Positions 1-63,945 of a stretch of DNA of 63,945 nucleotides are shown one piece after another. The position numbers were made by a program, and so were the translations under genes. Source of the DNA: an uncultured Gemmatimonadota bacterium (GTDB lineage: Bacteria > Gemmatimonadota > Gemmatimonadetes > Gemmatimonadales > Gemmatimonadaceae); contig CADEDA010000017.1 of NCBI GenBank assembly GCA_902825965.1, positions 1 to 63,945 on the forward strand. The letters are read 5' to 3'. The notes beneath the pieces were generated by a model. It ran no database searches, was not told where the DNA came from, and was given only the letters and a program-made list of their open reading frames with translations. Numbering within the stretch: the stretch's first letter is position 1; every line of letters begins with the position of its first letter.

Positions 1-214
1 CCGGGAGCGTCCGGAGTAGTCGCTCGTACTTCTCTTCCAGGGCAATCAATCGCGCTTCGCGCTCCGTCGACTCATCGACCAGTGCTTCCCGCGCTTCCCG
101 TCGGCCACGCTCCTTCCCAATCAGGAACGCGGCCGCCATCGCGCCCCCGATGAGGACCGTGCCAAGAAGAGATCCGACCAATCCGGTGAGCAAGGCAATC
201 GTTGTGTCATCCAT
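1..214 (-). CDS. Membrane-anchored coiled-coil protein, 3' end cut off
   Basis: The ATG is at 214 and the frame stays open to the left edge of the window, giving 71 visible residues. The N-terminus (MDDTTIALLTGLVGSLLG and on) is one hydrophobic segment, residues about 5-33. It is followed by a charged, heptad-like stretch rich in Arg, Glu and Leu (about 36-71) that should form a coiled coil. The layout is that of small single-pass membrane proteins with a cytoplasmic helical tail, but the family cannot be named from this fragment. No good Shine-Dalgarno is seen before the ATG. The gene is separated from the insertion sequence by 72 bases that contain a dyad. The reading frame is clear; the function is unknown. 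Confidence 0.6.
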   Translation of the reverse strand, partial: MDDTTIALLTGLVGSLLGTVLIGGAMAAAFLIGKERGRREAREALVDESTEREARLIALEEKYERLLRTLP

Positions 215-231
215 GGAGGTGTCCGCGAATG

Positions 232-273
232 GGGTCACACGCAAGTATTCCGTGCCTACGGAATCCGAGACCC
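232..273. repeat. Nested inverted repeat between partial gene and IS
   Basis: The outer arms are GGGTC (232-236) and GACCC (269-273). The inner arms are ATTCCGT (247-253) and ACGGAAT (258-264) around the loop GCCT. It lies upstream of the minus-strand gene that starts at 214, so it could be an operator or the terminator of something the IS displaced. There is no T-run. Confidence 0.35.
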
Positions 274-286
274 GGGTGTGTCATAG

Positions 287-316
287 TGTCCTCTTCCCCA
301 TGAGGGGGACCAGCGA
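287..316. repeat. IS terminal inverted repeat (3' end of the element)
   Basis: Begins TGTCCTCTTCCC and later shares GGACCA with the other end. About 22 of 30 positions match the repeat at 1452-1481 read on the opposite strand. Confidence 0.85.
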
Positions 317-324
317 TTCCTGGA

Positions 325-1155
325 CTATGCCGCGACCGCTGGCCTCGGCAGGAAGGTGAGCGGTGGGACCCCGCCGAGGCTCTCATGGGGTCGCCGCGCG
401 TTGTAGATCGGAAGCCAGCGTTCGGTCTCGAAGCGGACGTCGGCCAGCGAGCCGAAGACATAGGCGTCGAGCACTTCCGTGCGATAGGTCCCGTTGAAGC
501 GTTCGATGTAGGCGTTCTGGGTCGGCTTGCCGGGCTGGATGAAGAGCAAGCGGACGCGATGCTGCGCGGCCCACACCCGAAGCACCTCGCTGACCATTTC
601 CGGGCCGTTATCGAGGCGTAGCGCATCGGGCGCACCAAGGACGGCGATGAGCTGGTCGAGGATCGTGACGACCCGCACCGCCGGAAAGCTCCACGCGACT
701 TCGACGGCGAGCGCCTCGCGATTCCCCTCATCGATCACATTCATCGTGCGGAAGCGAGGGCCGGTGTAGAGTTGGTTTGACATGAAATCTATCGCCCAGA
801 CGCGATTGAGTACCGGTGGCGCGTCCAGCGGCTGCTTGACCCGTGTCGGGACGCGCTTCTTCGCCCGACGCGGCAGGTGCAGCCGCAGCTGGCGATACAC
901 GCGGAGCACCCGCTTCCGATTCCACCGATGGCCGGCGTTGCGCAGATGGAGGAAGCAGAGCCCGAAGCCCCACTGGGGGAGCTCGGCGACGAGCGCGGTC
1001 AGCGCCGCGATGATCTCCGCATCCCGGTCCAACCGGTCCTGCAGCGGCCGATAGAAGGCCGCCCGCGCGAGGGACGCCACCTGGCAGGCCCGACGGACCG
1101 AGAGGCCCTGGTCGACCAGGATGGCGATCACCTGCCGCGCCGCGGGCGGCGTCAC
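325..1155 (-). CDS. IS3-family transposase OrfB (DDE integrase core)
   Basis: This 276-aa protein is the catalytic half of the transposase. The N-terminal ~100 residues are the HTH_21-type helical region of IS3 OrfB proteins. The rve/DDE core follows, with catalytic acidic residues visible in WAIDFMS (first D), RLDNGPE (second D) and NAYIERFN (E). It ends with the usual NARRPHESLGG segment near the C-terminus. It starts at a GTG that overlaps the orfA stop (GTGA), so translation is coupled or uses a frameshift; no classic A6G slippery run is seen. The length is normal for the family and nothing is broken. In IS3 elements the OrfAB product cuts and joins the ends through a circular intermediate. 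Confidence 0.93.
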   Translation of the reverse strand: MTPPAARQVIAILVDQGLSVRRACQVASLARAAFYRPLQDRLDRDAEIIAALTALVAELPQWGFGLCFLHLRNAGHRWNRKRVLRVYRQLRLHLPRRAKKRVPTRVKQPLDAPPVLNRVWAIDFMSNQLYTGPRFRTMNVIDEGNREALAVEVAWSFPAVRVVTILDQLIAVLGAPDALRLDNGPEMVSEVLRVWAAQHRVRLLFIQPGKPTQNAYIERFNGTYRTEVLDAYVFGSLADVRFETERWLPIYNARRPHESLGGVPPLTFLPRPAVAA

Positions 1156-1418
1156 AGCTTGCGACCGAGGACCTCCTTGATCGCCGCGTTCTCCATCGCG
1201 AGATCCGCGTACATCCGCTTCAAGCGGCTGTTCTCCTGCTCGAGCTCCTTCAGCCGCTTGAGCTCGGCCACGGTCGCACCCCCGTACTTGGCCCGCCAGG
1301 CGAAAAAGGTGGCCTTGCTGATCCCGTGCTTGCGCACCACCTCCGGAATCGCGAGGCCCGCCTCCGCCTCCTTCAGGATCGCGACGATCTGGGACTCACT
1401 GAACTTCGAACGGCGCAT
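1152..1418 (-). CDS. IS3-family transposase OrfA (HTH_Tnp_1)
   Basis: This 88-aa protein has the standard OrfA layout. A helix-turn-helix fills residues 1-50 (MRRSKFSESQIVAILKEAE, then HGISKATFFAWRAKYGG). A leucine-zipper-like helix follows at about 55-85 (LKRLKELEQENSRLKRMYA). OrfA binds the terminal repeats and regulates transposition in this family. It starts 60 bases inside the element's right end. Its stop shares bases with the GTG start of orfB, which favours translational coupling. Confidence 0.92.
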   Translation of the reverse strand: MRRSKFSESQIVAILKEAEAGLAIPEVVRKHGISKATFFAWRAKYGGATVAELKRLKELEQENSRLKRMYADLAMENAAIKEVLGRKL

Positions 1419-1451
1419 GACGGCTCCTTGGTCATCGCCATAGTCTAGCTC

Positions 1452-1481
1452 TCAGTGGTCCGCCCCGCAGGGAAGAGGACA
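1452..1481. repeat. IS terminal inverted repeat (5' end of the element)
   Basis: Read on the minus strand from 1481 it begins TGTCCTCTTCCC and pairs with 287-316. The orfA promoter should lie between this repeat and 1418. Confidence 0.85.
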
Positions 1482-1517
1482 TGCGTCGACGCGCTCATCT
1501 CGGCAGGCGGTGCGGGC

Positions 1518-1545
1518 CACAGGCCGGTGTGATGACACGCCTGTG
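1518..1545. terminator. Hairpin downstream of the helicase gene
   Basis: The arms are CACAGGC (1518-1524) and GCCTGTG (1539-1545), continued by GTGT/ACAC around the loop GATG. It lies 32 bases past the stop of the DruE-like gene. On the minus strand no T-run follows. On the plus strand it is followed by a T-rich stretch (TGTTGTTGTTTATG). A weak or bidirectional terminator is the likeliest reading. Confidence 0.4.
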
Positions 1546-1576
1546 CATGTTGTTGTTTATGCTGACTCGCGACCTC

Positions 1577-4500
1577 TCAGCCGAGCTTCTCGATAAGATT
1601 CTTCGTGGCGAACGGGAGGTTTCGCCGCACAACCAGTTCGTCCTCGAGGTGAACGGTAAGCGAAGTGGCGTACTCCTTGACGTCCTTGAGGCCAGCGTCC
1701 GTCGGCTCGTTCGGCGTCAGGGGCCCATGCAGCCCGATGACGAACTGCGCGCCGCTCGCGTTGGTCACGAGGATAGGCGCGACCACGTCGCCGAGGCCGG
1801 CAACCGAGATCTGCTTGTCGCGCTCCAGCGTAAGCCCTTCGATGTCCTGTCGATCGAGATCCTCGAACAGGAGGTTGGTCGAGCGCGCGACGCGATCCGC
1901 GCTGAGCGTCGGGGCAGCGTTGCTGAGGACGAACCGCAACAGACTCGCGCCGAGGTGGCGGTCCAGGAGGTCGTGCTCGAACTTGTTCTTATAGCTGCGG
2001 AGGCAACGGTAACAGGAGCGGTCGCAGTTGTCCGGACAAACCGCAAGCAGCCTGAGCGCATCCTCGAAGATCGGGAGCCCAACGTCCCCCACGCGTTTCG
2101 CGAAGCCGGCGCCGCCGGGGAGCGTGTCGTAGATGTAGATCTCGGACTCGAGCCCCGCGTGCCCCTCCGGCGTGAGCGCCGGGCGGTACTCAGCTTGGAG
2201 TTCGTTCGCCTCCAACTCGAGCCGCGCGCACGCGGCCTTGGTTACCGCCTCGCAGATGGTGCGCAGTGCGACATCGGTGGCGAGCACTCCCGGCGCCAGT
2301 GTGACGGGCGCGTCTACACGAATCGAGACGAGCAAGACGTCGGTGATGAAGTCGGTGCCTAGCACCAAGCCCTTTGTCACGCCGCCGCCCGGACACGTCG
2401 GTTCCTTGAGGTCGGGGTACGGCTTACGGTGAGCGGCGCCGACGGTGCCGTTCGGGTTCGCAGTCGGCTCGATCAGCCCGCACTTGGTACAGTACGTATA
2501 GCCTTCCTCGCGCGGACCTCGGTTTGTGACGAGAAGGTGCTGCCGTGTGTGGTGAACGCGGAGGCGGTTGTTCATCCGCTTCCACTTCGTAACATCTGCC
2601 GGCGAGGGAGCCGTGAGCTTCGCCCGCGTCGCGTAGCTCTTGGCGGGTACGTCGTCAGGTGTCGTTCCCTCCGGCTTGCCGACGGGGTGCGCGAATCCAG
2701 GCGGGCGCAGCCACTGCGTCGCGGGCCCGAGGGTGCCGACGCCTCCGCATGCGTCGCAGTCCTTGGTCTCGCCGCGCGAGCCGTCCTCGAACGTCGTGGT
2801 CCTCGCGTAGTGGCACACACTACACTCGTAGTAGAGGCGTCGCCCGAGCCACGCGCGGTGTCTGTCGTCGCGCATGGGTGAATAGATCGCTTCGGAGGTC
2901 CACAGCCTGTTGCCGATCCAGACTTCCTTACCCGGCGCGTACTGCGAGAGCGCGATTGTGAGGCCTTGCGACGGCGTGAACTGGAAGATGGGACGGTACA
3001 TCGTCGAGTTGATCGGATCGAAGACGTGGAACGTCGCGACATCGGTCGGGAACGCGTAGCGAGGGAGGACGCCACGGTAGAGGAGCCGGTCGAGCAGGTT
3101 TTCAGAGGCCGGGTCACGCCCCGGCTTCTCCTCGCCCTCCTCGTCGGGCGCTTCGAGGCTGGTGTCCGTGCTCGCAGAGGTGGTCCCGTTTCCTTCAGCG
3201 GCGGGCGGTGACGCTGCTATCGAAGCAGGTGCTGCTGCCGCCGTAGGCGTCGGTGGCTCGCATTCGATTGCCGCGTCGATCGGCTCCATCGTCTTCGGCA
3301 CGAGTTCGTCGAGCAGGCGCTTACGTTCGGCGGCCGCGAACTGCTGCGGGAGCCACGCGTCGACCTCAGCGCGTAGGGTCGCCTCATTCGATTCGAGCCA
3401 CTTCTTGAGGTCCGATCGGTTGAGCACCTTCGCGGACCTCTTGAAATCGGCCACGGTGCCGAGCACGGCGAAGAGGTGCGGCTGCTCCTCTGGCTTGATG
3501 GTGGGCAACTTACCCTGGTGGTAGCGCTGCAGCAGGTAGGCGGTGACGTGTCGTCGGATGATCTCGCTGTTGTCGAGCGTGAGGAGCGGGTCGTCGACGG
3601 CGCCACGGATCATCTGGTCAGGATTCGAAAAATAGTGCTCGTCATGGCTGTCTGCGCTACCGAAGGCGGTCACGGTCGCGACGGCGTTTCCTCGACGACC
3701 AGCGCGGCCTGCGCGCTGCTGGTAGTTCGCGCGCGCGGGCGGCAGGTTCCGCAACGAGACGCCGGAGAGTGACCCAATGTCGATACCAACCTCCATCGTT
3801 GTCGTGCAGGACAGCACGTCGATAGCGGGCCGATAGTGCCCGGTGCCATCGTCGCCGAGGTGCACATCTTGGAAGAGCAGTTCGTGCTCCTCCGCCTTCG
3901 AGAAAACCTCGTCCGCCTGCGCAGTGTTGAGTTGCGCGGTGTGCTCCGCCGCGATGAGCGCCATCGGCGGCAACGGCGGAACCTTCAACGCGTCGACAGT
4001 GCTCGCGCGGTAGTAGCCCTTGCGCGCGACGAAGACCTTATCGGTGTTTGGGTCGATAGCCGTCGCGGTGGGCTGTCCGCAGTCCACGCAGATGGTGCGG
4101 CCGGGGAACGGGCGCTGCGCCGTCTTGCACGACTGGCAATAGGCCCACGGGCCGCCAACGTAGAGACAGAGTTCGCTGCCCTTCAAGTGATACTTGTTCG
4201 GAGCCGCCTGCTCGCCGAACTTCTGGAGCAGTTCGGGTAACCACTCCTTGTTGAAGAACGTGCGCGCGGGCTTGTCCACAAAGAGTCGATCCATTTCGTC
4301 GAACTTGCCGGAGCGAGATTGAAACTGACGGCTTGAGTTGCGCCAAGCGGGTGGCATCTGACTCATCCAGAGGCCCGCGCGCCCCCAGCAACGCATCCAC
4401 GAGCGTGCGGTCGCGAGCTTCTGCTCCGAAGTCGTCGCGAAGTTCGGGATGCCTGCGAGTGCCTCGATCCACGCCGTGTGGTCTGCGCGCTCGCGAAGCG

Positions 4501-7147
4501 ACGCGAGAGCGAGCGCCTCGAGACCATAGTAGCCATCCCCCAGCGCATTTACGATCGCGCGCAGCAGCGACTCCGGCGGTCGAGACGCGCGCAGTTTGCC
4601 CCAGAGTGTAAGCAGCGCTGCGGGATTGGAGAGAGCGTTCGCTCTTATGGCTGCATCCACGTCAAGTTCATCTTGGAAGCTCTCGCCAGCCTTGAGCTCG
4701 GGTCGGAGCCGGACGCCCAACTCCTTCATCGCGATCAGCACGCCGAGGTAGAGGTCGTCTAGCGATAGCAACGGTGCCACCGATGCAATGCCAGCGAGGC
4801 GCACGTAGCCCGCAACGACGAGGGGACGGATCGCGTCCTGCGTCGAGTACGTCTGGAGGTTCGGCGCGAGGCGCGCCGCGGTCTGACGCGAGTCAGAGAA
4901 GATGAGAACCTTGCGCCCGCGCAGCGGAGCGAGCTTGGTCGCGGGTACAGGGCTAGGCGGCTGCACCTGAATCTGCTTTGCGATGAGCGCTTGGAATGGC
5001 TCGTCGCCCTTCGTCTGATGATCTTGGACGGAGGAGCGCCCGAACGACGCGCGCGCTCCACAGACGGCGCACGGACGAAACTCTCCGGGCTTCGTGTCCT
5101 GAGGTTCGTCGTCAGTTGTGGGCTGTGATCGACCGGCGCGGATGTAGACCTGTCTGTTTCGCGCGCCGAGCTTTTGCGAGTTAAGCCGCCCGGTGACGAG
5201 ATCATACTCGGCGGGCTCAGCGAAGTCGTTGAAGACAGGCTTTTCGAGGAGGAGGTCGAGCGGAGATATCTCATCGACGAATCCAGCGAGCGTTCGGAAC
5301 GCGCCGCCTGGCTCCGCCCAGAGGAAATCTGGGTTGTCGACGTTGTTGGTGTACGCGCGAGCGTGCGCGGTCCCGCAGTTCCGGCACGTGTACAACTCCA
5401 ACACCCGGGCGCCGCAGTCGCACGTGTCGCGCGGCTGGCTGTAAAGCTTGCCTGCGGGGCCTCCACGCTCAGCCGCGGGGAGGCTCGTGCAGTTGGGGTC
5501 CATGCAGACCCAGAGGCCCGCGAGGCCGCGGTAGAACGAGTGGACTCGGCAAGGCAGGAGGCCGGGCTCTGTCGGCTCCCGGCGTGCAACGCTGCCCAAA
5601 GCGATGAGGTTCGTCACCGCGCGGGCGGCGACGTCGGCCACGATGCCTGTCTCGAACAACTTGGTGCCCAGCTCGTCGACCGGCTGTGCTTCTTTCATCG
5701 TAGAGTTGACGAGGCTCGACATCGGCCCGAACGACTCTAGGGCTTTGTAGAGCGAGGGTTGCAGTTCCCACGGCGGTGCGATCCCTCGATACTTGAGAAA
5801 GCACTCGATGACCTTCACGCGGTCGGCGTCGTTCGCGGCCTCGTAAAAGTCGTTTAGGTTGAACGCGTCGAGTGCGGCGGCGTCGGCGGCCGTCCCCTTC
5901 GCGGCGCCGGGCCGCTCAAGGAGATCGCCTTGGACCTTTCGAAACTCCGCCGGGTCCTTGCCCGTGAGCTGCGCGCCGAAGTCGACGGCATAGTCCGCGT
6001 CCTTGAAGCTGGCGCTCGTGCAGATGACCTGCAGGCGCTCCGGGGGGATGCCGAGCCGCGTGCGCAGACGCCGGATCAGCAGCGCCACCTCGGCGCCCTG
6101 CGCGCCCCGATAGAGGTGAGCCTCGTCGATGACTAGGAGGAAGCGCTCCTCAGGGGACTTCTCGAGCCACTCGCGCGTGAGATCGAAGATGGGCCGCTCA
6201 AGCGGGCGCATCAACATGTACTCGAGCATCGAGTAGTTCGTGACGAGCACGTCAGGCGGTGCCGAGTGGACCTCGTGGCGTGTGACGAGTTCAGGGTCAT
6301 CCGGAAGCGTCACGCAGCGCTCGAAGTCGCCGTTCTTGTCGAGCCAGCGCCCCTTGCCGTACCACGCCGCGAGGTCGGGCTTCGCCGGCCACTTGCCGCG
6401 CTTCTTCAACTCGTTCACGAGGTAAGCGGCCTCGATTTGCTCAGACGAGGGAGGACCGGAGGCGACCTCGAGGGCCTTGACGTAGTACTTCCCGATCGGC
6501 TTCAGGCGGTCTTGGTCCTTGTCCTTGTCGCGAACGCCGGGGTACAGCGTACGGCTGGTGTAGCGGGCGAATCGCGCGGGGCGCCCGGACCAGCCAATGA
6601 AGCGCTGGACGATGCGGGGGTCGCCGAGCAGCAGCCGGAGGCGGCCGAGTTGATCGTTGACTAGTGCGTTCATCGGGTAGAGCACCATCGCGCGCACGGC
6701 GCTGGTCGCGCCGAACTCCTTGCCCTTGACCTTGGCTTCAGTAGCGAGTTTTCCGAGAATCGGCAGGAGGAAGCACTCGGTCTTTCCCGAGCCGGTGCCT
6801 GTCATCACCACGAGGCTGCGCCCTTCGGCGAGCGAAAGCTGTGTCGCGAGTGCTTGGTGCTGGTAGGGTGGGTCGTGGATCAGCAGCCCGAGGTCGCCCT
6901 CCGGCGCCGAAACCGACGTGAAGACGTCGAGCGCCGCCCCTGGAAGGCCGAGGTCCGCGAACTTCTTCCCCGGTTTGTAGCGCGGCGTGCTCTCTAGGTA
7001 CGGGCGCTGGTGGATGACGCCGACCAGGTCAAGCAGCGCACTGCGCTGATCGACAAGCGTCGGATGGCTCACGTGGTACGTGGCCTCGATATAATCGCGC
7101 AGGGCGCGGTGGAGCTGTTGGGTCGTCTCGCCGATGGTGAGTGCCAT
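1577..7147 (-). CDS. druE: DruE-like giant DEAD/DEAH helicase with DUF1998
   Basis: This 1,856-aa protein is the last gene of the operon. Helicase lobe 1 has Walker A GTGSGKT (about residue 115), YPMNALVNDQ, TNYSMLEYML and the DEAH box VIDEAH (about 340). Lobe 2 has IFSDSR (about 750), TTTMEVGIDIG and the motif VI QRAGRAGRRG (about 1147). A Pro/Ala/Glu-rich linker lies at about 1310-1370, then a Cys4 cluster (CSVCHYA...CDACGG). The C-terminal DUF1998/MZB-type zinc region has IYDTLPGGAGFA and CPDNCDRSCYRC (about 1705). This layout and size match DruE, the hallmark helicase of Druantia defence systems; DISARM DrmA/DrmB and DpdJ are related alternatives. The DUF4338 gene in the same operon favours Druantia. 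It starts 14 bases after the 363-aa gene and no strong Shine-Dalgarno is seen. Confidence 0.82.
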   Translation of the reverse strand: MALTIGETTQQLHRALRDYIEATYHVSHPTLVDQRSALLDLVGVIHQRPYLESTPRYKPGKKFADLGLPGAALDVFTSVSAPEGDLGLLIHDPPYQHQALATQLSLAEGRSLVVMTGTGSGKTECFLLPILGKLATEAKVKGKEFGATSAVRAMVLYPMNALVNDQLGRLRLLLGDPRIVQRFIGWSGRPARFARYTSRTLYPGVRDKDKDQDRLKPIGKYYVKALEVASGPPSSEQIEAAYLVNELKKRGKWPAKPDLAAWYGKGRWLDKNGDFERCVTLPDDPELVTRHEVHSAPPDVLVTNYSMLEYMLMRPLERPIFDLTREWLEKSPEERFLLVIDEAHLYRGAQGAEVALLIRRLRTRLGIPPERLQVICTSASFKDADYAVDFGAQLTGKDPAEFRKVQGDLLERPGAAKGTAADAAALDAFNLNDFYEAANDADRVKVIECFLKYRGIAPPWELQPSLYKALESFGPMSSLVNSTMKEAQPVDELGTKLFETGIVADVAARAVTNLIALGSVARREPTEPGLLPCRVHSFYRGLAGLWVCMDPNCTSLPAAERGGPAGKLYSQPRDTCDCGARVLELYTCRNCGTAHARAYTNNVDNPDFLWAEPGGAFRTLAGFVDEISPLDLLLEKPVFNDFAEPAEYDLVTGRLNSQKLGARNRQVYIRAGRSQPTTDDEPQDTKPGEFRPCAVCGARASFGRSSVQDHQTKGDEPFQALIAKQIQVQPPSPVPATKLAPLRGRKVLIFSDSRQTAARLAPNLQTYSTQDAIRPLVVAGYVRLAGIASVAPLLSLDDLYLGVLIAMKELGVRLRPELKAGESFQDELDVDAAIRANALSNPAALLTLWGKLRASRPPESLLRAIVNALGDGYYGLEALALASLRERADHTAWIEALAGIPNFATTSEQKLATARSWMRCWGRAGLWMSQMPPAWRNSSRQFQSRSGKFDEMDRLFVDKPARTFFNKEWLPELLQKFGEQAAPNKYHLKGSELCLYVGGPWAYCQSCKTAQRPFPGRTICVDCGQPTATAIDPNTDKVFVARKGYYRASTVDALKVPPLPPMALIAAEHTAQLNTAQADEVFSKAEEHELLFQDVHLGDDGTGHYRPAIDVLSCTTTMEVGIDIGSLSGVSLRNLPPARANYQQRAGRAGRRGNAVATVTAFGSADSHDEHYFSNPDQMIRGAVDDPLLTLDNSEIIRRHVTAYLLQRYHQGKLPTIKPEEQPHLFAVLGTVADFKRSAKVLNRSDLKKWLESNEATLRAEVDAWLPQQFAAAERKRLLDELVPKTMEPIDAAIECEPPTPTAAAAPASIAASPPAAEGNGTTSASTDTSLEAPDEEGEEKPGRDPASENLLDRLLYRGVLPRYAFPTDVATFHVFDPINSTMYRPIFQFTPSQGLTIALSQYAPGKEVWIGNRLWTSEAIYSPMRDDRHRAWLGRRLYYECSVCHYARTTTFEDGSRGETKDCDACGGVGTLGPATQWLRPPGFAHPVGKPEGTTPDDVPAKSYATRAKLTAPSPADVTKWKRMNNRLRVHHTRQHLLVTNRGPREEGYTYCTKCGLIEPTANPNGTVGAAHRKPYPDLKEPTCPGGGVTKGLVLGTDFITDVLLVSIRVDAPVTLAPGVLATDVALRTICEAVTKAACARLELEANELQAEYRPALTPEGHAGLESEIYIYDTLPGGAGFAKRVGDVGLPIFEDALRLLAVCPDNCDRSCYRCLRSYKNKFEHDLLDRHLGASLLRFVLSNAAPTLSADRVARSTNLLFEDLDRQDIEGLTLERDKQISVAGLGDVVAPILVTNASGAQFVIGLHGPLTPNEPTDAGLKDVKEYATSLTVHLEDELVVRRNLPFATKNLIEKLG

Positions 7148-7161
7148 GACTGTGTCCGGTG

Positions 7162-8253
7162 CTACGAGGGGTTCGCGCTGATCTCTTGAAGCCAGAGGGA
7201 GTCACCTGCAAATCGCAACTCCTCTGGCAGCTCAGCGTCTCTCAGCCGATATGCGAACAGACAGCCTGATGCCGCGACCGGCTCCCCGACGGCATCCCAT
7301 CTGCGGCGGATCCACAATGGAAGCGGTGAGAAGAACTCCATCACGCGCGTCCCCTCAGGACCGGAGCGGATTCGGAAATGCTGAGGATTCCCACCGTGCG
7401 CGTCGATCGCCATCTGCAGTCGCCAGGCCTCGTCGCATCCGCGCCACCGACTACCTACGCTCGGGAAGTCGATAAGACGCTCCGGGCTGCCGTTACACAT
7501 CTCGATGTAGCACCAGAGATCGGCGCCGTAGGCTTGGCTTCGACGCGCGACGTAGCGGCCGGAATGGGAGCGCGGCTCCACCCACCTTCCACGGTAGTAG
7601 CGAACGCCCCGCGTCGGATCCAAGAGCGACAAACCCGGCACCTCACGGGAGGGCTGCGCGGCATCCAACATCTGATCGAGACGCGCCACGTGCTGCGAGG
7701 CTGTCTCGGGCTGTGGGGCTCTCGACCAAGTGCGAAAAGAGACCTCGAGAAGGCCGAGATGGAGAAGATCAGAACGCAAGTCCTCTCCTTGGCCAGAGCT
7801 TAGACGACGCAAGTGGTTCACGTATTCAATACGGGCCTCGAGTTTGTCCGGCAGGGGCGATAGCTGGTCGGTGGTAACGCCGAGCAGGAAGACCGTCCCG
7901 CTCTCGCGCGCTACGAAGCCGGCGGGCGCCGCGTAGAGGAGCGCCGCGGCTCCGTGCCCGGGATCTTCTTCGACGTCGCGGTGCTCGAGGATGTCGCCGT
8001 GCGCGATCATCGCCTCGAGCGTCTCGTGGACGAGTTCCTTGAACGCGTCTAGGTCCTGGACTAGGCCACGCATCGGACGCACCACGGCGCGGATCAACGT
8101 CAGTGCGGTGCATGGACAGAGGAAGCTTGCCGCACGACGAAGAGCGCCCGCAACCGCCTCGATTGACGTGAGATCAACTGCGCTCGGGTCGAGCCCCAAC
8201 TCGGTCACCATCTGAGCGTGGACATCTGCCGCACCGAGCTGTTTCATGACCAC
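7162..8253 (-). CDS. Unknown protein of the Druantia-like operon (363 aa)
   Basis: The family is not recognised. The protein looks soluble, with no signal peptide, membrane segment or nucleotide-binding motif. The N-terminal ~120 residues are predicted helical. The C-terminal half is rich in Trp, Tyr and Arg (RYYRGRWVEP, YGADLWCYIEMCNG, PLPLWIRRRW) and ends in a short beta-rich tail, as expected for a scaffold or substrate-binding module. The start overlaps the stop of the 973-aa gene by 10 bases, and the stop lies 14 bases before the helicase start, so co-translation is very likely. By position it corresponds to druD in the five-gene type I Druantia order (druABCDE), but I cannot show homology. 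Confidence 0.75.
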   Translation of the reverse strand: MVMKQLGAADVHAQMVTELGLDPSAVDLTSIEAVAGALRRAASFLCPCTALTLIRAVVRPMRGLVQDLDAFKELVHETLEAMIAHGDILEHRDVEEDPGHGAAALLYAAPAGFVARESGTVFLLGVTTDQLSPLPDKLEARIEYVNHLRRLSSGQGEDLRSDLLHLGLLEVSFRTWSRAPQPETASQHVARLDQMLDAAQPSREVPGLSLLDPTRGVRYYRGRWVEPRSHSGRYVARRSQAYGADLWCYIEMCNGSPERLIDFPSVGSRWRGCDEAWRLQMAIDAHGGNPQHFRIRSGPEGTRVMEFFSPLPLWIRRRWDAVGEPVAASGCLFAYRLRDAELPEELRFAGDSLWLQEISANPS

Positions 8254-11165
8254 CGCCAGCTTGCGTAGAGCTCACCCGCCGCGGCCTGTGACTGGAGGTG
8301 CCGGTCCGTAGCGATGACCATGAACCGCGCGGCCCTAGTTAGAACAGGTACTTCTTCGAACAGTTTCTGGATGGAGGGTCGCAGGTGCGGGCCTGCCCAC
8401 ACCGCTACATGAGCCGGGCTGCTTGCGATGCGCAGTGAAAGTTCGGCAAGCCACAAAGCCGTCTCACGGCCATCCTCAGACACATCGGCTGTGAGAATTC
8501 GAAAGCTCCGTGCAAGCGTCGCGAGGCGCGCGACTCGCGCTTCAAGCTCAACAGCGGCCAGCTGGTCGATTTCAAGGGCGATGGCTACGGCTACGCCAAC
8601 CTGATCCCGGCGACTCGAAACAGCCTGCTTCAGTGCCGACAAGTACGCGTCACTGCCGTTTTCCACCGAGTTCTCTGCGCGGGCCCAATGATCGCCGCCA
8701 AGCAAGTACAGTATGTGCCGAGTGAGTGCCTGAAGAACGCTCCGCCGCTTGGTCGACGAGAGAACGTCGCCCGACGATCTAGCCGAATGCCAGAGCCGAG
8801 CATACTCAAGTGCCGCAAACACCTCATCAACGGAGCGAACTCCAGCCTTGATTTGTGGGGTCGCCCTAAGATCCGACAAGTTCCGGATTCTGCGCGGCAC
8901 TGCGATGAGACCGGCGGTGGCGTCGCCGCGATGCGCAGCGAACAAACCGCCGGGTGGGACGACCGGGAACTCCAGAGAGGGCGACAATCGAGTAGCCTCG
9001 GTAGGCTTGTCGAAGCCGAAGAGCTCGAGGTTCGCTGTATCCCCTGCACCACTGTCGTCTACGAGTCGCGCAATGGCATCGGCGCCGCGCTGGCGAAGCG
9101 CCCAACGCAACGGAACAAAGTCGCGCTCACAGTCGACCGTGAACGTGCCGAGTTCCTCGGCAACAAACACGAGGCGGCAAAGGCGCGCGCTGTCATAGGC
9201 ATCCTGAACCTTCTTGTCTCCACGAAAGCGCTGCTCGACTAAAGCCTTCCACTTGACGCTCTGCAGCGGCAACCGGATGGGAGGAAGGTCCACCTTGATG
9301 GTGGGCTCCGTAGCCATGCCTTCAAATAGTGTGAGGGCGCACCTGATCTGGCGTCCGGTAGGACCCCAGACGTCGATATCAACCTGGCCTTCCCATAGCT
9401 GCTCCATCGTTGGTGCTGGAGGATGCACCTGAACGACGAGGGGTCCGGAGCGCGCAACACCAGCTGTCCACGGACGCGCTTCTCGGACTCGAATTACGAC
9501 ATTAAGATCACCTAGCGGCTCAGCTTGTCCCGCGGAACTGCTTCGCGTGCATATCCGGACGGTGTGGAGTCCGACAGGTAACTGCGGGAGTTGCACGAAG
9601 ATCGGCTCGCCGGGCGTGAGGGAGTTCAATTCAAGCTGTGCACCCGGGTCGACAGACACGATCAGCGCCGCGATAGGATGGTCAGTACGGATCGCCAGGC
9701 AGGGGCGCTCAGACGCCAACCACTCCCCGTGGCCCTCTCCGTCCCAAAGGGCCGAACCGAGGCCCGCCGGCCAGACTTGGACGGTCTTCGTCTGCCCGAG
9801 GCCGAAGCGGCGCAGTGCCTCCTGCCAGTCTCCCGTGAGGGCCGCAGGCAGTTCGAGAAGCGCACCACGGACCCCCTCACACTCAAGCTGAACTGCGAGG
9901 ACGTGATCATCGGTCGCTATTGATTCTGCGGTGCTGACCAGGACGTAGTGCTCGCCGGGGCGAACCCGGAGACTACGCGACTCGTATGCGAAGCCGTCAG
10001 ACGCGATCCTGAAGAGCCACCGAGGTCCAGGACGCAGGAGACATTCCGCACGGAGCAGGTACTCGAGTTGTGCATCCATTTTCTCGAACTGTAACAGCAC
10101 CTCGTCGTCGCGGGGCCAGCGCGACAACGTAACCCGCTTGGTGCCATACAGGCACCGACCACGCGCAAGCGGCCGGCCTGACGAGCCGGCCACTACACAC
10201 CGAGATTCTGTGAGGATGTCGCGGGACTTCGGGAACCGCAACAGCAGTTGCGAAAGATCCGGGATTTCTAGCAAGACCTCCCAAGATGATGCATCCGAAG
10301 CCTTGGGCCGAAGCATAAGGCGCGGCTCGATCCCTAGGGCGGCAACCTCGGCCCGCGCCTCATCTGGGCGACGAACGATGGTCGATGTGGCCCTGCGGCC
10401 GAGTGCGAGGCCCCGAAGGGTCCTGCGCTCCTGAGCTGCGCGGCGAGCCCCGCGCAGCCACTCACGCGCCTGCCGCTCACGGTCGAGATCCTCTCCGATC
10501 CTCCGGAGCGCCGCCGGGTGGAGAAGGCCACTCGCGTTCGGTTGACCCTCTAGCAGCAGGGCCGCGGCGATCTGCCCGACCAGGTGCGTCTGTTCCGCGA
10601 AACTCTGAAAACGCGAAGTAGCGGTCCAGCTCCGGCTCCCGATCAGTTCACCGAGTTGCTGGGGAAACTCGAACACTTCCGCGGAAAAGGCGTGACGCAG
10701 TTCGTACAGTATGCGCGCGAGCTGGCGCTGCAGATCTCGCGGCAGGATGGCATGGGTGATCGGCCAGCAGATGATCGAGAAGTGATCAGCCCATGCGCCG
10801 GACGGTTGCGCGCCCCGACACGTTCTCTGAAACTCCTGGAAGCGGCTTCTAATCCAGTAGCGGTCTCCGTGGGTGGTCCAGCCGGGAGTCTGCTCTTCGA
10901 AGGTCTGCCAATACTCATCGCCAGCGTAGCCGTATCCGATCTCGGCGGCGTAGACGATCCAAGGAAGCGCTTGATCGGCCGATGGGACGCTGTGGACGAT
11001 CTGCTTCCTGATAGCAGCGGCGACCGCCTGGAACTCAATGCTATCGAGTCCGTGCTCGAGAGCGAAGAGGGGAGTCCCATTCGGACTGGCGCCCCGTCGA
11101 GATGCGAGATCTCGGAAGTGCTCAGCGAGCCGCAACTGCCACGAAGCAAGTTCACTCATTACCAC
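8244..11165 (-). CDS. Large unknown protein of the Druantia-like operon (973 aa)
   Basis: No named domain is visible and no membrane segment or signal peptide is present. The first ~250 residues are helical and contain a distinctive block (WIVYAAEIGYGYAGDEYW, then FEEQTPGW, about 65-95). The centre (about 270-680) looks beta-rich, with Ig-like alternation. The last ~250 residues are helical again and contain a conserved-looking segment on His/Trp (LWHSARSSGDVLSS). The start overlaps the druA-like stop by 7 bases and the stop overlaps the next start by 10. It could be a fusion of DruB and DruC functions or a relative of the large DruH protein of type III Druantia; both ideas are inference. Codon use and the ATG start look normal. 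Confidence 0.75.
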   Translation of the reverse strand: MVMSELASWQLRLAEHFRDLASRRGASPNGTPLFALEHGLDSIEFQAVAAAIRKQIVHSVPSADQALPWIVYAAEIGYGYAGDEYWQTFEEQTPGWTTHGDRYWIRSRFQEFQRTCRGAQPSGAWADHFSIICWPITHAILPRDLQRQLARILYELRHAFSAEVFEFPQQLGELIGSRSWTATSRFQSFAEQTHLVGQIAAALLLEGQPNASGLLHPAALRRIGEDLDRERQAREWLRGARRAAQERRTLRGLALGRRATSTIVRRPDEARAEVAALGIEPRLMLRPKASDASSWEVLLEIPDLSQLLLRFPKSRDILTESRCVVAGSSGRPLARGRCLYGTKRVTLSRWPRDDEVLLQFEKMDAQLEYLLRAECLLRPGPRWLFRIASDGFAYESRSLRVRPGEHYVLVSTAESIATDDHVLAVQLECEGVRGALLELPAALTGDWQEALRRFGLGQTKTVQVWPAGLGSALWDGEGHGEWLASERPCLAIRTDHPIAALIVSVDPGAQLELNSLTPGEPIFVQLPQLPVGLHTVRICTRSSSAGQAEPLGDLNVVIRVREARPWTAGVARSGPLVVQVHPPAPTMEQLWEGQVDIDVWGPTGRQIRCALTLFEGMATEPTIKVDLPPIRLPLQSVKWKALVEQRFRGDKKVQDAYDSARLCRLVFVAEELGTFTVDCERDFVPLRWALRQRGADAIARLVDDSGAGDTANLELFGFDKPTEATRLSPSLEFPVVPPGGLFAAHRGDATAGLIAVPRRIRNLSDLRATPQIKAGVRSVDEVFAALEYARLWHSARSSGDVLSSTKRRSVLQALTRHILYLLGGDHWARAENSVENGSDAYLSALKQAVSSRRDQVGVAVAIALEIDQLAAVELEARVARLATLARSFRILTADVSEDGRETALWLAELSLRIASSPAHVAVWAGPHLRPSIQKLFEEVPVLTRAARFMVIATDRHLQSQAAAGELYASWRWS

Positions 11166-12343
11166 GTTGGCCCTGGTCCGCCGTCACGCAACGCGTCAAT
11201 TATTCGGCGTCGTGCGAAGCGCTTGTATCTCTTATCCCTCTCAGCCCTCGGCAAGACCCAGCGCTGGAGGCAGAAGTTGGCGATCTCGCTCGCTGGCTGC
11301 ACGCACGAACGAGTGTTGACGTGCGCGCCCAGAAGAACGTTCTTCCAGTTGGTCGCCAAAGGTACAGCATAGACTTCGCGGGGGATGGTGTGTTTCAGAA
11401 TGGAGTTCCCGTCAACTCCAATGCTCTCGAGCGCCGCACGTATGACGCGAATCTTCCAGTTCGGTCCCATCCCGAAGCGATGTCCCGAGGCGTAAGGATG
11501 GCCGATGTCTTCAAGGTGGGTTCGCAACGACTCGAAGATGCTGCCAGAGAGGTGAAAATGTCCAAAGCCGCGGGTTGAACCCAAGTGCTGAAACTTCACT
11601 CCCCCGGGCAGAGAAAGTCGGTTATACATCGACGACCTTCCCAATGCCGACGTTGTCGTCAACAGAACTAGACGAGCCCTATTCTCGACCTCGCTGATGA
11701 CTGCACGGCTTCCGAGGTACTTTCGCTCGTAAGCAGCTTTCACTTCCTTGCTCGTCATCAACGCTGCTACGAGTTTGCCGCCAATCAATAGTGAGTATGG
11801 TGGCAACGCCCCTACTACGTACGCATCCATGACATGAACGAGCCGATCGCTCCGATCCTGGTGTGTCCAACCAATCCAGGAGTCTCTCGCAGTGAGATTA
11901 AAGACTGGGTCTCCGAGCGCAAACATCCCGACGAGGCAGCCATTCTGCCGATCTCGCACTAGGAATCGCAATCGTCGGCCGAATCCTTGCGAGACTGGCA
12001 CCGACCACAACAGGCTTGCGAGCCGGAACAGCCGCGATTCCTCCGAGCCAGCTCTAACCTCAACGAGTTCTGGATCGATGGCCTCAGGATTGAGTTGCTT
12101 GCCCGTCGAGAACCAGTGAGCAAGATCGGACCATTCGGCTTCGACGAAGTCGCGATGGTGCGCCACGATCTCGTGACGATGCACTGCGTGCAAGTCTCGG
12201 ACCTTCTGTTTCGATAGCTCGCCATCCACGAAGTAGCCGTGGCCATTCTTCGTGAAACCAAGAGCGACGAGGTGCGCGTGAATACTGCGCCGTAAGGATG
12301 CAGCGCTCTGAGAGCTTCTACGCGCATTCTGCTGAAACCCCAT
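11159..12343 (-). CDS. druA: DruA-like DUF4338 protein
   Basis: This 394-aa protein matches the DUF4338 pattern that defines Druantia DruA. The N-terminal helix contains LRRSIHAHLVALGF. It is followed by the SKQKVRDLHAVHR block, a W..L..WFSTGKQLNPEAIDPELVEV segment, LVGMFALGDPVFNL and the highly typical RDSWIGWTHQDRSDRLVHV (about 175-195). The SLLIGGKLVAALM region comes next. A basic tail (ERDKRYKRFARRR) closes the protein. Its biochemical role in anti-phage defence is not settled. It is the first gene of the operon, with GGAGA about 11 bases before the ATG, and its 3' end overlaps the 973-aa gene. A putative attC half-site (12420-12426) lies 77 bases upstream. Confidence 0.8.
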   Translation of the reverse strand: MGFQQNARRSSQSAASLRRSIHAHLVALGFTKNGHGYFVDGELSKQKVRDLHAVHRHEIVAHHRDFVEAEWSDLAHWFSTGKQLNPEAIDPELVEVRAGSEESRLFRLASLLWSVPVSQGFGRRLRFLVRDRQNGCLVGMFALGDPVFNLTARDSWIGWTHQDRSDRLVHVMDAYVVGALPPYSLLIGGKLVAALMTSKEVKAAYERKYLGSRAVISEVENRARLVLLTTTSALGRSSMYNRLSLPGGVKFQHLGSTRGFGHFHLSGSIFESLRTHLEDIGHPYASGHRFGMGPNWKIRVIRAALESIGVDGNSILKHTIPREVYAVPLATNWKNVLLGAHVNTRSCVQPASEIANFCLQRWVLPRAERDKRYKRFARRRIIDALRDGGPGPTW

Positions 12344-12419
12344 TGTGTGCTGCGTCTCCTAGTCCGTAGACCGCAGAAGTAAAGGCACTGCCTCACGTGT
12401 GCTGCTGCTGCGATCGCTC

Positions 12420-12468
12420 CCACAACCGCTACACCAGCTGCGCTCGTCGGCAGCAAGCGTCGTTATGC
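12420..12468 (-). other. Possible short attC site downstream of the 229-aa cassette gene
   Basis: Read on the minus strand, it starts with GCATAAC (12468-12462) just after the stop of the 229-aa gene. It ends with GTTGTGG (12426-12420), which roughly fits the integron core site GTTRRRY. The arms pair partly: AAC/GTT, CGCT/AGCG and GCTGC/GCAGC. At 49 bp it is shorter than typical attC sites and the last core base is not a pyrimidine. It is therefore much weaker than the site at 13199-13332, and position is the main support. Confidence 0.35.
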
Positions 12469-12488
12469 GGCTACGTGTCGGAACGGGG

Positions 12489-13178
12489 CTACTCGAACCG
12501 GCGCACCACCCTACTCGAGCCGACTGCGCGTTCGATTACCAGTTTGCGAGGCCGTAGTTGGCGACGCTCTTTGGGCGCAGTCTCGACAAGCAGCTCGTCT
12601 TTGACCCTGTGCGCGAGACTCACAACCTCAGTGTCGGCCTCAAGCCTCTTCTCGCCAAGTTCCTTCGCCCCAAAGGCGTGTTCGATCGCGCGGATCAGCT
12701 GAGGGTCCGCACCTTCGTCGCCCGAACGAAGAATGCGGAGTGCCTTCGAGGCCGCTTCATCAGGCGAGAGTCGCTTCTCAGTAACCTGACGATGTAGCCG
12801 CTCGAGTGCCGTCAGCTGGCGCGTCGTTACGCGAGTAGAAAGGACGCGGTTGCCGTCCTCTGAGGCCTTCGAGCGAAGTCGGCGCTCAATGAACTTGGCT
12901 GCAACTCGAGCGTGTTCTCGAATGGTTGCGAGCCCATCCCAGAACGCACCATAGTTTCCGATAGCCAGAACCAGAGCTGCTGACGAACCCACAATCCAGG
13001 CCGCAGCCTGAATGCTGCCCGGCCAGACCTCGACTCGCGTGCCGCGATCATCCGAGGAGAAGATATTCTGCCCGGCCGCCTCGGCCGCCTCATATGCTAC
13101 GCTCCCATAGTCCGTTAGATCGGACTCCGAGGAAGACGACGAGGAGACGCGGAGATATGAGCGCGCGACGGTAATCAA
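12489..13178 (-). CDS. Putative gene-cassette protein, one membrane segment (229 aa)
   Basis: The family is not recognised. The frame starts at TTG, about 20 bases after the GTTATGC core site of the preceding attC-like element, with no clear Shine-Dalgarno; both traits are common in integron cassettes. A Ser-rich N-terminus (SSSSSSES) is followed by one hydrophobic segment at about 58-80 (AAAWIVGSSAALVLAIGNYG). The rest is a long charged helical region of about 150 residues with a very basic end (RRQLRPRKL). That suggests a membrane-tethered coiled-coil protein with a cytoplasmic tail. It points the same way as the Druantia-like operon and lies 145 bases upstream of it. It could be a separate cargo gene or an accessory defence gene. 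No internal Met codon offers a better start. Confidence 0.6.
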   Translation of the reverse strand: MITVARSYLRVSSSSSSESDLTDYGSVAYEAAEAAGQNIFSSDDRGTRVEVWPGSIQAAAWIVGSSAALVLAIGNYGAFWDGLATIREHARVAAKFIERRLRSKASEDGNRVLSTRVTTRQLTALERLHRQVTEKRLSPDEAASKALRILRSGDEGADPQLIRAIEHAFGAKELGEKRLEADTEVVSLAHRVKDELLVETAPKERRQLRPRKLVIERAVGSSRVVRRFE

Positions 13179-13198
13179 GAGTATGCCTTGTCAGGTCC

Positions 13199-13332
13199 GC
13201 ATAACGTCAGGTTGTGCCGTGGCCGCTTCAATCAACTGCAGGTGGGCGGCCGTGCGATTCCCTAAAGTACCACCGAGCACGGCCGCCCACCGGCTTCCCT
13301 AGCGCGGTCATCGGCACCAACCGCCGTTAGCC
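13199..13332 (-). other. attC-like integron recombination site (134 bp)
   Basis: On the minus strand it begins GGCTAAC (13332-13326) and ends GTTATGC (13205-13199), matching the outer cores of attC sites. The arms fold together: GGTTG[G]TGCCG[A]TGACCGC on the 5' arm pairs with GCGGCCACGGCACAACC on the 3' arm. This leaves two unpaired bases (bracketed) on the 5' arm only, plus one mismatch. Asymmetric extrahelical bases on the 2L arm are a hallmark of real attC sites and give the direction, here minus. The centre contains a perfect 15-bp stem (GGTGGGCGGCCGTGC, 13241-13255, with 13277-13291). The length is within the known attC range. Confidence 0.62.
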
Positions 13333-13382
13333 TGCCGACGTCGGTAGCTCGCGTACGCCGCTCGAAGTGATTCCGGCGGCCG

Positions 13383-13535
13383 CTAAATCGAGCAGAATCC
13401 AGCAACGACTGTCAACACGAGCAACCAGACAATCAACTTGGTTCCGAACGTGGTCTGCGGCTTGCCGCATTGTGGACATACACGCGCGGAACAGCTGATG
13501 CGCGAACCACAGTCGCCACACGATCGAAGGCCCAA
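13383..13535 (-). CDS. Small zinc-ribbon membrane protein, putative cassette gene (50 aa)
   Basis: This short frame reads from TTG (13535) to TAG (13383). It has a four-cysteine zinc ribbon, CGDC (residues 6-9) and CPQC (20-23). One transmembrane helix follows at about 33-48 (KLIVWLLVLTVVAGF). A good Shine-Dalgarno (GGAGA) lies 7 bases upstream of the TTG. It sits between a GTTAGCC half-site (13558-13552) and the attC-like site at 13199-13332, the expected layout of a one-gene cassette. Zinc-ribbon plus TM proteins of this size occur widely in bacteria without a known role. The Cys spacing, helix and ribosome site together make it a credible gene despite its length. Confidence 0.62.
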   Translation of the reverse strand: MGLRSCGDCGSRISCSARVCPQCGKPQTTFGTKLIVWLLVLTVVAGFCSI

Positions 13536-13551
13536 GGGCTATCTCCGGTCA

Positions 13552-13558
13552 GGCTAAC
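13552..13558 (-). other. Isolated GTTAGCC core half-site at cassette cluster edge
   Basis: On the minus strand GTTAGCC resembles an attC R' or attI core. No matching partner core is found in the 100 bases upstream of it, so it may be the junction with an attI or with a secondary insertion site rather than a full attC. Confidence 0.3.
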
Positions 13559-13868
13559 GTATACTATGCTGCGTGCATTCGCTCCAGTCGGTCCGTGAAA
13601 CATTGCAGCCCCGCACAGCATTCAGCAACGGCCCCGCCAGCCGTAGCCCTGCACACAGCACGGCATCTCTGGTCCCCTCACCTCGTCCACTCCACGCGCC
13701 ACTCCAAGCCCCCACCAGCACTTGGCCCCTTCGGCGCTCAGTCGCCCGTCCCACCGGACCCGGCGTACCGCGCCGCCATACGCGCTCGGTCGCGATCCCC
13801 TGTCCGCGTCGTGTACGGCGCTGCACGCCGCCTTGGCGGCAAGCGCTCCCCACTGGGTGTCCCGGCCC
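13559..13868. other. Intergenic stretch with no supported gene
   Basis: This ~310-base, C-rich stretch lies between the cassette cluster edge and the terminator of the small operon. Several frames are open because stops are rare at this GC content. None has a ribosome site, a recognisable domain or sensible amino-acid composition. Confidence 0.5.
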
Positions 13869-13869
13869 A

Positions 13870-13910
13870 TTCGCAAACAACAGGGGCAGCCACGCGTCCG
13901 CGGCTGCCCC
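13870..13910 (-). terminator. Intrinsic terminator of the small minus-strand operon
   Basis: On the minus strand the arms GGGGCAGCC (13910-13902) and GGCTGCCCC (13891-13883) form a strong 9-bp GC stem. It is followed by the T-rich tail TGTTGTTTG. It lies 40 bases past the stop of the 80-aa gene. Confidence 0.7.
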
Positions 13911-13950
13911 CGTCCCTACCCTGCGACTCTGCTACTCTCCCTCGTTCCTC

Positions 13951-14193
13951 CTACTCCCGCCGCCCCACCCGTGGCGGCTCACTCAGCGCCGCCAACAGCG
14001 CCCCACACGCCGTGAGCACCGGCGGCAGCGCCACCGCCAGCTGCGGCACCGCCTCACTCAGCGCCACCAGCACCGCGTGCGTGGGCTGCACCGTCGCCAG
14101 CGCGCCCAGGATCGCGATCGCGGCGCCCAGCAACGCCTGCGCCCCCTGCGGCGGTCCCTGCGGCGGCCCCTCACCCCTCCCCTTCATCTTCAT
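13951..14193 (-). CDS. Small hydrophobic protein (80 aa)
   Basis: The protein starts at ATG 14193 with a strong AGGAGG 7 bases upstream. After a short Gly/Pro/Gln-rich head (GPPQGPPQG) there are about two hydrophobic stretches at residues 20-45 and 50-70, and then a charged tail (EPPRVGRRE). The size, two hydrophobic stretches and charged tail recall holin-like or other small membrane proteins, but no family is recognised. It is the third gene of a minus-strand unit with the DUF2188 protein and the 246-aa protein, and a terminator follows it. Confidence 0.55.
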   Translation of the reverse strand: MKMKGRGEGPPQGPPQGAQALLGAAIAILGALATVQPTHAVLVALSEAVPQLAVALPPVLTACGALLAALSEPPRVGRRE

Positions 14194-14262
14194 CCTCTTG
14201 CCTCCTCGGTCTTGAGGTGTCCTCCCACTCGCTCCTCGCTCCTCGTTCCTCCGCTCGTCCCG

Positions 14263-14496
14263 CTACCGCCCATCCCGCGGCGGGTACGGATCATTCCCGT
14301 AGGAGTTCTTCGCCGCGATCAGCCCATCCAGCCGATGGATCGTGTGCTCCACCGCGAGCCGCCGCGCGAGATCTCGCCCGTCCGCCACCGCATCCACCTT
14401 GCGCCGGTGTCGCGATTGGACGCGCCCGTCCAGCTTGTTCCACCAGCCGCGCCCCGTCGCCGCCGGCACGGTGTGTACGCCTCCGCCTCGCTTCAT
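14263..14496 (-). CDS. DUF2188 domain protein (77 aa)
   Basis: The C-terminal half carries the DUF2188 signature. HTVPAATGRGWWNKLDGR is followed by a helix that includes AVADGRDLARRLAVEH, and then by the sheet/tail HRLDGLIAAKNSYGNDPYPP. DUF2188 proteins are small, often stand-alone and of unknown function. Here the N-terminus is the usual ~10 residues, so the protein is complete. A GGAG-type ribosome site lies in the 15 bases before the ATG. It lies 48 bases after the 246-aa gene and 69 bases before the 80-aa gene, so the three probably form one transcript. Confidence 0.72.
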   Translation of the reverse strand: MKRGGGVHTVPAATGRGWWNKLDGRVQSRHRRKVDAVADGRDLARRLAVEHTIHRLDGLIAAKNSYGNDPYPPRDGR

Positions 14497-14544
14497 TGGT
14501 TGGTTCTCCGATTGATGGTTGTGTTGAGGAGTGTCAGGTCCGTT

Positions 14545-15285
14545 CTACGCCGCCGCCGGGACCGCACCGGGCAGCGCCGAGACCGCAACAGGCAGCACCG
14601 CCGCTTCCGCCTCCACGGACTCCCCGCTGCGCCCCGCCCCGCCACCCGGGAGCAGCCGCACCCGCTTGGCCTGCGCCCAGGCACTGAGCACGGTCTCGTC
14701 GCGCCGGTACGACGCCCGCACCAGCGCGTCCAGGCGCTCCACCGCCCGACGCCCGCGCGTGAGCTGCACCTTGAGCCCCGTCCGCGCCGCCACCTGGGTG
14801 GTCACCTGCGTCGCGCGGCCGGCCATCAGCTGCACCAGCACGTTCCGCGCGGCCGTGAACTGCGCGAGGAAGTCCGCGGGCAGCCCACTCGCCACGAACA
14901 CCGCCTGCTGCGCGCGCGCCGCCTCGAGCATGCTGTCGCACACGGCGAGCATCTTCGTGGGCCCCAGCGGGAGTCGCGGCATCTTGAGCCCCGCCGGCAG
15001 CCCCACGTCCGACGTCGGCTCGATCTGCGCCCGCGCGATCGTCACGATCGGGCGGATGTGCTGGTCGAGCAGCAGCGCCAGCTGATCGCGCTGCCGGCGC
15101 ACTTCGGCGCGGCTCTGGTTGCGCCCGCTGAGCTGGGCCCCCGCGAAGCTGCGGAGCCGCTCCACCACGCCGTCGAGCATCTCGCGGGCGTGCGTGTACG
15201 CGAGCGTACCCGTCGCCGGGTGTGCGTCGAGGAACGCCTGCACGCGCACCAACGAGTCCGCCACCTGCTGCTGTCGCTTGTCCAT
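14545..15285 (-). CDS. Unknown helical protein (246 aa)
   Basis: The start at ATG 15285 has a perfect AGGAGG 10 bases upstream, which fixes the start. The protein is almost entirely helical and rich in Arg, Ala and Gln (MDKRQQQVADSLVRVQAFL and on). It has no membrane span and no known motif, and the C-terminus is Gly/Ala/Glu-rich low complexity. A longer frame also runs on this strand from 15319, but the ribosome site and codon pattern favour this one. It heads the unit with the DUF2188 and small hydrophobic proteins. The function is not recognised; it might be a structural or DNA-associated helical bundle. Confidence 0.65.
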   Translation of the reverse strand: MDKRQQQVADSLVRVQAFLDAHPATGTLAYTHAREMLDGVVERLRSFAGAQLSGRNQSRAEVRRQRDQLALLLDQHIRPIVTIARAQIEPTSDVGLPAGLKMPRLPLGPTKMLAVCDSMLEAARAQQAVFVASGLPADFLAQFTAARNVLVQLMAGRATQVTTQVAARTGLKVQLTRGRRAVERLDALVRASYRRDETVLSAWAQAKRVRLLPGGGAGRSGESVEAEAAVLPVAVSALPGAVPAAA

Positions 15286-15416
15286 CGTCCTGCCCTCCTA
15301 TGGAAGTGTGTGGACGCACGGCTTGCCGGACTGCCCCGCCCGTGTGCGTCCGTCACGGACGGCCGGAGAAGAACGCCGATCGCTACGGCTGCAGCGGCGA
15401 TCGGACCGACGACACG

Positions 15417-15815
15417 CGCGCGGGACCCTGCTTCACTCGCGCGGGACCCGGCTTCAGTCGCGAAGGACTCGGCTTCAGTCGCGAAGGACCTGGCTCCAGT
15501 CGCGAAGGACCTGGCTTGACTCGCGCAGGACCTGGCTTGACTCGCGAAGGACCTAGCTGCACTCGCGCAGGAGCTGGCTGCAGTCGCGCAGGAGCCGGCT
15601 GCACTCGCGCACGTCGCTGTGGAACGCGCGATCGGCACTGCGCGATCGCCGCGCCGCGCCGCAGCGGTCGTGTGCGCGGCGGCACCACGCGCAGCGAAGT
15701 CAGCGGCGGGCGGCCGGGACTCGACTCCACGCGCGCGGGACCCGACTGCGCACACGCAGGACCCGACTGCGCTCGCGCAGGACCCAACTGCGCACGCGCA
15801 GGTCCGAGCGGCACG
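15417..15815. repeat. 21-bp tandem repeat array, 19 units
   Basis: Units of 21 bp resemble CGCGAAGGACCTGGCTTCAGT. Nine clear copies run from 15417 to 15605. Six degenerate copies follow (15606-15731) in exact register, then four copies of a CGCGCAGGACCCGACTGCG type (15732-15815). Because 21 is a multiple of three, every frame stays open. Minus frame 15383-16483 would give heptapeptides such as VKPGPSR; a plus frame gives REGPGFS. Which strand, if any, is translated cannot be decided. It is not a CRISPR array, since there are no unique spacers. Confidence 0.85.
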
Positions 15816-15916
15816 TGCAGGCGCCGACGCGTCGCCACGTCCATGGGCTGCGCCGGCCGCGCGGTGGGCGACGCAATCCGCGCGGCAGCGCGCATAACGC
15901 GCGCCGCCGGGATTTC

Positions 15917-16378
15917 AATCCGGTCGGTGCTGCGGACAATCCGGTCGGTGGCGTGATCAATCCGGTCGGCAGCCGGGACAACTCGGTCGGTGGCGTGATC
16001 AATCCGGTCGGCAGCCGAGACAACTCGGTCGGTGGCTCCGACGATTCGGTCGGGAGCTCCGATGATCCGGTCGGGAACTTCAACGATCCGGTCGGGACCT
16101 CCGACGTTTCGATTGGGCGCGCGATCGTTCCAGTCGGGAGCGTGCGCATTGCGGTCCGTACCTCGGACGAGCCGGTCCGTCGGGATCGCAATCCGTTCGG
16201 GTGCGCAACGAACCCCGTCCGTCGCGCCGACGATGCACTCCGCTGCCCCGGCAACCCGCGCGGCGGCACTCGCATTCCGATCGGTCGCCCGATCGTCTCG
16301 ATTGGTCATGGCGTCGTTCCCGTTGGAGGCCTGGGCATTCCGGTCGGCACCGTGGCCGTTCCGGTCGGTCGGCTGCGA
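15917..16378. repeat. Second 21-bp tandem repeat array, 22 units
   Basis: There are exactly 22 units in register, of the type AATCCGGTCGG followed by a variable 7-base part and GAC. The unit core CGGTCGG is almost invariant in the first half and decays toward 16378. The plus frame 15815-16588 gives heptads like NPVGSRD. The minus frame gives DRIVGAT, which would form a regular amphipathic helix. Neither frame has a convincing start and ribosome site. It is not in phase with the array at 15417 (offset 500 bp). Confidence 0.85.
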
Positions 16379-16506
16379 GTCGTGGTGGTGCGCACGCGAC
16401 TCGCCCTGCGCCGCTCTCCCATCGAGCGGGTCCGCCCCAGACAGGCGATCGACGGTGTTTCCTCGCGACCGGCGGAGCCTCACACGCGGTCGGCGCGTCG
16501 ATCCCT

Positions 16507-16620
16507 TCTACTTATACAACTTCCCAAACCCCCGATTCCTATGAATGCCCCGATGGCCGATTTCGGCGTGCCATTCTGGCATTCATAGGAATCGCCCTCC
16601 TCGCAAGTTGTACTAGTAGA
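16507..16620. repeat. Large bipartite palindrome upstream of the sigma factor
   Basis: There is a perfect 17-bp inner inverted repeat (CGATTCCTATGAATGCC, 16533-16549; partner 16578-16594). The outer imperfect arms contain TACAACTT (16515-16522) and AAGTTGTA (16605-16612). A small ATGGC/GCCAT stem sits in the centre. This dyad is AT-richer than its surroundings and ends 34 bases before the sigma-factor ATG. It could be a regulator binding site, a small miniature element or an mRNA leader structure. Confidence 0.75.
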
Positions 16621-16653
16621 GAGACGTGATCCGATCCCTTCACCCGCACCACC

Positions 16654-17319
16654 ATGCGACTGGTTCGCGATGGGTCCCAATCCCCTCCCGCCGCCGCCGT
16701 GATCCGTCGTCCGACGGAACCCGCCGCGATCGTCGTCGAGTCGGAGCTCGAGCTGCTCTTCCGCGAGACCTACCTGCGGCTGTACGCCAAGCTGCGCCGG
16801 TACGCCGAGGGCTTCTTGAGTCGCGACGATGCGGCCGACGCGGTCTGTGATACGTTCGCGGAGGTCTGGTTCCGGTGGGCGGACCTCACACCCGAGCAAC
16901 GGAACGACCGGTACTTCTTCCGCGCGCTCCGCAACTTCATCTACGACGCCAAGCGGCGGCAGCGCGAGCGCATCGCGCTCGAGGACGTCGCGGCCGAGCT
17001 CGAGCGGCGCGACGCGCAGGCCTACGCCGACGCGCCGTCCTCGCACGAGCGGATCGGCGACGTCGTCGACGCGGTCCTCGCCGCCATGCCGCCCCGCCGC
17101 CGCGAAGCGCTGCTGCTCGCCAAGGAACAAGGCTACAGCTACCAGGAAGTCGCCGACATCCTCGGCGTCAGCATCGGTACCGTCAACACGCACCTCCGCC
17201 TGGCCAACGCGGACCTGCGCGACGCCTTCAAGCGCGCCGGCTTCCGCACCAAGGAACTCAAGGCCGCCGGACTTCAACTTCTCCTTCCCGCTTCCTCGCG
17301 AGACACCGACCATGTCTGA
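16654..17319 (+). CDS. ECF-type RNA polymerase sigma factor
   Basis: This 221-aa protein has the two ECF domains. Sigma2 (about residues 30-100) contains LLFRETYLRLYAKLRRYAEGFL and RYFFRALRNFIYDAKRR. Sigma4 (about 135-190) contains AMPPRRREALLLAKEQGYSYQEVADILGVSIGTVNTHL with a clear helix-turn-helix. About 25 extra residues follow sigma4. It directs RNA polymerase to a small regulon. The next gene, a FecR-like membrane protein, overlaps it by 8 bases, the usual sigma/anti-sigma arrangement. Upstream is the large palindrome at 16507-16620. No obvious Shine-Dalgarno precedes the ATG, so initiation may be weak or controlled. Confidence 0.9.
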   Translation: MRLVRDGSQSPPAAAVIRRPTEPAAIVVESELELLFRETYLRLYAKLRRYAEGFLSRDDAADAVCDTFAEVWFRWADLTPEQRNDRYFFRALRNFIYDAKRRQRERIALEDVAAELERRDAQAYADAPSSHERIGDVVDAVLAAMPPRRREALLLAKEQGYSYQEVADILGVSIGTVNTHLRLANADLRDAFKRAGFRTKELKAAGLQLLLPASSRDTDHV

Positions 17320-18322
17320 GCACAAGGATCCCACCGAGGGCGCCGCCGCGCACGGGTCCAACGACCTGCCGAACAACCTGCCCAACAACCTGCCGGACAA
17401 CCTGCCGGACGACCTGCCCGACGATCTCGAGTACGACATCCCGCCCGGTTCGATGTATCCCGACATGGACGACTTGGAACTCGTCACCATGTACCTGAAC
17501 GGCCACCTGGACGCCGAGCGCACGGCTGCCGTGCACACGCGGCTGCGGAACGACCCGGAGTTTCTGGAGTTCGCGCAGCCGATGCTGCTGACCTGGAGCG
17601 CGTACAGGTCCGCGCCGGTCCGTCAGATCTCCGAGGAGGAGCTGGTGCGCGACTGGAATCGCTTCGCCGAGCGCGCGGGCATCAAACTCCGACTCCGGAC
17701 GGAGGTGCCGCCGTCGGAGCCGCCCGCGCCCCCGCCGGCTGCGGCACCGCGCAAGCGCATCCGTTGGGGCCGCTGGATCGCCGTCGTGATCTTCGGCTTC
17801 CTCGCGTACAACGTCGGCGCCTACGCCCTCAAGGCCTCCGCCAACGCCGCGCAGTACATCCCCGAGAACGACGAGATCGCCTTCACCCGCGTGCCCTACG
17901 ACACGGGCTGGATCGACCTCAACGACGGCATCACGGTGCGCCTGGAACCCGGCGCCTCGCTCCGCACCGCCCACCGGCTCCGGGACGGCAAGCGCGTCGT
18001 CAAGCTGCTCGGCACGGCCCGCTTCCGCATCACCGCGCGCGACACCACGCAGCCCCCCGTCCGCCGGGACGTGCTCCTCGTCGAGGCCCTGGTCGGCTCG
18101 GTCGGCGCCTTCGAATCGGAGTTCACGGTGACCGCGCGTCCCGACACCACGCTCGTCCAGGTCCACCGGGCCGGACCGCGCACGGCCCGCGAGCGCGACT
18201 ACTGGCCGGTGCAGGCCTCGCTCGACGAGCCGGCGCGCGGGCAGCACCACTTCCTCCTCGAAGGTGAAGGCGCCCGCATCATGAAGGGGCACGACATCGA
18301 GGTCATCCGACCGCAGCGCTGA
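17312..18322 (+). CDS. FecR-like transmembrane anti-sigma factor
   Basis: The protein starts at ATG 17312 inside the sigma gene, giving 336 aa. It begins with an unusual repeat of Leu-Pro-Asn/Asp units (LPNNLPNNLPDNLPDDL, about residues 18-36). An anti-sigma-like cytoplasmic helical region (about 55-125) and a Pro-rich linker follow. One TM helix lies at about 152-170 (WIAVVIFGFLAYNVGAYAL). The outer part has FecR-domain features (WIDLNDGITVRLEPGASLR, VKLLGTARFRI, VGAFESEFTVTARPDTTLVQV). FecR proteins sit in the inner membrane and control a cognate ECF sigma factor in response to a periplasmic signal. No TonB receptor gene is adjacent, so the signal is unknown. Confidence 0.85.
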   Translation: MSEHKDPTEGAAAHGSNDLPNNLPNNLPDNLPDDLPDDLEYDIPPGSMYPDMDDLELVTMYLNGHLDAERTAAVHTRLRNDPEFLEFAQPMLLTWSAYRSAPVRQISEEELVRDWNRFAERAGIKLRLRTEVPPSEPPAPPPAAAPRKRIRWGRWIAVVIFGFLAYNVGAYALKASANAAQYIPENDEIAFTRVPYDTGWIDLNDGITVRLEPGASLRTAHRLRDGKRVVKLLGTARFRITARDTTQPPVRRDVLLVEALVGSVGAFESEFTVTARPDTTLVQVHRAGPRTARERDYWPVQASLDEPARGQHHFLLEGEGARIMKGHDIEVIRPQR

Positions 18323-18394
18323 CGGACGCTCACGCTCCGCCACACGGCCGCCACAGGGCCGCCACACCGACTCTCTCCACGACCTGAGGCTTCC

Positions 18395-18979
18395 ATGCCG
18401 CTCGACCGCTCGATCACTCGCCCCGCCCGCACCGGTCACCTCGTCCCCCTGAGCCCCGCACTCCTCGTCGCCGCCGCCAACGCCTTCATCGGCGTCGCCG
18501 AACACGGCGGCGACAACCGCGGCCAGATGGTCGAGCACTTCCTCCGCTCGGTCGCCCTCCCACCGGGTCAGCCCTGGTGCGCCGCCTTCGTGCATCACGT
18601 CGGACACTCGGCGCACTACGACCACCTCACGCGCCGCTCGAGCTGGCCCCTGCCCGCGACGGGGAGCTGCGAGGCCCTCGCCCGCGCGGCCCGGGAGTAC
18701 GGCGTGCTGCGCGACGAGCCCTACGTGGGCGACGTCTTCCTGCTCTACAGCCCGCTCCGCCGGCGCTTCATCCACACCGGCATCGTCGTGGGCGTCGAGG
18801 ACGAGACGCGCGTGCACGAGCGCGACGTCCACGTCTGCATCACCGTCGAGGGGAACACCAACGACGACGGCTCGGCCAACGGGCACAGCACCCTGCGCAA
18901 GGTCCGGACGTTCCGCGAGGCGGACGGGCACCGGTTCGTCCGCTGGGCGGAGATGCTCACGCGGGCGGCTGCGGCATGA
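18395..18979 (+). CDS. CHAP/NlpC-type cysteine hydrolase-like protein (194 aa)
   Basis: The core matches CHAP-fold amidases. The catalytic Cys is in QPWCAAFVHHV (about residue 67), after the helical part NAFIGVAEHGGDN. GDVFLLYSP comes next, then the catalytic His in FIHTGIVVGV, and the polar third residue in TVEGNTNDDGSANG. CHAP proteins cleave peptide bonds in peptidoglycan or related substrates. No signal peptide or binding domain is seen, so it is either cytoplasmic or exported by another route (a holin-like route is speculation). Its 3' end overlaps the convergent serine hydrolase gene by 23 bases. It lies 72 bases after the FecR gene and may share its transcript. Confidence 0.8.
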   Translation: MPLDRSITRPARTGHLVPLSPALLVAAANAFIGVAEHGGDNRGQMVEHFLRSVALPPGQPWCAAFVHHVGHSAHYDHLTRRSSWPLPATGSCEALARAAREYGVLRDEPYVGDVFLLYSPLRRRFIHTGIVVGVEDETRVHERDVHVCITVEGNTNDDGSANGHSTLRKVRTFREADGHRFVRWAEMLTRAAAA

Positions 18980-20021
18980 GCCTACGCGCGCAGTCAGCGC
19001 GCGCACACTCCCCCACCACCTGCGCGAACTCCGCGAAGTCGTCCTGCGTCCCCGGCCGGTAGGACGCACGATCGATCAGCCGCACGGCCACCACGCCGGA
19101 CTCCGGGATCAGTACCAGCCACTGACCGAGCCAGCCGTTGGCCTGCACGCCGGCGGCGTGGCGCCACCACAGTAGCCCGCGAGGAGGTCCATCCCCAGAT
19201 TGCACGCGCTGGAGTTCCTCGATGAACGCACGCGGGATCACCTGCCGGCCGTCCACGACGCCGGAGTCGAGCACCAGTTGACCGACGCGCGCGAGTTGCG
19301 TCGCGCTGAGATGCAGGCCCGCCATGACATACGGGGTCCCCGCTGGATCGCGGATCCAGCGCACATCGCCGATCCCGAGCGGCGAGAACAGTCGCTCCTC
19401 GAGATACGTCGCGAGGTCGCGGCCGGTTCGCCGCTGCACGAGCGCCGCGATCAGGTTGACCGCCTTGTTGTTGTACTGGAAGCGTTCGCCCGGGTCCGAC
19501 ACCAGTTCCGCTGCGAGGGCAAGTTGCACCACGTCCGGCGCGGGTTCGACTTCGGCACCCGCATTGGGGACATCCTGCAGCCCGCTCGTGTGCGTGAGCA
19601 GGTGCCGGACTCTTATTCGCTGCTTGCGGCCCTGACGCCACTCCGGAAAGACCGTGCTCACCGGCTGATCGAGCGAGTCGAGCTTGCCCTCCGCAAGCAG
19701 CAGGCCCACCGCGAGGACGGCCACCGACTTGGTCACCGACATGATGTGAATGGCCGGCTCGGCACGACTGGAGCGGTACTCCAAGACCGGACGCCCGCGC
19801 TGGAGGATGACCAGTTGGTCCGTGTTGCGCGACGCGGCCTCAGAGGCCATGCGACAGAGCTCGGGTCGCGTGAGGGTCTCCGTCGGCGCGACAGAGAGGG
19901 TGAACGCGGCGGGCACCGCGCAAGCGGGCTGCGCGGATACTTCGCTGGCAAGGAGGCTCAGCGCGAAACAGAACGCGATGCAGAACGCGATGCAGAACGC
20001 GAAGCGAGCGCGGATGAACAT
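18957..20021 (-). CDS. Secreted class-C beta-lactamase-like serine hydrolase
   Basis: I chose ATG 20021 because it gives a proper signal peptide (354 aa); a longer frame starting at 20144 adds a meaningless Arg-rich head. The signal core is a threefold Phe-Cys-Ile-Ala repeat ending ASEVSAQ. The family motifs are SVTKS (SxxK nucleophile) and YNNKAVN (Y-x-N). Other landmarks are RVRHLLTHTSGL and VMAGLHLSATQLARVGQLVL. Such proteins are periplasmic esterases, D-aminopeptidases or beta-lactamase relatives; the substrate cannot be told. The gene is convergent with the CHAP gene and overlaps it by 23 bases. Confidence 0.88.
   Translation of the reverse strand: MFIRARFAFCIAFCIAFCFALSLLASEVSAQPACAVPAAFTLSVAPTETLTRPELCRMASEAASRNTDQLVILQRGRPVLEYRSSRAEPAIHIMSVTKSVAVLAVGLLLAEGKLDSLDQPVSTVFPEWRQGRKQRIRVRHLLTHTSGLQDVPNAGAEVEPAPDVVQLALAAELVSDPGERFQYNNKAVNLIAALVQRRTGRDLATYLEERLFSPLGIGDVRWIRDPAGTPYVMAGLHLSATQLARVGQLVLDSGVVDGRQVIPRAFIEELQRVQSGDGPPRGLLWWRHAAGVQANGWLGQWLVLIPESGVVAVRLIDRASYRPGTQDDFAEFAQVVGECARADCARRLMPQPPA
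19969..20004. repeat. 12-bp tandem repeat inside the signal-peptide region
   Basis: There are three units of CAGAACGCGATG (the last with one change). On the minus strand they encode the Phe-Cys-Ile-Ala repeats of the serine hydrolase signal peptide. Loss or gain of a unit would change the hydrophobic core by four residues without shifting the frame. Confidence 0.8.
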
Positions 20022-20199
20022 GCAGACCCTCGAGGCGGTGGGAGAACGTTCCCCTTTCGACACAGCGCGCCGCCGCGCCGCTCTGCCGCGCCACCACGGG
20101 CGCTCGGCGCGGGGTGGAGGGCGCGATAGCGGGACAGACCGCATGCGGTGTCACCGCGGCCGTCCCGACGAGACGGCCCTCCGAGTCCGGGTGAGGGCG

Positions 20200-20964
20200 T
20201 TAAGGGGTCGCCGGCGGCTCGGCTCGAAACAGCGCCCGCAAGTCGTCCACCGCCGGCACCAGCGAGAGCAGCCCCACCAGCGCCGCGAGCGGCACGGTGG
20301 CCACATACCCGAACCGCTGGAAGCCGAGCGCGCCGACAAGGCCGCCGGCGAAGAACGACGCGAGCAACAGGCAGAGCACGCGCAGTCGTGTGCGATCGGC
20401 ACGCACGGGTGCGTCCGCACGGTCCCGTCGGTTGCTGTAGAACAGCTTCCCCAACTCGATCCCGAGGTCCGTCACCAGGCCGGTCACATGGGTCGTGCGG
20501 ATCTCGGCCCGCGAGATCTTGGTGATCACGGCGTTCTGCAGGCCCATCGTGAAGCACAGCAGCAGCACGGTGGCCGGCACCAGCAACGCGTGGGACTCGC
20601 TGAGTCGTGCACCGAAGGCGCCGAAGCCGAGGAGCAGCAGCGCCTCGAGCAGCAGCGGCACGGCGAACGCACTGGACAGTCCGCGCCGCCGACCGAGGTT
20701 CACCAACACGGCCGTCGTCGCGGCGCCGGCCATGAAGGCGAGCAGCGCCGCCGCTCCCACGGCCGCGACCGGCCAGCGTCGCAGCACCACGGCGTCCGCG
20801 ACCTCGGACACGATGCCGGTCATGTGCGAGGTGTAGCGGCCGACGGCGAGGAACGCACCGGCGTTGGTCGCACCGGCGACGAACGCGAGTCCGGCACCGA
20901 GACGCACGTTGTCGGCCCGCGATCGCTCGCGGGCGGTCAGCTGCCGGATGGCGTTCAGCGGCAT
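20200..20964 (-). CDS. DUF1275 (YoaK-type) membrane protein
   Basis: This 254-aa protein has about six membrane helices and the DUF1275 pattern. GAGLAFVAGATNAGAFLAVGRYTSHMTG is at the start, with LLLCFTMGLQNAVITKISRAEIRTTHVTGLVTDLGIELG in the middle. The last helical pair contains LASFFAGGLVGALGF. The family is widespread, sits in the inner membrane and has no firm function. It lies 13 bases downstream of the DUF6544-type gene on the same strand, so the two are probably co-transcribed. The start at ATG 20964 gives the normal length. Confidence 0.88.
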   Translation of the reverse strand: MPLNAIRQLTARERSRADNVRLGAGLAFVAGATNAGAFLAVGRYTSHMTGIVSEVADAVVLRRWPVAAVGAAALLAFMAGAATTAVLVNLGRRRGLSSAFAVPLLLEALLLLGFGAFGARLSESHALLVPATVLLLCFTMGLQNAVITKISRAEIRTTHVTGLVTDLGIELGKLFYSNRRDRADAPVRADRTRLRVLCLLLASFFAGGLVGALGFQRFGYVATVPLAALVGLLSLVPAVDDLRALFRAEPPATP

Positions 20965-20977
20965 GGAACGGCCGCGC

Positions 20978-21826
20978 TCACCGCTGGCCGCCGGTCGGGA
21001 ACTCGATCCGCGTCACCACGGCCTTGTAGAACGCGAAGTACGCGTCGGTCCCGAACATGTTGCCCGCCTCCACGCGGTGCGGCAGGCGGAAACCCTGCAC
21101 CTCGCGGAAATCCGAGAGCACACCACCGAAGGGCTGCAGACGGTACTGCTGCTCCGCGTTCGCGTTGCTCCAGCGCATGAACTGCACGTCCACCGGCCGT
21201 CCCGTGCTGTCCACTGTGACGTCCACGGCCTGCGCGAGCCCCGCGGCGGTCACCGTCACACGTGCGCGGTCGGTGCCGAGGGAATCCCAACGGACCCCGG
21301 GTCCTGGCAGGAGTGCGGCGGGTGTCCAGAAGACGGCCTCCGCGATGTAGCGACCGAACGCCGCGCGCCGATGGTCGACGTCACCTCCCATACGCGCGAC
21401 GGGGACCAGCGCAAACGCGCGGAACCGCGTCCAGCTCCCGCCGAGCGCGCCGTAGTCGGAGCCCGACAGCATGCCTGGAAGTCGGAGCGTCCACACGAAT
21501 CCGGCGGGAGCGGCGAGGATCTGCCGCGCCTCCATCGGCTGATAGCGCGGATCGTCGCGCGATCCGAGGCTGAACTCGCCCCCCATCGCGATCTCCGCCA
21601 CGGTGTACAGCGGGGTCCCCGGCAGGATGGCGAACGCGAAGTACCGACGCGCCGGCTCGGGCAAGGCGGCCACCATCGCCGCGTCGAATCGCGGCGGATC
21701 CGCCGGCTGCATCCCCGCCAGACGCACCCACTCGGCGCGATCCGCGCGGAGGTCCCACCACCGGAGCCCCGCGAGGGCGACCGACGCGCCGCCGAGCAGT
21801 GCCGCGAGAGCGAGGAGGTAGCGCAT
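20978..21826 (-). CDS. DUF6544/DUF6920-like protein (282 aa)
   Basis: One N-terminal hydrophobic helix (LLALAALLGGASVALAGL) serves as anchor or signal. It is followed by a beta-rich extracytoplasmic domain. Typical family landmarks are LPEPARRYFAFAILPGTPL, MGGEFSLGS, YQPMEARQILAAPAGFVW, FRAFALVPVARMGG and the closing FREVQGFRLPHRVEAGNMFGTDAYFAFYKAVV. The function of the family is not known to me. It precedes DUF1275 by 13 bases. The N-terminal region is also read through by low-quality frames on the opposite strand, which I regard as shadows. Confidence 0.75.
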   Translation of the reverse strand: MRYLLALAALLGGASVALAGLRWWDLRADRAEWVRLAGMQPADPPRFDAAMVAALPEPARRYFAFAILPGTPLYTVAEIAMGGEFSLGSRDDPRYQPMEARQILAAPAGFVWTLRLPGMLSGSDYGALGGSWTRFRAFALVPVARMGGDVDHRRAAFGRYIAEAVFWTPAALLPGPGVRWDSLGTDRARVTVTAAGLAQAVDVTVDSTGRPVDVQFMRWSNANAEQQYRLQPFGGVLSDFREVQGFRLPHRVEAGNMFGTDAYFAFYKAVVTRIEFPTGGQR

Positions 21827-21835
21827 GCAGTCAAT

Positions 21836-22009
21836 CTAGTCGCCCTTGCCGTGTCCCTCGGTCGGCACAAGCCTGACGTCGGTCTCCCTCTGCAGGGCCG
21901 CGCGCCATGTCAGCACCGAGACCACGGTGAACCAGGCACCCACCATCGGCCCGGCATCGAACCACCCGGCCTCGCGCGGCGGCACGGGGAAGGTCCAGGC
22001 CTTCAACAC
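21836..22009 (-). CDS. Possible short protein upstream of the DUF6544 gene
   Basis: This is a weak call. From a GTG at 22009 the frame gives 57 residues (MLKAWTFPVPPREAGWFDAG and on) ending 9 bases before the DUF6544 gene start. The aromatic, non-random composition and the tight spacing argue for a real gene or leader peptide. The absence of a clear ribosome site and of any family match argues against it. The rest of the 21.83-22.14 kb gap shows nothing else. Confidence 0.25.
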   Translation of the reverse strand: MLKAWTFPVPPREAGWFDAGPMVGAWFTVVSVLTWRAALQRETDVRLVPTEGHGKGD

Positions 22010-22140
22010 GTCGTGTGTCCCGACCAGCACCGGTGCTCGACCAGCGCGGATGCCGCAGTGCAGATTGCGGGCATCATCGGCGGCGACCACCGACGCCGAC
22101 ACGCACCCATCCACCTCACCGTGACACCGGAGCGACGACC

Positions 22141-22827
22141 GTGCGCCATTCCCTGCTCCTCGCGGCCGTCGCCTGCCTCTGCGCCACCGCACCACTCGGC
22201 CCCGCACTCCACGCGCAGCGGCGCGGCGCGCCGCTGGAGATCACACTCGCCACCGACGCGCCGGCCGAACGCGCGACCGCGGAGCGGCTGCGGGCGCTCC
22301 TCAAGACCCATGACGTCGATCGCTGGCTCTACACACGCCGCGTGGTGATCGACGAACGCACGACACCGTTCTCGCATCCGGTGCTCACGCTTGCGCCGCG
22401 TCTGCCGCGTGAGGGCGCGGCAGTTGGGATGGATTCATCGGCAGTCGCCGCGGGCGACCGCCGCCTGCTCGCCGACTTCCTGCACGAGCAGTTCCACTGG
22501 CTCGAGGACGGCAACCCGCAGTTCCGCGCGGCGATGCAGGCGTTCCGGGCGCAGTATCCCGACGCCCCCGCGGGTGGACCGACGGGGGCGCAGGATCTGG
22601 AGAGCACGTATCGCCACCTCCTCGTCTGCGATATGGAGCTGCAGGTGCTCACGGAGCTGTTCGGGGCGCAGGAGGCACGGGAGGAACTCGCGGCACGACG
22701 CTACTACACCTGGATCTACGGCCGCGTGCTCGACGATCCGAAGGTCCGCGAGATCGTCCGCGAGCACGGCTTCCTGCTCACCGGCAGCGGCCCGAGCCGG
22801 CGCGGCATCACGGCGCCACCGGGGTGA
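22141..22827 (+). CDS. Secreted HExxH putative metallopeptidase (228 aa)
   Basis: The GTG start at 22141 gives a clean signal peptide (MRHSLLLAAVACLCATAPLG, then PALHAQ). A Shine-Dalgarno-like CGGAGC lies about 10 bases upstream. The mature part contains the zinc motif HEQFHW (HExxH) within LLADFLHEQFHWLEDG. An acidic residue that could be the third ligand lies downstream in QDLESTYRHLLVCDMEL. The protein is small for a peptidase and the family is not recognised. It may be a periplasmic zinc peptidase or a catalytically altered relative. It faces the DUF6544/DUF1275 pair divergently. Confidence 0.7.
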   Translation: MRHSLLLAAVACLCATAPLGPALHAQRRGAPLEITLATDAPAERATAERLRALLKTHDVDRWLYTRRVVIDERTTPFSHPVLTLAPRLPREGAAVGMDSSAVAAGDRRLLADFLHEQFHWLEDGNPQFRAAMQAFRAQYPDAPAGGPTGAQDLESTYRHLLVCDMELQVLTELFGAQEAREELAARRYYTWIYGRVLDDPKVREIVREHGFLLTGSGPSRRGITAPPG

Positions 22828-22926
22828 GTGTGAGGCAAGCGGGCGCGGACGGTTGCGCCGACCGACTTGCAGTCTCCTGACAAAGGCGCGGGGATCGGCG
22901 GCACGCGCCGCCGTATATCTTGCGGC

Positions 22927-23781
22927 ATGCGCACCCCCTTCGAATCAGCGGTCGCCGAACGCGCGTCCGATCGCATCGCGATGGCGCGAGCGACGCTGGG
23001 CGGGGGCTCACTCGACCTGCTCTCGGTGCGTGGGCTCACGCGGCGGTTCCCCGCCCACTTCCACGACACCTTCGCTCTCGGCGTCGTCGACCACGGGACA
23101 CACCTGCTGCGGACAAGACGCGGCGAGTGGCTCGCGGTGGCCGGAGATGTGGTGGCACTGGCGCCTGGCGAAGTGCACGCGGTCGAACCGGTGACCGCTG
23201 GCGGCTATGGCTACGCGATGCTCTATCCAGTGGTCGGCCTGCTCGAGCCCCTCGTCGGCATCCTGGGCTTCAGGTCCCCTGCGTTCGCCGATCCGGATAT
23301 CGCGCGACACTTGCGCGCTGCGCACCGCCGCTTGCGCGGCGAGCCCGGCCCCCGCGACGGCGAGTCGTTGCTGATCGATGCAGCGCGCCTGCTCGTCGAG
23401 CGTCACGCGCGGAAGGGATCCGATGCAACGGACCTCGACGACGACACGATCGCGGCGGTCGGTCGCGCCCGTGCGATGATCGAGGACCGTTTCACCGAGC
23501 GGCTGAGCCTCGACGCGATCGCCGTTGCCTGCGACCACAGCCCGATGCTGATGATTCGCAAGTTCCGGCAGGTGACCGGAATGACGCCGTATGCCTACAT
23601 GCTGCAACTCCGCGTGAATCTCGCGCAGAGACTGCTGCACGAGGGGCAGTCGGTGTTGGACGTAGCGCGACACTGCGGCTTCAGCGACCAGAGCCACCTC
23701 GCCCGATCATTCAAGCGAGTCATCGGAATCCCTCCGGGCCGATACGGTGCGGCGCGCACACGCGCGATGGGGGAGCGGTAA
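22927..23781 (+). CDS. AraC-family transcriptional regulator
   Basis: This 284-aa protein has an N-terminal cupin-like sensor domain, residues about 25-90 (RRFPAHFHDTFALGVVDHG, GDVVALAPGEVHAVEP). The C-terminal AraC double helix-turn-helix at about 185-280 includes LSLDAIAVACDHSPMLMIRKF, a stretch like QSVLDVARHCGFSDQSHLAR, and the closing FKRVIGIPPGRY. The ATG at 22927 is preferred to an upstream in-frame ATG at 22867 because family members start close to the cupin strand. Target genes are unknown; the transhydrogenase operon starts 148 bases downstream on the same strand and is one candidate. Confidence 0.9.
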   Translation: MRTPFESAVAERASDRIAMARATLGGGSLDLLSVRGLTRRFPAHFHDTFALGVVDHGTHLLRTRRGEWLAVAGDVVALAPGEVHAVEPVTAGGYGYAMLYPVVGLLEPLVGILGFRSPAFADPDIARHLRAAHRRLRGEPGPRDGESLLIDAARLLVERHARKGSDATDLDDDTIAAVGRARAMIEDRFTERLSLDAIAVACDHSPMLMIRKFRQVTGMTPYAYMLQLRVNLAQRLLHEGQSVLDVARHCGFSDQSHLARSFKRVIGIPPGRYGAARTRAMGER

Positions 23782-23928
23782 CTCCCCTACATCGCGTCCT
23801 ATCAATCGCCGACGGCGCGGCGCCCGCAGGCGGCGCATCCTCCGGTGTACGCCGGACCTAGCAGGCCCTGCTCGCCGGGTGCACCTTCTCTCCGTTCCGA
23901 CAGTCGCCTCCCCCTTCCCCCCGATCCG

Positions 23929-25026
23929 ATGATCCTCGGAGTATCCCTCGAACGCGCCGCTGGCGAGTCCCGGGTGGCCCTCATCCCAGAGAGTGTGGGC
24001 CGGCTCGTGAAGGCCGGAGTGAGTGTCACGGTCGAACGCGGTGCGGGCCTGCGGTCCGGCTTCACCGATGCCGCCTACGAGAAGGCCGGCGCGACCATCG
24101 GCGATGCGGCCGCCGCCTTCGGCGCGGACCTCGTCTGCAAGGTCCAGAAACCCACGGCCGGTGAGGTCGCCCAGATGCGGTCGGGCGCCCACCTCATCTC
24201 CCTGCTCCAGCCCTCGACGAGCGCCGAGTCCATCGCGGCGCTCGATTCGCGTGGTGTCACGGCCTTCGCACTCGAGTTGGTGCCGCGCATCACGCGTGCC
24301 CAGTCGATGGACGTGCTCTCCTCGCAGGCCACGGTCGCCGGCTACAAGGCCGTGCTGCTCGGTGCCTCGCACCTCGTGAAGTTCATGCCGATGCTCACCA
24401 CCGCCGCCGGCACCATCGCACCGTCCAAGTGCTGCGTCCTGGGGGCCGGGGTCGCGGGCCTGCAGGCGATCGCGACGGCCCGCCGGCTGGGTGCCGTGGT
24501 CTCGGGATTCGACATCCGCGCCGCCGCAGCCGAGCAGATCCGCTCGCTCGGGGCGACGGTGGTGGCCCAGGACCTGATCTCCGCCGACTCGCAGACGGCC
24601 GGCGGGTACGCCAAGGAACAGAGTGCCGAGCAGCAGGCGGCGATCCAGGCGGCCCTGCGGGCGCACCTCGCGACGATGGACCTGGTGATCACGACGGCGC
24701 AGATCCCGGGCAGGGCCGCGCCCCGCCTCATCTCGACCGAGACGGTGCGCACCATGGCGCCGGGATCGGTGATCGTGGACCTGGCGGCCGAGAGCGGCGG
24801 CAACTGCGAAGCCACGAAGGCTGGCGAGACGGTGGATGTCGCCGGCGTGCAGGTGATCGGGCCGGTGAACCTGCCGGCCACGATGCCGCAGCACGCCTCG
24901 CAGATGCTCTCCCGCAACATCCTCACGTTCGTCCAGCACCTGCTGACCAAGGAAGGCACGCTCAACGTGGACCGCGCCGACGAGATCACGGGCGCGATGA
25001 TCGTCACCGGGAGGAAGGCCTCATGA
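23929..25026 (+). CDS. pntAA: NAD(P) transhydrogenase alpha subunit part 1 (NAD-binding)
   Basis: This 365-aa domain I subunit binds NAD(H). It opens with MILGVSLERAAGESRVALIPE, an alanine dehydrogenase/PNT N-terminal domain. The central Rossmann domain has VLGAGVAGLQAIATARRLGAVVSGFDIR. The mobile-loop region follows, ending in PGSVIVDLAAESGGNCE and MLSRNILTFVQHLL. The start at ATG 23929 is set by homology to the family N-terminus; frames beginning earlier lack sense. Its stop overlaps the pntAB start (ATGA). The enzyme couples hydride transfer between NADH and NADP+ to proton movement across the inner membrane and so supplies NADPH. The split alpha subunit is common outside Enterobacteria. 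Confidence 0.95.
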   Translation: MILGVSLERAAGESRVALIPESVGRLVKAGVSVTVERGAGLRSGFTDAAYEKAGATIGDAAAAFGADLVCKVQKPTAGEVAQMRSGAHLISLLQPSTSAESIAALDSRGVTAFALELVPRITRAQSMDVLSSQATVAGYKAVLLGASHLVKFMPMLTTAAGTIAPSKCCVLGAGVAGLQAIATARRLGAVVSGFDIRAAAAEQIRSLGATVVAQDLISADSQTAGGYAKEQSAEQQAAIQAALRAHLATMDLVITTAQIPGRAAPRLISTETVRTMAPGSVIVDLAAESGGNCEATKAGETVDVAGVQVIGPVNLPATMPQHASQMLSRNILTFVQHLLTKEGTLNVDRADEITGAMIVTGRKAS

Positions 25027-25321
25027 GCGGCATGGACTTGATCGGTTTCATCGTGGTCTTCATCCTCGCGACCTACCTGGGCGCGTCGCTGATCGGCCGC
25101 GTGCCCCCCACGCTGCATACCCCGTTGATGTCCGGTGCCAACGCCGTCTCCGGGATCACCGTCGTCGGCGCGATGGCGGTCGCGGGCCACACGGACTACG
25201 GCCGGCTGGGCACGGTGCTCGGCTTCATCGCGATCGTGTTCGCGATGATGAACGTGGTGGGCGGGTACGCGGTGACGGACCGCATGCTCGAGATGTTCAA
25301 GAAGGCGCCGGGAGGTGACAA

Positions 25322-25325
<4 letters not shown>
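25023..25325 (+). CDS. pntAB: NAD(P) transhydrogenase alpha subunit part 2 (membrane)
   Basis: This 100-aa membrane subunit has about three helices (LIGFIVVFILATYLGASLIG, SGANAVSGITVVGAMAVAG and LGFIAIVFAMMNVVGGYAVTDRML). It forms part of the proton channel (domain II). It overlaps pntAA by ATGA and its stop overlaps the GTG start of pntB, so the three genes are translationally coupled. The length and helix content are typical. Confidence 0.95.
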
Positions 25326-26713
<1,388 letters not shown>

Positions 26714-26763
26714 GAACGGCGATGCGGGGTGACGGGGCGGGAGGCATGAGGAACGCGGGACTT

Positions 26764-26791
26764 CCACCTCCCACCTCCCACCTCCCACCTC
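26764..26791. repeat. Four copies of the 7-bp unit CCACCTC
   Basis: Perfect head-to-tail copies lie between the pntB stop and the 3' end of the convergent glycosyltransferase gene. No hairpin with a T-run was found here, so no terminator is called. Confidence 0.8.
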
Positions 26792-26794
26792 CCA

Positions 26795-27934
26795 TCAGTA
26801 GTTCCGAGTGCGCCAGGCACGCGGGCGCCGGGTGGTGGAGAGCACCATCCGCAGCGCCGCCAAGGGATCCGCGAGGGGGCTCAGCCACCAGGCTGGGCCC
26901 CTTCGTGCGTAGCTGCCGCGGATGGCGACCTGCAGGATGCCGCGCATGGTCGCGAGGCCGGCGGTGCTCCAGAGCAGGAGTGGCTCGCCACGGACGCTCG
27001 GCCAAGCGGCCCACAGGGCCAGCAGGATCGGCCACTGTGCGCCCTGGGCGAGCACCACGAAGACGGTGTCGAAGAGCTGGCGGCCTTGCGTGGCGGCGTC
27101 CTTGAGATCGATCGACCGGCCCCATTCGCGCCACATCTGGCCCACGCTACGGTAGCTGCGCACGCGGTAGAGCCGTGAGCCATCGAGGAATCCCACGCGC
27201 ACCCCGCGCGCTGCGAGGTGGCGCACCAGGCTCACGTCCTCCGCGAACGACGCCCGCACGGGCTCGTAGCCGCCGTGTTCGAGGATGGTCCGGCGACGCG
27301 CGAGGAAGCACTGGCCATTGGCGAGCACGCGGTCCGGACGCACGCGCGGGTCGCCGGGCGCCCCCGAGCGATAGATGAGCGACACCAGCAGCGCCGGCTG
27401 CACCCAGCGTTCGGCCGCTGTCTGGCCATCGAAGCAGGGCGCGAACGAAACCACGTCGAATCCTTCGCGTTCGGCCGCGGCGACGGTCGCGGCGGCACAG
27501 CCGGGTTCGGCGTGGGTGTCGGCGTCCATGCCGAGCACCCACGGACCGCGGGCCAACGTGGTCCCGTGCTGCAGGGCCCACGCCTTGCCGATCCAGCCGT
27601 CGGGCAGTGGCGGGTCGGTCACGAGGCGGATGCGCGGGTCGAGTCCGGCCGCGGCTTCGACCAGCTCCCGCGTGCCATCGGTGGAGCCGGAGTCCACGAC
27701 CAGGATCTCCGCGACGGGCTCACCCTGCGCGCGGAGGCCATCGAGACAGGGCCCGATGCGCTGGGCCTCGTTGAGCGTCGCGACCACGATGCTGATCTGC
27801 CGGCTGCCATCTGCGCCGGCGGCGAGGCCCGCGGGCAGCGGGCGCTCGGGTGGCCGACGCGTGCGCCCGCCCATCAGCCTCGCGACGAGGATGAGCAGCA
27901 GGGCGGTCTGGAGGATGGCGAGGGCGAAAAGCAC
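26795..27934 (-). CDS. Family 2 glycosyltransferase, membrane-associated
   Basis: This 379-aa protein has an N-terminal membrane helix (LFALAILQTALLLILVARL) and a GT2 catalytic domain: ISIVVATLNEAQRIGPCLDGL, ILVVDSGSTDGTRE and GMDADTH (DxD-type metal site). RASFAEDVSLVRHL and QMWREWGRSI (acceptor region) follow. It ends in two or three C-terminal helices. The architecture resembles carotenoid/lipid glycosyltransferases such as CrtQ or HpnB relatives. Gemmatimonadota are reported to make glycosylated carotenoids, so a carotenoid sugar transferase is possible but unproven. It is convergent with the transhydrogenase operon. The ATG start at 27934 fits the helix. Confidence 0.85.
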   Translation of the reverse strand: MLFALAILQTALLLILVARLMGGRTRRPPERPLPAGLAAGADGSRQISIVVATLNEAQRIGPCLDGLRAQGEPVAEILVVDSGSTDGTRELVEAAAGLDPRIRLVTDPPLPDGWIGKAWALQHGTTLARGPWVLGMDADTHAEPGCAAATVAAAEREGFDVVSFAPCFDGQTAAERWVQPALLVSLIYRSGAPGDPRVRPDRVLANGQCFLARRRTILEHGGYEPVRASFAEDVSLVRHLAARGVRVGFLDGSRLYRVRSYRSVGQMWREWGRSIDLKDAATQGRQLFDTVFVVLAQGAQWPILLALWAAWPSVRGEPLLLWSTAGLATMRGILQVAIRGSYARRGPAWWLSPLADPLAALRMVLSTTRRPRAWRTRNY

Positions 27935-28022
27935 GGGTGCTGCGAAGCTAACGGCTGCGAGGGTCGGATGGTTCGACCAACCGGGCCGTCAAACCTTTGC
28001 GCGGGGGCTGCGGTCCAAGGGA

Positions 28023-28070
28023 GGTACCGATGTACCGATGGCGGTACCGATGGCGGTACCGAAGGCGGCG
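28023..28070. repeat. Short tandem repeat of GGTACCGATGGC
   Basis: About four imperfect 12-bp copies lie 75 bases upstream of the DUF4097 gene start. The unit contains the palindrome GGTACC, so it could be a cluster of regulator sites or simple slippage. No promoter is obvious. Confidence 0.7.
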
Positions 28071-28144
28071 CCGGCTGGACGTAGCGGGAAACCCGCACGA
28101 TCCGCCGGTCGTAGGCCAACCAACTCTTTCGCTCCGGGTTCCTT

Positions 28145-29200
28145 ATGTCGCCACGCGCGCTGCTCTCCGCTGCCCTGCTCGCCGTCGTCGCCCTACCCCT
28201 CGAGGCCCAGGAGCGCCATGTGCTCCGCGGGGCGACGGCGATCATCTGGAATCTCGCCGGCGAGGTGCGGATCGAGCCCGGCACCGGCAACGACGTCGTG
28301 GTCGAGGTGACCCGCGGCGGGGCGGACGGTCGCCGGCTCGACATCTCGGCGTCGGGCGGGGAGCTCAAGATCCGCTATCCCGACAACGAGATCGTGTATC
28401 GTGCGGGCACCGGAAGCGACGACTATCGGAACGGCCGCTCGCGCTCGTCCACCACGCTGAACGTCCGCAGCGACGGTACCTTCAACGGCGACTGGAACGC
28501 GGGTTGGCGCCGGACCACGGTGCGCACCTACGGCGACGGGCTCGAAGCGCACGCCGACCTCGTGGTGAAGGTCCCTGCGGGCAAGCGGGTCGAGGTGAAC
28601 CTGGCGATCGGGAGCATGACCGCACGCGATACGGACGCCGACCTGATGCTCGACGTCCACGCCGCCGCCGTCCGGGCGATCGGCACCAAGGGCCGCCTCA
28701 TGGTGGACGCGGGCTCGGGCGGCGTCCGCGTGGAGAACGCCGCGGGTGAGCTCGAGGTCGATACCGGCTCGGGCTCGACGACGGTGGTCGGGAGCCGCCT
28801 GTCGCGGGTGCTGGTGGACGCCGGCTCGGGCTCGATCGACCTGCGCGACGTGGCCGCGGAACGGGTGTCGATCGACGTCGGGTCGGGCTCGGTGACCGGT
28901 GACGGTGTGGCGACCGACGACCTGCTGATCGACACCGGCTCGGGCTCGGTCCGCGTCGCGCTCAGCAAGGTGCCGCGCCGCAGCGAGATCGACACGGGCT
29001 CGGGCAGCGTCACGCTCACGCTGCCGGCGGACGCGAACGCGGAACTCGACATCGAGACCGGGTCCGGCGGGATCTCGTCGGAGTTCGCGGTGTCGATGGA
29101 CGAGTTCCGCCGCCGCGAGCTGCGCGGACGGATCGGCGCGGGCGGCGGACTCGTGAAGGTGTCGACCGGCTCGGGCGGGGTGCGCCTGCTGAAGCGCTGA
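28145..29200 (+). CDS. Secreted DUF4097 beta-repeat protein
   Basis: This 351-aa protein has a signal peptide ending around LPLEAQ (residues 1-22). The C-terminal two thirds form a regular DUF4097 beta-solenoid. Turns of about 20 residues each carry the motif V/I-D-T/A-G-S-G-S (DAGSGGVRVE, DTGSGSTTVVG, DAGSGSIDLRD, DVGSGSVTGD, DTGSGSVRVA and so on). DUF4097 proteins are extracytoplasmic and often accompany stress-related membrane genes; no molecular function is firmly known. It is convergent with ptrB (stop to stop 17 bases), and the GT2 gene lies divergently upstream. Confidence 0.85.
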   Translation: MSPRALLSAALLAVVALPLEAQERHVLRGATAIIWNLAGEVRIEPGTGNDVVVEVTRGGADGRRLDISASGGELKIRYPDNEIVYRAGTGSDDYRNGRSRSSTTLNVRSDGTFNGDWNAGWRRTTVRTYGDGLEAHADLVVKVPAGKRVEVNLAIGSMTARDTDADLMLDVHAAAVRAIGTKGRLMVDAGSGGVRVENAAGELEVDTGSGSTTVVGSRLSRVLVDAGSGSIDLRDVAAERVSIDVGSGSVTGDGVATDDLLIDTGSGSVRVALSKVPRRSEIDTGSGSVTLTLPADANAELDIETGSGGISSEFAVSMDEFRRRELRGRIGAGGGLVKVSTGSGGVRLLKR

Positions 29201-29217
29201 GCGCCCCGCGACCGCCG

Positions 29218-31323
29218 CTACTGCACCACCTTCGCCCCGACCTGGTCGAGGATGAAGGCGTAGCGGAAGGCGATCTCCTTCAGCTGCTCGTACCGTCCCG
29301 ACGCGCCGCCGTGCCCTGCCCCCATGTTCATCTTGAGGAGCAGCGGATTGTTGTCCGTCTTCTTGGCCCGCAGCTTGGCGACCCACTTGGTCGGCTCGAA
29401 GTAGCCGACCCGTGAGTCGTTCAATCCGCTGGTCACGAGCATGCGCGGATACTCCTTCGCGGTGACGTTGTCGTAGGGTGAGTAGCTGAGCATGTAGCGG
29501 TACTCATCCACCTTGTTGGGATTGCCCCACTGCTCCCACTCCTGCGCGGTGAGCGGGATGCTGGCGTCGAGCATGGTGTTGATCACATCCACGAACGGCA
29601 CGTCGGCGACGATCACCTTGAACAGCTCGGGACGCAGGTTCGCCACCACGCCCATGAGCAGGCCGCCGGCCGAGCCGCCGTTGGCCACCAGGCGGTCGCT
29701 GGACGTGTAGCGTTCCTTCACGAGGTGGTCCGCGACGTCGATGAAGTCGGTGAAGGTGTTCATCTTCCGCATCATCTTGCCGTCGTCGTACCAGCTGCGG
29801 CCCATCTCCTGCCCGCCGCGCACATGGGCGATGGCGAACACGTAGTCGCGGTCCACGAGCGAGAAGCGTGTGGAGCTGAACGTCGGCTCGGTGGTGGAGC
29901 CGTACGACCCGTAGGCATAGAGCAGCAACGGTGACCGGCCGTCGCGGCGGAACCCCTTGCGATACACCAGCGACACGGGGATCGAGGTCCCGTCGCGGGC
30001 GGTGGCCATGATACGCTCCACCTCGTACGCCGCCGGCGTGTAGCCGCCGAGTACCTCGGTGCGCTTGAGCAGTTCGCGCCCGCGATCCTCCATGTCGTAG
30101 TCGTACACGGAGTTCGGCGTGATCAGCGAGCTGTACGTGAAGCGGAACTGCTTGGTGCGGTACTCGGGGTTGCCGCCGGGGAACACGCCGTACGCGGATT
30201 CCGGGAACGTGACGTCGTGCGGCACGCCGCTGGCCAGGTCGGTGACGCGGATCTGCCGCAGGCCGCGCTGGCGCTCGAGCACGACGACGTAGTCCTTGAA
30301 CGCCATGGTGCCCTCGACGAACACGTCGGCGCGGTACGGCAGCCACTCGGTCCAGTTCTGCGGCGCCGGGTCGTCGAACGAGGCGCGCATCACCTTGAAG
30401 TTCCGGGCGTTCCAGTTGGTGGTGATGTAGAAGAAGCCCTCGCCGGGTTCGACGTCGTACTCGATGCCCGGCCGCCGCGGTGCGATCACCCGCGGCGCCG
30501 CGCTCGGCGTCGCGGCCGGGATCACATGGAACTCGCTCGAGGTGAACGATGTGCTCGAGATGAGGATCCACGCGCCACTGCGCGAGCGGGCGAGGTTCAC
30601 GTTGTACAGCACGTCGGGGTCGTGGTAGACACTCACGTCCTGCGTGACCGCGGTGCCCATCACGTGCCGCCACACCCGGTCCCCGCGCTTGGCGGAGTCT
30701 GGGGTCATGTAGAAGAGCGTGCGGTTGTCGCTGCCCCAGGCCAGCCCCCAACTCAGCTTCTGGATCCGCTCGGGATACCAGGCACCGGTGCGCAGGTCCT
30801 TCACGCGCAACTCGAAGTCCTCGTAGCCGTTGGTGTCCACGAGCACGGCCAGCCGGTTGTGGTCGGGCGAGACCTCCATGCCGCCCAGCTCGTAGAAGGC
30901 GAAGCCCTCGGCTTCCTTGTTCTGGTCGAAGTAGATCTCCTCCGGCGCGCCCATGTCGCCCTTGCGCCGCGCGAAGATGGGGTACGCCTTGCCCTTCTCG
31001 GTGCGCGAGTAGTAGTACCACCCGTCGCGCAGCACGGGCACCTGGCTGTCGTCTTCCTTGATGCGACCGAGCATCTCATCGTAGAGCGTCTTCTGCAGCT
31101 CGACGGTATGCGCCATCATCGCATCGGTGTACCGGTTCTCGGCCTCGAGATACGGGATGGTCTCCGGATGCTTGCGGTCCTTGAAGTAGGCGTAGTCGTC
31201 GACGCTGCGGTCGCCATGGAGGACCGTGGCCTGCGGGATGCGCTTGGCGACCGGCGGCTTGGGCGGCTGCTGGGCTTGCACGGAGGTCTGGAGGACGAGG
31301 GACACGAGGAGGAGAGAACGCAT
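29218..31323 (-). CDS. ptrB: Oligopeptidase B (S9A prolyl-oligopeptidase family), secreted
   Basis: This 701-aa protein has a signal peptide (MRSLLLVSLVLQTSVQAQ). A seven-bladed propeller covers about residues 70-410. The alpha/beta-hydrolase domain follows at about 430-695. The catalytic Ser is in NGGSAGG (about 548), the Asp in GLNDSRVGY (about 634) and the His in GAGHGGASGRYE (about 672). This family cleaves short peptides after Arg or Lys. The signal peptide suggests a periplasmic or extracellular enzyme. It is convergent with the DUF4097 gene. The 245 bases upstream of the start show no recognisable feature. Confidence 0.92.
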   Translation of the reverse strand: MRSLLLVSLVLQTSVQAQQPPKPPVAKRIPQATVLHGDRSVDDYAYFKDRKHPETIPYLEAENRYTDAMMAHTVELQKTLYDEMLGRIKEDDSQVPVLRDGWYYYSRTEKGKAYPIFARRKGDMGAPEEIYFDQNKEAEGFAFYELGGMEVSPDHNRLAVLVDTNGYEDFELRVKDLRTGAWYPERIQKLSWGLAWGSDNRTLFYMTPDSAKRGDRVWRHVMGTAVTQDVSVYHDPDVLYNVNLARSRSGAWILISSTSFTSSEFHVIPAATPSAAPRVIAPRRPGIEYDVEPGEGFFYITTNWNARNFKVMRASFDDPAPQNWTEWLPYRADVFVEGTMAFKDYVVVLERQRGLRQIRVTDLASGVPHDVTFPESAYGVFPGGNPEYRTKQFRFTYSSLITPNSVYDYDMEDRGRELLKRTEVLGGYTPAAYEVERIMATARDGTSIPVSLVYRKGFRRDGRSPLLLYAYGSYGSTTEPTFSSTRFSLVDRDYVFAIAHVRGGQEMGRSWYDDGKMMRKMNTFTDFIDVADHLVKERYTSSDRLVANGGSAGGLLMGVVANLRPELFKVIVADVPFVDVINTMLDASIPLTAQEWEQWGNPNKVDEYRYMLSYSPYDNVTAKEYPRMLVTSGLNDSRVGYFEPTKWVAKLRAKKTDNNPLLLKMNMGAGHGGASGRYEQLKEIAFRYAFILDQVGAKVVQ

Positions 31324-31567
31324 GTGGGTCTCCGGCGGGGGCGTGGTGCAATCTAGTTCGGATACGGGAGGCGAGGCGTCCAGCCTCGCGGGATGCGGTC
31401 TGTGGATGCGCGGTGCCCCGCGCGACGGAACACGGGTGGGGATGCCCGATGCGGCGTAAACGCGATGCGGTAGCTTTCCCCCGTGGTGACCAAGCCGCTC
31501 CAGCGGACCCGTTCTCCCTCACGCCTCCCCCGCTCCCCTCCCCCCATTCCCTCCGTCCTCGTTCCTG

Positions 31568-32047
31568 ATGCGCTCCCCTGGCGTTCGCTTGCTCAAACTC
31601 TGGCGCTCACTCAGCCCGCTCCCAGGCGGCCAATGGCTGTTCGCGCAGATGTTCTCGCGCATGGTGCCCTACTCAGGCTCCGTCGGTCCGCGGATCCGGC
31701 ATCTGGAACCCGGCCACGTCCGCGTCGAGATCCCCGACCGGCGCTCCAACCGGCAGCATCTCGGTTCCGTCCACGCCATCGCCCTCATGAACGTCGCCGA
31801 GATGGCGTCGGGGTTGGCGATGATGTCGGGCCTGCCGGACGGCGTGCGCGGCATCGTCACCTCCATCTCCATCGACTATCTCAAGAAGGCCCGCGGCACC
31901 ATCACGGCGGTGAGTCGGGTCGCGGTGCCCACGGTGACCACCGACACCGACTTCGACGTGGTGTCGGAATGCCTCGACCGCGACGGCGCCGTGGTGGCGC
32001 GGGCGACGGTACGCTGGCGACTCGGACCGGAACGGAGCAAGACGTGA
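31568..32047 (+). CDS. DUF4442 hotdog-fold thioesterase-like protein
   Basis: This 159-aa protein fits the DUF4442 branch of the hotdog superfamily. The N-terminal helix region MRSPGVRLLKLWRSLSPLPG is followed by the GSVHAIALMNVAEMASGLAMM helix. The last strands include ITSISIDYLKKARGTITAVSRV-like sequence. Such proteins resemble acyl-CoA thioesterases or acyl-binding proteins. Its stop overlaps the GTG start of the next gene (GTGA), so it is coupled to the nitronate-monooxygenase-like protein. The substrate is unknown. Confidence 0.82.
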   Translation: MRSPGVRLLKLWRSLSPLPGGQWLFAQMFSRMVPYSGSVGPRIRHLEPGHVRVEIPDRRSNRQHLGSVHAIALMNVAEMASGLAMMSGLPDGVRGIVTSISIDYLKKARGTITAVSRVAVPTVTTDTDFDVVSECLDRDGAVVARATVRWRLGPERSKT

Positions 32048-33018
32048 CCTTCTCCACGGCGTTCACACGCCATGCGCGTATCGAGGTGCCGCTGGTCTGC
32101 GGGCCCATGTACCCCTGCTCCAATCCCGAGCTCGTCGCGGCGGTGAGCGAGGCGGGCGGGCTCGGCATCGTGCAGCCCATCGCCCTCACCTACGTGCACG
32201 GCCACGATTTCCGGGCCGGATTGCGCCTCATCAAGTCGCTCACGGCCAAGCCGATCGGCTTCAACGCGCTCATCGAAGGCAACAACCGGATCTACCTCGA
32301 CCGGATGCGGCTGTGGATCGACATCGCGCTCGAGGAGGGCCTGCGGTTCTTCCTCACGTCGCTGGGCAACCCCAAGTGGGTCTGCGAGCGCGTGCATGCG
32401 GCGGGCGGTGTGGTCTACCACGACGTCACCGAGCGCAAGTGGGCACAGAAGGGCATCGACGGCGGCGTGGACGGCCTCGTCGCGGTGAATGCGCGGGCGG
32501 GTGGCCACGCGGGAGGCAAGTCGCCGGAGGCGCTCTACGAGGAACTGCTGCCCTTCGGCGTGCCGATCGTCTCGGCGGGCGGCGTCGGCACACCGGCCGA
32601 GTTCACGCGGCACCTGCGGATGGGGTACGCCGGCGTACAACTCGGCACCCGGTTCATCGCCACGCCCGAGTGCAGCGCGAGTGACGCGTACAAGCAGGCC
32701 ATCGTGGATGCCGACGAGGATGACATCGTGCTCACCGAGCGGCTCACGGGCGTGCCGGTGGCGGTGATCCGCAATCCGTACATCGACAAACTCGGGACCT
32801 CGGCCGGCCCGTTCGCGAAGTGGATGCTGAAGGGACGCCGCACCAAGCACTGGATGCGCACGTGGTACGCACTCAACTCGGTGCGCCGGCTCAAGAAGTC
32901 GCTCACCAGCGCGCAGGTCAGCACCGACTACTGGCAGGCCGGCAAGTCCGTGGCCGGCATCCACGACGTCAAGCCGGCGGGGCAGATCGTCCGGGAGTTC
33001 GCGGCGGCGCTGGACTGA
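32044..33018 (+). CDS. Nitronate monooxygenase-like FMN flavoprotein
   Basis: The GTG start at 32044 gives 324 aa. The TIM-barrel FMN enzyme begins RIEVPLVCGPMYPCSNPELVAAVSEAGGLGIVQP. It contains VNARAGGHAGG (phosphate/FMN loop, His region), IVSAGGVGTPAEFTRHL and GVQLGTRFIATPECSASDAYK, all typical of 2-nitropropane dioxygenase/NMO family members. Real substrates vary (nitronates, enoyl reduction relatives). The DUF4442 partner hints at fatty-acid or thioester chemistry; that is inference. Its last 50 bases overlap the convergent recombinase gene. Confidence 0.87.
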   Translation: MTFSTAFTRHARIEVPLVCGPMYPCSNPELVAAVSEAGGLGIVQPIALTYVHGHDFRAGLRLIKSLTAKPIGFNALIEGNNRIYLDRMRLWIDIALEEGLRFFLTSLGNPKWVCERVHAAGGVVYHDVTERKWAQKGIDGGVDGLVAVNARAGGHAGGKSPEALYEELLPFGVPIVSAGGVGTPAEFTRHLRMGYAGVQLGTRFIATPECSASDAYKQAIVDADEDDIVLTERLTGVPVAVIRNPYIDKLGTSAGPFAKWMLKGRRTKHWMRTWYALNSVRRLKKSLTSAQVSTDYWQAGKSVAGIHDVKPAGQIVREFAAALD

Positions 33019-35026
33019 CCGTCGCCCGCCGAGGGGGCAGCAGGAAGTCCACCGGACGCCGTCGCAAGCGTTGCAGGACGCGCGCGGTCATGCCCTCGGT
33101 GTCCTCGGCCGTGATGCCGCGTGAGCGCAGCGCGACCTTGAGGGCGAGCCGGAAGCTCACGATCAGGTTCACGAGCCCGATCAGCACCACACCCGCGACA
33201 CTGGTGAACACGGCCACCCAGTCGAGCCGGAAGTCGAGCGCCTGCAGCCCGTAGGCGAGATTGGCCGAGGCGAACGACACATGACGGATGTCGAGAGGCA
33301 GCCCGAAGAAGGTGCCGAGCGTGCCGGTGCTGCCCAGCATGCAACCGAACAGGAAGTTGCCGACCAATGCGCCGAGGTTGTGCTCGACGTAGCGCGCGAG
33401 ACGTTCGAGGCGAGCCGCGCCGATCAGCGCCCGGAGCCATTTCACGCGCCGCAGGCGGTCGGGCACGCGGTGGTACAGCGACTGGTTGTCGTAGTAGCCG
33501 GACAGCAGTCCGCTCACGAACAGGTAGACGCCCGCGACACCGGCGTGCAGCAGCGCCAGGCTCCGCCAGGGATGCAGGTCGTGGAGCAGGTGTGTCGCCT
33601 TGTCGGGCGAGACCGGCTGCCAGCCCAACAGCACGCGGCCCACGAGCGCGATGCAGAGCGCCGTGAGGAAGCCGATCAGCACGTTACCGGCGATGGAGAC
33701 CCACTGCGTTCGACTCACCTTCGCCGCGAGCTCGGCGATGGAGTCCAGGCGCGCCTCCCGGTCCTTGGCAGGATCGAGTGCGGCGGCGAGCGTGGCGGCC
33801 GTCATCGCGGGCTGCTTGGTGGCGATGGTGAGGTGCAGCACGTGGACGAGCACGAAGCCGAGGCCGTAGATCAGGCTGTACGCGACGGCGACCCAGAACG
33901 CGGGCAATCCCAGGCCCGAGGCCAGGATCTTGAGCAGCGCCATCACGCCGACGAGCAGGCCGGCGCCGGCGGCGGCGCGGAACATGTCACGGTACTCCTC
34001 GCGCGAGTCGGTGACATAGTGTTCCCCCGACTTGCTCGCCTGCTCCGTCACGCGTCGCGCCAGCAGCTCCGTGGTGCCCTCGAACAGGCTGCCGATGCGC
34101 AAGCGACGGCTCTCGTGTCGCACCAGCAGGACCCAGAGCTCGACCGCCGGCACGCGCGGGGCCCCGGCATCCGGCCGCACCAGCCGCCGCAGGAACCGCA
34201 GGCGCTCGATCATCTGCTCCAGGCGCGCGAGCACGAACACGAGGTCCACGCCCACCCCCGTCTCGTGCGCGCGCCGACGGATGCGCGCGATGAGCGCGGT
34301 GCATTGACCCAGCAGGACCTCGAGGTGCCCGTCGTGGGACAGCGCGTCGGAGGCGTCGCGGTGTGTCTCGATGAATCGCCGGACCTCGTCGCTCTGCGCG
34401 AGGAACGGTGACTCCTGTCGCGCCAGCGCCGGCAGGTACCGCAGGAGCGTCGGTTCCACCCCCAGCGCCGCGATGCGGTGGGAGAGGATCCGCATGGCCT
34501 CGAGGAGCTCCCGACGGGTGTGCGCACGGACGGCGTCGAATCCCTCCGCGTGCACCCCGAGTCGCGCAAAGAGCCCCTCCCATACCTCGAGCGGGAGCCC
34601 GGCCACCCAATCGCCGTCGCGGGGTTCATCGAAGACCTCCGCGACCAGGTCCCGCAGGAAGTCGGGGTCGACCGCGGGCGGGAGCACCCGGGCCAACACG
34701 CGACTCCAGAGGCCGGTGAGGAAGCCCTGGCTCGCCAGGATGCCGGACTCGGCGTAGAGCGTGCGGTGCATCCGCGTGAGCAGGATGGTGCGGAGGTGCA
34801 CGCGCAGCCCGGTCGCGAGGTCCGGGCGTTCATCGAGGAGGCCGAGCAGCACACGAAGCCGTTCGGTGGCTACCTCGGGGGCTTCGCGCCGACCGCTGCG
34901 CAGCACCGCGACGAGCCGCGCCAACGGCTCACCGGAGTTCCGCTCGGGATCGGCGGCGATCGCCTCGAGCACCTCGGTGAGCGCCTGCGCCACGGGTGCG
35001 GGTCGGGAGGAAGCGGGCCTCGTCAC
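32969..35026 (-). CDS. Gcr-type 'site-specific recombinase' membrane protein
   Basis: The GTG at 35026 is preferred because it has an upstream GCGAGG. The next longer start at 35125 would overlap the COG3014 gene. The product is 685 aa. The N-terminal ~350 residues are helical and soluble. The rest has about six to eight membrane helices with family blocks such as SREEYRDMFRAAAGAGLLVGVMALLK, HLTIATKQPAMTAATLA and VEHNLGALVGNFLFGCMLGSTG. The family was named from a Neisseria gene, but the many membrane helices make DNA recombination unlikely; treat the name as historical. The last 50 bases overlap the NMO gene tail to tail. Confidence 0.83.
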   Translation of the reverse strand: MTRPASSRPAPVAQALTEVLEAIAADPERNSGEPLARLVAVLRSGRREAPEVATERLRVLLGLLDERPDLATGLRVHLRTILLTRMHRTLYAESGILASQGFLTGLWSRVLARVLPPAVDPDFLRDLVAEVFDEPRDGDWVAGLPLEVWEGLFARLGVHAEGFDAVRAHTRRELLEAMRILSHRIAALGVEPTLLRYLPALARQESPFLAQSDEVRRFIETHRDASDALSHDGHLEVLLGQCTALIARIRRRAHETGVGVDLVFVLARLEQMIERLRFLRRLVRPDAGAPRVPAVELWVLLVRHESRRLRIGSLFEGTTELLARRVTEQASKSGEHYVTDSREEYRDMFRAAAGAGLLVGVMALLKILASGLGLPAFWVAVAYSLIYGLGFVLVHVLHLTIATKQPAMTAATLAAALDPAKDREARLDSIAELAAKVSRTQWVSIAGNVLIGFLTALCIALVGRVLLGWQPVSPDKATHLLHDLHPWRSLALLHAGVAGVYLFVSGLLSGYYDNQSLYHRVPDRLRRVKWLRALIGAARLERLARYVEHNLGALVGNFLFGCMLGSTGTLGTFFGLPLDIRHVSFASANLAYGLQALDFRLDWVAVFTSVAGVVLIGLVNLIVSFRLALKVALRSRGITAEDTEGMTARVLQRLRRRPVDFLLPPRRATVSPAPPRTPGRSAPPA

Positions 35027-35076
35027 CCTCGCAATGTCGTGTGTGGGCGCCGCGCGCGGCACCCTACCCCGCCGCG

Positions 35077-36531
35077 TCAGCGCTCGACGCTGATCGCCGC
35101 CACGCGCTGCGTGGGCGCCCACCACCGGTGCGCGAGCACGGTCACCGAGCCCGGCTTCACGGTCACCGTGCCCATCGAGTAGGCCTCGCCGTCGCGCGTG
35201 ACCTCGATGACGTGTTCCCCCACCGGCAGGCGCAGGCGGGCGACGCTCACGCGGTCGGGCAGCAGTTGCCAGGCGCGCAGGTCGGGCTGGTCGAGCACCT
35301 GCGACGACACGTGGGTCGCCAGCAGGCCGACGCCCAACAGGATGGCGCCCGCGGCCGCCCAGCCGCTGTTGTCGTCGTCCTTGTCCTTCTTGTCGCCGTC
35401 CTTCTTCTTCTCGCTCTTCTTGTCATCGTCGTCGAGGAGGTCGCCAGCGGCGTTGAACGCACCTTCGGCCCCCTTCAACGACGCTTCGCGCACGGCGGCA
35501 CGGGCGATGGCGCGCGCCAGCCGCGCCGGTTGCTCGCGGTCGAAGTCCGCGCGAACGGCGTCGCTGATACTCGCGCTGATGACCAGCGCCTGCACCTCCC
35601 CCTGCACTTGTGCATCGGGCCGGAGCGCGCGCGCCCCGACGCTGCCGACGGCGCTGGCCTGGCCCTCGGCCGGCATGGCGGGCCAGCGCAGGCTCACGTT
35701 GCGATACCGCTGCGCGGCCCAGTCGCCCTGGAGCGCGCGCCGGTCGTTGATCCGATGGTACGTGGCGATCCGCCGGTCGTAGTCGGTGCCGTTGAGGTAG
35801 CCGAGCTCCTCGTCGTTCACCCAGAAGTCGAACGCCATGGGCTCGGGTCGCGCCACGAACCCGTCCTCGATGAAGATCACCACGTCGCCCTCGGCCTCCG
35901 AGGGCGGCAACGTGTCGCCCGGCAGCACGCCGCCGAGCAGCCGGCTGGCGTTGCGGTACGCCACGTCGGCGTCGTTGCGCTCGCCCGCGACCTCGAACAT
36001 CACGCCGCTGACGTAGCGCATGAGGCCCTCGAACCGGTCGTCCGGCTTCGCACCGGCCGTACTCTCGAGGAAGACCGCGAGGCGCCGCGCCTCGACCGCC
36101 GCCTCGGCGCGCTCGTTGCGCGCCAGCCAGTTGAGGCCGCCGTAGTACGGGATGAGCATCCGTTCGGCGGGACCGGGATCGTACGGCAGCGCGCCGTCGC
36201 CTGTGAGCATCGCCGCGGCGCCGTCACTGAGGCGCTTCGTCCAGCGTTGATACGCGATCTCCCACGCGCGGTCCATCGACCGCGTGCCGATCTCCGCCTG
36301 ACCGGCATGCATCGCCACCAGTCCGCGGTACATGTGTCGGAGCAGTGCATCGGCGGGGGCGATCCTCTTGTCCTTCAGCGATTCGAGCGCCGTCCCGAAC
36401 TGGCCCGCCACCAGCTGCTGCCGGATCTGCCGCTCCGCCGGGATCCCCGCGGGGCCCGCACGCCATGCCTGGCCCGCGGAGGCGCAGGCCGACAGCGAGA
36501 ACAGCGTGAGGGCAGCGAGGGAGAAGCGCAT
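35077..36531 (-). CDS. COG3014-family outer-membrane lipoprotein
   Basis: This 484-aa protein has a lipoprotein signal with lipobox LSAC (MRFSLAALTLFSLSACASAG). TPR-like helical repeats follow to about residue 220, including the family signature PYYGGLNWLARNERAEAAVEARRL. A beta-rich domain carries EGDVVIFIEDGFVARPEPMAF. Two features stand out: a 25-residue run of only Asp, Lys, Glu and Gly (about 375-398) and, right after it, a hydrophobic segment. It is third in a lipoprotein operon with the TPR lipoprotein and LpoB. The known COG3014-LpoB pairing suggests a role in envelope or peptidoglycan maintenance. Confidence 0.83.
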   Translation of the reverse strand: MRFSLAALTLFSLSACASAGQAWRAGPAGIPAERQIRQQLVAGQFGTALESLKDKRIAPADALLRHMYRGLVAMHAGQAEIGTRSMDRAWEIAYQRWTKRLSDGAAAMLTGDGALPYDPGPAERMLIPYYGGLNWLARNERAEAAVEARRLAVFLESTAGAKPDDRFEGLMRYVSGVMFEVAGERNDADVAYRNASRLLGGVLPGDTLPPSEAEGDVVIFIEDGFVARPEPMAFDFWVNDEELGYLNGTDYDRRIATYHRINDRRALQGDWAAQRYRNVSLRWPAMPAEGQASAVGSVGARALRPDAQVQGEVQALVISASISDAVRADFDREQPARLARAIARAAVREASLKGAEGAFNAAGDLLDDDDKKSEKKKDGDKKDKDDDNSGWAAAGAILLGVGLLATHVSSQVLDQPDLRAWQLLPDRVSVARLRLPVGEHVIEVTRDGEAYSMGTVTVKPGSVTVLAHRWWAPTQRVAAISVER

Positions 36532-36581
36532 GAGGACGGTGGGAGTCGGACGGCGGACGACGGCGGGCGGCGGGGACGCGA

Positions 36582-37409
36582 CTACTTGAGCTGCTTCTCC
36601 AGGATGACGATGCGCTGCTGGGCCATCGCGATCGCCTCGGCCATCTTCGCGTTGGCGTCGCCTTGGGCCTTGATGCGTTCGATGTCGAGCGAGAGCAGGA
36701 ACCGCTGGTAGCGCATCAGCGCCTCCTGCGGGCGGAGCTGCAGGTCGAGCAGGCGGGCGGCCTTGAACTGCGTCTCCGGTGCATCGGGATCGAGCACGCT
36801 GGCGCGGTCGTACCGGTTGAGCGCGCCGGCGAGGTCGTTGCTCGCGACCAGGTCGTCGCCCTCGCGGATGAGCGCGGCGGCGGCTTCCTTGGCCTGCGCG
36901 AGTGCGGAGCCCTCCTGCGTGCGGCTCGCGACCATGATGCCCTGCGGACCACGACGCGAGAGCACCGCCGCGCGTCCGCCATCGAGCTGCACCATCACGA
37001 ACTCGCCCACCTTGTCGCTCGGCGAGGCGCTGGGCACCGAGGGCACCATCACGGCGTCCCCGTTGCTGCGGCGCACGACCCAGGCCGCCGGCGTGGTGCG
37101 GGTGGCCGCGTAGACCTGCGTCTCGTTCATGCCGATCTGCACCTCACCGCGGGCGACGGACTCGCAGACCGCGACATTGCAGCCGGCCGTGGCGACGGCG
37201 TAGATGGAATCGACGGTGGCCTTCATGGCGCCGCGGTCGGCGGCGACCTCACCGGCGGCACTGGCGCCATCGGCGGCGCGGACGCGGTCGCCGTTCACCA
37301 TCACTGGGGTTTCGCGCACACGCTGCGGATACGGCGCGCAGGCGGCGAGTGAGATCGCGAGCAGGCCGGCGGCCTGACGACGGGAGAGGTAGATCGTGGG
37401 GTTCAGCAT
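36582..37409 (-). CDS. TPR-containing lipoprotein (275 aa)
   Basis: The start MLNPTIYLSRRQAAGLLAIS is followed by the lipobox LAAC. The middle contains a conserved-looking block (EVQIGMNETQVYAATRTTPAAWVVRRSNG) similar to short SH3-like OM lipoprotein domains. The end contains a TPR pair (AGALNRYDRASVLDPDAPETQFK, EALMRYQRFLLSLD) and a C-terminal coiled coil (MAEAIAMAQQRIVILEKQLK). It is 50 bases from the COG3014 gene and 56 bases from lpoB in the same direction. It probably works with them at the outer membrane; the exact role is unknown. Confidence 0.75.
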   Translation of the reverse strand: MLNPTIYLSRRQAAGLLAISLAACAPYPQRVRETPVMVNGDRVRAADGASAAGEVAADRGAMKATVDSIYAVATAGCNVAVCESVARGEVQIGMNETQVYAATRTTPAAWVVRRSNGDAVMVPSVPSASPSDKVGEFVMVQLDGGRAAVLSRRGPQGIMVASRTQEGSALAQAKEAAAALIREGDDLVASNDLAGALNRYDRASVLDPDAPETQFKAARLLDLQLRPQEALMRYQRFLLSLDIERIKAQGDANAKMAEAIAMAQQRIVILEKQLK

Positions 37410-37465
37410 AGGGGCCTCAAGGAGAACGGCGGATGGCGGATGGCGGAAGGCGCTGCGCGGTACGC

Positions 37466-38071
37466 TTACGGCGTGAGGCGGCGGCGCTGGATGTACTTCT
37501 TGATCTTGTGCTGGCCCACCCAGACCTTCGCGTTCGACTCGAGGTCGATCAGCGTCGCATCGATCTGGTAGAACACGATCTTCTCGCGGCCTTCCGAGTC
37601 CTCGATCGCCTGGACGTCACCCTGCAGCATGAAGCGGGCGCCCATCTCGCGGGCCAGGCGTGCGCGCGTCTCCGCACTCGCATTGGTCTGCTGGTCGGCG
37701 CGTTCGGCGCGCACCTCCTCACGCTCGGCGGCGCTGGCGACCACCTTCACGGCACCCGAGCTCACGTAGGCGCGCTCGAGGTCGCGGACGAAGGTGCCCA
37801 CGGCGATGTGCTCCATGGTGCGGTTGCGGAAGTCACCGACGATCACGGTCGGCGACTGGCCGCCATGACTGGCCGCCCATTCGCGCGACCAGTTGGCGCT
37901 GAGCGACTGCCCGATGAGTTCGTTGGCGACGAGACGCGAGTCGGTGTCGTTCCACTTGCCCGAGAGGTCGGTCACCGACTCGGGGTCGACGCGCGAGACG
38001 CGCTTGATGCCGCAGGCCGAGACGGCGAAGGCGGCGAGAGTGAGGGCGAGGACGGCGCGGCTGCGGAGCAT
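37466..38071 (-). CDS. lpoB: LpoB-like penicillin-binding-protein activator lipoprotein
   Basis: This 201-aa protein has a lipobox (AFAVSACG), then the LpoB fold: LIGQSLSANWSREWAASHGGQSPTVIVGDFRNRTMEHIA, FVRDLERAYVSSGAVKVVASAAER, ARLAREMGARFMLQGDVQAIEDSEG and VFYQIDATLIDLESNAKVWVGQHKIKK. LpoB proteins in Enterobacteria activate PBP1b from the outer membrane; distant LpoB-like proteins in other phyla may have other partners. It is the first gene of the lipoprotein operon and faces the AIM24-family gene divergently across a 263-base region with two dyads. Confidence 0.85.
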   Translation of the reverse strand: MLRSRAVLALTLAAFAVSACGIKRVSRVDPESVTDLSGKWNDTDSRLVANELIGQSLSANWSREWAASHGGQSPTVIVGDFRNRTMEHIAVGTFVRDLERAYVSSGAVKVVASAAEREEVRAERADQQTNASAETRARLAREMGARFMLQGDVQAIEDSEGREKIVFYQIDATLIDLESNAKVWVGQHKIKKYIQRRRLTP

Positions 38072-38178
38072 ACGGTCTCCCGGGTGGGGACAGGGTTCGA
38101 GTCAGACTGGCGGGTTGGTCCCGCGCGATTCTATTGAATAGCAGAGTTGATGCCAGACTGTTGCAGATCTGTAAGTGA

Positions 38179-38234
38179 TTGACTGTCAACGGTATAGCAT
38201 TGTCACGGAGGCCGCCGCGTCCGAACTTTCGGAC
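38179..38234. promoter_or_regulatory. Two dyads in the lpoB / AIM24-family divergent region
   Basis: TTGAC-T-GTCAA (38179-38189) and GTCCGAA-CT-TTCGGAC (38219-38234) are perfect short palindromes in the 263-base divergent spacer. The first contains TTGAC on both strands and could overlap a promoter -35 element. No confident -10 partner at 17 bases was found. Confidence 0.4.
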
Positions 38235-38334
38235 ACTTCCGGCCTCCCGAAGGGCGGAATGACACGTTCGCCGGAATCGGGCGTACTTTTCCTACCGTTC
38301 GAGCGACCCCAACACCATCTCACTCCACACGACC

Positions 38335-39111
38335 ATGCCTTCTGATGTGATCGACTACCGGATCGTCGGCGACGACATGCAGGGTGTCATCATCACGCTC
38401 GATCCCGGGGAGGCGGTCTTCGCCGAGGCGGGCGGCATGATGTACATGGAAGACGGCATCGAGATGGCGACGACCCTCGATCCGAACTCCAAGGGCGGCG
38501 GCCTGTTCGGGAAGCTCATGGGCGCCGGCAAGCGCCTGCTCACGGGCGAGTCGTTCTTCATCACGTTGTTCGGCAACGCGGCCGCGTCCCGTCGCGACGT
38601 CGCCTTCGCGGCACCGACACCGGGCCGCATCTTCGTCGCCGACCTCAAGCAGTGGGGCGAACTCATCGCGCAGAAGGACAGCTTCCTCTGCGCGGCACGC
38701 GGGACCGACATCGACATCGCGTTCACCAAGCGCATCGGCGCGGGCTTCTTCGGCGGCGAGGGGTTCATCCTCCAGCGCCTGCGCGGTGACGGCCTCGCGT
38801 TCCTGGCCGCGTCGGGTACGCTGATCGAGCGCGACCTGCGCGCCGGCGAGGTGCTCCGGGTGGACACCGGCTGCCTGGTGGCGATGCAGGCATCGGTGGA
38901 CTACGACATCGAGATGGTGAAGGGCATCAAGACCGCGCTGTTCGGCGGCGAAGGCCTCTTCTATGTGAAGCTCACCGGCCCGGGACGCGTGATCCTGCAG
39001 ACGTTGCCCTTCTCGCGCCTGGCCGAGCGCGTGATCGCCCACGCGCCGCCGTCGCAGCGGCAGGGCGGCGCCGCCGGCGTCCTCGGCGGCATCATCGGGG
39101 ATCGCGGCTGA
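38335..39111 (+). CDS. AIM24/TIGR00266-family protein
   Basis: This 258-aa protein matches the family pattern: YRIVGDDMQGVIITLDPGEAVFAEAGGMMYMEDGIEM, the Gly-rich segment GGGLFGKLMGAGKRLLTGESFFITLFG and the closing MVKGIKTALFGGEGLFYVKLTGPG. The fold is a beta-prism-like triple repeat. The mitochondrial relative AIM24 affects inner-membrane architecture, but the bacterial role is unknown. There is no signal peptide. The stop shares bases with the next start (TGATG), so it is coupled to the penicillin acylase gene. Confidence 0.88.
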   Translation: MPSDVIDYRIVGDDMQGVIITLDPGEAVFAEAGGMMYMEDGIEMATTLDPNSKGGGLFGKLMGAGKRLLTGESFFITLFGNAAASRRDVAFAAPTPGRIFVADLKQWGELIAQKDSFLCAARGTDIDIAFTKRIGAGFFGGEGFILQRLRGDGLAFLAASGTLIERDLRAGEVLRVDTGCLVAMQASVDYDIEMVKGIKTALFGGEGLFYVKLTGPGRVILQTLPFSRLAERVIAHAPPSQRQGGAAGVLGGIIGDRG

Positions 39112-41699
39112 TGTCCTTGGGCACGAGGGAGCGGTCGCGGCGCCAGGTCCGGCAGCTCCCTCGGGTCTTCACCGGTACGGTCGCCGCACTCGCGCTCGGC
39201 GGCGCCCTGTTCGTCGGCAGCAGGCCCATCGGCGACCTGCCGGCGCTCGGCGGCCTGCTCGACCCCGCGCGTGGCGTGTGGGCGGCGGCACGCGTGGCCG
39301 AGCTGCCGGCCGCGCAATCGGCGGTGCTCGACGGCTTGCTGGCCCCCGTCGATGTGCGCTATGACACGCGAGGTGTGCCGCACATCTTCGCCCGGAACGA
39401 GCGCGACCTCAACCGGGCCCTCGGCTGGGTGCATGCGCGGGACCGGCTGTTCCAGATGGAGCTCACTGCGCGCAAGGTGGAAGGCCGGCTCTCCGAACTC
39501 CTCGGGCCGGCACTCCTGCCGACCGACCGTCAGGCGCGCGAGCGCGGCCTGGCGCGCGCGGCCCAGGCCCGCTGGGCCGCGCTGCCGCAGGACGCAGCGC
39601 TCCGATCGGCGATCGAGGCCTACATCGGGGGCGTGAACCATTATGTCGCCACGTTGCGACCGCAGGACGTGCCGGTGGAGTACAAGCTCCTCGGCGCGCG
39701 GCCGCGGACATTCACGCCGCAGGATGTCTTCTACCTGCTGGCCGAGATGGCGCAGACGCTCTCGTGGCAGAGCGACGAGTTGCAGCGCCCTGCGGTGGAG
39801 GCCTTGGTGGGGCGCGAGGCAGTGGAAGCGCTGTTCCCCGTGAACGCACCCATCCAGGAGCCGATCGAGCCGGTGGCCGGCCGGACCGCGGCCCGATTCG
39901 CGCCCGTGCGGTTCCCCGCCCCGCTGCGGCCGTCGGCGCAGTCGGTGGCCGCGGCCAAACGCGCCGAACGCGCCGCCGTGCGCGTCGTACTGGGCCCGGA
40001 CCTGCGGGCACGGGACCCGCAGCTCGTCCGCGGCGGCCTGCAGAGCCTCACACACGGCGACGCCGTGCTCGGCTCCAACAACTGGGCGGTGGCCCCGTCG
40101 CGGTCGGCGAGTGGACATGCCCTGCTCTCGGGTGATCCACACCTCGGGCTCTCTCTGCCCAGCGTGTGGTACGAGGTGCACCTGGTCATCGCGGACACAC
40201 TCGACGTGTACGGCGCGACCTTCCCGCTCGGGCCGGTGGTGCCGATCGGGTTCAATCGCGACGTGGCCTGGACGCCGACCAACACCACCGCCGACGCGAT
40301 GGATTTCTATCGTGAGACGGTCGATGACTCCGTCGCACCGCGACGCCATCAGGTGGACGGCGTCTGGCACGACGTCGCCATGCGTGAGGAACGGTACGTC
40401 GGCAAGCGCGGCGAGCTGCTTGCGACCGATACCGTGCGCTGGACGTATCGCGGGCCGCTGCTGCGCACGAGCGAGGGATGGCTCTCGCTCCGCTGGACGG
40501 CGCTGGAGCCCTCCGGCGAAGCGGTCGCACTGCGTGAGGCCATGCGGGCGACGAGCGCGGAGGCGTGGTTCCGCGCCATGGAGGGCTTCAAGGCACCGGC
40601 GCAGAACTTCCTCGTTGCCGACCGACACGGCACCATCGGCGTGCGCAGCAACGGACGCTTCCCGATCCGGCCCGGCGACGGTCGCGGCGACCGTGTTCTG
40701 GACGGACGCTCCGCCGCCAACGACTGGACCGGCGACTGGCCCGTCTCGCGGTACCCACAGTCGCTCGCACCGGCGCAGGGCTTCCTCGCGTCCAACAACC
40801 AGCAGCCGCTCGACCCGAGCGTGCGTCCCGGCTACCTCGGCTGGGACTGGCCGACGCCGTGGCGCGCGATGCGCATCAACGAGATCCTGCGTGCCGATGC
40901 CGGCATGACGCCGGAGAAGATGCGCGCCGCGCACACCGATCCGCAGTCGGTGTTCGTCGACGCCCTGCGTTTGCGGCTCGGGGCGCTCGCGCGCGGTCGC
41001 GCCGACCTGCTCGACGCGGAGTCGCGCGCGGCACTGGAGTTCCTCGCCGCCTGGGACGGCCGCTTCACGCTCGAGGCCGGGGGACCGGTGCTGTTCGAGG
41101 CGTTCCTGGCCGAACTGAACGCGCGCACCTGGGACGAGTTCGTGCTGCCGGGAGAGACCCGTCGCCTCGCGACCCCCAGCGGGATGATGCTGATCCGCCT
41201 GCTCGAGGATCCGACCTCGCCGTGGTGGGATCTGCGCAGCAGCAGTGCCGTGCAGGAGACGGCCGACGACGTGCTGGTGCAGAGCCTTCGCGAGGCCTGG
41301 CGCGGCGTGCGCACGCGGCGCGGCAACGATCCGAGCGCCTGGCGCTGGCGCGATGTGCGCCAGGCCAACATCGGACACCTGCTGCGGCTGTCGGGCTTCG
41401 GACGCGACAGCCTGAGTGTGCAGTCCGGACCCGGCACCCTCAGCCCCAATGAGGGGCGCGGGACGTTCGGCGCGAGTTGGCGCTTCGTGGTCGAGCTGGG
41501 CCCGGAGCCGACGGCCTGGGCCACGTATCCCGGCGGGCAGAGCGGGAATCCGGTGTCGTCGCGCTACGCGGACCGCGTGGAGCAGTGGCGCACCGGCGCA
41601 CTCGCGCCGGTCTTCCTGCCCCGCCGCGCCGACGACGTGCAGGGTGAGCGACTGGCGTCGACGTTGCGGCTGACGCCGTTGGCCGGAGCGGCACCATGA
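39111..41699 (+). CDS. Penicillin acylase family Ntn-hydrolase (862 aa)
   Basis: This exported enzyme has an N-terminal hydrophobic signal or anchor (VFTGTVAALALGGALFVG). The alpha-chain part contains VRYDTRGVPHIFARNERDLNRALGWVHARDRLFQMELTARKVEGRLSE. The expected self-cleavage site lies before the Ser of GSNNWAVAP (residues about 321-329), the N-terminal nucleophile of the beta chain. The beta chain holds SGDPHLGLSLPSVWYEVHL and the acid/oxyanion part NNQQPLDPSV. Substrates in this family include penicillins, acyl-homoserine lactones and other acyl amides; which applies here is unknown. It overlaps both neighbours. Confidence 0.9.
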   Translation: MSLGTRERSRRQVRQLPRVFTGTVAALALGGALFVGSRPIGDLPALGGLLDPARGVWAAARVAELPAAQSAVLDGLLAPVDVRYDTRGVPHIFARNERDLNRALGWVHARDRLFQMELTARKVEGRLSELLGPALLPTDRQARERGLARAAQARWAALPQDAALRSAIEAYIGGVNHYVATLRPQDVPVEYKLLGARPRTFTPQDVFYLLAEMAQTLSWQSDELQRPAVEALVGREAVEALFPVNAPIQEPIEPVAGRTAARFAPVRFPAPLRPSAQSVAAAKRAERAAVRVVLGPDLRARDPQLVRGGLQSLTHGDAVLGSNNWAVAPSRSASGHALLSGDPHLGLSLPSVWYEVHLVIADTLDVYGATFPLGPVVPIGFNRDVAWTPTNTTADAMDFYRETVDDSVAPRRHQVDGVWHDVAMREERYVGKRGELLATDTVRWTYRGPLLRTSEGWLSLRWTALEPSGEAVALREAMRATSAEAWFRAMEGFKAPAQNFLVADRHGTIGVRSNGRFPIRPGDGRGDRVLDGRSAANDWTGDWPVSRYPQSLAPAQGFLASNNQQPLDPSVRPGYLGWDWPTPWRAMRINEILRADAGMTPEKMRAAHTDPQSVFVDALRLRLGALARGRADLLDAESRAALEFLAAWDGRFTLEAGGPVLFEAFLAELNARTWDEFVLPGETRRLATPSGMMLIRLLEDPTSPWWDLRSSSAVQETADDVLVQSLREAWRGVRTRRGNDPSAWRWRDVRQANIGHLLRLSGFGRDSLSVQSGPGTLSPNEGRGTFGASWRFVVELGPEPTAWATYPGGQSGNPVSSRYADRVEQWRTGALAPVFLPRRADDVQGERLASTLRLTPLAGAAP

Positions 41700-42046
41700 G
41701 CCGCGCGCTGTGGTTCCTCGGCGTCACGGCGGCGATGGCGACACTCACGTGGGTGGTGGCCTGGTGGATGGTCCCTGTGGTCGCGGCCGTGTGGGCGTAC
41801 GCGCGTCGCGGTGATGTGGCCGTGCCACTGCTCGCCGGCCTCGCCGCCATCGTCGCGTGGGGCCTCCTGCTCGCGCTGTCGGCGAGTGCCGCACCGGCGG
41901 GATCCGTGCTGCGGTCGGTGGGGGCCGCGATGCAGGTCGGCGCGGGGCCGCTGCTCGTGCTCACACTCGCCTTCCCCGCGCTGCTCGCCTCGAGTGCGGC
42001 GGCGCTGGTTCGCGCTGTGACGCGCCCGGACGAGGTCACAGCATGA
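41696..42046 (+). CDS. Small three-helix membrane protein (116 aa)
   Basis: The start overlaps the penicillin acylase stop (ATGA) and the stop overlaps the dgkA start, so it is coupled to both. About three hydrophobic segments are visible (LWFLGVTAAMATLTWVVAWWMVPVVAAVWAYA, LLAGLAAIVAWGLLLALSASA and LLVLTLAFPALLASSAAALVRAV). No family is recognised. The position suggests a role near diacylglycerol kinase or export of the acylase. The reading frame itself looks real from the coupling and the clean helices. Confidence 0.7.
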   Translation: MSRALWFLGVTAAMATLTWVVAWWMVPVVAAVWAYARRGDVAVPLLAGLAAIVAWGLLLALSASAAPAGSVLRSVGAAMQVGAGPLLVLTLAFPALLASSAAALVRAVTRPDEVTA

Positions 42047-42462
42047 CGACGCCGTCGAGCGGCGCGGGCTCCGCCGAGGACCTCAAGCGGGTGGTCGGCT
42101 GGCGCCGCGTGCTCAATGCGACGCGCTACTCGGCGGTCGGCATCGCGTTCGCGTTCCGGAACGAGGCGGCGTTCCGCCAAGAACTCTTCGCGGCGGTCGT
42201 GCTCATCCCCGCGGCGATCCTGCTCCCCGTGCCTCGCATCGAACGGCTCATCCTGGTGCTGGCCATGCTCCTGGTGCTGGTGGTGGAGCTGCTGAACACC
42301 GCCGTCGAAGCCAGCGTGGATCGCGTGTCGATGGAGTTGCACCCACTGGCGGGCCGCGCGAAGGATCTGGGCAGCGCCGCCGTGTTCCTGTCGATCCTGA
42401 TGTCGATCACTGCCTGGGTGGTGATCGCGGGCCCCGTACTGCTCGATCGCTTGAGGGACTGA
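42043..42462 (+). CDS. dgkA: Diacylglycerol kinase (DgkA type)
   Basis: I set the start at ATG 42043, giving 139 aa; a longer frame upstream belongs to the neighbour in another phase. It has the three-helix DgkA layout: ATRYSAVGIAFAFRNEAAFRQELFAAVVL (with FRNE and EAAFRQE), then LVLAMLLVLVVELLNTAVEASVDRVS (ELLNTAVE). The last segment is HPLAGRAKDLGSAAVFLS (KD.GSAAV). All the motifs needed for ATP and diacylglycerol handling are present. It phosphorylates diacylglycerol to phosphatidate in the inner membrane for lipid recycling. It is the fourth gene of the coupled run with the AIM24 and acylase genes. Confidence 0.93.
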   Translation: MTTPSSGAGSAEDLKRVVGWRRVLNATRYSAVGIAFAFRNEAAFRQELFAAVVLIPAAILLPVPRIERLILVLAMLLVLVVELLNTAVEASVDRVSMELHPLAGRAKDLGSAAVFLSILMSITAWVVIAGPVLLDRLRD

Positions 42463-42481
42463 CGCCAACCGGGAGTGGACG

Positions 42482-43657
42482 ATGCATGCAGGCTGCTGGC
42501 AGGGACGACGGTCGTTGACGCGGCGGAGTCGCGTCGCGACGGCGTGTGCGATCCCTCTCGCCCTCGCGTTGACCCTCAGCGCCTGCGATAGCGGTGCATC
42601 GCGTGAGGCCGCGGTCCCACGCTGGACGCTCGAGGAGACCCTGCGCATCGGGAGTGAGGACGAGGGCCCGACGCTCTTCTCGTGGGTGAAGGGCATCGAG
42701 AGCGATTCCCTGGGCCGGCTGTTCGTGTACGAGCAGACCGCGCAGGAGATCCGCGTGTTCTCGGCGGACGGGGCCTTCCTGACGCGGATCGGGCGCCGTG
42801 GGTCCGGCCCGGGCGAACTCAAGAACGCCGAAGGCATCTACCGCACGCGTGACGGGAGGCTCTGGTTGCGCGATGCCGCCAACGCACGGCTCAGCGTGTT
42901 CGACGGCGAGGGCGTGTTCCAGGCCTCGTGGCCCATGACCTTCTGCTCGTCCCAGGGGCGCTGGGACCCCAAGGAGGACGACAGCGGGCGCCTGCTGGAC
43001 GAGGACTGCATGGTGGTGAACCAGCGCGCCCAGGGGAACGGCGTGTTCGCGTATCACCGCGACATGTCGCGTGTGGACACCCTGGGGGAGCGACCGGCCT
43101 GCGGGACCACGGAACTCGCCGAGTCGGCGACGTGGATCACGCGGACCAAGACAGGCACCTCGTATCGGCAGGTGCCGTTCGCGGCGCGTGCGGTCTGGAG
43201 CATCGACAACAACGGATTCCTCTGGTGCGTGCCGAAGTCGTCGCGCTACGAGGTCCTGCGCATCTCCAACGCCGCGAAGGACACCCTGCGCGTGGTACGC
43301 GAGCTACCTCCCATCCCGGTCACGGCGGAGGAGCGCGCGGCGACCATCGCGTCGTTCGAGGAGAACGGGCCCAGCGGACTCGATTTCTCGCGGATCCCCT
43401 CCGTGAAGCCGATGATCGACCGCGTGGTGGTGGATCCGCGGAACCGCATCTGGGTGCAGCGCGCCAACGGCGCCGGCGGCTATGAGTTCGACGTGTTCAG
43501 CGCGGACGGACGGCTGCTGGCGATCGCGTCGCTGCCGCGCGCCAAGCTCGGCAGCTGGCTGCCCTTCACCGTCCGCGGCGACCACGTCTACACGGTGGAC
43601 CTCGGCACCGACGATGTGCCGGCCGTTGTCCGCTACCGGATCGTCATCGCGCAGTAG
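42482..43657 (+). CDS. 6-bladed beta-propeller lipoprotein (391 aa)
   Basis: The protein has a lipoprotein signal ending in LSAC (about residues 20-35) and then an NHL-like propeller. The repeats carry DSLGRLFVYEQTAQEIRVFSADG, RDGRLWLRDAANARLSVFDGEG, NNGFLWCVPKSSRYEVLRI and DPRNRIWVQRANGAGGYEFDVFSADG. It resembles Bacteroidota/Gemmatimonadota 6-bladed propeller lipoproteins of unknown ligand. It lies 19 bases after dgkA and 12 bases before the kinase fusion, so it might supply an envelope signal; that is inference. Confidence 0.8.
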   Translation: MHAGCWQGRRSLTRRSRVATACAIPLALALTLSACDSGASREAAVPRWTLEETLRIGSEDEGPTLFSWVKGIESDSLGRLFVYEQTAQEIRVFSADGAFLTRIGRRGSGPGELKNAEGIYRTRDGRLWLRDAANARLSVFDGEGVFQASWPMTFCSSQGRWDPKEDDSGRLLDEDCMVVNQRAQGNGVFAYHRDMSRVDTLGERPACGTTELAESATWITRTKTGTSYRQVPFAARAVWSIDNNGFLWCVPKSSRYEVLRISNAAKDTLRVVRELPPIPVTAEERAATIASFEENGPSGLDFSRIPSVKPMIDRVVVDPRNRIWVQRANGAGGYEFDVFSADGRLLAIASLPRAKLGSWLPFTVRGDHVYTVDLGTDDVPAVVRYRIVIAQ

Positions 43658-43669
43658 ATTATCGGGGCG

Positions 43670-46560
<2,891 letters not shown>

Positions 46561-46564
<4 letters not shown>

Positions 46565-47187
46565 CGGCCGATCAGCGCCACCGGGACGCCGATCGTCACC
46601 ATGATGTCGCGCTGGAGCCGTCGCGGATAGTACGACTGCTCTCCGTCGACGTCCGTCCGATAGAACTGAGCCTCCGCGCCGAGCCGGAAGCCCCAGGTGG
46701 GCGAGACCCGCGCCCGCACACCGAAGCCGACGAGGCCGGAGTAGTCGGAGCGATCGCCGAAGGTGGGTACATCGAACGCCTCACCTTGACGCCGCACGAT
46801 GCCGCCACCGACCGAGAAGTACAGGTTCGACCGGCGCGGCTGGAACAGGACGCGCGCGTTCGCGAATACGAGGCTGGCGGGCGTGGCCGGCTGGAAGTTG
46901 ACGCTGTTCGGCAGCAAGGCCACGATGCCCGTGCGTACGTAGGTCCCGGACGCCTCGACGGCCCAGATGTTGTTGAACCGCCACGTCAGGCTGGTGCCGA
47001 CGCCCGGCCCGGCTTCATGCCGCTCGAGCTCGTTCTCGTTCACGTAGCGGAGGAAGTTGGTCCGATAGTACGACGCGAAGTATGGCGTGACCTCCAACTT
47101 GACCTGCGACTCGACGAGGCGGGGACTCACCAGTGCGGCGAGGACGGTCGCGAGGCAGAGGAACGAACGTCGGCGGAGGGATGGCAT
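46561..47187 (-). CDS. Outer-membrane beta-barrel protein (208 aa)
   Basis: The ATG at 47187 gives a signal peptide (MPSLRRRSFLCLATVLAALV, then SPRLVESQ). The mature part is an OmpA-like eight-stranded barrel with alternating patterns: TPYFASYYRTNFLRYV, TSLTWRFNNIWAVEASGTYV, FANARVLFQPRRSNLYFSVGGG, VGFGVRARVSPTWGFRLGAEAQFY. It ends RDIMVTIGVPVALIGR. Such proteins are common in this phylum. A much longer open frame on the same strand (to 48447) is an artefact of high GC inside the next gene. The gene is 44 bases downstream of the Ig-repeat protein, so both may be co-transcribed. Confidence 0.82.
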
Positions 47188-47231
47188 CGGGTCGGCGGGC
47201 GAGAGGTGAGGAATGGCAGGCGGGGACGGAC

Positions 47232-50200
47232 TCAGTAGACCGTGAGGCGCACGGGCAACGTCCGTTGCTGCAACGAGGCCCCCGCACCGACGGACACCGT
47301 CACGGTCGTGTTGTATTGGCCCGCAGCGAGTCCCGTCGGATTCGCCGTCAGCCGGAGCGTGGCCGGCGTGGTCGAGCCACCCACAAAGGCCGCCGAGAGC
47401 CAAGGCGCCCCGCCCGCGATGCTGACGCCCAGTCCGCTGAGTTCGCCCGCACCGGAGTTCGTGAACTGCACGTCCTGCGTGACCGCGCCACCGGACACGG
47501 GGGCGAAGAGGCCGACGTTGGACAAGGCGCTCACCAGCCCGCGCTCCACCACCAGGGCATACGCCAGGTTGAAGGTCTTGCTCGGGCCGCTGAAGCAGTC
47601 CCCGGGGTCCGTGCAATCGGCGATGAGCCGCACGCCGATGGTGTCCACGATCACGGTGTCGCGCGTGAAGCCGGCGAGGTTGGCCGTGACCACGACGTTG
47701 GCGCTGTTGCCCGTGGGCGTGAAGGCGAATGACATCCAGGACGGCACCGCCGGGCCCGCCGGATCCACGCGATAGTTGGTGAGGCCGCCGTTGGCGACGT
47801 TCTGGTTGAGCGCCACGACGGTGTCGGCGACGTTGGCGCCACCCACGCGTCCCTTGAGCAGGATGTTGCGGGCGTTGGTCACCAGTTCCGGCTCGATGTT
47901 GAACAGCACGCTCACGGGGAACTCCCGCGCCGCCATCCCGTTGCCCTGCACGCGGATCACCGCGCTGGCCGAGAACGGCCGCACCTGCGAGATGATGGAG
48001 AGTGTGGTGGGCAACGTGGTCGAGCTGAGCAGGAGATCCGCGTTGGTCAGCCAGGGGACGCAGGTGTCCGTATCGAAGGGATCCGTACATTCCGCGTAGC
48101 CGGTGGTGCTCACCACCGTTGCCGTGACGCCCGAGATCACGCCGCGCCCACCGTTGTCGATCGTGAGCACCGGCGTCGGTGCGATCACCTGGACGCTGTT
48201 GTCGCTCGCGTTGCCCATCATCACCACGCGCACGGCACCCTCGGCCACCGGGTTCCGGCCCACGTTGGCCACCACCACGACCTGCCGCGAGGCCACGCCC
48301 GGAGTCGTGGACGTCACGGTCACCGAACGCGCGCAGGTGCCGAGGGCCAGGCCCGTCGCGTTGGCCTGCAGGCTCATGAGCGACAGCGGTGCCGCCACGC
48401 CGCCCTGGTCGAAGGTCGGTGCCACGAGCCAGTTGACGCTGGCGCACTGCGGCGCGCCGCCCGGCAACGACACGTTGCTCGTGGCCAAGCCCGCGATGCT
48501 CCCGCTGCCGATGTTCGCGACCGTGATCAGTTGCGTCGACGACAGCGTGTTGAGTTGCACGTTGATGTGCACCGTGTCCGCCCCCAACGCCATCGTCGGC
48601 GGCGGCAGCACGAGCACGCCCGGCAGCACGGTGGTCACCGCCGCACCGTTCACCGTCGCGCCGATCTGCCGCGGCGTGCCGGCGACCGTCGCGGTGAAGG
48701 TCGCGGTGTACGACCCGTTGCCGTTGTCGGTGGTGGCCGAGATGGTGCCGTCGCTCGTGCCGGGGCCCCTGGTGAACACGACGGTCGCACCGCCGGTCGT
48801 CACCACGTTGCCGGCCAGGTCACGGGCGTTGAGGGTGAGGGTCACGTTGCCGCCGTTCGCCACGCTGTTGGCGCTCACGGACACGGTCGACGCCGTCGAT
48901 GCCGCACCCGGCGTCACCACGATGTTCGGCGACGCGCTGGTGACGGCGTTGCCGCCGACCGTGGCACCGATGCTGCGGGCGGTGCCGGCGGTGGTGCCGG
49001 TGAACGTGGCCGAGTAGGTGCCGTTGTTGTTGTCCACCACGGCGCCGATGGTGCCATCGCTGGTGCCGCTGCCCTTGGTGAAGGTCACCACCAGCCCACC
49101 GCTGCCGATCGCATTCCCGGCCGCGTCGCGCATCGTGAGCGTGAGCGTCGTCGCGGCGCCGGAGACCACGCTGCTGGTGCCCACCGTGACCGTCGAGGTC
49201 GCGAGCGAGGCGACGCCGGCGGTCACGGTGATGGTCGGGGCCGCACTCGTCACCGCCGCGCCCCCGATGGTGGCCCCGATCGCCCGGGCGGTCCCCGCGG
49301 TGGTCGCGGTGAACGTCGCGGAGTACGTGCCGTCGTTGTTGTCCGTGACCGCGGAGATGCCGCCGTCGCTGCTGCCGCTGCCCTTGGTGAAGAGCACCAC
49401 GCTGCCCCCGCTGTTGCGGAGATTGCCGGCGGCGTCGCGGGTGATGAGCGTGAGGCTCGTCGTGCTGCCGGAGCTCAGCGTGCCGGTCCCCACCGCCACC
49501 GTGGACTGCGCGAGCGAGATCGCGCCCGGCGTCACGGTGATCGTCGGGGCCGCACTCGTGAGCGCGACGCCGCCGACAGTGGCCGAGAGGGCGCGCGCCG
49601 TCCCGGCCGTGGTCCCGGTGAACGTCGCCGTGTAGGTGCCGTTGTTGTTGTCGGTGACCGCGGAGATGTTGCCGTCGCTGCCGCCGTTGCCCTTGGTGAA
49701 AGCGACGGTGAGGCCGCCGGACGTGAGCGCGTTGCCGCCGGCGTCGCGCGCGGTGAACGTCAGCGTGGTGGACGCGCCGGACGTCACCTGTGCCGCACCC
49801 ACCGTGACGGTGGAGGTCGCCGCCGACACCGCACCCGGCGAGACCGTGATGGAGGGCGCGGCGCTCGTGACGGCCGCGCCCCCGATCGTCGCGCCGATGA
49901 CGCGTGCCGTGCCGGCGGTGGTCGCGGTGAAGGTGGCGCTGTAGGTGCCGTTGTTGTTGTCGGTGACGGCGGAGATGTTGCCGTCGCTGCTGCCGCTGCC
50001 CTTGGTGAAGGCCACCGCGAGCCCGCCGCCGGGGAGCACGTTGCCGCCGGCGTCGCGCACGGTGAGTGTGAGCGTGGTCTGCGCGCCGGCCGCGAGGGCC
50101 GCCGACGCGACCGTCACGGTGGACTGGGCGAGCGAGAAGGCGCCGGGCTGCACGGTGATCGTCGGTGCAGCCGTGGTCACGGCGACCCCACCCACCGTCG

Positions 50201-51494
50201 CGCCGATGCTGCGCGCGGTGCCCACCGTGGTGGCGGTGAACGTCGCGGTGTACGTGCCGTTGGTGTTGTCGGTGACGGCCGAGATGGTGCCGTCGCTGGT
50301 GCCCGCACCCTTGGTGAACAGCACCGTCGCACCGCCGGCAGTGAGGTTGTTCCCCGCGGCATCGCGTGCCGTGAGTGTCAGGGTGGTGGCGGCGCCCACC
50401 CCGACGGTGGCGGCCCCGACGGTGACCGTGGAGTTCACCGACGCCGGGCCCGGCGTCACGGTGAGGGTGGGTGCGGCGCTGGTGAGCGCGGCGCCGCCGA
50501 TGGTCGCCGAGATCGCGCGGGGCGTGCCCGCCGTGGTCCCGGTGATGGTCGCGGAGTAGGTGCCGTTGCCGTTGTCCGTCACGGCCGAGATCGTGCCGTC
50601 ACTCGTCCCCGCGCCCTTGGTGAACACGACCGTGAGGCCGGTGGTCGTGAGCGGCACTCCCGCAGCGGATCGCGTGGTGAGGGTCAGGGTCGTCGCGGAG
50701 CCCGACGCGATGGTCGACGCCGCCACGGCGACCGTGGACTGCGCCAGCGACGGGGCCGGGGCGGTCACGGTCACACTCGCCGGCGTCGAGGTGAGTGCCT
50801 GGCCGTTGACCGTCGCCGACACCGGGAGCGGCGTTCCCTGCACCGTCGCCGTGAAGGTGGCGCTGTAGGTGCCGTTGCCGTTGTCCGTCGTCGCGGTGAA
50901 CGTGCCGTCGCTGGTGCCCGTGCCCTTGGTGAACAGCACGACGTCGCCGCCGGCGCTGCGTACGTTGCCGCGCGCATCGCGCACCGTGACGGTCGCGGTG
51001 GTGGTCGCGCCCACCGCCAGCGTGGTGGCGGCGAGGGCGACCGTGGACTGCGCGACCGAGGCCGCGCCCGGGACCACGGTCACCGTCGGCAGGGCGCCCG
51101 TGAGTGGCGTGCCGTTGATCGCGACGGTGAGCTGTGAGGCCGTGCCCGCAACGGTCGCCTCGAAGCTGGCCTGGTAGATGCCGGGCCCGCCGGAGGTCAC
51201 CCCGCTGAAGATGCCGTCGCTCACTCCGCCGACCAGGTCGAACGCGACGGTGACCGGCGTGTCGTACGGGGCGCCGGTATTGTCGCGCGCCGTGAAGGTC
51301 GCCGTGTACGTCTGACCGGCCACGTACGGTCCCGCGGCCACGGTGAGCGTGGAGCGGCCGAGGTCGAGGGTGACGGGTTCGGTGCCTCCGTCGCCGGAAC
51401 AGGCGAACAACCCGGCGAAGACCAGCGCCGCGGCGCCGGCGGCCCATCGGGTCAGGGCGCGACCCACGGAGTACCCACTGGACTGGACCGTCAC
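47232..51494 (-). CDS. Ig-repeat (BIG_1/invasin-like) surface lipoprotein (1,420 aa)
   Basis: A signal with lipobox FAC (LVFAGLFACSGDGG) is followed by nine units of about 103 aa, residues about 40-970. Each carries T-x-T-x-A-x-D-x-x-G-N, VVFTKG-GTSDGTISAVTDN and NGTYSATFTATTAGT. The last ~450 residues differ and hold three or four beta-sandwich-like repeats (TVANIGSGSIAGL, VTVTSTTPG-type, TANPTGLAAGQYNTTVTV). Adhesins and biofilm proteins share this layout. It is divergent from the BaiN-like gene, and the beta-barrel gene follows it. The repeat units are nearly identical at DNA level (309-bp period), a sign of recent amplification. Confidence 0.85.
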   Translation of the reverse strand: MTVQSSGYSVGRALTRWAAGAAALVFAGLFACSGDGGTEPVTLDLGRSTLTVAAGPYVAGQTYTATFTARDNTGAPYDTPVTVAFDLVGGVSDGIFSGVTSGGPGIYQASFEATVAGTASQLTVAINGTPLTGALPTVTVVPGAASVAQSTVALAATTLAVGATTTATVTVRDARGNVRSAGGDVVLFTKGTGTSDGTFTATTDNGNGTYSATFTATVQGTPLPVSATVNGQALTSTPASVTVTAPAPSLAQSTVAVAASTIASGSATTLTLTTRSAAGVPLTTTGLTVVFTKGAGTSDGTISAVTDNGNGTYSATITGTTAGTPRAISATIGGAALTSAAPTLTVTPGPASVNSTVTVGAATVGVGAATTLTLTARDAAGNNLTAGGATVLFTKGAGTSDGTISAVTDNTNGTYTATFTATTVGTARSIGATVGGVAVTTAAPTITVQPGAFSLAQSTVTVASAALAAGAQTTLTLTVRDAGGNVLPGGGLAVAFTKGSGSSDGNISAVTDNNNGTYSATFTATTAGTARVIGATIGGAAVTSAAPSITVSPGAVSAATSTVTVGAAQVTSGASTTLTFTARDAGGNALTSGGLTVAFTKGNGGSDGNISAVTDNNNGTYTATFTGTTAGTARALSATVGGVALTSAAPTITVTPGAISLAQSTVAVGTGTLSSGSTTSLTLITRDAAGNLRNSGGSVVLFTKGSGSSDGGISAVTDNNDGTYSATFTATTAGTARAIGATIGGAAVTSAAPTITVTAGVASLATSTVTVGTSSVVSGAATTLTLTMRDAAGNAIGSGGLVVTFTKGSGTSDGTIGAVVDNNNGTYSATFTGTTAGTARSIGATVGGNAVTSASPNIVVTPGAASTASTVSVSANSVANGGNVTLTLNARDLAGNVVTTGGATVVFTRGPGTSDGTISATTDNGNGSYTATFTATVAGTPRQIGATVNGAAVTTVLPGVLVLPPPTMALGADTVHINVQLNTLSSTQLITVANIGSGSIAGLATSNVSLPGGAPQCASVNWLVAPTFDQGGVAAPLSLMSLQANATGLALGTCARSVTVTSTTPGVASRQVVVVANVGRNPVAEGAVRVVMMGNASDNSVQVIAPTPVLTIDNGGRGVISGVTATVVSTTGYAECTDPFDTDTCVPWLTNADLLLSSTTLPTTLSIISQVRPFSASAVIRVQGNGMAAREFPVSVLFNIEPELVTNARNILLKGRVGGANVADTVVALNQNVANGGLTNYRVDPAGPAVPSWMSFAFTPTGNSANVVVTANLAGFTRDTVIVDTIGVRLIADCTDPGDCFSGPSKTFNLAYALVVERGLVSALSNVGLFAPVSGGAVTQDVQFTNSGAGELSGLGVSIAGGAPWLSAAFVGGSTTPATLRLTANPTGLAAGQYNTTVTVSVGAGASLQQRTLPVRLTVY

Positions 51495-51634
51495 GGCTGC
51501 ATCCCTCGATTGAAGAGCACCGACAGCGTCGGGAAAGCATGGGACCCCGGTACGGGGCGGTCAAGCTGGGGTGGCCGCGACCCCAGCGCTCGAGCCAGCC
51601 GATGCCGGGCCGCTCGCCGGATTACCTTCCCCGC

Positions 51635-52909
51635 ATGCCATCCCGGTCCGGCGCCCCGCGCCCCGCGTCGGACCCGCGCCGACAGGTCGTCGTCGTCGGC
51701 GCCGGCGCGGCGGGAACCATGGCCGCCATCTTCGCGGCACGGCATGGTGCGGACACCACGCTGGTCGAAGGCAGCAAGGACGGCGGCCGGAAGATCCTGA
51801 TCAGTGGCGGGGGACGCTGCAACGTCCTCCCGATGCAGCTCGACGAGTCGCGCTACATCACCGACTCGTCGCCCAACACGATGCGCCGGATCCTCCGTTC
51901 CTGGCCGTTGGCCGAACAGCGTCGGTTCTTCGAGCATGACGTCGGGATCGCATTGAGGGATGAGCCGGACCTGCAGAAGGTCTTTCCCGCCTCGCACCGG
52001 GCGCGCGACGTCCGCGACGGCCTGCTGGCCCTCGCCGACCGCGTCGGCGTGACGCGCCGCATGGAGATGCGCGTCACGGCCGTCGTGCCCGACACCGGGC
52101 GCTGGCGCGTGGCGCTCGCCGACGGCAGCAGCCTGACGGCCGACGCCGTGGTGCTGGCCGCGGGTGGACTTTCGGTGCCGGCCACCGGCAGCGACGGCGC
52201 CGGACTCGCCTTTGCCGCCTCACTCGGCCACACGCTGCACCCGACCTACCCGGCGCTCACGCCGATCCTCGACGACTCCGGGCGATTCGCAGCCTTGGCC
52301 GGGCTCTCGCTCACCGTGACGCTGACCGCGACCTCCGCTCGCCGCCGCGCGATCGCGACCGGCGGATTCCTCTTCACGCACCGCGGCTACAGTGGCCCCG
52401 CCGTGCTCGACGTGTCACACGTGCTGGTGCGGTCGCTGGGCGAGGCGTCCGCGGCGGATCGCGCGCGACTCGCCGTGCAGTGGGCCCCACTCGATGACGC
52501 CGCGTGGACCGAGCGGTTCCGTCCGGCGGGCGCCAGGACCGCGCTGGCGGCCGTACGCGCCGAGTTGCCGGACCGCCTCGCCGCCGCGCTGCTCGAGGTC
52601 GCGGACGTCGACGCGACGCGCGCGCTGGCGGAGCTCCGGCGGGAGGAGCGATTGCGACTGGTGGACACCCTCGTGCGCGGAACGCTGCCGTGGAGCAGCG
52701 ACGAAGGGTACAAGAAGGCGGAGGTGACCGGCGGCGGCGTGAGCCTGGCGGAGATCGACCCGCGCACGATGGAGAGCCGGCTCCATCCCGGGCTGTTCCT
52801 CTGCGGTGAGCTGCTGGACGCCTTCGGCCCGATCGGCGGCTACAACTTCTACTGGGCCTGGGCGACCGGTCGCGCAGCCGGGATCGCTACGGCGCGCGAC
52901 GCTGCGTGA
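51635..52909 (+). CDS. BaiN/HI0933-family NAD(P)/FAD-dependent oxidoreductase
   Basis: The ATG at 51635 gives 424 aa. The FAD-binding Rossmann motif is VVVVGAGAAGTMAAIFAARHG, followed by the family signature DGGRKILISGGGRCNV (about residues 46-61). AVVLAAGGLSVPATGSDGAG, FTHRGYSGPAVLDVSH and KKAEVTGGGVSLAEIDPRTMES are further family blocks, as is the closing CGELLDAFGPIGGYNFYWAWATGRAAG. This family includes flavin enzymes that reduce activated double bonds; here the substrate is unknown. It is divergent from the Ig-repeat gene, and its last 23 bases overlap the convergent esterase gene. Confidence 0.9.
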   Translation: MPSRSGAPRPASDPRRQVVVVGAGAAGTMAAIFAARHGADTTLVEGSKDGGRKILISGGGRCNVLPMQLDESRYITDSSPNTMRRILRSWPLAEQRRFFEHDVGIALRDEPDLQKVFPASHRARDVRDGLLALADRVGVTRRMEMRVTAVVPDTGRWRVALADGSSLTADAVVLAAGGLSVPATGSDGAGLAFAASLGHTLHPTYPALTPILDDSGRFAALAGLSLTVTLTATSARRRAIATGGFLFTHRGYSGPAVLDVSHVLVRSLGEASAADRARLAVQWAPLDDAAWTERFRPAGARTALAAVRAELPDRLAAALLEVADVDATRALAELRREERLRLVDTLVRGTLPWSSDEGYKKAEVTGGGVSLAEIDPRTMESRLHPGLFLCGELLDAFGPIGGYNFYWAWATGRAAGIATARDAA

Positions 52910-54008
52910 GCAGCCAACTATAGATGTCGTGCCCGGCCGAGCCGTTGTAGGTGCGCGTCCACGAATCGTGCCCCACTCCCGCGTAGACCGTGAACCGCGG
53001 CGCCGTGCTCGGCTGCGGCAGGCAGGCGTTGAGTGCGTCGATCATGTTGCGGCTGCCGGAGATGTTCACGGCGCCGTCGGCGTCGCCGTGGAACGCCCAC
53101 ACTGGCACCGCGCGCATGGCGCAGGCATTGCCGGGTGACCCGGATCCGGCGATGGGCACGATGGCGGCAGGTACGGACGGATGCGCGACCGCGAAGCTCC
53201 AAGTCCCCATGGCACCGAGGCTCAGCCCGGTCACGTAGATCCGCGTGGGGTCCACCCGGAAGCGCGCCTGCACGCTGTCGATGAGCTGCTTGATCAGCGC
53301 ACTCGACCAACTGCCCTGCGCGGACGGTAACTGCGGCGAGACGACGAGGAACGGGAAGTCGCGCCCCTCGTGGATGAGCCGCGGGGGGCCGTGCACCCGC
53401 ACCCGCGTCAGCTCGCTGCTGCCGTTGCCCTTCTCGCCGCTGCCGTGCAGGAACAGCAGGAGCGGCGCCGTGGCAGTGCTGCTCTTGCGGTACGCCTCCG
53501 GGGCGTACCAGTAGTATCCGATGGTCGCGTTCACGCTGCTCGCGACGACCGACGCCGCGGGTTGCCGCTGCTGCAACGTGCCGTTCACCTCGACCACGGT
53601 CGCCGAGTCGGTGACGGCCGGATCGCCGTCCACGGGCATGGCGATGAGATAGGCGCGGTACGACGCGCCCGCGCTGAGCGAGTCCACGGTGACCTGACGC
53701 ACGCCGGCGCTGCCGACCTCGCGGGTCACCACGCGCATCACGCCCGCCGCGCCACCGCCGAGCGCGGCCCGGAGCGTCTCTGCGGAAGGCGACGTCGCCG
53801 GGGCGTTGGCACTGCCGTACAGCACGACGCCGATCCGCGCCCGCCGAGCGAGTGCGACCTCGAAGTCCACCGAGGTCGCGCCGTGCGCCGGGGTCGCCGT
53901 GGGGACGGTCCAGGCGAATCCCGGACCCGACGGCGCGAGCGGGTCCTCGCCGGCGCAGGCCGCCAGCGTCACCACGACGACGGATGCGCCGAGGGCGCGG
54001 AGTCTCAT
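52887..54008 (-). CDS. Secreted lipoprotein esterase (PHB-depolymerase/phospholipase-like)
   Basis: This 373-aa protein has a lipobox (VVVVTLAACAG). A beta domain of about 100 residues comes first. An alpha/beta-hydrolase domain of the LpqC/carboxylesterase type follows: LLLFLHGSGEKG (oxyanion), nucleophile in GLSLGAMGTW (G-x-S-x-G), PVWAFHGDADGAVNI (Asp) and GVGHDSWTRTY (His). It is likely an exported esterase of polyesters or feruloyl-type esters, with no firm substrate. Its 3' end overlaps the BaiN-like gene by 23 bases. Confidence 0.82.
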   Translation of the reverse strand: MRLRALGASVVVVTLAACAGEDPLAPSGPGFAWTVPTATPAHGATSVDFEVALARRARIGVVLYGSANAPATSPSAETLRAALGGGAAGVMRVVTREVGSAGVRQVTVDSLSAGASYRAYLIAMPVDGDPAVTDSATVVEVNGTLQQRQPAASVVASSVNATIGYYWYAPEAYRKSSTATAPLLLFLHGSGEKGNGSSELTRVRVHGPPRLIHEGRDFPFLVVSPQLPSAQGSWSSALIKQLIDSVQARFRVDPTRIYVTGLSLGAMGTWSFAVAHPSVPAAIVPIAGSGSPGNACAMRAVPVWAFHGDADGAVNISGSRNMIDALNACLPQPSTAPRFTVYAGVGHDSWTRTYNGSAGHDIYSWLLTQRRAP

Positions 54009-54087
54009 GCCTGCCAGACCGCTGCGTCCTCCCGCAGGTCACCCGGGGGACGGCAGCCATGTCACATCGGAACGACCGCCCCGCCCG

Positions 54088-55317
54088 CTAGCCGCGCGCC
54101 AGGTTCAGGTAGGCGGTGATGATCATCGCGTTGCTGAAGTCGATGAAGAACGCGCCCACCATCGGCACCACGAGGTACGCCCGCGGCGCCGGGCCGAACC
54201 GCTCCGAGATCGCGTTCATGTTCGCCACCGCGTTGGGGGTCGCGCCGAGCCCGAAGCCGGAGTGCCCGCTCGCCATGACCGCCGCATCATAGTCGCGCCC
54301 CATGAGTCGGAAGGTCACGAAGTACGCGAACAGACCCATCATGAGGACCTGCACGACGAGGATGGCGGTCATCGGGCCGGCGAGGTCGAGCAGTTCCCAC
54401 AGCTTGAGCGACATCAGGGCCATCGTGAGGAACAACGACAGGGCGATGGTGCCGAGGTCATCCACCGTCCGCGTCGCGATCCGGAGCGCGCCGGTGGCTT
54501 CCGCGAGGTTGCGGACGACGGCCGCCACGAGCATCGCGCCGATGTACCCCGGCAGTGTCACGAACTGTCCCAGCCACTTCGACAGCAGCCCGCCGAGCGC
54601 CATGCAGACGAGGATCACGGCGAGCATCTGGAGGATCAGGTAGGCCGTGGGTGCCTCCCCAGCCGTCTCGGTGTCGATCTCCTCGTCGAGGCTCGCGTGC
54701 TTGGCCTGGTCGGCGAGTGCACCCGCGGCACCGCCGCCGGACTTGAGCTTGAATCGCGAGATCAGCGTGGTCCCCACCGGACCGCCGAGCAGCCCTCCGC
54801 TCACGAGCCCGAACGTCGCGGCCGCCATCGCGACGGTCACCGCACCGGTGAGCTGGTACTGCTCCTCGAAGAGCTTGCCGAACGCCGCCCCGGTGCCGTG
54901 GCCGCCGGTCATCGTCACCGAGCCGGAGAGCAGGCCGATGAGCGGATCGACGCCCATCGCGGTCGCCATCGACATGCCGACGCCGCTCTGGATCGCCGCC
55001 AGCAGGCTCGCCAGCACCCAGAACAGCAGCACCTGCGGGCCACCCTTGCGCAACAGCTCGAGGCTGGCGCCGAGCCCGATGGTGGTGAAGAACGCCACCA
55101 TGAACGGGGACTGCAGCGTCGTGTCGAACTCGAACGCGACCGTGCCCGTCTGCCGCAGCGTGAGTGCCAGCGCCGCGAACAGGAACCCGCCGATCACGGG
55201 CGCGGGGATGTTGAAGCGGTCGAGCACGCCCACACGGCGGCGGACGCCGTACCCGACGAACAGGATGACCGCCGCCAGCGCGACGGTCTGGATGAGGTCG
55301 AGCTTGAACGTGGTCAC
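54088..55317 (-). CDS. gltS: Sodium/glutamate symporter (GltS family)
   Basis: This 409-aa protein has ten or more membrane helices in two inverted repeats. Family motifs include VALAAVILFVGYGVRRRVGVLDRFNIPAPVIGGF at the start and GSVTMTGGHGTGAAFGK at a re-entrant loop. In the second half, DAAVMASGHSGFGLGATPNAVANMNAI forms the other loop. It imports glutamate with Na+. The genes on either side encode unrelated functions (esterase downstream; oxidoreductase subunit upstream, 40 bases away), so it may be a separate unit. Confidence 0.92.
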   Translation of the reverse strand: MTTFKLDLIQTVALAAVILFVGYGVRRRVGVLDRFNIPAPVIGGFLFAALALTLRQTGTVAFEFDTTLQSPFMVAFFTTIGLGASLELLRKGGPQVLLFWVLASLLAAIQSGVGMSMATAMGVDPLIGLLSGSVTMTGGHGTGAAFGKLFEEQYQLTGAVTVAMAAATFGLVSGGLLGGPVGTTLISRFKLKSGGGAAGALADQAKHASLDEEIDTETAGEAPTAYLILQMLAVILVCMALGGLLSKWLGQFVTLPGYIGAMLVAAVVRNLAEATGALRIATRTVDDLGTIALSLFLTMALMSLKLWELLDLAGPMTAILVVQVLMMGLFAYFVTFRLMGRDYDAAVMASGHSGFGLGATPNAVANMNAISERFGPAPRAYLVVPMVGAFFIDFSNAMIITAYLNLARG

Positions 55318-55357
55318 CGTGGCGTGTCCTGGGGGGAAGAGGGGGACGACGGCGCGA

Positions 55358-56086
55358 CTAGTCGAGGCCGAGCTGCTTCAACACCGCGGCCGGCGGAAGG
55401 TCCCACTTGGGCAGTGGCGTGTTCCCCACGTAGCCGATGTCCTTCATGCCGGCGTCGGTGGTATAGAACCCGGTCGCGGTGAGGTTGCGCACCAGCGAGA
55501 AGAAGCGCGCGGCGGCCTGGAACTCCGGCTTGGCCTTGGGCGTGTAGCAGATGTCGTCGCAGATCGCGGTCTTCTGCTCGGTGGTGAGGCGCACGAACGG
55601 GCGCTGGAAGCGTCTCTGGCTCTCCAGGTTCAGCCAGCTCACGCCGCCGCGCACTCGCACGAGGTCGCGGGCGTAGTTCTCCCCGGGCGCGCTCACGTGC
55701 TCATTGATGTAGTGGTGCGCGCCGACGGCCGAGGCGCTCGGCGACTTGGCATCGGCCGGGATGATCATGTCCGCGAGTGCCGCGAGCGTCGCGAGTTCCG
55801 CCGCATTCAGCTTGCGCGGCCAGTCCTTCTTCGGCTTGATGAGGTCCGGGTCCCAGGCATCCCCACGCGGGCCCGCGCGCGGTGGGGCGGCTTGCGCGGC
55901 CGGGGCGGTCGCGGGCCGCGGGGTGCTGCCCTGCTGGGCGTCCGCGTCGCTCGCTGCGAGTCCGGCGAGCAGGGGCACACCCGCCGCAGCGGCCAGCGAC
56001 TTGAGTGCGTCGCGCCGGTTCAGCGCCCCCGCCTCGCCGGCGTCAGTCGCCTCCACCGGGTGGTTCGGCGTCGTCTCGTCGCGCAT
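55358..56086 (-). CDS. Gluconate 2-dehydrogenase subunit 3-like, Tat-exported
   Basis: This 242-aa small subunit has a Tat-type leader region (LNRRDALKSLAAAAGVPLLAGLAASDADAQ). The family core follows: KKDWPRKLNAAELATLAALADMIIPADAKSPSASAVGAHHYINEH and then TTEQKTAICDDICYTPKAKPEFQAAARFF. The signal lets the folded partner be exported in association. Start and stop of the preceding gene share the sequence TGATG at 56084-56088, so the two are translationally coupled. A cytochrome c subunit, present in some such enzymes, is not found nearby. Confidence 0.85.
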   Translation of the reverse strand: MRDETTPNHPVEATDAGEAGALNRRDALKSLAAAAGVPLLAGLAASDADAQQGSTPRPATAPAAQAAPPRAGPRGDAWDPDLIKPKKDWPRKLNAAELATLAALADMIIPADAKSPSASAVGAHHYINEHVSAPGENYARDLVRVRGGVSWLNLESQRRFQRPFVRLTTEQKTAICDDICYTPKAKPEFQAAARFFSLVRNLTATGFYTTDAGMKDIGYVGNTPLPKWDLPPAAVLKQLGLD

Positions 56087-57894
56087 CAGCCGATCTCCTT
56101 CTTCGCGAGTTGGTCGAGGATGTAGTCGGTCGTGCGCCAGGCCAACGCCAGGATCGAGAGCGTCGGGTTCTTGTCCGCGTTGGAGACGAACGGCGCGCCG
56201 TCGGTGACGAACAGGTTCTTCACGTCCCAGGACTGGCAGTACGGATTGAGCACCGACGTCCGCGCGTCCTCGCCCATGCGGCAGGTGCCGACCTCGTGGA
56301 TGATCTGCCCGCCGCGGGCGATGGCGCGGTTGCCGTCCGTCTGCGGCGTGCCATTCACCTTGCCGCCCATCGCCGTGATGATCTCGGCGAACGTCTTCTG
56401 CATGTGCACTGCCTGCTTGAGCTCATGGTCCGACCACTTCCAATGGAAGCGCAGGACCGGGATGCCCCACTGATCGACCACTTCGGGATCAATCTCGCAG
56501 AAGGACTGCTCGTTGGGGATCATCTCGCCGCGGCCGTCGAACCAGACGAACGAGCCGTAGTAGCGGCGCGCGGCCTCCTTGTACTTGGCACCGTACGCGC
56601 CTTCGGTGGTGTTCTCCAGGAAATTGAAGGAGCCGTTGCCCGGCATGCCCCGTCCGCCGCCGAACTCCACGTGGTAGCCGCGCGCGAAGTCGAGCTTGCC
56701 GCCGATCTGCTCCTTGTACAGCCACCAGGGGATGTACATGTGCATGCCGGAGGCGCCATCGGTGTTGTGTGGCGGCAGGTTCTCCATCGCGGGGATCTGG
56801 CCGCCGATGCCGGCGCCGACCGTGTCCATGAGGTACTTGCCCACGAGGCCGCTGGAGTTGCTGACGCCCTGCGGCGCCTGGGCGCTCTTGGAGTTGAGCA
56901 GGATGCGCGCCGTCTCGGCCGCGCTGGCGGCGAGCACGACGATCCGCGCGCTGACGTGCCGGTCCTGCCGCGTGTTCTTGTCGATGTAGTGGACACCGGT
57001 CGCGAGGCCATCCTTGCCGAGCGTCACCTCGCGCACCATCGCGTCGGGCACGATGTCGACGTTGCCCGTGGCCAGCGCCGGCGGCAGGAGCACCGTCGTG
57101 GACTGGAAGTTCGCCTTGATGGAGCAGCCCCAGCCGCAGGGGGTGGCCCAGAAGCAGGCTTGGCGCTGGAGCATCGACTGCCGGAGCACGCGCTGCGCGA
57201 GTGCGTTGCCGGGGTGCAGCAGCTTCGGCAGGCGGTCGGCATCCTGCCGCTGGGTCATGATCGCGAGGTGGGCCGGGATCACCGGGATGCCCATCGGCGC
57301 GGCGTGCTTCTTGGCGAGCAGTTCGACGGCGCGCGGCGCGGGCGGCGGCATGAGCACGCCGGGCGAGGAGCGTGGCGTGTTCTCGAGGTCGTCGTCGCCG
57401 CCGTAGACGCCGATCAGCATCTCGGTCTTGTCGTAGTACGGCGCAAGGTCCTGGTAGGTGAGCGGCCAGTCGGCGCCGAGTCCGTCGCGGGTCTTGGGCT
57501 TGAAGTCGTACTCGCCCATGCGCAGCGAGATGCGGCCCCAATGATTGGTGCGGCCACCGAGCATGCGCGCACGCCACCAGCGGAAGTCGGTCCCCGGTGC
57601 GTTGGTGTAGGGTTCGCCCGGCACCTCCCAGCCGCCGTCCACCGTGGCGTCGTAGAATCCGAACGGCTTCTCGCGGGACCCGGCCCCGCGCAGCGGTGCC
57701 TCGCGCGGCAGCTTGAACATCGGCGTCTCGCGCACGGGGTCGTACGACCGGCCGGCTTCGAGCACGCGGACCTTGAGGCCGGCGACGGCGAGTTGGTACG
57801 CGGCCATGCCGCCGCCGGCACCCGAACCGACCACGATGACGTCGTACTTCGTCTGCGACTTCGGACTGCCCTGGATCACGGGGAGGCTCCGCAA
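56086..57894 (-). CDS. GMC-family FAD oxidoreductase (large subunit)
   Basis: This 602-aa flavoprotein opens with the dinucleotide motif VVGSGAGGGMAAYQLAVAGL (about residues 20-40). The GMC signature area GRTNHWGRISLRMGEYD comes next, with WGCSIKANFQSTTVLLPPAL further on. The substrate/catalytic C-terminal domain has HEVGTCRMGEDARTSVL and LFVTDGAPFVSNADKNPTLSILALAWRTTDYI. Related enzymes oxidise sugars, glucoside-3 positions or alcohols in the periplasm, paired with the small subunit encoded just after it. It does not carry its own signal peptide, consistent with piggy-back export on the Tat partner. Confidence 0.9.
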   Translation of the reverse strand: MRSLPVIQGSPKSQTKYDVIVVGSGAGGGMAAYQLAVAGLKVRVLEAGRSYDPVRETPMFKLPREAPLRGAGSREKPFGFYDATVDGGWEVPGEPYTNAPGTDFRWWRARMLGGRTNHWGRISLRMGEYDFKPKTRDGLGADWPLTYQDLAPYYDKTEMLIGVYGGDDDLENTPRSSPGVLMPPPAPRAVELLAKKHAAPMGIPVIPAHLAIMTQRQDADRLPKLLHPGNALAQRVLRQSMLQRQACFWATPCGWGCSIKANFQSTTVLLPPALATGNVDIVPDAMVREVTLGKDGLATGVHYIDKNTRQDRHVSARIVVLAASAAETARILLNSKSAQAPQGVSNSSGLVGKYLMDTVGAGIGGQIPAMENLPPHNTDGASGMHMYIPWWLYKEQIGGKLDFARGYHVEFGGGRGMPGNGSFNFLENTTEGAYGAKYKEAARRYYGSFVWFDGRGEMIPNEQSFCEIDPEVVDQWGIPVLRFHWKWSDHELKQAVHMQKTFAEIITAMGGKVNGTPQTDGNRAIARGGQIIHEVGTCRMGEDARTSVLNPYCQSWDVKNLFVTDGAPFVSNADKNPTLSILALAWRTTDYILDQLAKKEIG

Positions 57895-57975
57895 GAGTGG
57901 CGCGTCAGGGGGCTACGGGCGGGAATCTACGCGCCGCGTGCGCGCGCACTAGGCGGGTGCGTGCTAGCTTGGAGC

Positions 57976-58548
57976 ATGCTGCTCGGCGCCCCGCCCCGCA
58001 GCGGCGCCGACATCCGCGCCGCACTCGAGGAGGTGCATCAGGGGAGCGTCGCGTACTGGGCGACGTTCTCCGATGCCGAGTTCTTCACGCCCTTCGGCCT
58101 CGCGTGGGCGCCGGCGATGCATGTGCGGCACCTCAGCAAGTCGATCCGTGCGGTCCATCAGGGCCTGCGACTGCCACCCTTCCTCGTGCGCTGGGTGTTC
58201 GGCCGCGCCGGCGCGGCCTCGCGCGACTATGACAGCGTCGTGACGGTGTATCGGGCGCGCCTCGCGCAGGGTGCCAGTGCCGGACGCTTCGCACCGTCGG
58301 CCAAGCCCCCCGCCGCCGATCCGGCGGCCGAGCGCGCCCGGATCATGCGGGTGCACGCGTCCACGCTGCAGGCACTCATCGCGCGCAGCGCACAGTGGTC
58401 GGAATCGGACCTCGATGCCGCGACATTGCCGCATCCGCTGCTGGGACCGCTCACGGTGCGCGAGATGCTGTTCTTCACCGTGTATCACAACACGCACCAC
58501 GTCGCGAACGTGCAGCGATTGGTCGCCGGGAGGAAGCAAGACCACTAG
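57976..58548 (+). CDS. DinB-like metal-dependent helical protein
   Basis: The ATG at 57976 (190 aa) has GGAG just upstream. The protein is a four-helix bundle with DinB-like histidines in MHVRHLSKSIRAVHQGLRL and the C-terminal FFTVYHNTHHVANVQRLV. These families bind a divalent metal and are often thiol transferases; the exact reaction is unknown. It is divergent from the GMC operon. Longer open frames that run through it from 56005 on the same strand are meaningless antisense to the GMC gene. Confidence 0.78.
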   Translation: MLLGAPPRSGADIRAALEEVHQGSVAYWATFSDAEFFTPFGLAWAPAMHVRHLSKSIRAVHQGLRLPPFLVRWVFGRAGAASRDYDSVVTVYRARLAQGASAGRFAPSAKPPAADPAAERARIMRVHASTLQALIARSAQWSESDLDAATLPHPLLGPLTVREMLFFTVYHNTHHVANVQRLVAGRKQDH

Positions 58549-58580
58549 GAGCGGCGCTGTCGTCCGCGCCCACCTCGCGT

Positions 58581-58650
58581 CGCATCTCCGGGAGCGAAAT
58601 CCCTGCCGCCATCACTGCGGCAGGCACTCAATCCCAACGACGGAGATGCG
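58581..58650 (+). promoter_or_regulatory. Leader stem that covers the ribosome binding site of the next gene
   Basis: A perfect 10-bp inverted repeat joins CGCATCTCCG (58581-58590) to CGGAGATGCG (58641-58650), which ends directly before the ATG at 58651 and contains its GGAG ribosome site. An inner 8-bp stem CCTGCCGC/GCGGCAGG (58602-58609, 58617-58624) sits in the loop. Such a nested structure can block translation until it is opened, so this is a candidate cis-regulatory RNA element. Confidence 0.5.
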
Positions 58651-59568
58651 ATGTTCCGATGGTCCGCCGCGCGCACGTGGCGCGCGTCCGTGCTCACCTG
58701 CACCCTCGGCGGCGCGCTCGCGCTGACGCTCGCCTGCTCGGGCGACGAGATCCTGGGGCCGATCGATACCGCCGCCTGCACGCGCGGCGCGCTGGACGTC
58801 ACCACCAGCACGCAGAGCGCCGTCAACGGTGCGGACTGCGAACTGTGGAGCGAGTGGCAGTTCGAACCGGTCCCCGCCGAGACCTGGACGCTGCGGCTCG
58901 AGCCGCACACCGGCTACGTGATCCGGCTCATCTCGCACGAGCAGACCCCGGGGGTGTTCCCCTTCCGCGGCGAGCTGCTCGCCTACGAGCGCGACGCGAA
59001 CGGCGAGCGGCAGCTGGTCGCCGCGAGCGAGGCCTACGGGCCGGGCAACCGCAACGAGGAGTTGGTGATGACCACCGACCGTGCGCGCGTGATCGCGCTG
59101 CGGGTCGAGGCGCGCCAGCGCTCGGATACCGGCGTGTACCGCCTCGAGGTGTCCACCTGCCCGGTGCATCACGTGCCGCTCGACTCCACGGTGCGCGGCG
59201 TGTCAAGCAACACGGGCTGCCTGTCCGAGGGCACGTTCGCCGGCGCCCGCTCGCGGCTCACGTTCTTCGACTTCGACATCCGGCGCCTGGACGACCTGTT
59301 CATCGCGTACGAACGCCGCGCCGGCAGCGGCACCAACACCGGCACGCTGCGCGCGCGCCTGAGCGGACCGGACCTCGACGTGGCCGCTTCGTTCTCGGGG
59401 TCGTTCCTGGCCGCCTCGCCCGCGACGGCCAACGTGTTCGACTTCAACGCGTCCGCGCAGCGGATCGGCCGGTACACCCTGAGCGTCCGCGTGCACGCGG
59501 ACAGCAGCGCCACGATCGACGCGACGCGCGACCGCTCGACGTTGCTGCGCGCTTCCTCCTCCCGCTGA
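58651..59568 (+). CDS. Secreted lipoprotein, type A copy 1 (305 aa)
   Basis: A lipoprotein signal ends in LALTLACSGDE. The mature region starts with GPIDTAACTRGAL and Cys-rich positions. It continues as a beta-rich domain with WTLRLEPHTGYVIRLI, VIALRVEARQRSDTGVYRLEVSTCPV and a second half with FFDFDIRRLDDLFIAYERR. No family is recognised, although the two halves recall bacterial pre-peptidase C-terminal (PPC-like) beta domains. The third gene of this cluster (60502) is a clear paralogue. The ribosome site lies in the stem at 58641-58650. Confidence 0.72.
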   Translation: MFRWSAARTWRASVLTCTLGGALALTLACSGDEILGPIDTAACTRGALDVTTSTQSAVNGADCELWSEWQFEPVPAETWTLRLEPHTGYVIRLISHEQTPGVFPFRGELLAYERDANGERQLVAASEAYGPGNRNEELVMTTDRARVIALRVEARQRSDTGVYRLEVSTCPVHHVPLDSTVRGVSSNTGCLSEGTFAGARSRLTFFDFDIRRLDDLFIAYERRAGSGTNTGTLRARLSGPDLDVAASFSGSFLAASPATANVFDFNASAQRIGRYTLSVRVHADSSATIDATRDRSTLLRASSSR

Positions 59569-59575
59569 ACCCACC

Positions 59576-60472
59576 ATGACCTTCCCCAGTGCACTGCAGC
59601 GCTCGGCGCTGCTCGCCACGACCGCGCTCGTCCTCCTGGCCTCGGCCTGCGCACAGGACACCGTGGTCAACCCGATCTTCGGCGCCGGCTGCGACGCCGG
59701 GCGCCTTGCGCCCGGCAAGACCCGCGGCGCCTTAAACGAGAACTCCTGCGTCGAGACCTACAACCCCTGGACGTCCTATCGCTCGGCGTACGCCTCCCAC
59801 GGGATGTCCCTCGAACGCGACAAGGCGTACATGCTCACCGTGCTGCCGGTCGCGGATCCCTCGCGGAACGGCCGCAACGGACTCGACCCGGTGCTCACTG
59901 TGTACGGCGTCGGTGGGCGCGGACCCGCGCGCCCGCTCGCGATCAGTGACGATGACGGCGCGGACCGAGGCAGCGAGTTGTTCTTCTTCCCGGGGCGTAC
60001 CGGGACCTACCGCGCGCAGATCAGCTCCTACTACGACGCGCTCGACGTCGACGACCTCGGCGGGTATGAGGTCGCCTTCACGGCGTGCCCGGTGCTCTCG
60101 CTGCGCCCCGACACCGGCGCGACGGAGTTCACACTGCCCGAGAGCGCGTGCTACCGCACGGGCGAGGGCGACACCCCCACGGAGATCGCCTACCGCTTCA
60201 TCCGCGTCCCGGTCGCGGCGTACGAGGAACTGACCATCCGCTTCACCGCGGCGGACTTCACGCCGTTCTGGGAAGCGCACCTGAGGGGCATGGACAGCCA
60301 CGGCCGCCTCAATGCGGGGGACCAGACCCAGGCGGAGGGCGAACTCGCCCGCACGCTCTACAACGACTCCCCCGACGCCGGCTACGCCACCATCGCCGTC
60401 GGCGTGCTCGACTCCACGGGGCCCTCGCGGCGCATCACGCTGCACCTGAGCCGCCGCATCCTCGACAACTGA
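59576..60472 (+). CDS. Secreted lipoprotein, type B copy 1 (298 aa)
   Basis: The lipobox is VLLASACAQD. The mature part starts DTVVNPIFGAGCDAGRL, then GALNENSCVETYNPWTS, and a PPC-like beta domain (MLTVLPVADPSRNGRNGLDPVLTVYG, FFFPGRTGTYRAQISSYYD). A C-terminal half carries YRFIRVPVAAYEELTIRFTAADFTPFWEAHL. It is a paralogue of the gene at 61409, sharing NPIFGAGC-like and GALNE-SCV motifs. Only 7 bases separate it from the type A gene upstream. The function is unknown; it is probably an outer-membrane or secreted partner of the type A protein. Confidence 0.72.
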   Translation: MTFPSALQRSALLATTALVLLASACAQDTVVNPIFGAGCDAGRLAPGKTRGALNENSCVETYNPWTSYRSAYASHGMSLERDKAYMLTVLPVADPSRNGRNGLDPVLTVYGVGGRGPARPLAISDDDGADRGSELFFFPGRTGTYRAQISSYYDALDVDDLGGYEVAFTACPVLSLRPDTGATEFTLPESACYRTGEGDTPTEIAYRFIRVPVAAYEELTIRFTAADFTPFWEAHLRGMDSHGRLNAGDQTQAEGELARTLYNDSPDAGYATIAVGVLDSTGPSRRITLHLSRRILDN

Positions 60473-60501
60473 CCTTCACTCGACCACGGAACGGAGCACC
60501 C

Positions 60502-61398
60502 ATGATCTCCTTGCCTCGCAAGCGGACGGCGGCCGGACTCGCCGCGCTTGCACTCCTCACGCTCACGGTGGCATGCGAGGGCGATACCGCCCTCGGGCCG
60601 ATCGACGGCGCGCGCTGCGTCGCAGGCCAACTCCGCGCCGACGCGGCGCCGAGCGGCCGGCTCGACGCCGCCAGTTGCCAGCTCTGGAGCAGCTACATGT
60701 ACAACGTCGTGCCCACGGCGACCTGGACGCTCGAGGCCGACGCGAACACGGCGCACATCGTGCGCCTCATCCCGACCGACACCGGTGCGGGCGCCACGCC
60801 GCTGCGCGCCAGCCTGGTGGCCTACGCCCGCGACGGACGCAACGAGGTGCAACTGCTCGGCGGCGACGCGTTCTCGTTCGGGACTGCACAGCGCAACCGC
60901 GAGATCGCGTTGACGGCCACGGAACCGACGACGTTCGCGCTCCGCGTGGAGGCGTGGTCGCCGACCGACAGCGGCAGCTACCGGCTCGAGCTGTCGAGTT
61001 GCCCGCTGCGCCGCCTGACGCTGGACTCGACCGTCACCGGCATCGGGTCCAACACCGGCTGTACCGCCCGTGGGATGCACGGCGGGGCGCGATCCCGCGT
61101 GAGCTTCCTGACCTTCGACGTCGACGAGCTCGGCGAATACGCGGTCGGATTCCGTCGGAGCGCCGGCACCGGGAGTGTCACCGGCCGCCTCGCCGGGTAC
61201 GGTGCCGCCGTCAGCCAGACGCGCGAGGCCGACTTCCTGCGGTCCCAGCCGAACGTCACCACCAACTACGTCTTCACGCGAAACCTGACAAGACTGGGCC
61301 GCGCCACACTCCTCCTGAGCGTCCACGCCGATTCGGGGGCGACCGTCGAGGCGTACGCCGGCCGCGGCGTGCCCACGATCGTCGCGACCCCACACTGA
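60502..61398 (+). CDS. Secreted lipoprotein, type A copy 2 (298 aa)
   Basis: The ATG at 60502, preceded by GGAG, gives a lipobox signal ending in LTLTVACEGDT. The mature part has GPIDGARCVAGQL, SYMYNVVPTATWTLEADANTAHIVRLI and FALRVEAWSPTDSGSYRLELSSCPLRRLTLDSTVTGIGSNTGC. This follows the copy at 58651 nearly motif for motif. No family name is available. It lies 29 bases after type B copy 1. A longer open frame through this gene from 60085 is spurious. Confidence 0.72.
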   Translation: MISLPRKRTAAGLAALALLTLTVACEGDTALGPIDGARCVAGQLRADAAPSGRLDAASCQLWSSYMYNVVPTATWTLEADANTAHIVRLIPTDTGAGATPLRASLVAYARDGRNEVQLLGGDAFSFGTAQRNREIALTATEPTTFALRVEAWSPTDSGSYRLELSSCPLRRLTLDSTVTGIGSNTGCTARGMHGGARSRVSFLTFDVDELGEYAVGFRRSAGTGSVTGRLAGYGAAVSQTREADFLRSQPNVTTNYVFTRNLTRLGRATLLLSVHADSGATVEAYAGRGVPTIVATPH

Positions 61399-61408
61399 GG
61401 CTCTCACC

Positions 61409-62353
61409 ATGACTACCGATCCCATGACGACGGGCCCGCGCCCGCATCCCACCCGGGCTGGCCGACCGCTCCGCGCGGCGGTGGCCACCCTCATGCTGCT
61501 CGTGGCCGCCGCCTGCGCCAAGGACAGCATCTTGAATCCGCTCTTCGGCGAGGGCTGCGAGCGCAGTCGCGCCCGCAGCGGCCAGCGAATCACGGGGGCA
61601 CTGAACGAAGACTCCTGCGTGGACCCCTACAGTTTCTGGACCTCTCGCTCGGCCGCGTACGCCGCGCACCCCATCTCGCTCGAGCCAGGCAAGGCGTACT
61701 TCGTGCGCACCTCGGCCGCCCCGGACCCGGAGCGCAATGGCCGCGACGGACTCTACCCGGTGCTGTCGCTCTGGGGCCGCGGCGAGGGGGCGTCCTCGCT
61801 GCCACTGGCGGTGAGCGAGTCGAACGGCGGAGACCGGATCGCCGAGTTCTTCTTCGTCGCGGATCGCCGCGGCGAGCACCAGCTGGTCGTGTCCTCGTAC
61901 GATCCGGCCAACGAGTACGAGTATCTCGGTGGTTACGAACTCGAGGTCGAGGCCTGTCCCGTGCTCGGTCTCGCAGCCGACACCGGCACGACCACCTTCA
62001 CGCTGCGCGCGAGCCCCTGCCGACGCGGCAACGAGTACCTCGCCGAGTTCGGCGGTGACACCGCCGAGTACAACTTCATCACGATCCGCGCCGAACCCTT
62101 CGAACGCATCAGCATCCGCACCTCGGCGACGGACTTCACTCCGGCGTGGGAGGCCTTCGGTCCGGACCTCGACACGTATGCCTACCTGCGTGGTGACGCC
62201 ATCATGCGCCGCTACGTCGGCGAGGAGTCGCGGTCGATGCAGTTCGGTCCGCGCGGTGGGCAGCTCACCCTGGCGATCGGCGCCGTGAACATCACGGGCC
62301 CCTCGCGCGAGTTCACCCTGCACGTCAGCCGGAGCCCGGGCGCGGTGCCCTGA
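61409..62353 (+). CDS. Secreted lipoprotein, type B copy 2 (314 aa)
   Basis: A 30-residue N-terminal region with Arg residues and a hydrophobic core ends in the lipobox VAAACAKD. The mature part has SILNPLFGEGCERSR, GALNEDSCVDPYSFWTS, AYFVRTSAAPDPERNGRDGLYPVLSLWG and YDPANEYEYLGGYELEVEACPV. This is the same plan as the type B gene at 59576. The C-terminal half has FNFITI-like and ISIRTSATDFTPAWEAF segments. It closes the A-B-A-B block, 10 bases after type A copy 2, and a strong terminator-like hairpin follows. Confidence 0.72.
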   Translation: MTTDPMTTGPRPHPTRAGRPLRAAVATLMLLVAAACAKDSILNPLFGEGCERSRARSGQRITGALNEDSCVDPYSFWTSRSAAYAAHPISLEPGKAYFVRTSAAPDPERNGRDGLYPVLSLWGRGEGASSLPLAVSESNGGDRIAEFFFVADRRGEHQLVVSSYDPANEYEYLGGYELEVEACPVLGLAADTGTTTFTLRASPCRRGNEYLAEFGGDTAEYNFITIRAEPFERISIRTSATDFTPAWEAFGPDLDTYAYLRGDAIMRRYVGEESRSMQFGPRGGQLTLAIGAVNITGPSREFTLHVSRSPGAVP

Positions 62354-62374
62354 GCAGCGGACCCGGCGCAGGAC

Positions 62375-62432
62375 CTCCGGGACCGGCCCACCGCGGTGGC
62401 GCCGGTCCCGGAGTGCGTTCGGGGTGGTTTTT
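62375..62432 (+). terminator. Strong GC stem with T-tract after the lipoprotein block
   Basis: A perfect 13-bp stem pairs CTCCGGGACCGGC (62375-62387) with GCCGGTCCCGGAG (62401-62413). It encloses a self-pairing CCACCGCGGTGG. A TTTTT run follows at 62428-62432, 15 bases past the stem. The stem is unusually strong and the T-run is a little far away. Confidence 0.6.
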
Positions 62433-62498
62433 CCCACCGGGAGACCCGATACTCTAGGGTCGGTCCTCCGTGTCGGAGCGCCGTCCCTCCTCCGCCCG

Positions 62499-63602
62499 AT
62501 GCCTCCACGGCCCCCCGTCGCCCGCACCAACCAATCGAAGCCCCGCGCCATCCGCTTCGTGCTGCGGGACGGCGACGTGCTCGATGGCAGCGTGTATCTC
62601 ACCGAGGGGCACGCGCTCTCGCCGTACCTGAGCTCGCGCAAGGGCGGCTGGATGAACGTGGTCAGCGCCGCCTGGCGCTCGGAGGGCATCGCGCACCCGC
62701 ACGTGGTGGTGCAATCCGACGACATCCTGTTCGCGGCATCGGTCGATCCGGACGTCGGGCTCTCCGTGAGCGCGTCCACCGCCTCGCGCGACGTGGACGT
62801 GCTGCTCGAGGACGGCTCGCGCCTGCAGGGCAAGCTCCAGCTCGCCGCGCGTCAGCGGCTGTCCGACTATCTGGCCTCCTGCGGGCACTTCATCCCGCTG
62901 GTGGGCGCGGTGCATCTCCCGGTGGGGGTCGGCTACGGGGACGTGGCGCTCAACTCCACGGCCGTGAAGGCCGTGCGCGACGCCAAGTCGATGAGCGCCA
63001 ACGCGCCGAGCTCGGCGCAGGCCCAGGCGGCCTGGGGAGGGATCCGTCGCGGGACGCCGAGCCAGAACGACTCGCTGGACACCGAGGAGATCGTCGAAGG
63101 CCCGAGCGTGAACCTCGACGACGCCCCACTGTCGCCCGTGGAGGTCGCGCGGGCCAAGCGCATGGAGAGCCACTGGCTGGTGCGGCTGGCGCTGGCGAAC
63201 CAGCTCGGCGCCCCGGACCCGCGCATGCTCAGCGACCGCCCGTCCCTCGACGACATCTGGGCCGCGATCTCGCAGACGAACAACGTGGAACCCGAGGAAC
63301 TGGCGACGATGGTCGCCACCGCGCACAAGATGAAGCTCGCGGACCTCGACGCGGTGTCACCGGACGCGCTGGCCCTGGTGCCCGCGCGGATCGCGAAACG
63401 GCTGGGTTTCCTGCCGGTGGCAGTGGACAAGGCCTCGCTCACCATCGCGCTCAGCGACCCGGCCTCCATGGAGATCGACCAGCAGCTGCGGTTCGTGACC
63501 CGGCTCGCGCTCAAGTTCGAGATCGCGGCCCCGGCCGACATCCGTGGGGCGCTCTCCTGGTACTACGGGGCGGACGACCTGCCGGCGGCCGCCTCGGGCT
63601 GA
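62499..63602 (+). CDS. MshEN (GspE/PilB N-terminal) domain protein without ATPase
   Basis: The ATG at 62499 gives 367 aa. The first 150 residues hold two copies of a DUF-like beta unit (IRFVLRDGDVLDGSVYLTEGHALSPYLSSRKGGW and VDVLLEDGSRLQGKLQLAARQRLSDYLASCGHFI). After a polar linker, the C-terminal part is an MshEN domain: LDAVSPDALALVPARIAKRLGFLPVAVDKASLTIALSDPASMEIDQQLRF. MshEN normally precedes the secretion or pilus ATPase core and binds cyclic-di-GMP in some members. Here no ATPase follows, so it may be a stand-alone nucleotide sensor or regulator. The stop is at 63602. Confidence 0.72.
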   Translation: MPPRPPVARTNQSKPRAIRFVLRDGDVLDGSVYLTEGHALSPYLSSRKGGWMNVVSAAWRSEGIAHPHVVVQSDDILFAASVDPDVGLSVSASTASRDVDVLLEDGSRLQGKLQLAARQRLSDYLASCGHFIPLVGAVHLPVGVGYGDVALNSTAVKAVRDAKSMSANAPSSAQAQAAWGGIRRGTPSQNDSLDTEEIVEGPSVNLDDAPLSPVEVARAKRMESHWLVRLALANQLGAPDPRMLSDRPSLDDIWAAISQTNNVEPEELATMVATAHKMKLADLDAVSPDALALVPARIAKRLGFLPVAVDKASLTIALSDPASMEIDQQLRFVTRLALKFEIAAPADIRGALSWYYGADDLPAAASG

Positions 63603-63721
63603 GTCTGGCGGCGGTGCGTTCGGACGCCCTGAACGCCCAGCCGAGCCGTTTGCGTACTAGATTCGGGAACCAACCCCGCGGGGGGTGGTCGGTGTCTCAT
63701 CCCCAGGACCGAATCCGCCGA

Positions 63722-63945
63722 ATGCCCAATTTCCGACTGTTCTTCGCCGCCGCCGTCATGACGCTCCTGACGGCCTGCGGCGCCGCGCGTGCGCCGCAAG
63801 GCCCCGCCTTCCTCACCGGCGACGAGGGCGCCAAGGCGCGCGCCCGCGCCGACTCGCTCCGCTATCCGTACACGCAGGCCGACATCGACTTCATGTCGGG
63901 CATGATCCATCACCATGCCCAGGCGATCACGATGTCGAAGTGGGC
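63722..63945 (+). CDS. DUF305 lipoprotein, 3' end cut off
   Basis: From ATG 63722 the frame runs off the right edge. A signal peptide with lipobox LTAC (FRLFFAAAVMTLLTACG) is followed by a short linker. The start of a DUF305 domain then appears: YPYTQADIDFMSGMIHHHAQAITMSKW, with the characteristic His run MIHHHAQA. DUF305 proteins are extracytoplasmic and often linked with copper or other metal handling. The C-terminal half is outside the window, so the length and remaining ligands cannot be checked. Confidence 0.85.
   Translation, partial: MPNFRLFFAAAVMTLLTACGAARAPQGPAFLTGDEGAKARARADSLRYPYTQADIDFMSGMIHHHAQAITMSKW

What the first reader, a model, noticed from the sequence alone, without database searches (positions are those of the whole stretch)
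1577..12343. Druantia-like defence operon with an atypical middle: DruA (DUF4338) + 973 aa + 363 aa + DruE
Four minus-strand genes are spaced -7, -10 and +14 bases. The first carries the DUF4338 pattern (RDSWIGW block) and the last is a 1,856-aa DEAD/DEAH-DUF1998 helicase, the two markers of Druantia. The published type I system has five genes (druABCDE), type II has a methylase with druFG, and type III has druH-druE. Here druA and druE bracket two proteins I cannot place in those types, so this may be a new subtype or a druB-druC fusion form. The operon sits beside an IS and cassette-like DNA, as expected of a defence island.
Basis: partly seen in the sequence, partly recalled or inferred. 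Interest (0 to 1): 0.85.

Follow-up and report, generated by a model that had tools for sequence, protein, structure and literature searches.

The report
Druantia variant with unrecognised Ig-domain protein
The four genes are a copy of a widespread but uncatalogued version of the Druantia anti-phage system, in which one 973-aa protein of a new family (helices around a chain of immunoglobulin-like domains, possibly the phage sensor) replaces two standard genes; this copy also seems to have lost the DNA-cutting gene that its nearest relatives carry, where a transposable element now sits.

Summary
Observation confirmed: four minus-strand genes, spaced -7/-10/+14. Only the 973-aa protein ("DruX") matches nothing in PADLOC, Pfam or NCBIfam. 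It is not a detectable DruB-DruC fusion: profile comparison with DruB and DruC finds nothing, while the same method links this operon's DruD to E. coli DruD. A genome scan gave 42 DruX loci in at least ten phyla. DruX is followed directly by DruD in all 38 loci with both genes, usually then by DruE, and never with DruB or DruC. AlphaFold shows helices, a beta-sandwich array with a clear Ig-like domain, then helices. DruX is the fastest-evolving gene of the operon. The likely reading is a sensor/adaptor analogous to DruH of type III (inferred). Two further results: in 24 loci a nuclease-like gene directly follows druE; in the window only about 85 bp of it remain beside an IS3 copy, so this copy is probably damaged. 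The operon also looks mosaic: DruE is 90% identical to a gammaproteobacterial one, DruX 50%, DruA 29%, changing at the druE start. New variant of a known kind; no function tested.

The parts
11159..12343 (-). druA, short form (394 aa, DUF4338)
   Evidence: PF14236 E=4e-85, PADLOC PDLC00002 461 bits; a published analysis calls DUF4338 a GNAT domain (PMC10853773)
8244..11165 (-). 'druX': 973-aa protein of a new family in place of druB-druC
   Evidence: no family hit; 42 homologous loci; AF2 pLDDT 84.6
9471..9788 (-). Ig-like beta-sandwich domain of druX (residues 460-565)
   Evidence: VIA Z 8-9.5, mostly 2.2-3.5 A for the single-domain matches
7162..8253 (-). druD (363 aa)
   Evidence: PADLOC PDLC00010 385 bits; profile link to E. 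coli/P. putida DruD E=2e-5; AF2 pLDDT 91
7924..8190 (-). winged-helix domain of druD (residues 22-110)
   Evidence: VIA Z 9.4 to cullin WHB, Z about 7 to Fur/PerR
1577..7147 (-). druE (1856 aa), SF2 helicase with MrfA Zn-binding domain
   Evidence: PDLC00013 1937 bits full length; DEAD, Helicase_C, MZB; Walker A 116-123 and DEAH 341-344 conserved
7101..7200 (.). inferred recombination junction at the druD/druE boundary
   Evidence: DNA identity to Halotalea (L035) rises from 53-72% to over 84% here; druE 90% aa against druX 50%, druA 29%
1482..1566 (-). remnant of the start of a DruK-like PD-(D/E)XK nuclease gene
   Evidence: DNA similarity to the gene that follows druE in L035/L023; no start codon at the matching place, net 1-nt deletion, ends at the IS; no copy found elsewhere in the genome
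287..1481 (-). IS3-family element abutting the nuclease remnant; no target duplication seen
   Evidence: HTH_Tnp_1, rve/rve_3; TIRs; second full-length copy; flanks

Best explanation
This is one copy of a widespread Druantia type I variant: DruA, DruX, DruD and DruE, in many relatives followed by a nuclease-like gene. DruX takes the place of DruB and DruC. SHOWN: homology of DruA, DruD and DruE; conserved DruX-DruD-DruE linkage without DruB/DruC; predicted fold of DruX (helices, beta-sandwich array with an Ig-like domain, helices) and of DruD (winged helix); DruX evolves fastest and DruE slowest; a PD-(D/E)XK gene follows druE in 12 loci of the window's DruE clade and a SF1-helicase-like gene with an apparent nuclease motif in 12 loci of the other; in the window the nuclease gene is reduced to a remnant. 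INFERRED: DruX detects a phage component, as DruH is thought to in type III; DruD helps load the complex on DNA; DruE, a 3'-ssDNA-loading helicase by homology to type III DruE, unwinds phage replication intermediates; the downstream nuclease cuts them, because type I DruE carries a predicted inactive nuclease domain. DruA's role is unknown (GNAT-like enzyme in one published analysis). The window copy is then probably impaired unless the nuclease is dispensable or supplied by another gene.
For: Families. Operon conservation: DruX-DruD adjacent in 38 of 38 loci with both, DruD-DruE within -82..+40 nt in 34 of 36, no DruB/DruC in any DruX locus; also on a Nitrosococcus plasmid. DruE of DruX operons forms one group of 33 (SH-aLRT 99). 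DruX not DruB/DruC/DruH by profile with a working DruD control. Folds. Divergence: mean pairwise identity DruX 40%, DruD 44%, DruA 52%, DruE 61%, as reported for DruH against DruE (PMC13192584). Fifth gene; PADLOC DruK E about 1e-10 to 1e-13. Predicted inactive Vsr domain in type I DruE: PMC12458937; no conserved nuclease motif evident after MZB here. DruE loading on 3' ssDNA: PMC13192584.
Against: No functional data for this operon or, in the library searched, for any DruX operon. Nine DruX loci with full druE have neither nuclease gene downstream, so the nuclease is not universal. DruH and DruX share no detectable sequence, and Ig-like folds are common, so the sensor role rests on analogy. 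Foldseek matches to DruX are multi-domain with low TM-scores. The nuclease half of the 655-aa gene was read from motifs only; Pfam did not call it.
Confidence: 0.6

Rival explanations
1. The 973-aa protein is a diverged DruB-DruC fusion and the operon is ordinary type I.
For: It occupies exactly the druB-druC position between druA and druD; the canonical pair totals about 1180 aa.
Against: hhalign probability 0.4% (DruB) and 0.1% (DruC) while DruD of the same operons is detected; no PADLOC DruB/DruC hit for 39 homologues. P. putida DruC has a stretch that matches coiled-coil SMC-like models, DruX has an Ig-like array.
Confidence: 0.07
2. The four-gene operon is complete and functional as it stands; the downstream nuclease is an optional partner.
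For: Nine other DruX loci, including the Nitrosococcus plasmid, lack both nuclease genes after druE; all four window ORFs are open; canonical E. coli type I has no such gene directly after druE.
Against: The closest DruE relatives (L035, L023) keep an intact nuclease gene there and the window keeps a decayed piece of it.
Confidence: 0.3
3. The mosaic is an assembly artefact: a contig of a composite genome joining two Druantia operons at druD/druE.
For: The genome is in 73 contigs; identity changes abruptly at the junction; the AU test does not reject grouping DruX+DruD with the L035 clade (p=0.079).
Against: The junction falls at a gene boundary with normal 14-nt spacing and intact frames; the DruA types also differ (short against long); GC3 rises step by step from druA to druE.
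Confidence: 0.15
4. A DNA-repair or housekeeping YprA-type operon rather than defence.
For: YprA/MrfA helicases also act in DNA repair (PMC12458937).
Against: Patchy presence (3 of 395 genomes sampled in the phylum), plasmid copies, transfer between phyla, foreign GC and membership of the Druantia DruE1 group.
Confidence: 0.05

Closest known systems
Druantia type I (druABCDE; E. coli, P. putida pKF715A)
   Same: druA, druD and druE homologues in the same order; DruE1 and DruD1 PADLOC models hit
   Different: no druB or druC; druX in their place; DruE of DruX operons branches apart from canonical DruE (long branches); a nuclease-like gene often follows druE
Druantia type III (DruH-DruE)
   Same: large protein with helical ends and Ig-like domains, more divergent than its DruE partner (PMC13192584)
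   Different: no sequence similarity between DruX and DruH; type III DruE has its own active PLD nuclease and the system has two genes
Druantia DruK (PADLOC PDLC00058-60, PD-(D/E)XK)
   Same: the approx. 412-aa gene after druE in 12 relatives matches DruK at E about 1e-10 to 1e-13 in the three tested
   Different: modest score over part of the protein; in the window only a remnant is left
Unnamed SNF2-type clusters with DruE (Paracoccus, Leisingera) or DrmA/DrmB (Rhizobium)
   Same: carry a DruX relative (hhalign prob 100, E=4e-45, 738 columns); their DruE lies next to the DruX group in the tree
   Different: DruX relative is paired with a DpdE/DrmD-like SNF2 helicase; not a DruX-DruD-DruE operon

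Membership tests
Druantia type I | DruE1 helicase | tested here: met
   PDLC00013 1937 bits, residues 2-1854
Druantia type I | DruA (DUF4338) | tested here: met
   PF14236 286 bits, PDLC00002 461 bits
Druantia type I | DruD | tested here: met
   PDLC00010 385 bits
Druantia type I | DruB | tested here: not met
   no hit among window operon proteins or 42 DruX loci
Druantia type I | DruC | tested here: not met
   as for DruB
Druantia type I | anti-phage activity | not testable with these tools
   needs cloning and phage plating
Druantia type III | DruH partner | tested here: inconclusive
   no sequence similarity and no PADLOC DruH hit; DruH structure 9tud exists but was not superposed
Druantia type II / IV | DruM/F/G or DruF/DruL with DruE2 or DruE4 | tested here: not met
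   none of the four proteins hits them; DruE1 scores far above DruE2 (648) and DruE4 (614)
DISARM / Dpd | DrmA-DrmB or DpdJ as the main helicase | tested here: not met
   DrmA 47 and DpdJ 86 bits against DruE1 1937

The most novel reading that the evidence does not exclude
DruX is a general infection-sensing partner of YprA-type helicases, shared by Druantia and DISARM-like systems, inside a mix-and-match immune system: the upstream part (short DruA, or an ATPase plus long DruA), DruX-DruD, the DruE helicase and the downstream nuclease are exchanged between operons, and the window is a natural hybrid of a sensor half from one lineage with the helicase of another.
Probability: 0.35. Interest if true: 0.78.

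Novelty: new variant of a known kind. Interest (0 to 1): 0.6.

Why it matters
Type I Druantia has no mechanism, to my knowledge. This variant has simpler gene content than druABCDE, spans at least ten phyla and has a predicted fold for its unknown part. It suggests two testable rules: that an Ig-domain protein supplies recognition (as proposed for DruH in type III), and that the inactive nuclease of type I DruE is made good by a separate nuclease gene. The DruX family is absent from the PADLOC, Pfam and NCBIfam libraries searched, so annotation tools would probably report these operons as incomplete type I. The window's mosaic offers a natural test of whether sensor and helicase halves are interchangeable, as shown for DruE in mycobacterial type III (PMC13316683).

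Tried and rejected
DruB-DruC fusion. DruH homology by sequence. Pfam, PADLOC and PDB sequence searches with DruX alone and with its 39-member alignment: nothing credible; two of 39 members touched a DpdF model at best E about 4e-4, source not traced. DruX in viral contigs and phage records: none. DruA against solved structures to check the published GNAT assignment: no informative match. DruD Foldseek: no significant whole-fold match. Absence of DruH or of any other family from the fold-search lists is not evidence against it. The search for the missing nuclease elsewhere in the genome was empty, but had no positive control. Canonical druB in 369 genomes of one class: one weak partial hit, so I could not build deep DruB/DruC profiles; the comparison used two sequences each.

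Full report
WHAT IS THERE. The four ORFs and their spacing are as described. PADLOC assigns the first to DruA1, the 363-aa third to DruD1 (385 bits) and the fourth to DruE1 (1937 bits over the whole length); the 973-aa second gene has no hit in PADLOC, Pfam or NCBIfam even at E=1. I call it DruX. So the 'atypical middle' is one gene, not two.

CANONICAL REFERENCE. Type I from P. putida pKF715A and E. coli strain 165 is druA (409/404 aa), druB (558/548), druC (625/627), druD (349/347), druE (1841/1836). DruX does not match DruB or DruC by BLAST or by profile comparison (probability 0.4% and 0.1%). The same method finds DruD of the DruX operons homologous to canonical DruD (76%, E=2e-5, 250 columns), so the test had power, although the DruB and DruC profiles hold only two sequences each. 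PADLOC model PDLC00010 scores 385 bits on the window's DruD but 22 on canonical P. putida DruD: PADLOC already holds part of this lineage under 'type I', without DruX.

HOW WIDESPREAD. One scan of GTDB species genomes with a DruX profile gave 42 loci in, among others, Planctomycetota, Acidobacteriota, Chloroflexota, Bacillota, Gemmatimonadota, Thermodesulfobacteriota, Myxococcota, Actinomycetota, Bacteroidota and Pseudomonadota; Nitrosococcus and Sinorhizobium plasmids add more. DruX is followed by DruD in 38 of 38 loci with both (mostly overlapping), DruD by DruE within -82..+40 nt in 34 of 36, and no DruX locus holds DruB or DruC. DruA precedes DruX in 35: 26 short (<560 aa) and 9 long. An HSP90/MutL-like ATPase gene accompanies 8 of the 9 long forms and none of the short ones. 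In the phylum of the window, 3 of 395 sampled genomes carry DruX: patchy, as for mobile defence. A DruE tree puts all 33 DruX-type helicases in one group (SH-aLRT 99), next to two clusters that carry a DruX relative with an SNF2 helicase (the outer rows have long branches).

FOLDS. AlphaFold2 on 39 homologues gives DruX mean pLDDT 84.6, pTM 0.43: helices 5-249, beta-rich 282-755, helices 779-957. Residues 460-565 are a clear Ig-like sandwich (Z 8-9.5), and the whole beta part resembles strings of such domains in complement and macroglobulin proteins, at low TM-score. DruD (pLDDT 91) starts with a winged-helix domain (Z 9.4 and about 7). DruX is the most divergent gene: mean pairwise identity 40%, against 44% DruD, 52% DruA and 61% DruE in 23 operons. 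DruH of type III has helical ends, Ig-like domains and more divergence than DruE, and is proposed as the phage sensor (PMC13192584). DruX and DruH share no detectable sequence, so I claim analogy, not membership.

A FIFTH GENE. Type I DruE is reported to carry a predicted inactive nuclease domain (PMC12458937), and I see no conserved nuclease motif after the Zn-binding domain here. In 12 loci of the window's half of the tree, an approx. 412-aa PD-(D/E)XK gene (PF12705, 50-74 bits in the six tested) follows druE, usually within about 20 nt; the three tested match PADLOC DruK at E about 1e-10 to 1e-13. In 12 loci of the other half an approx. 655-aa gene follows, with a SF1-type helicase region and an N-terminal E-x-K motif that I read as a nuclease (this last step is by eye). 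Nine loci have neither. In the window, DNA similarity to L035 and L023 runs past the druE stop to about 1482, where the IS3 begins; the nuclease gene survives as about 85 bp without a start codon at the matching place, with a net 1-nt deletion. The DNA beyond the IS does not continue it, no target duplication is visible and no other copy was found in the genome. The element, or a deletion beside it, therefore appears to have removed the nuclease.

A MOSAIC. The window DruE is 90% identical to Halotalea (L035) and 87% to Desulfobulbus (L023), but DruX is 50-51%, DruD 60-61% and DruA 28-29% (long against short form). Against L018-L021 the figures are DruE 73-75%, DruX 54-58%, DruD 64-70%, DruA 67-70%. 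DNA identity to L035 rises at the druE start, and GC3 is 81% in druE against 64-73% upstream. The DruX+DruD tree places the window with L018 (93/96), outside the L035 group, but the AU test does not reject the alternative (p=0.079). I read this as recombination at the druD/druE boundary; an assembly artefact is not excluded.

MECHANISM. By homology to type III, DruE loads on 3' single-stranded DNA and unwinds it (PMC13192584). The proposed scheme - DruX senses, DruD aids DNA loading, DruE unwinds, a separate nuclease cuts, DruA modifies something - is inferred beyond that step. DUF4338 was called a GNAT domain in PMC10853773; I could not confirm it.

VERDICT. A genuine, widespread and uncatalogued Druantia type I variant, probably damaged in this genome. 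The variant itself I hold at about 0.9, the sensor-helicase-nuclease mechanism at about 0.45; the single confidence given (0.6) is for the whole statement. I found no description of DruX in the papers searched, which cover open-licence PMC only.

Noticed in passing
L009 (Paracoccus versutus pTAV4) 5257-23446; L010 (Leisingera) 1-21890: Another unnamed cluster: DruX relative, DpdE/DrmD-like SNF2 helicase, weak DruD-like protein, NERD-UvrD protein, DruE, long DruA and MzaB-like ATPase(s).
   Followed up: partly
L006 (Rhizobium ruizarguesonis pTA1_2) 1-14879; L007 (Azospirillum) 1-11003: A DruX relative next to DrmA/DrmB-type genes (checked in L006) with an SNF2 helicase in L006: DruX-like proteins also occur in DISARM-like loci.
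   Followed up: partly
L004 and L005 (Sinorhizobium medicae plasmids): DruX operons broken by insertion sequences (IS21 in L004, IS3 within druE in both) and a frameshifted druX: decay by IS is not unique to the window.
   Followed up: no
L023, L026, L033, L035, L036, L040, L042, L050 upstream of druA: HSP90/MutL-like ATPase gene linked to the long DruA form only, 8 of 9 long against 0 of 26 short.
   Followed up: partly
window 15413-16111: 21/42-bp tandem-repeat tract readable in several frames on both strands; no cassette recombination features were examined.
   Followed up: no
window 43670-46564: Predicted protein kinase fused to a Big_2 Ig-like domain and RCC1 repeats.
   Followed up: no
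L012 (Meiothermus) and L013 (haloarchaeon), downstream of druE: Weak matches to the DruK-like nuclease after other DruE helicases (E 7e-6 and 4e-7), suggesting that a separate nuclease gene may be common across Druantia-like loci.
   Followed up: no
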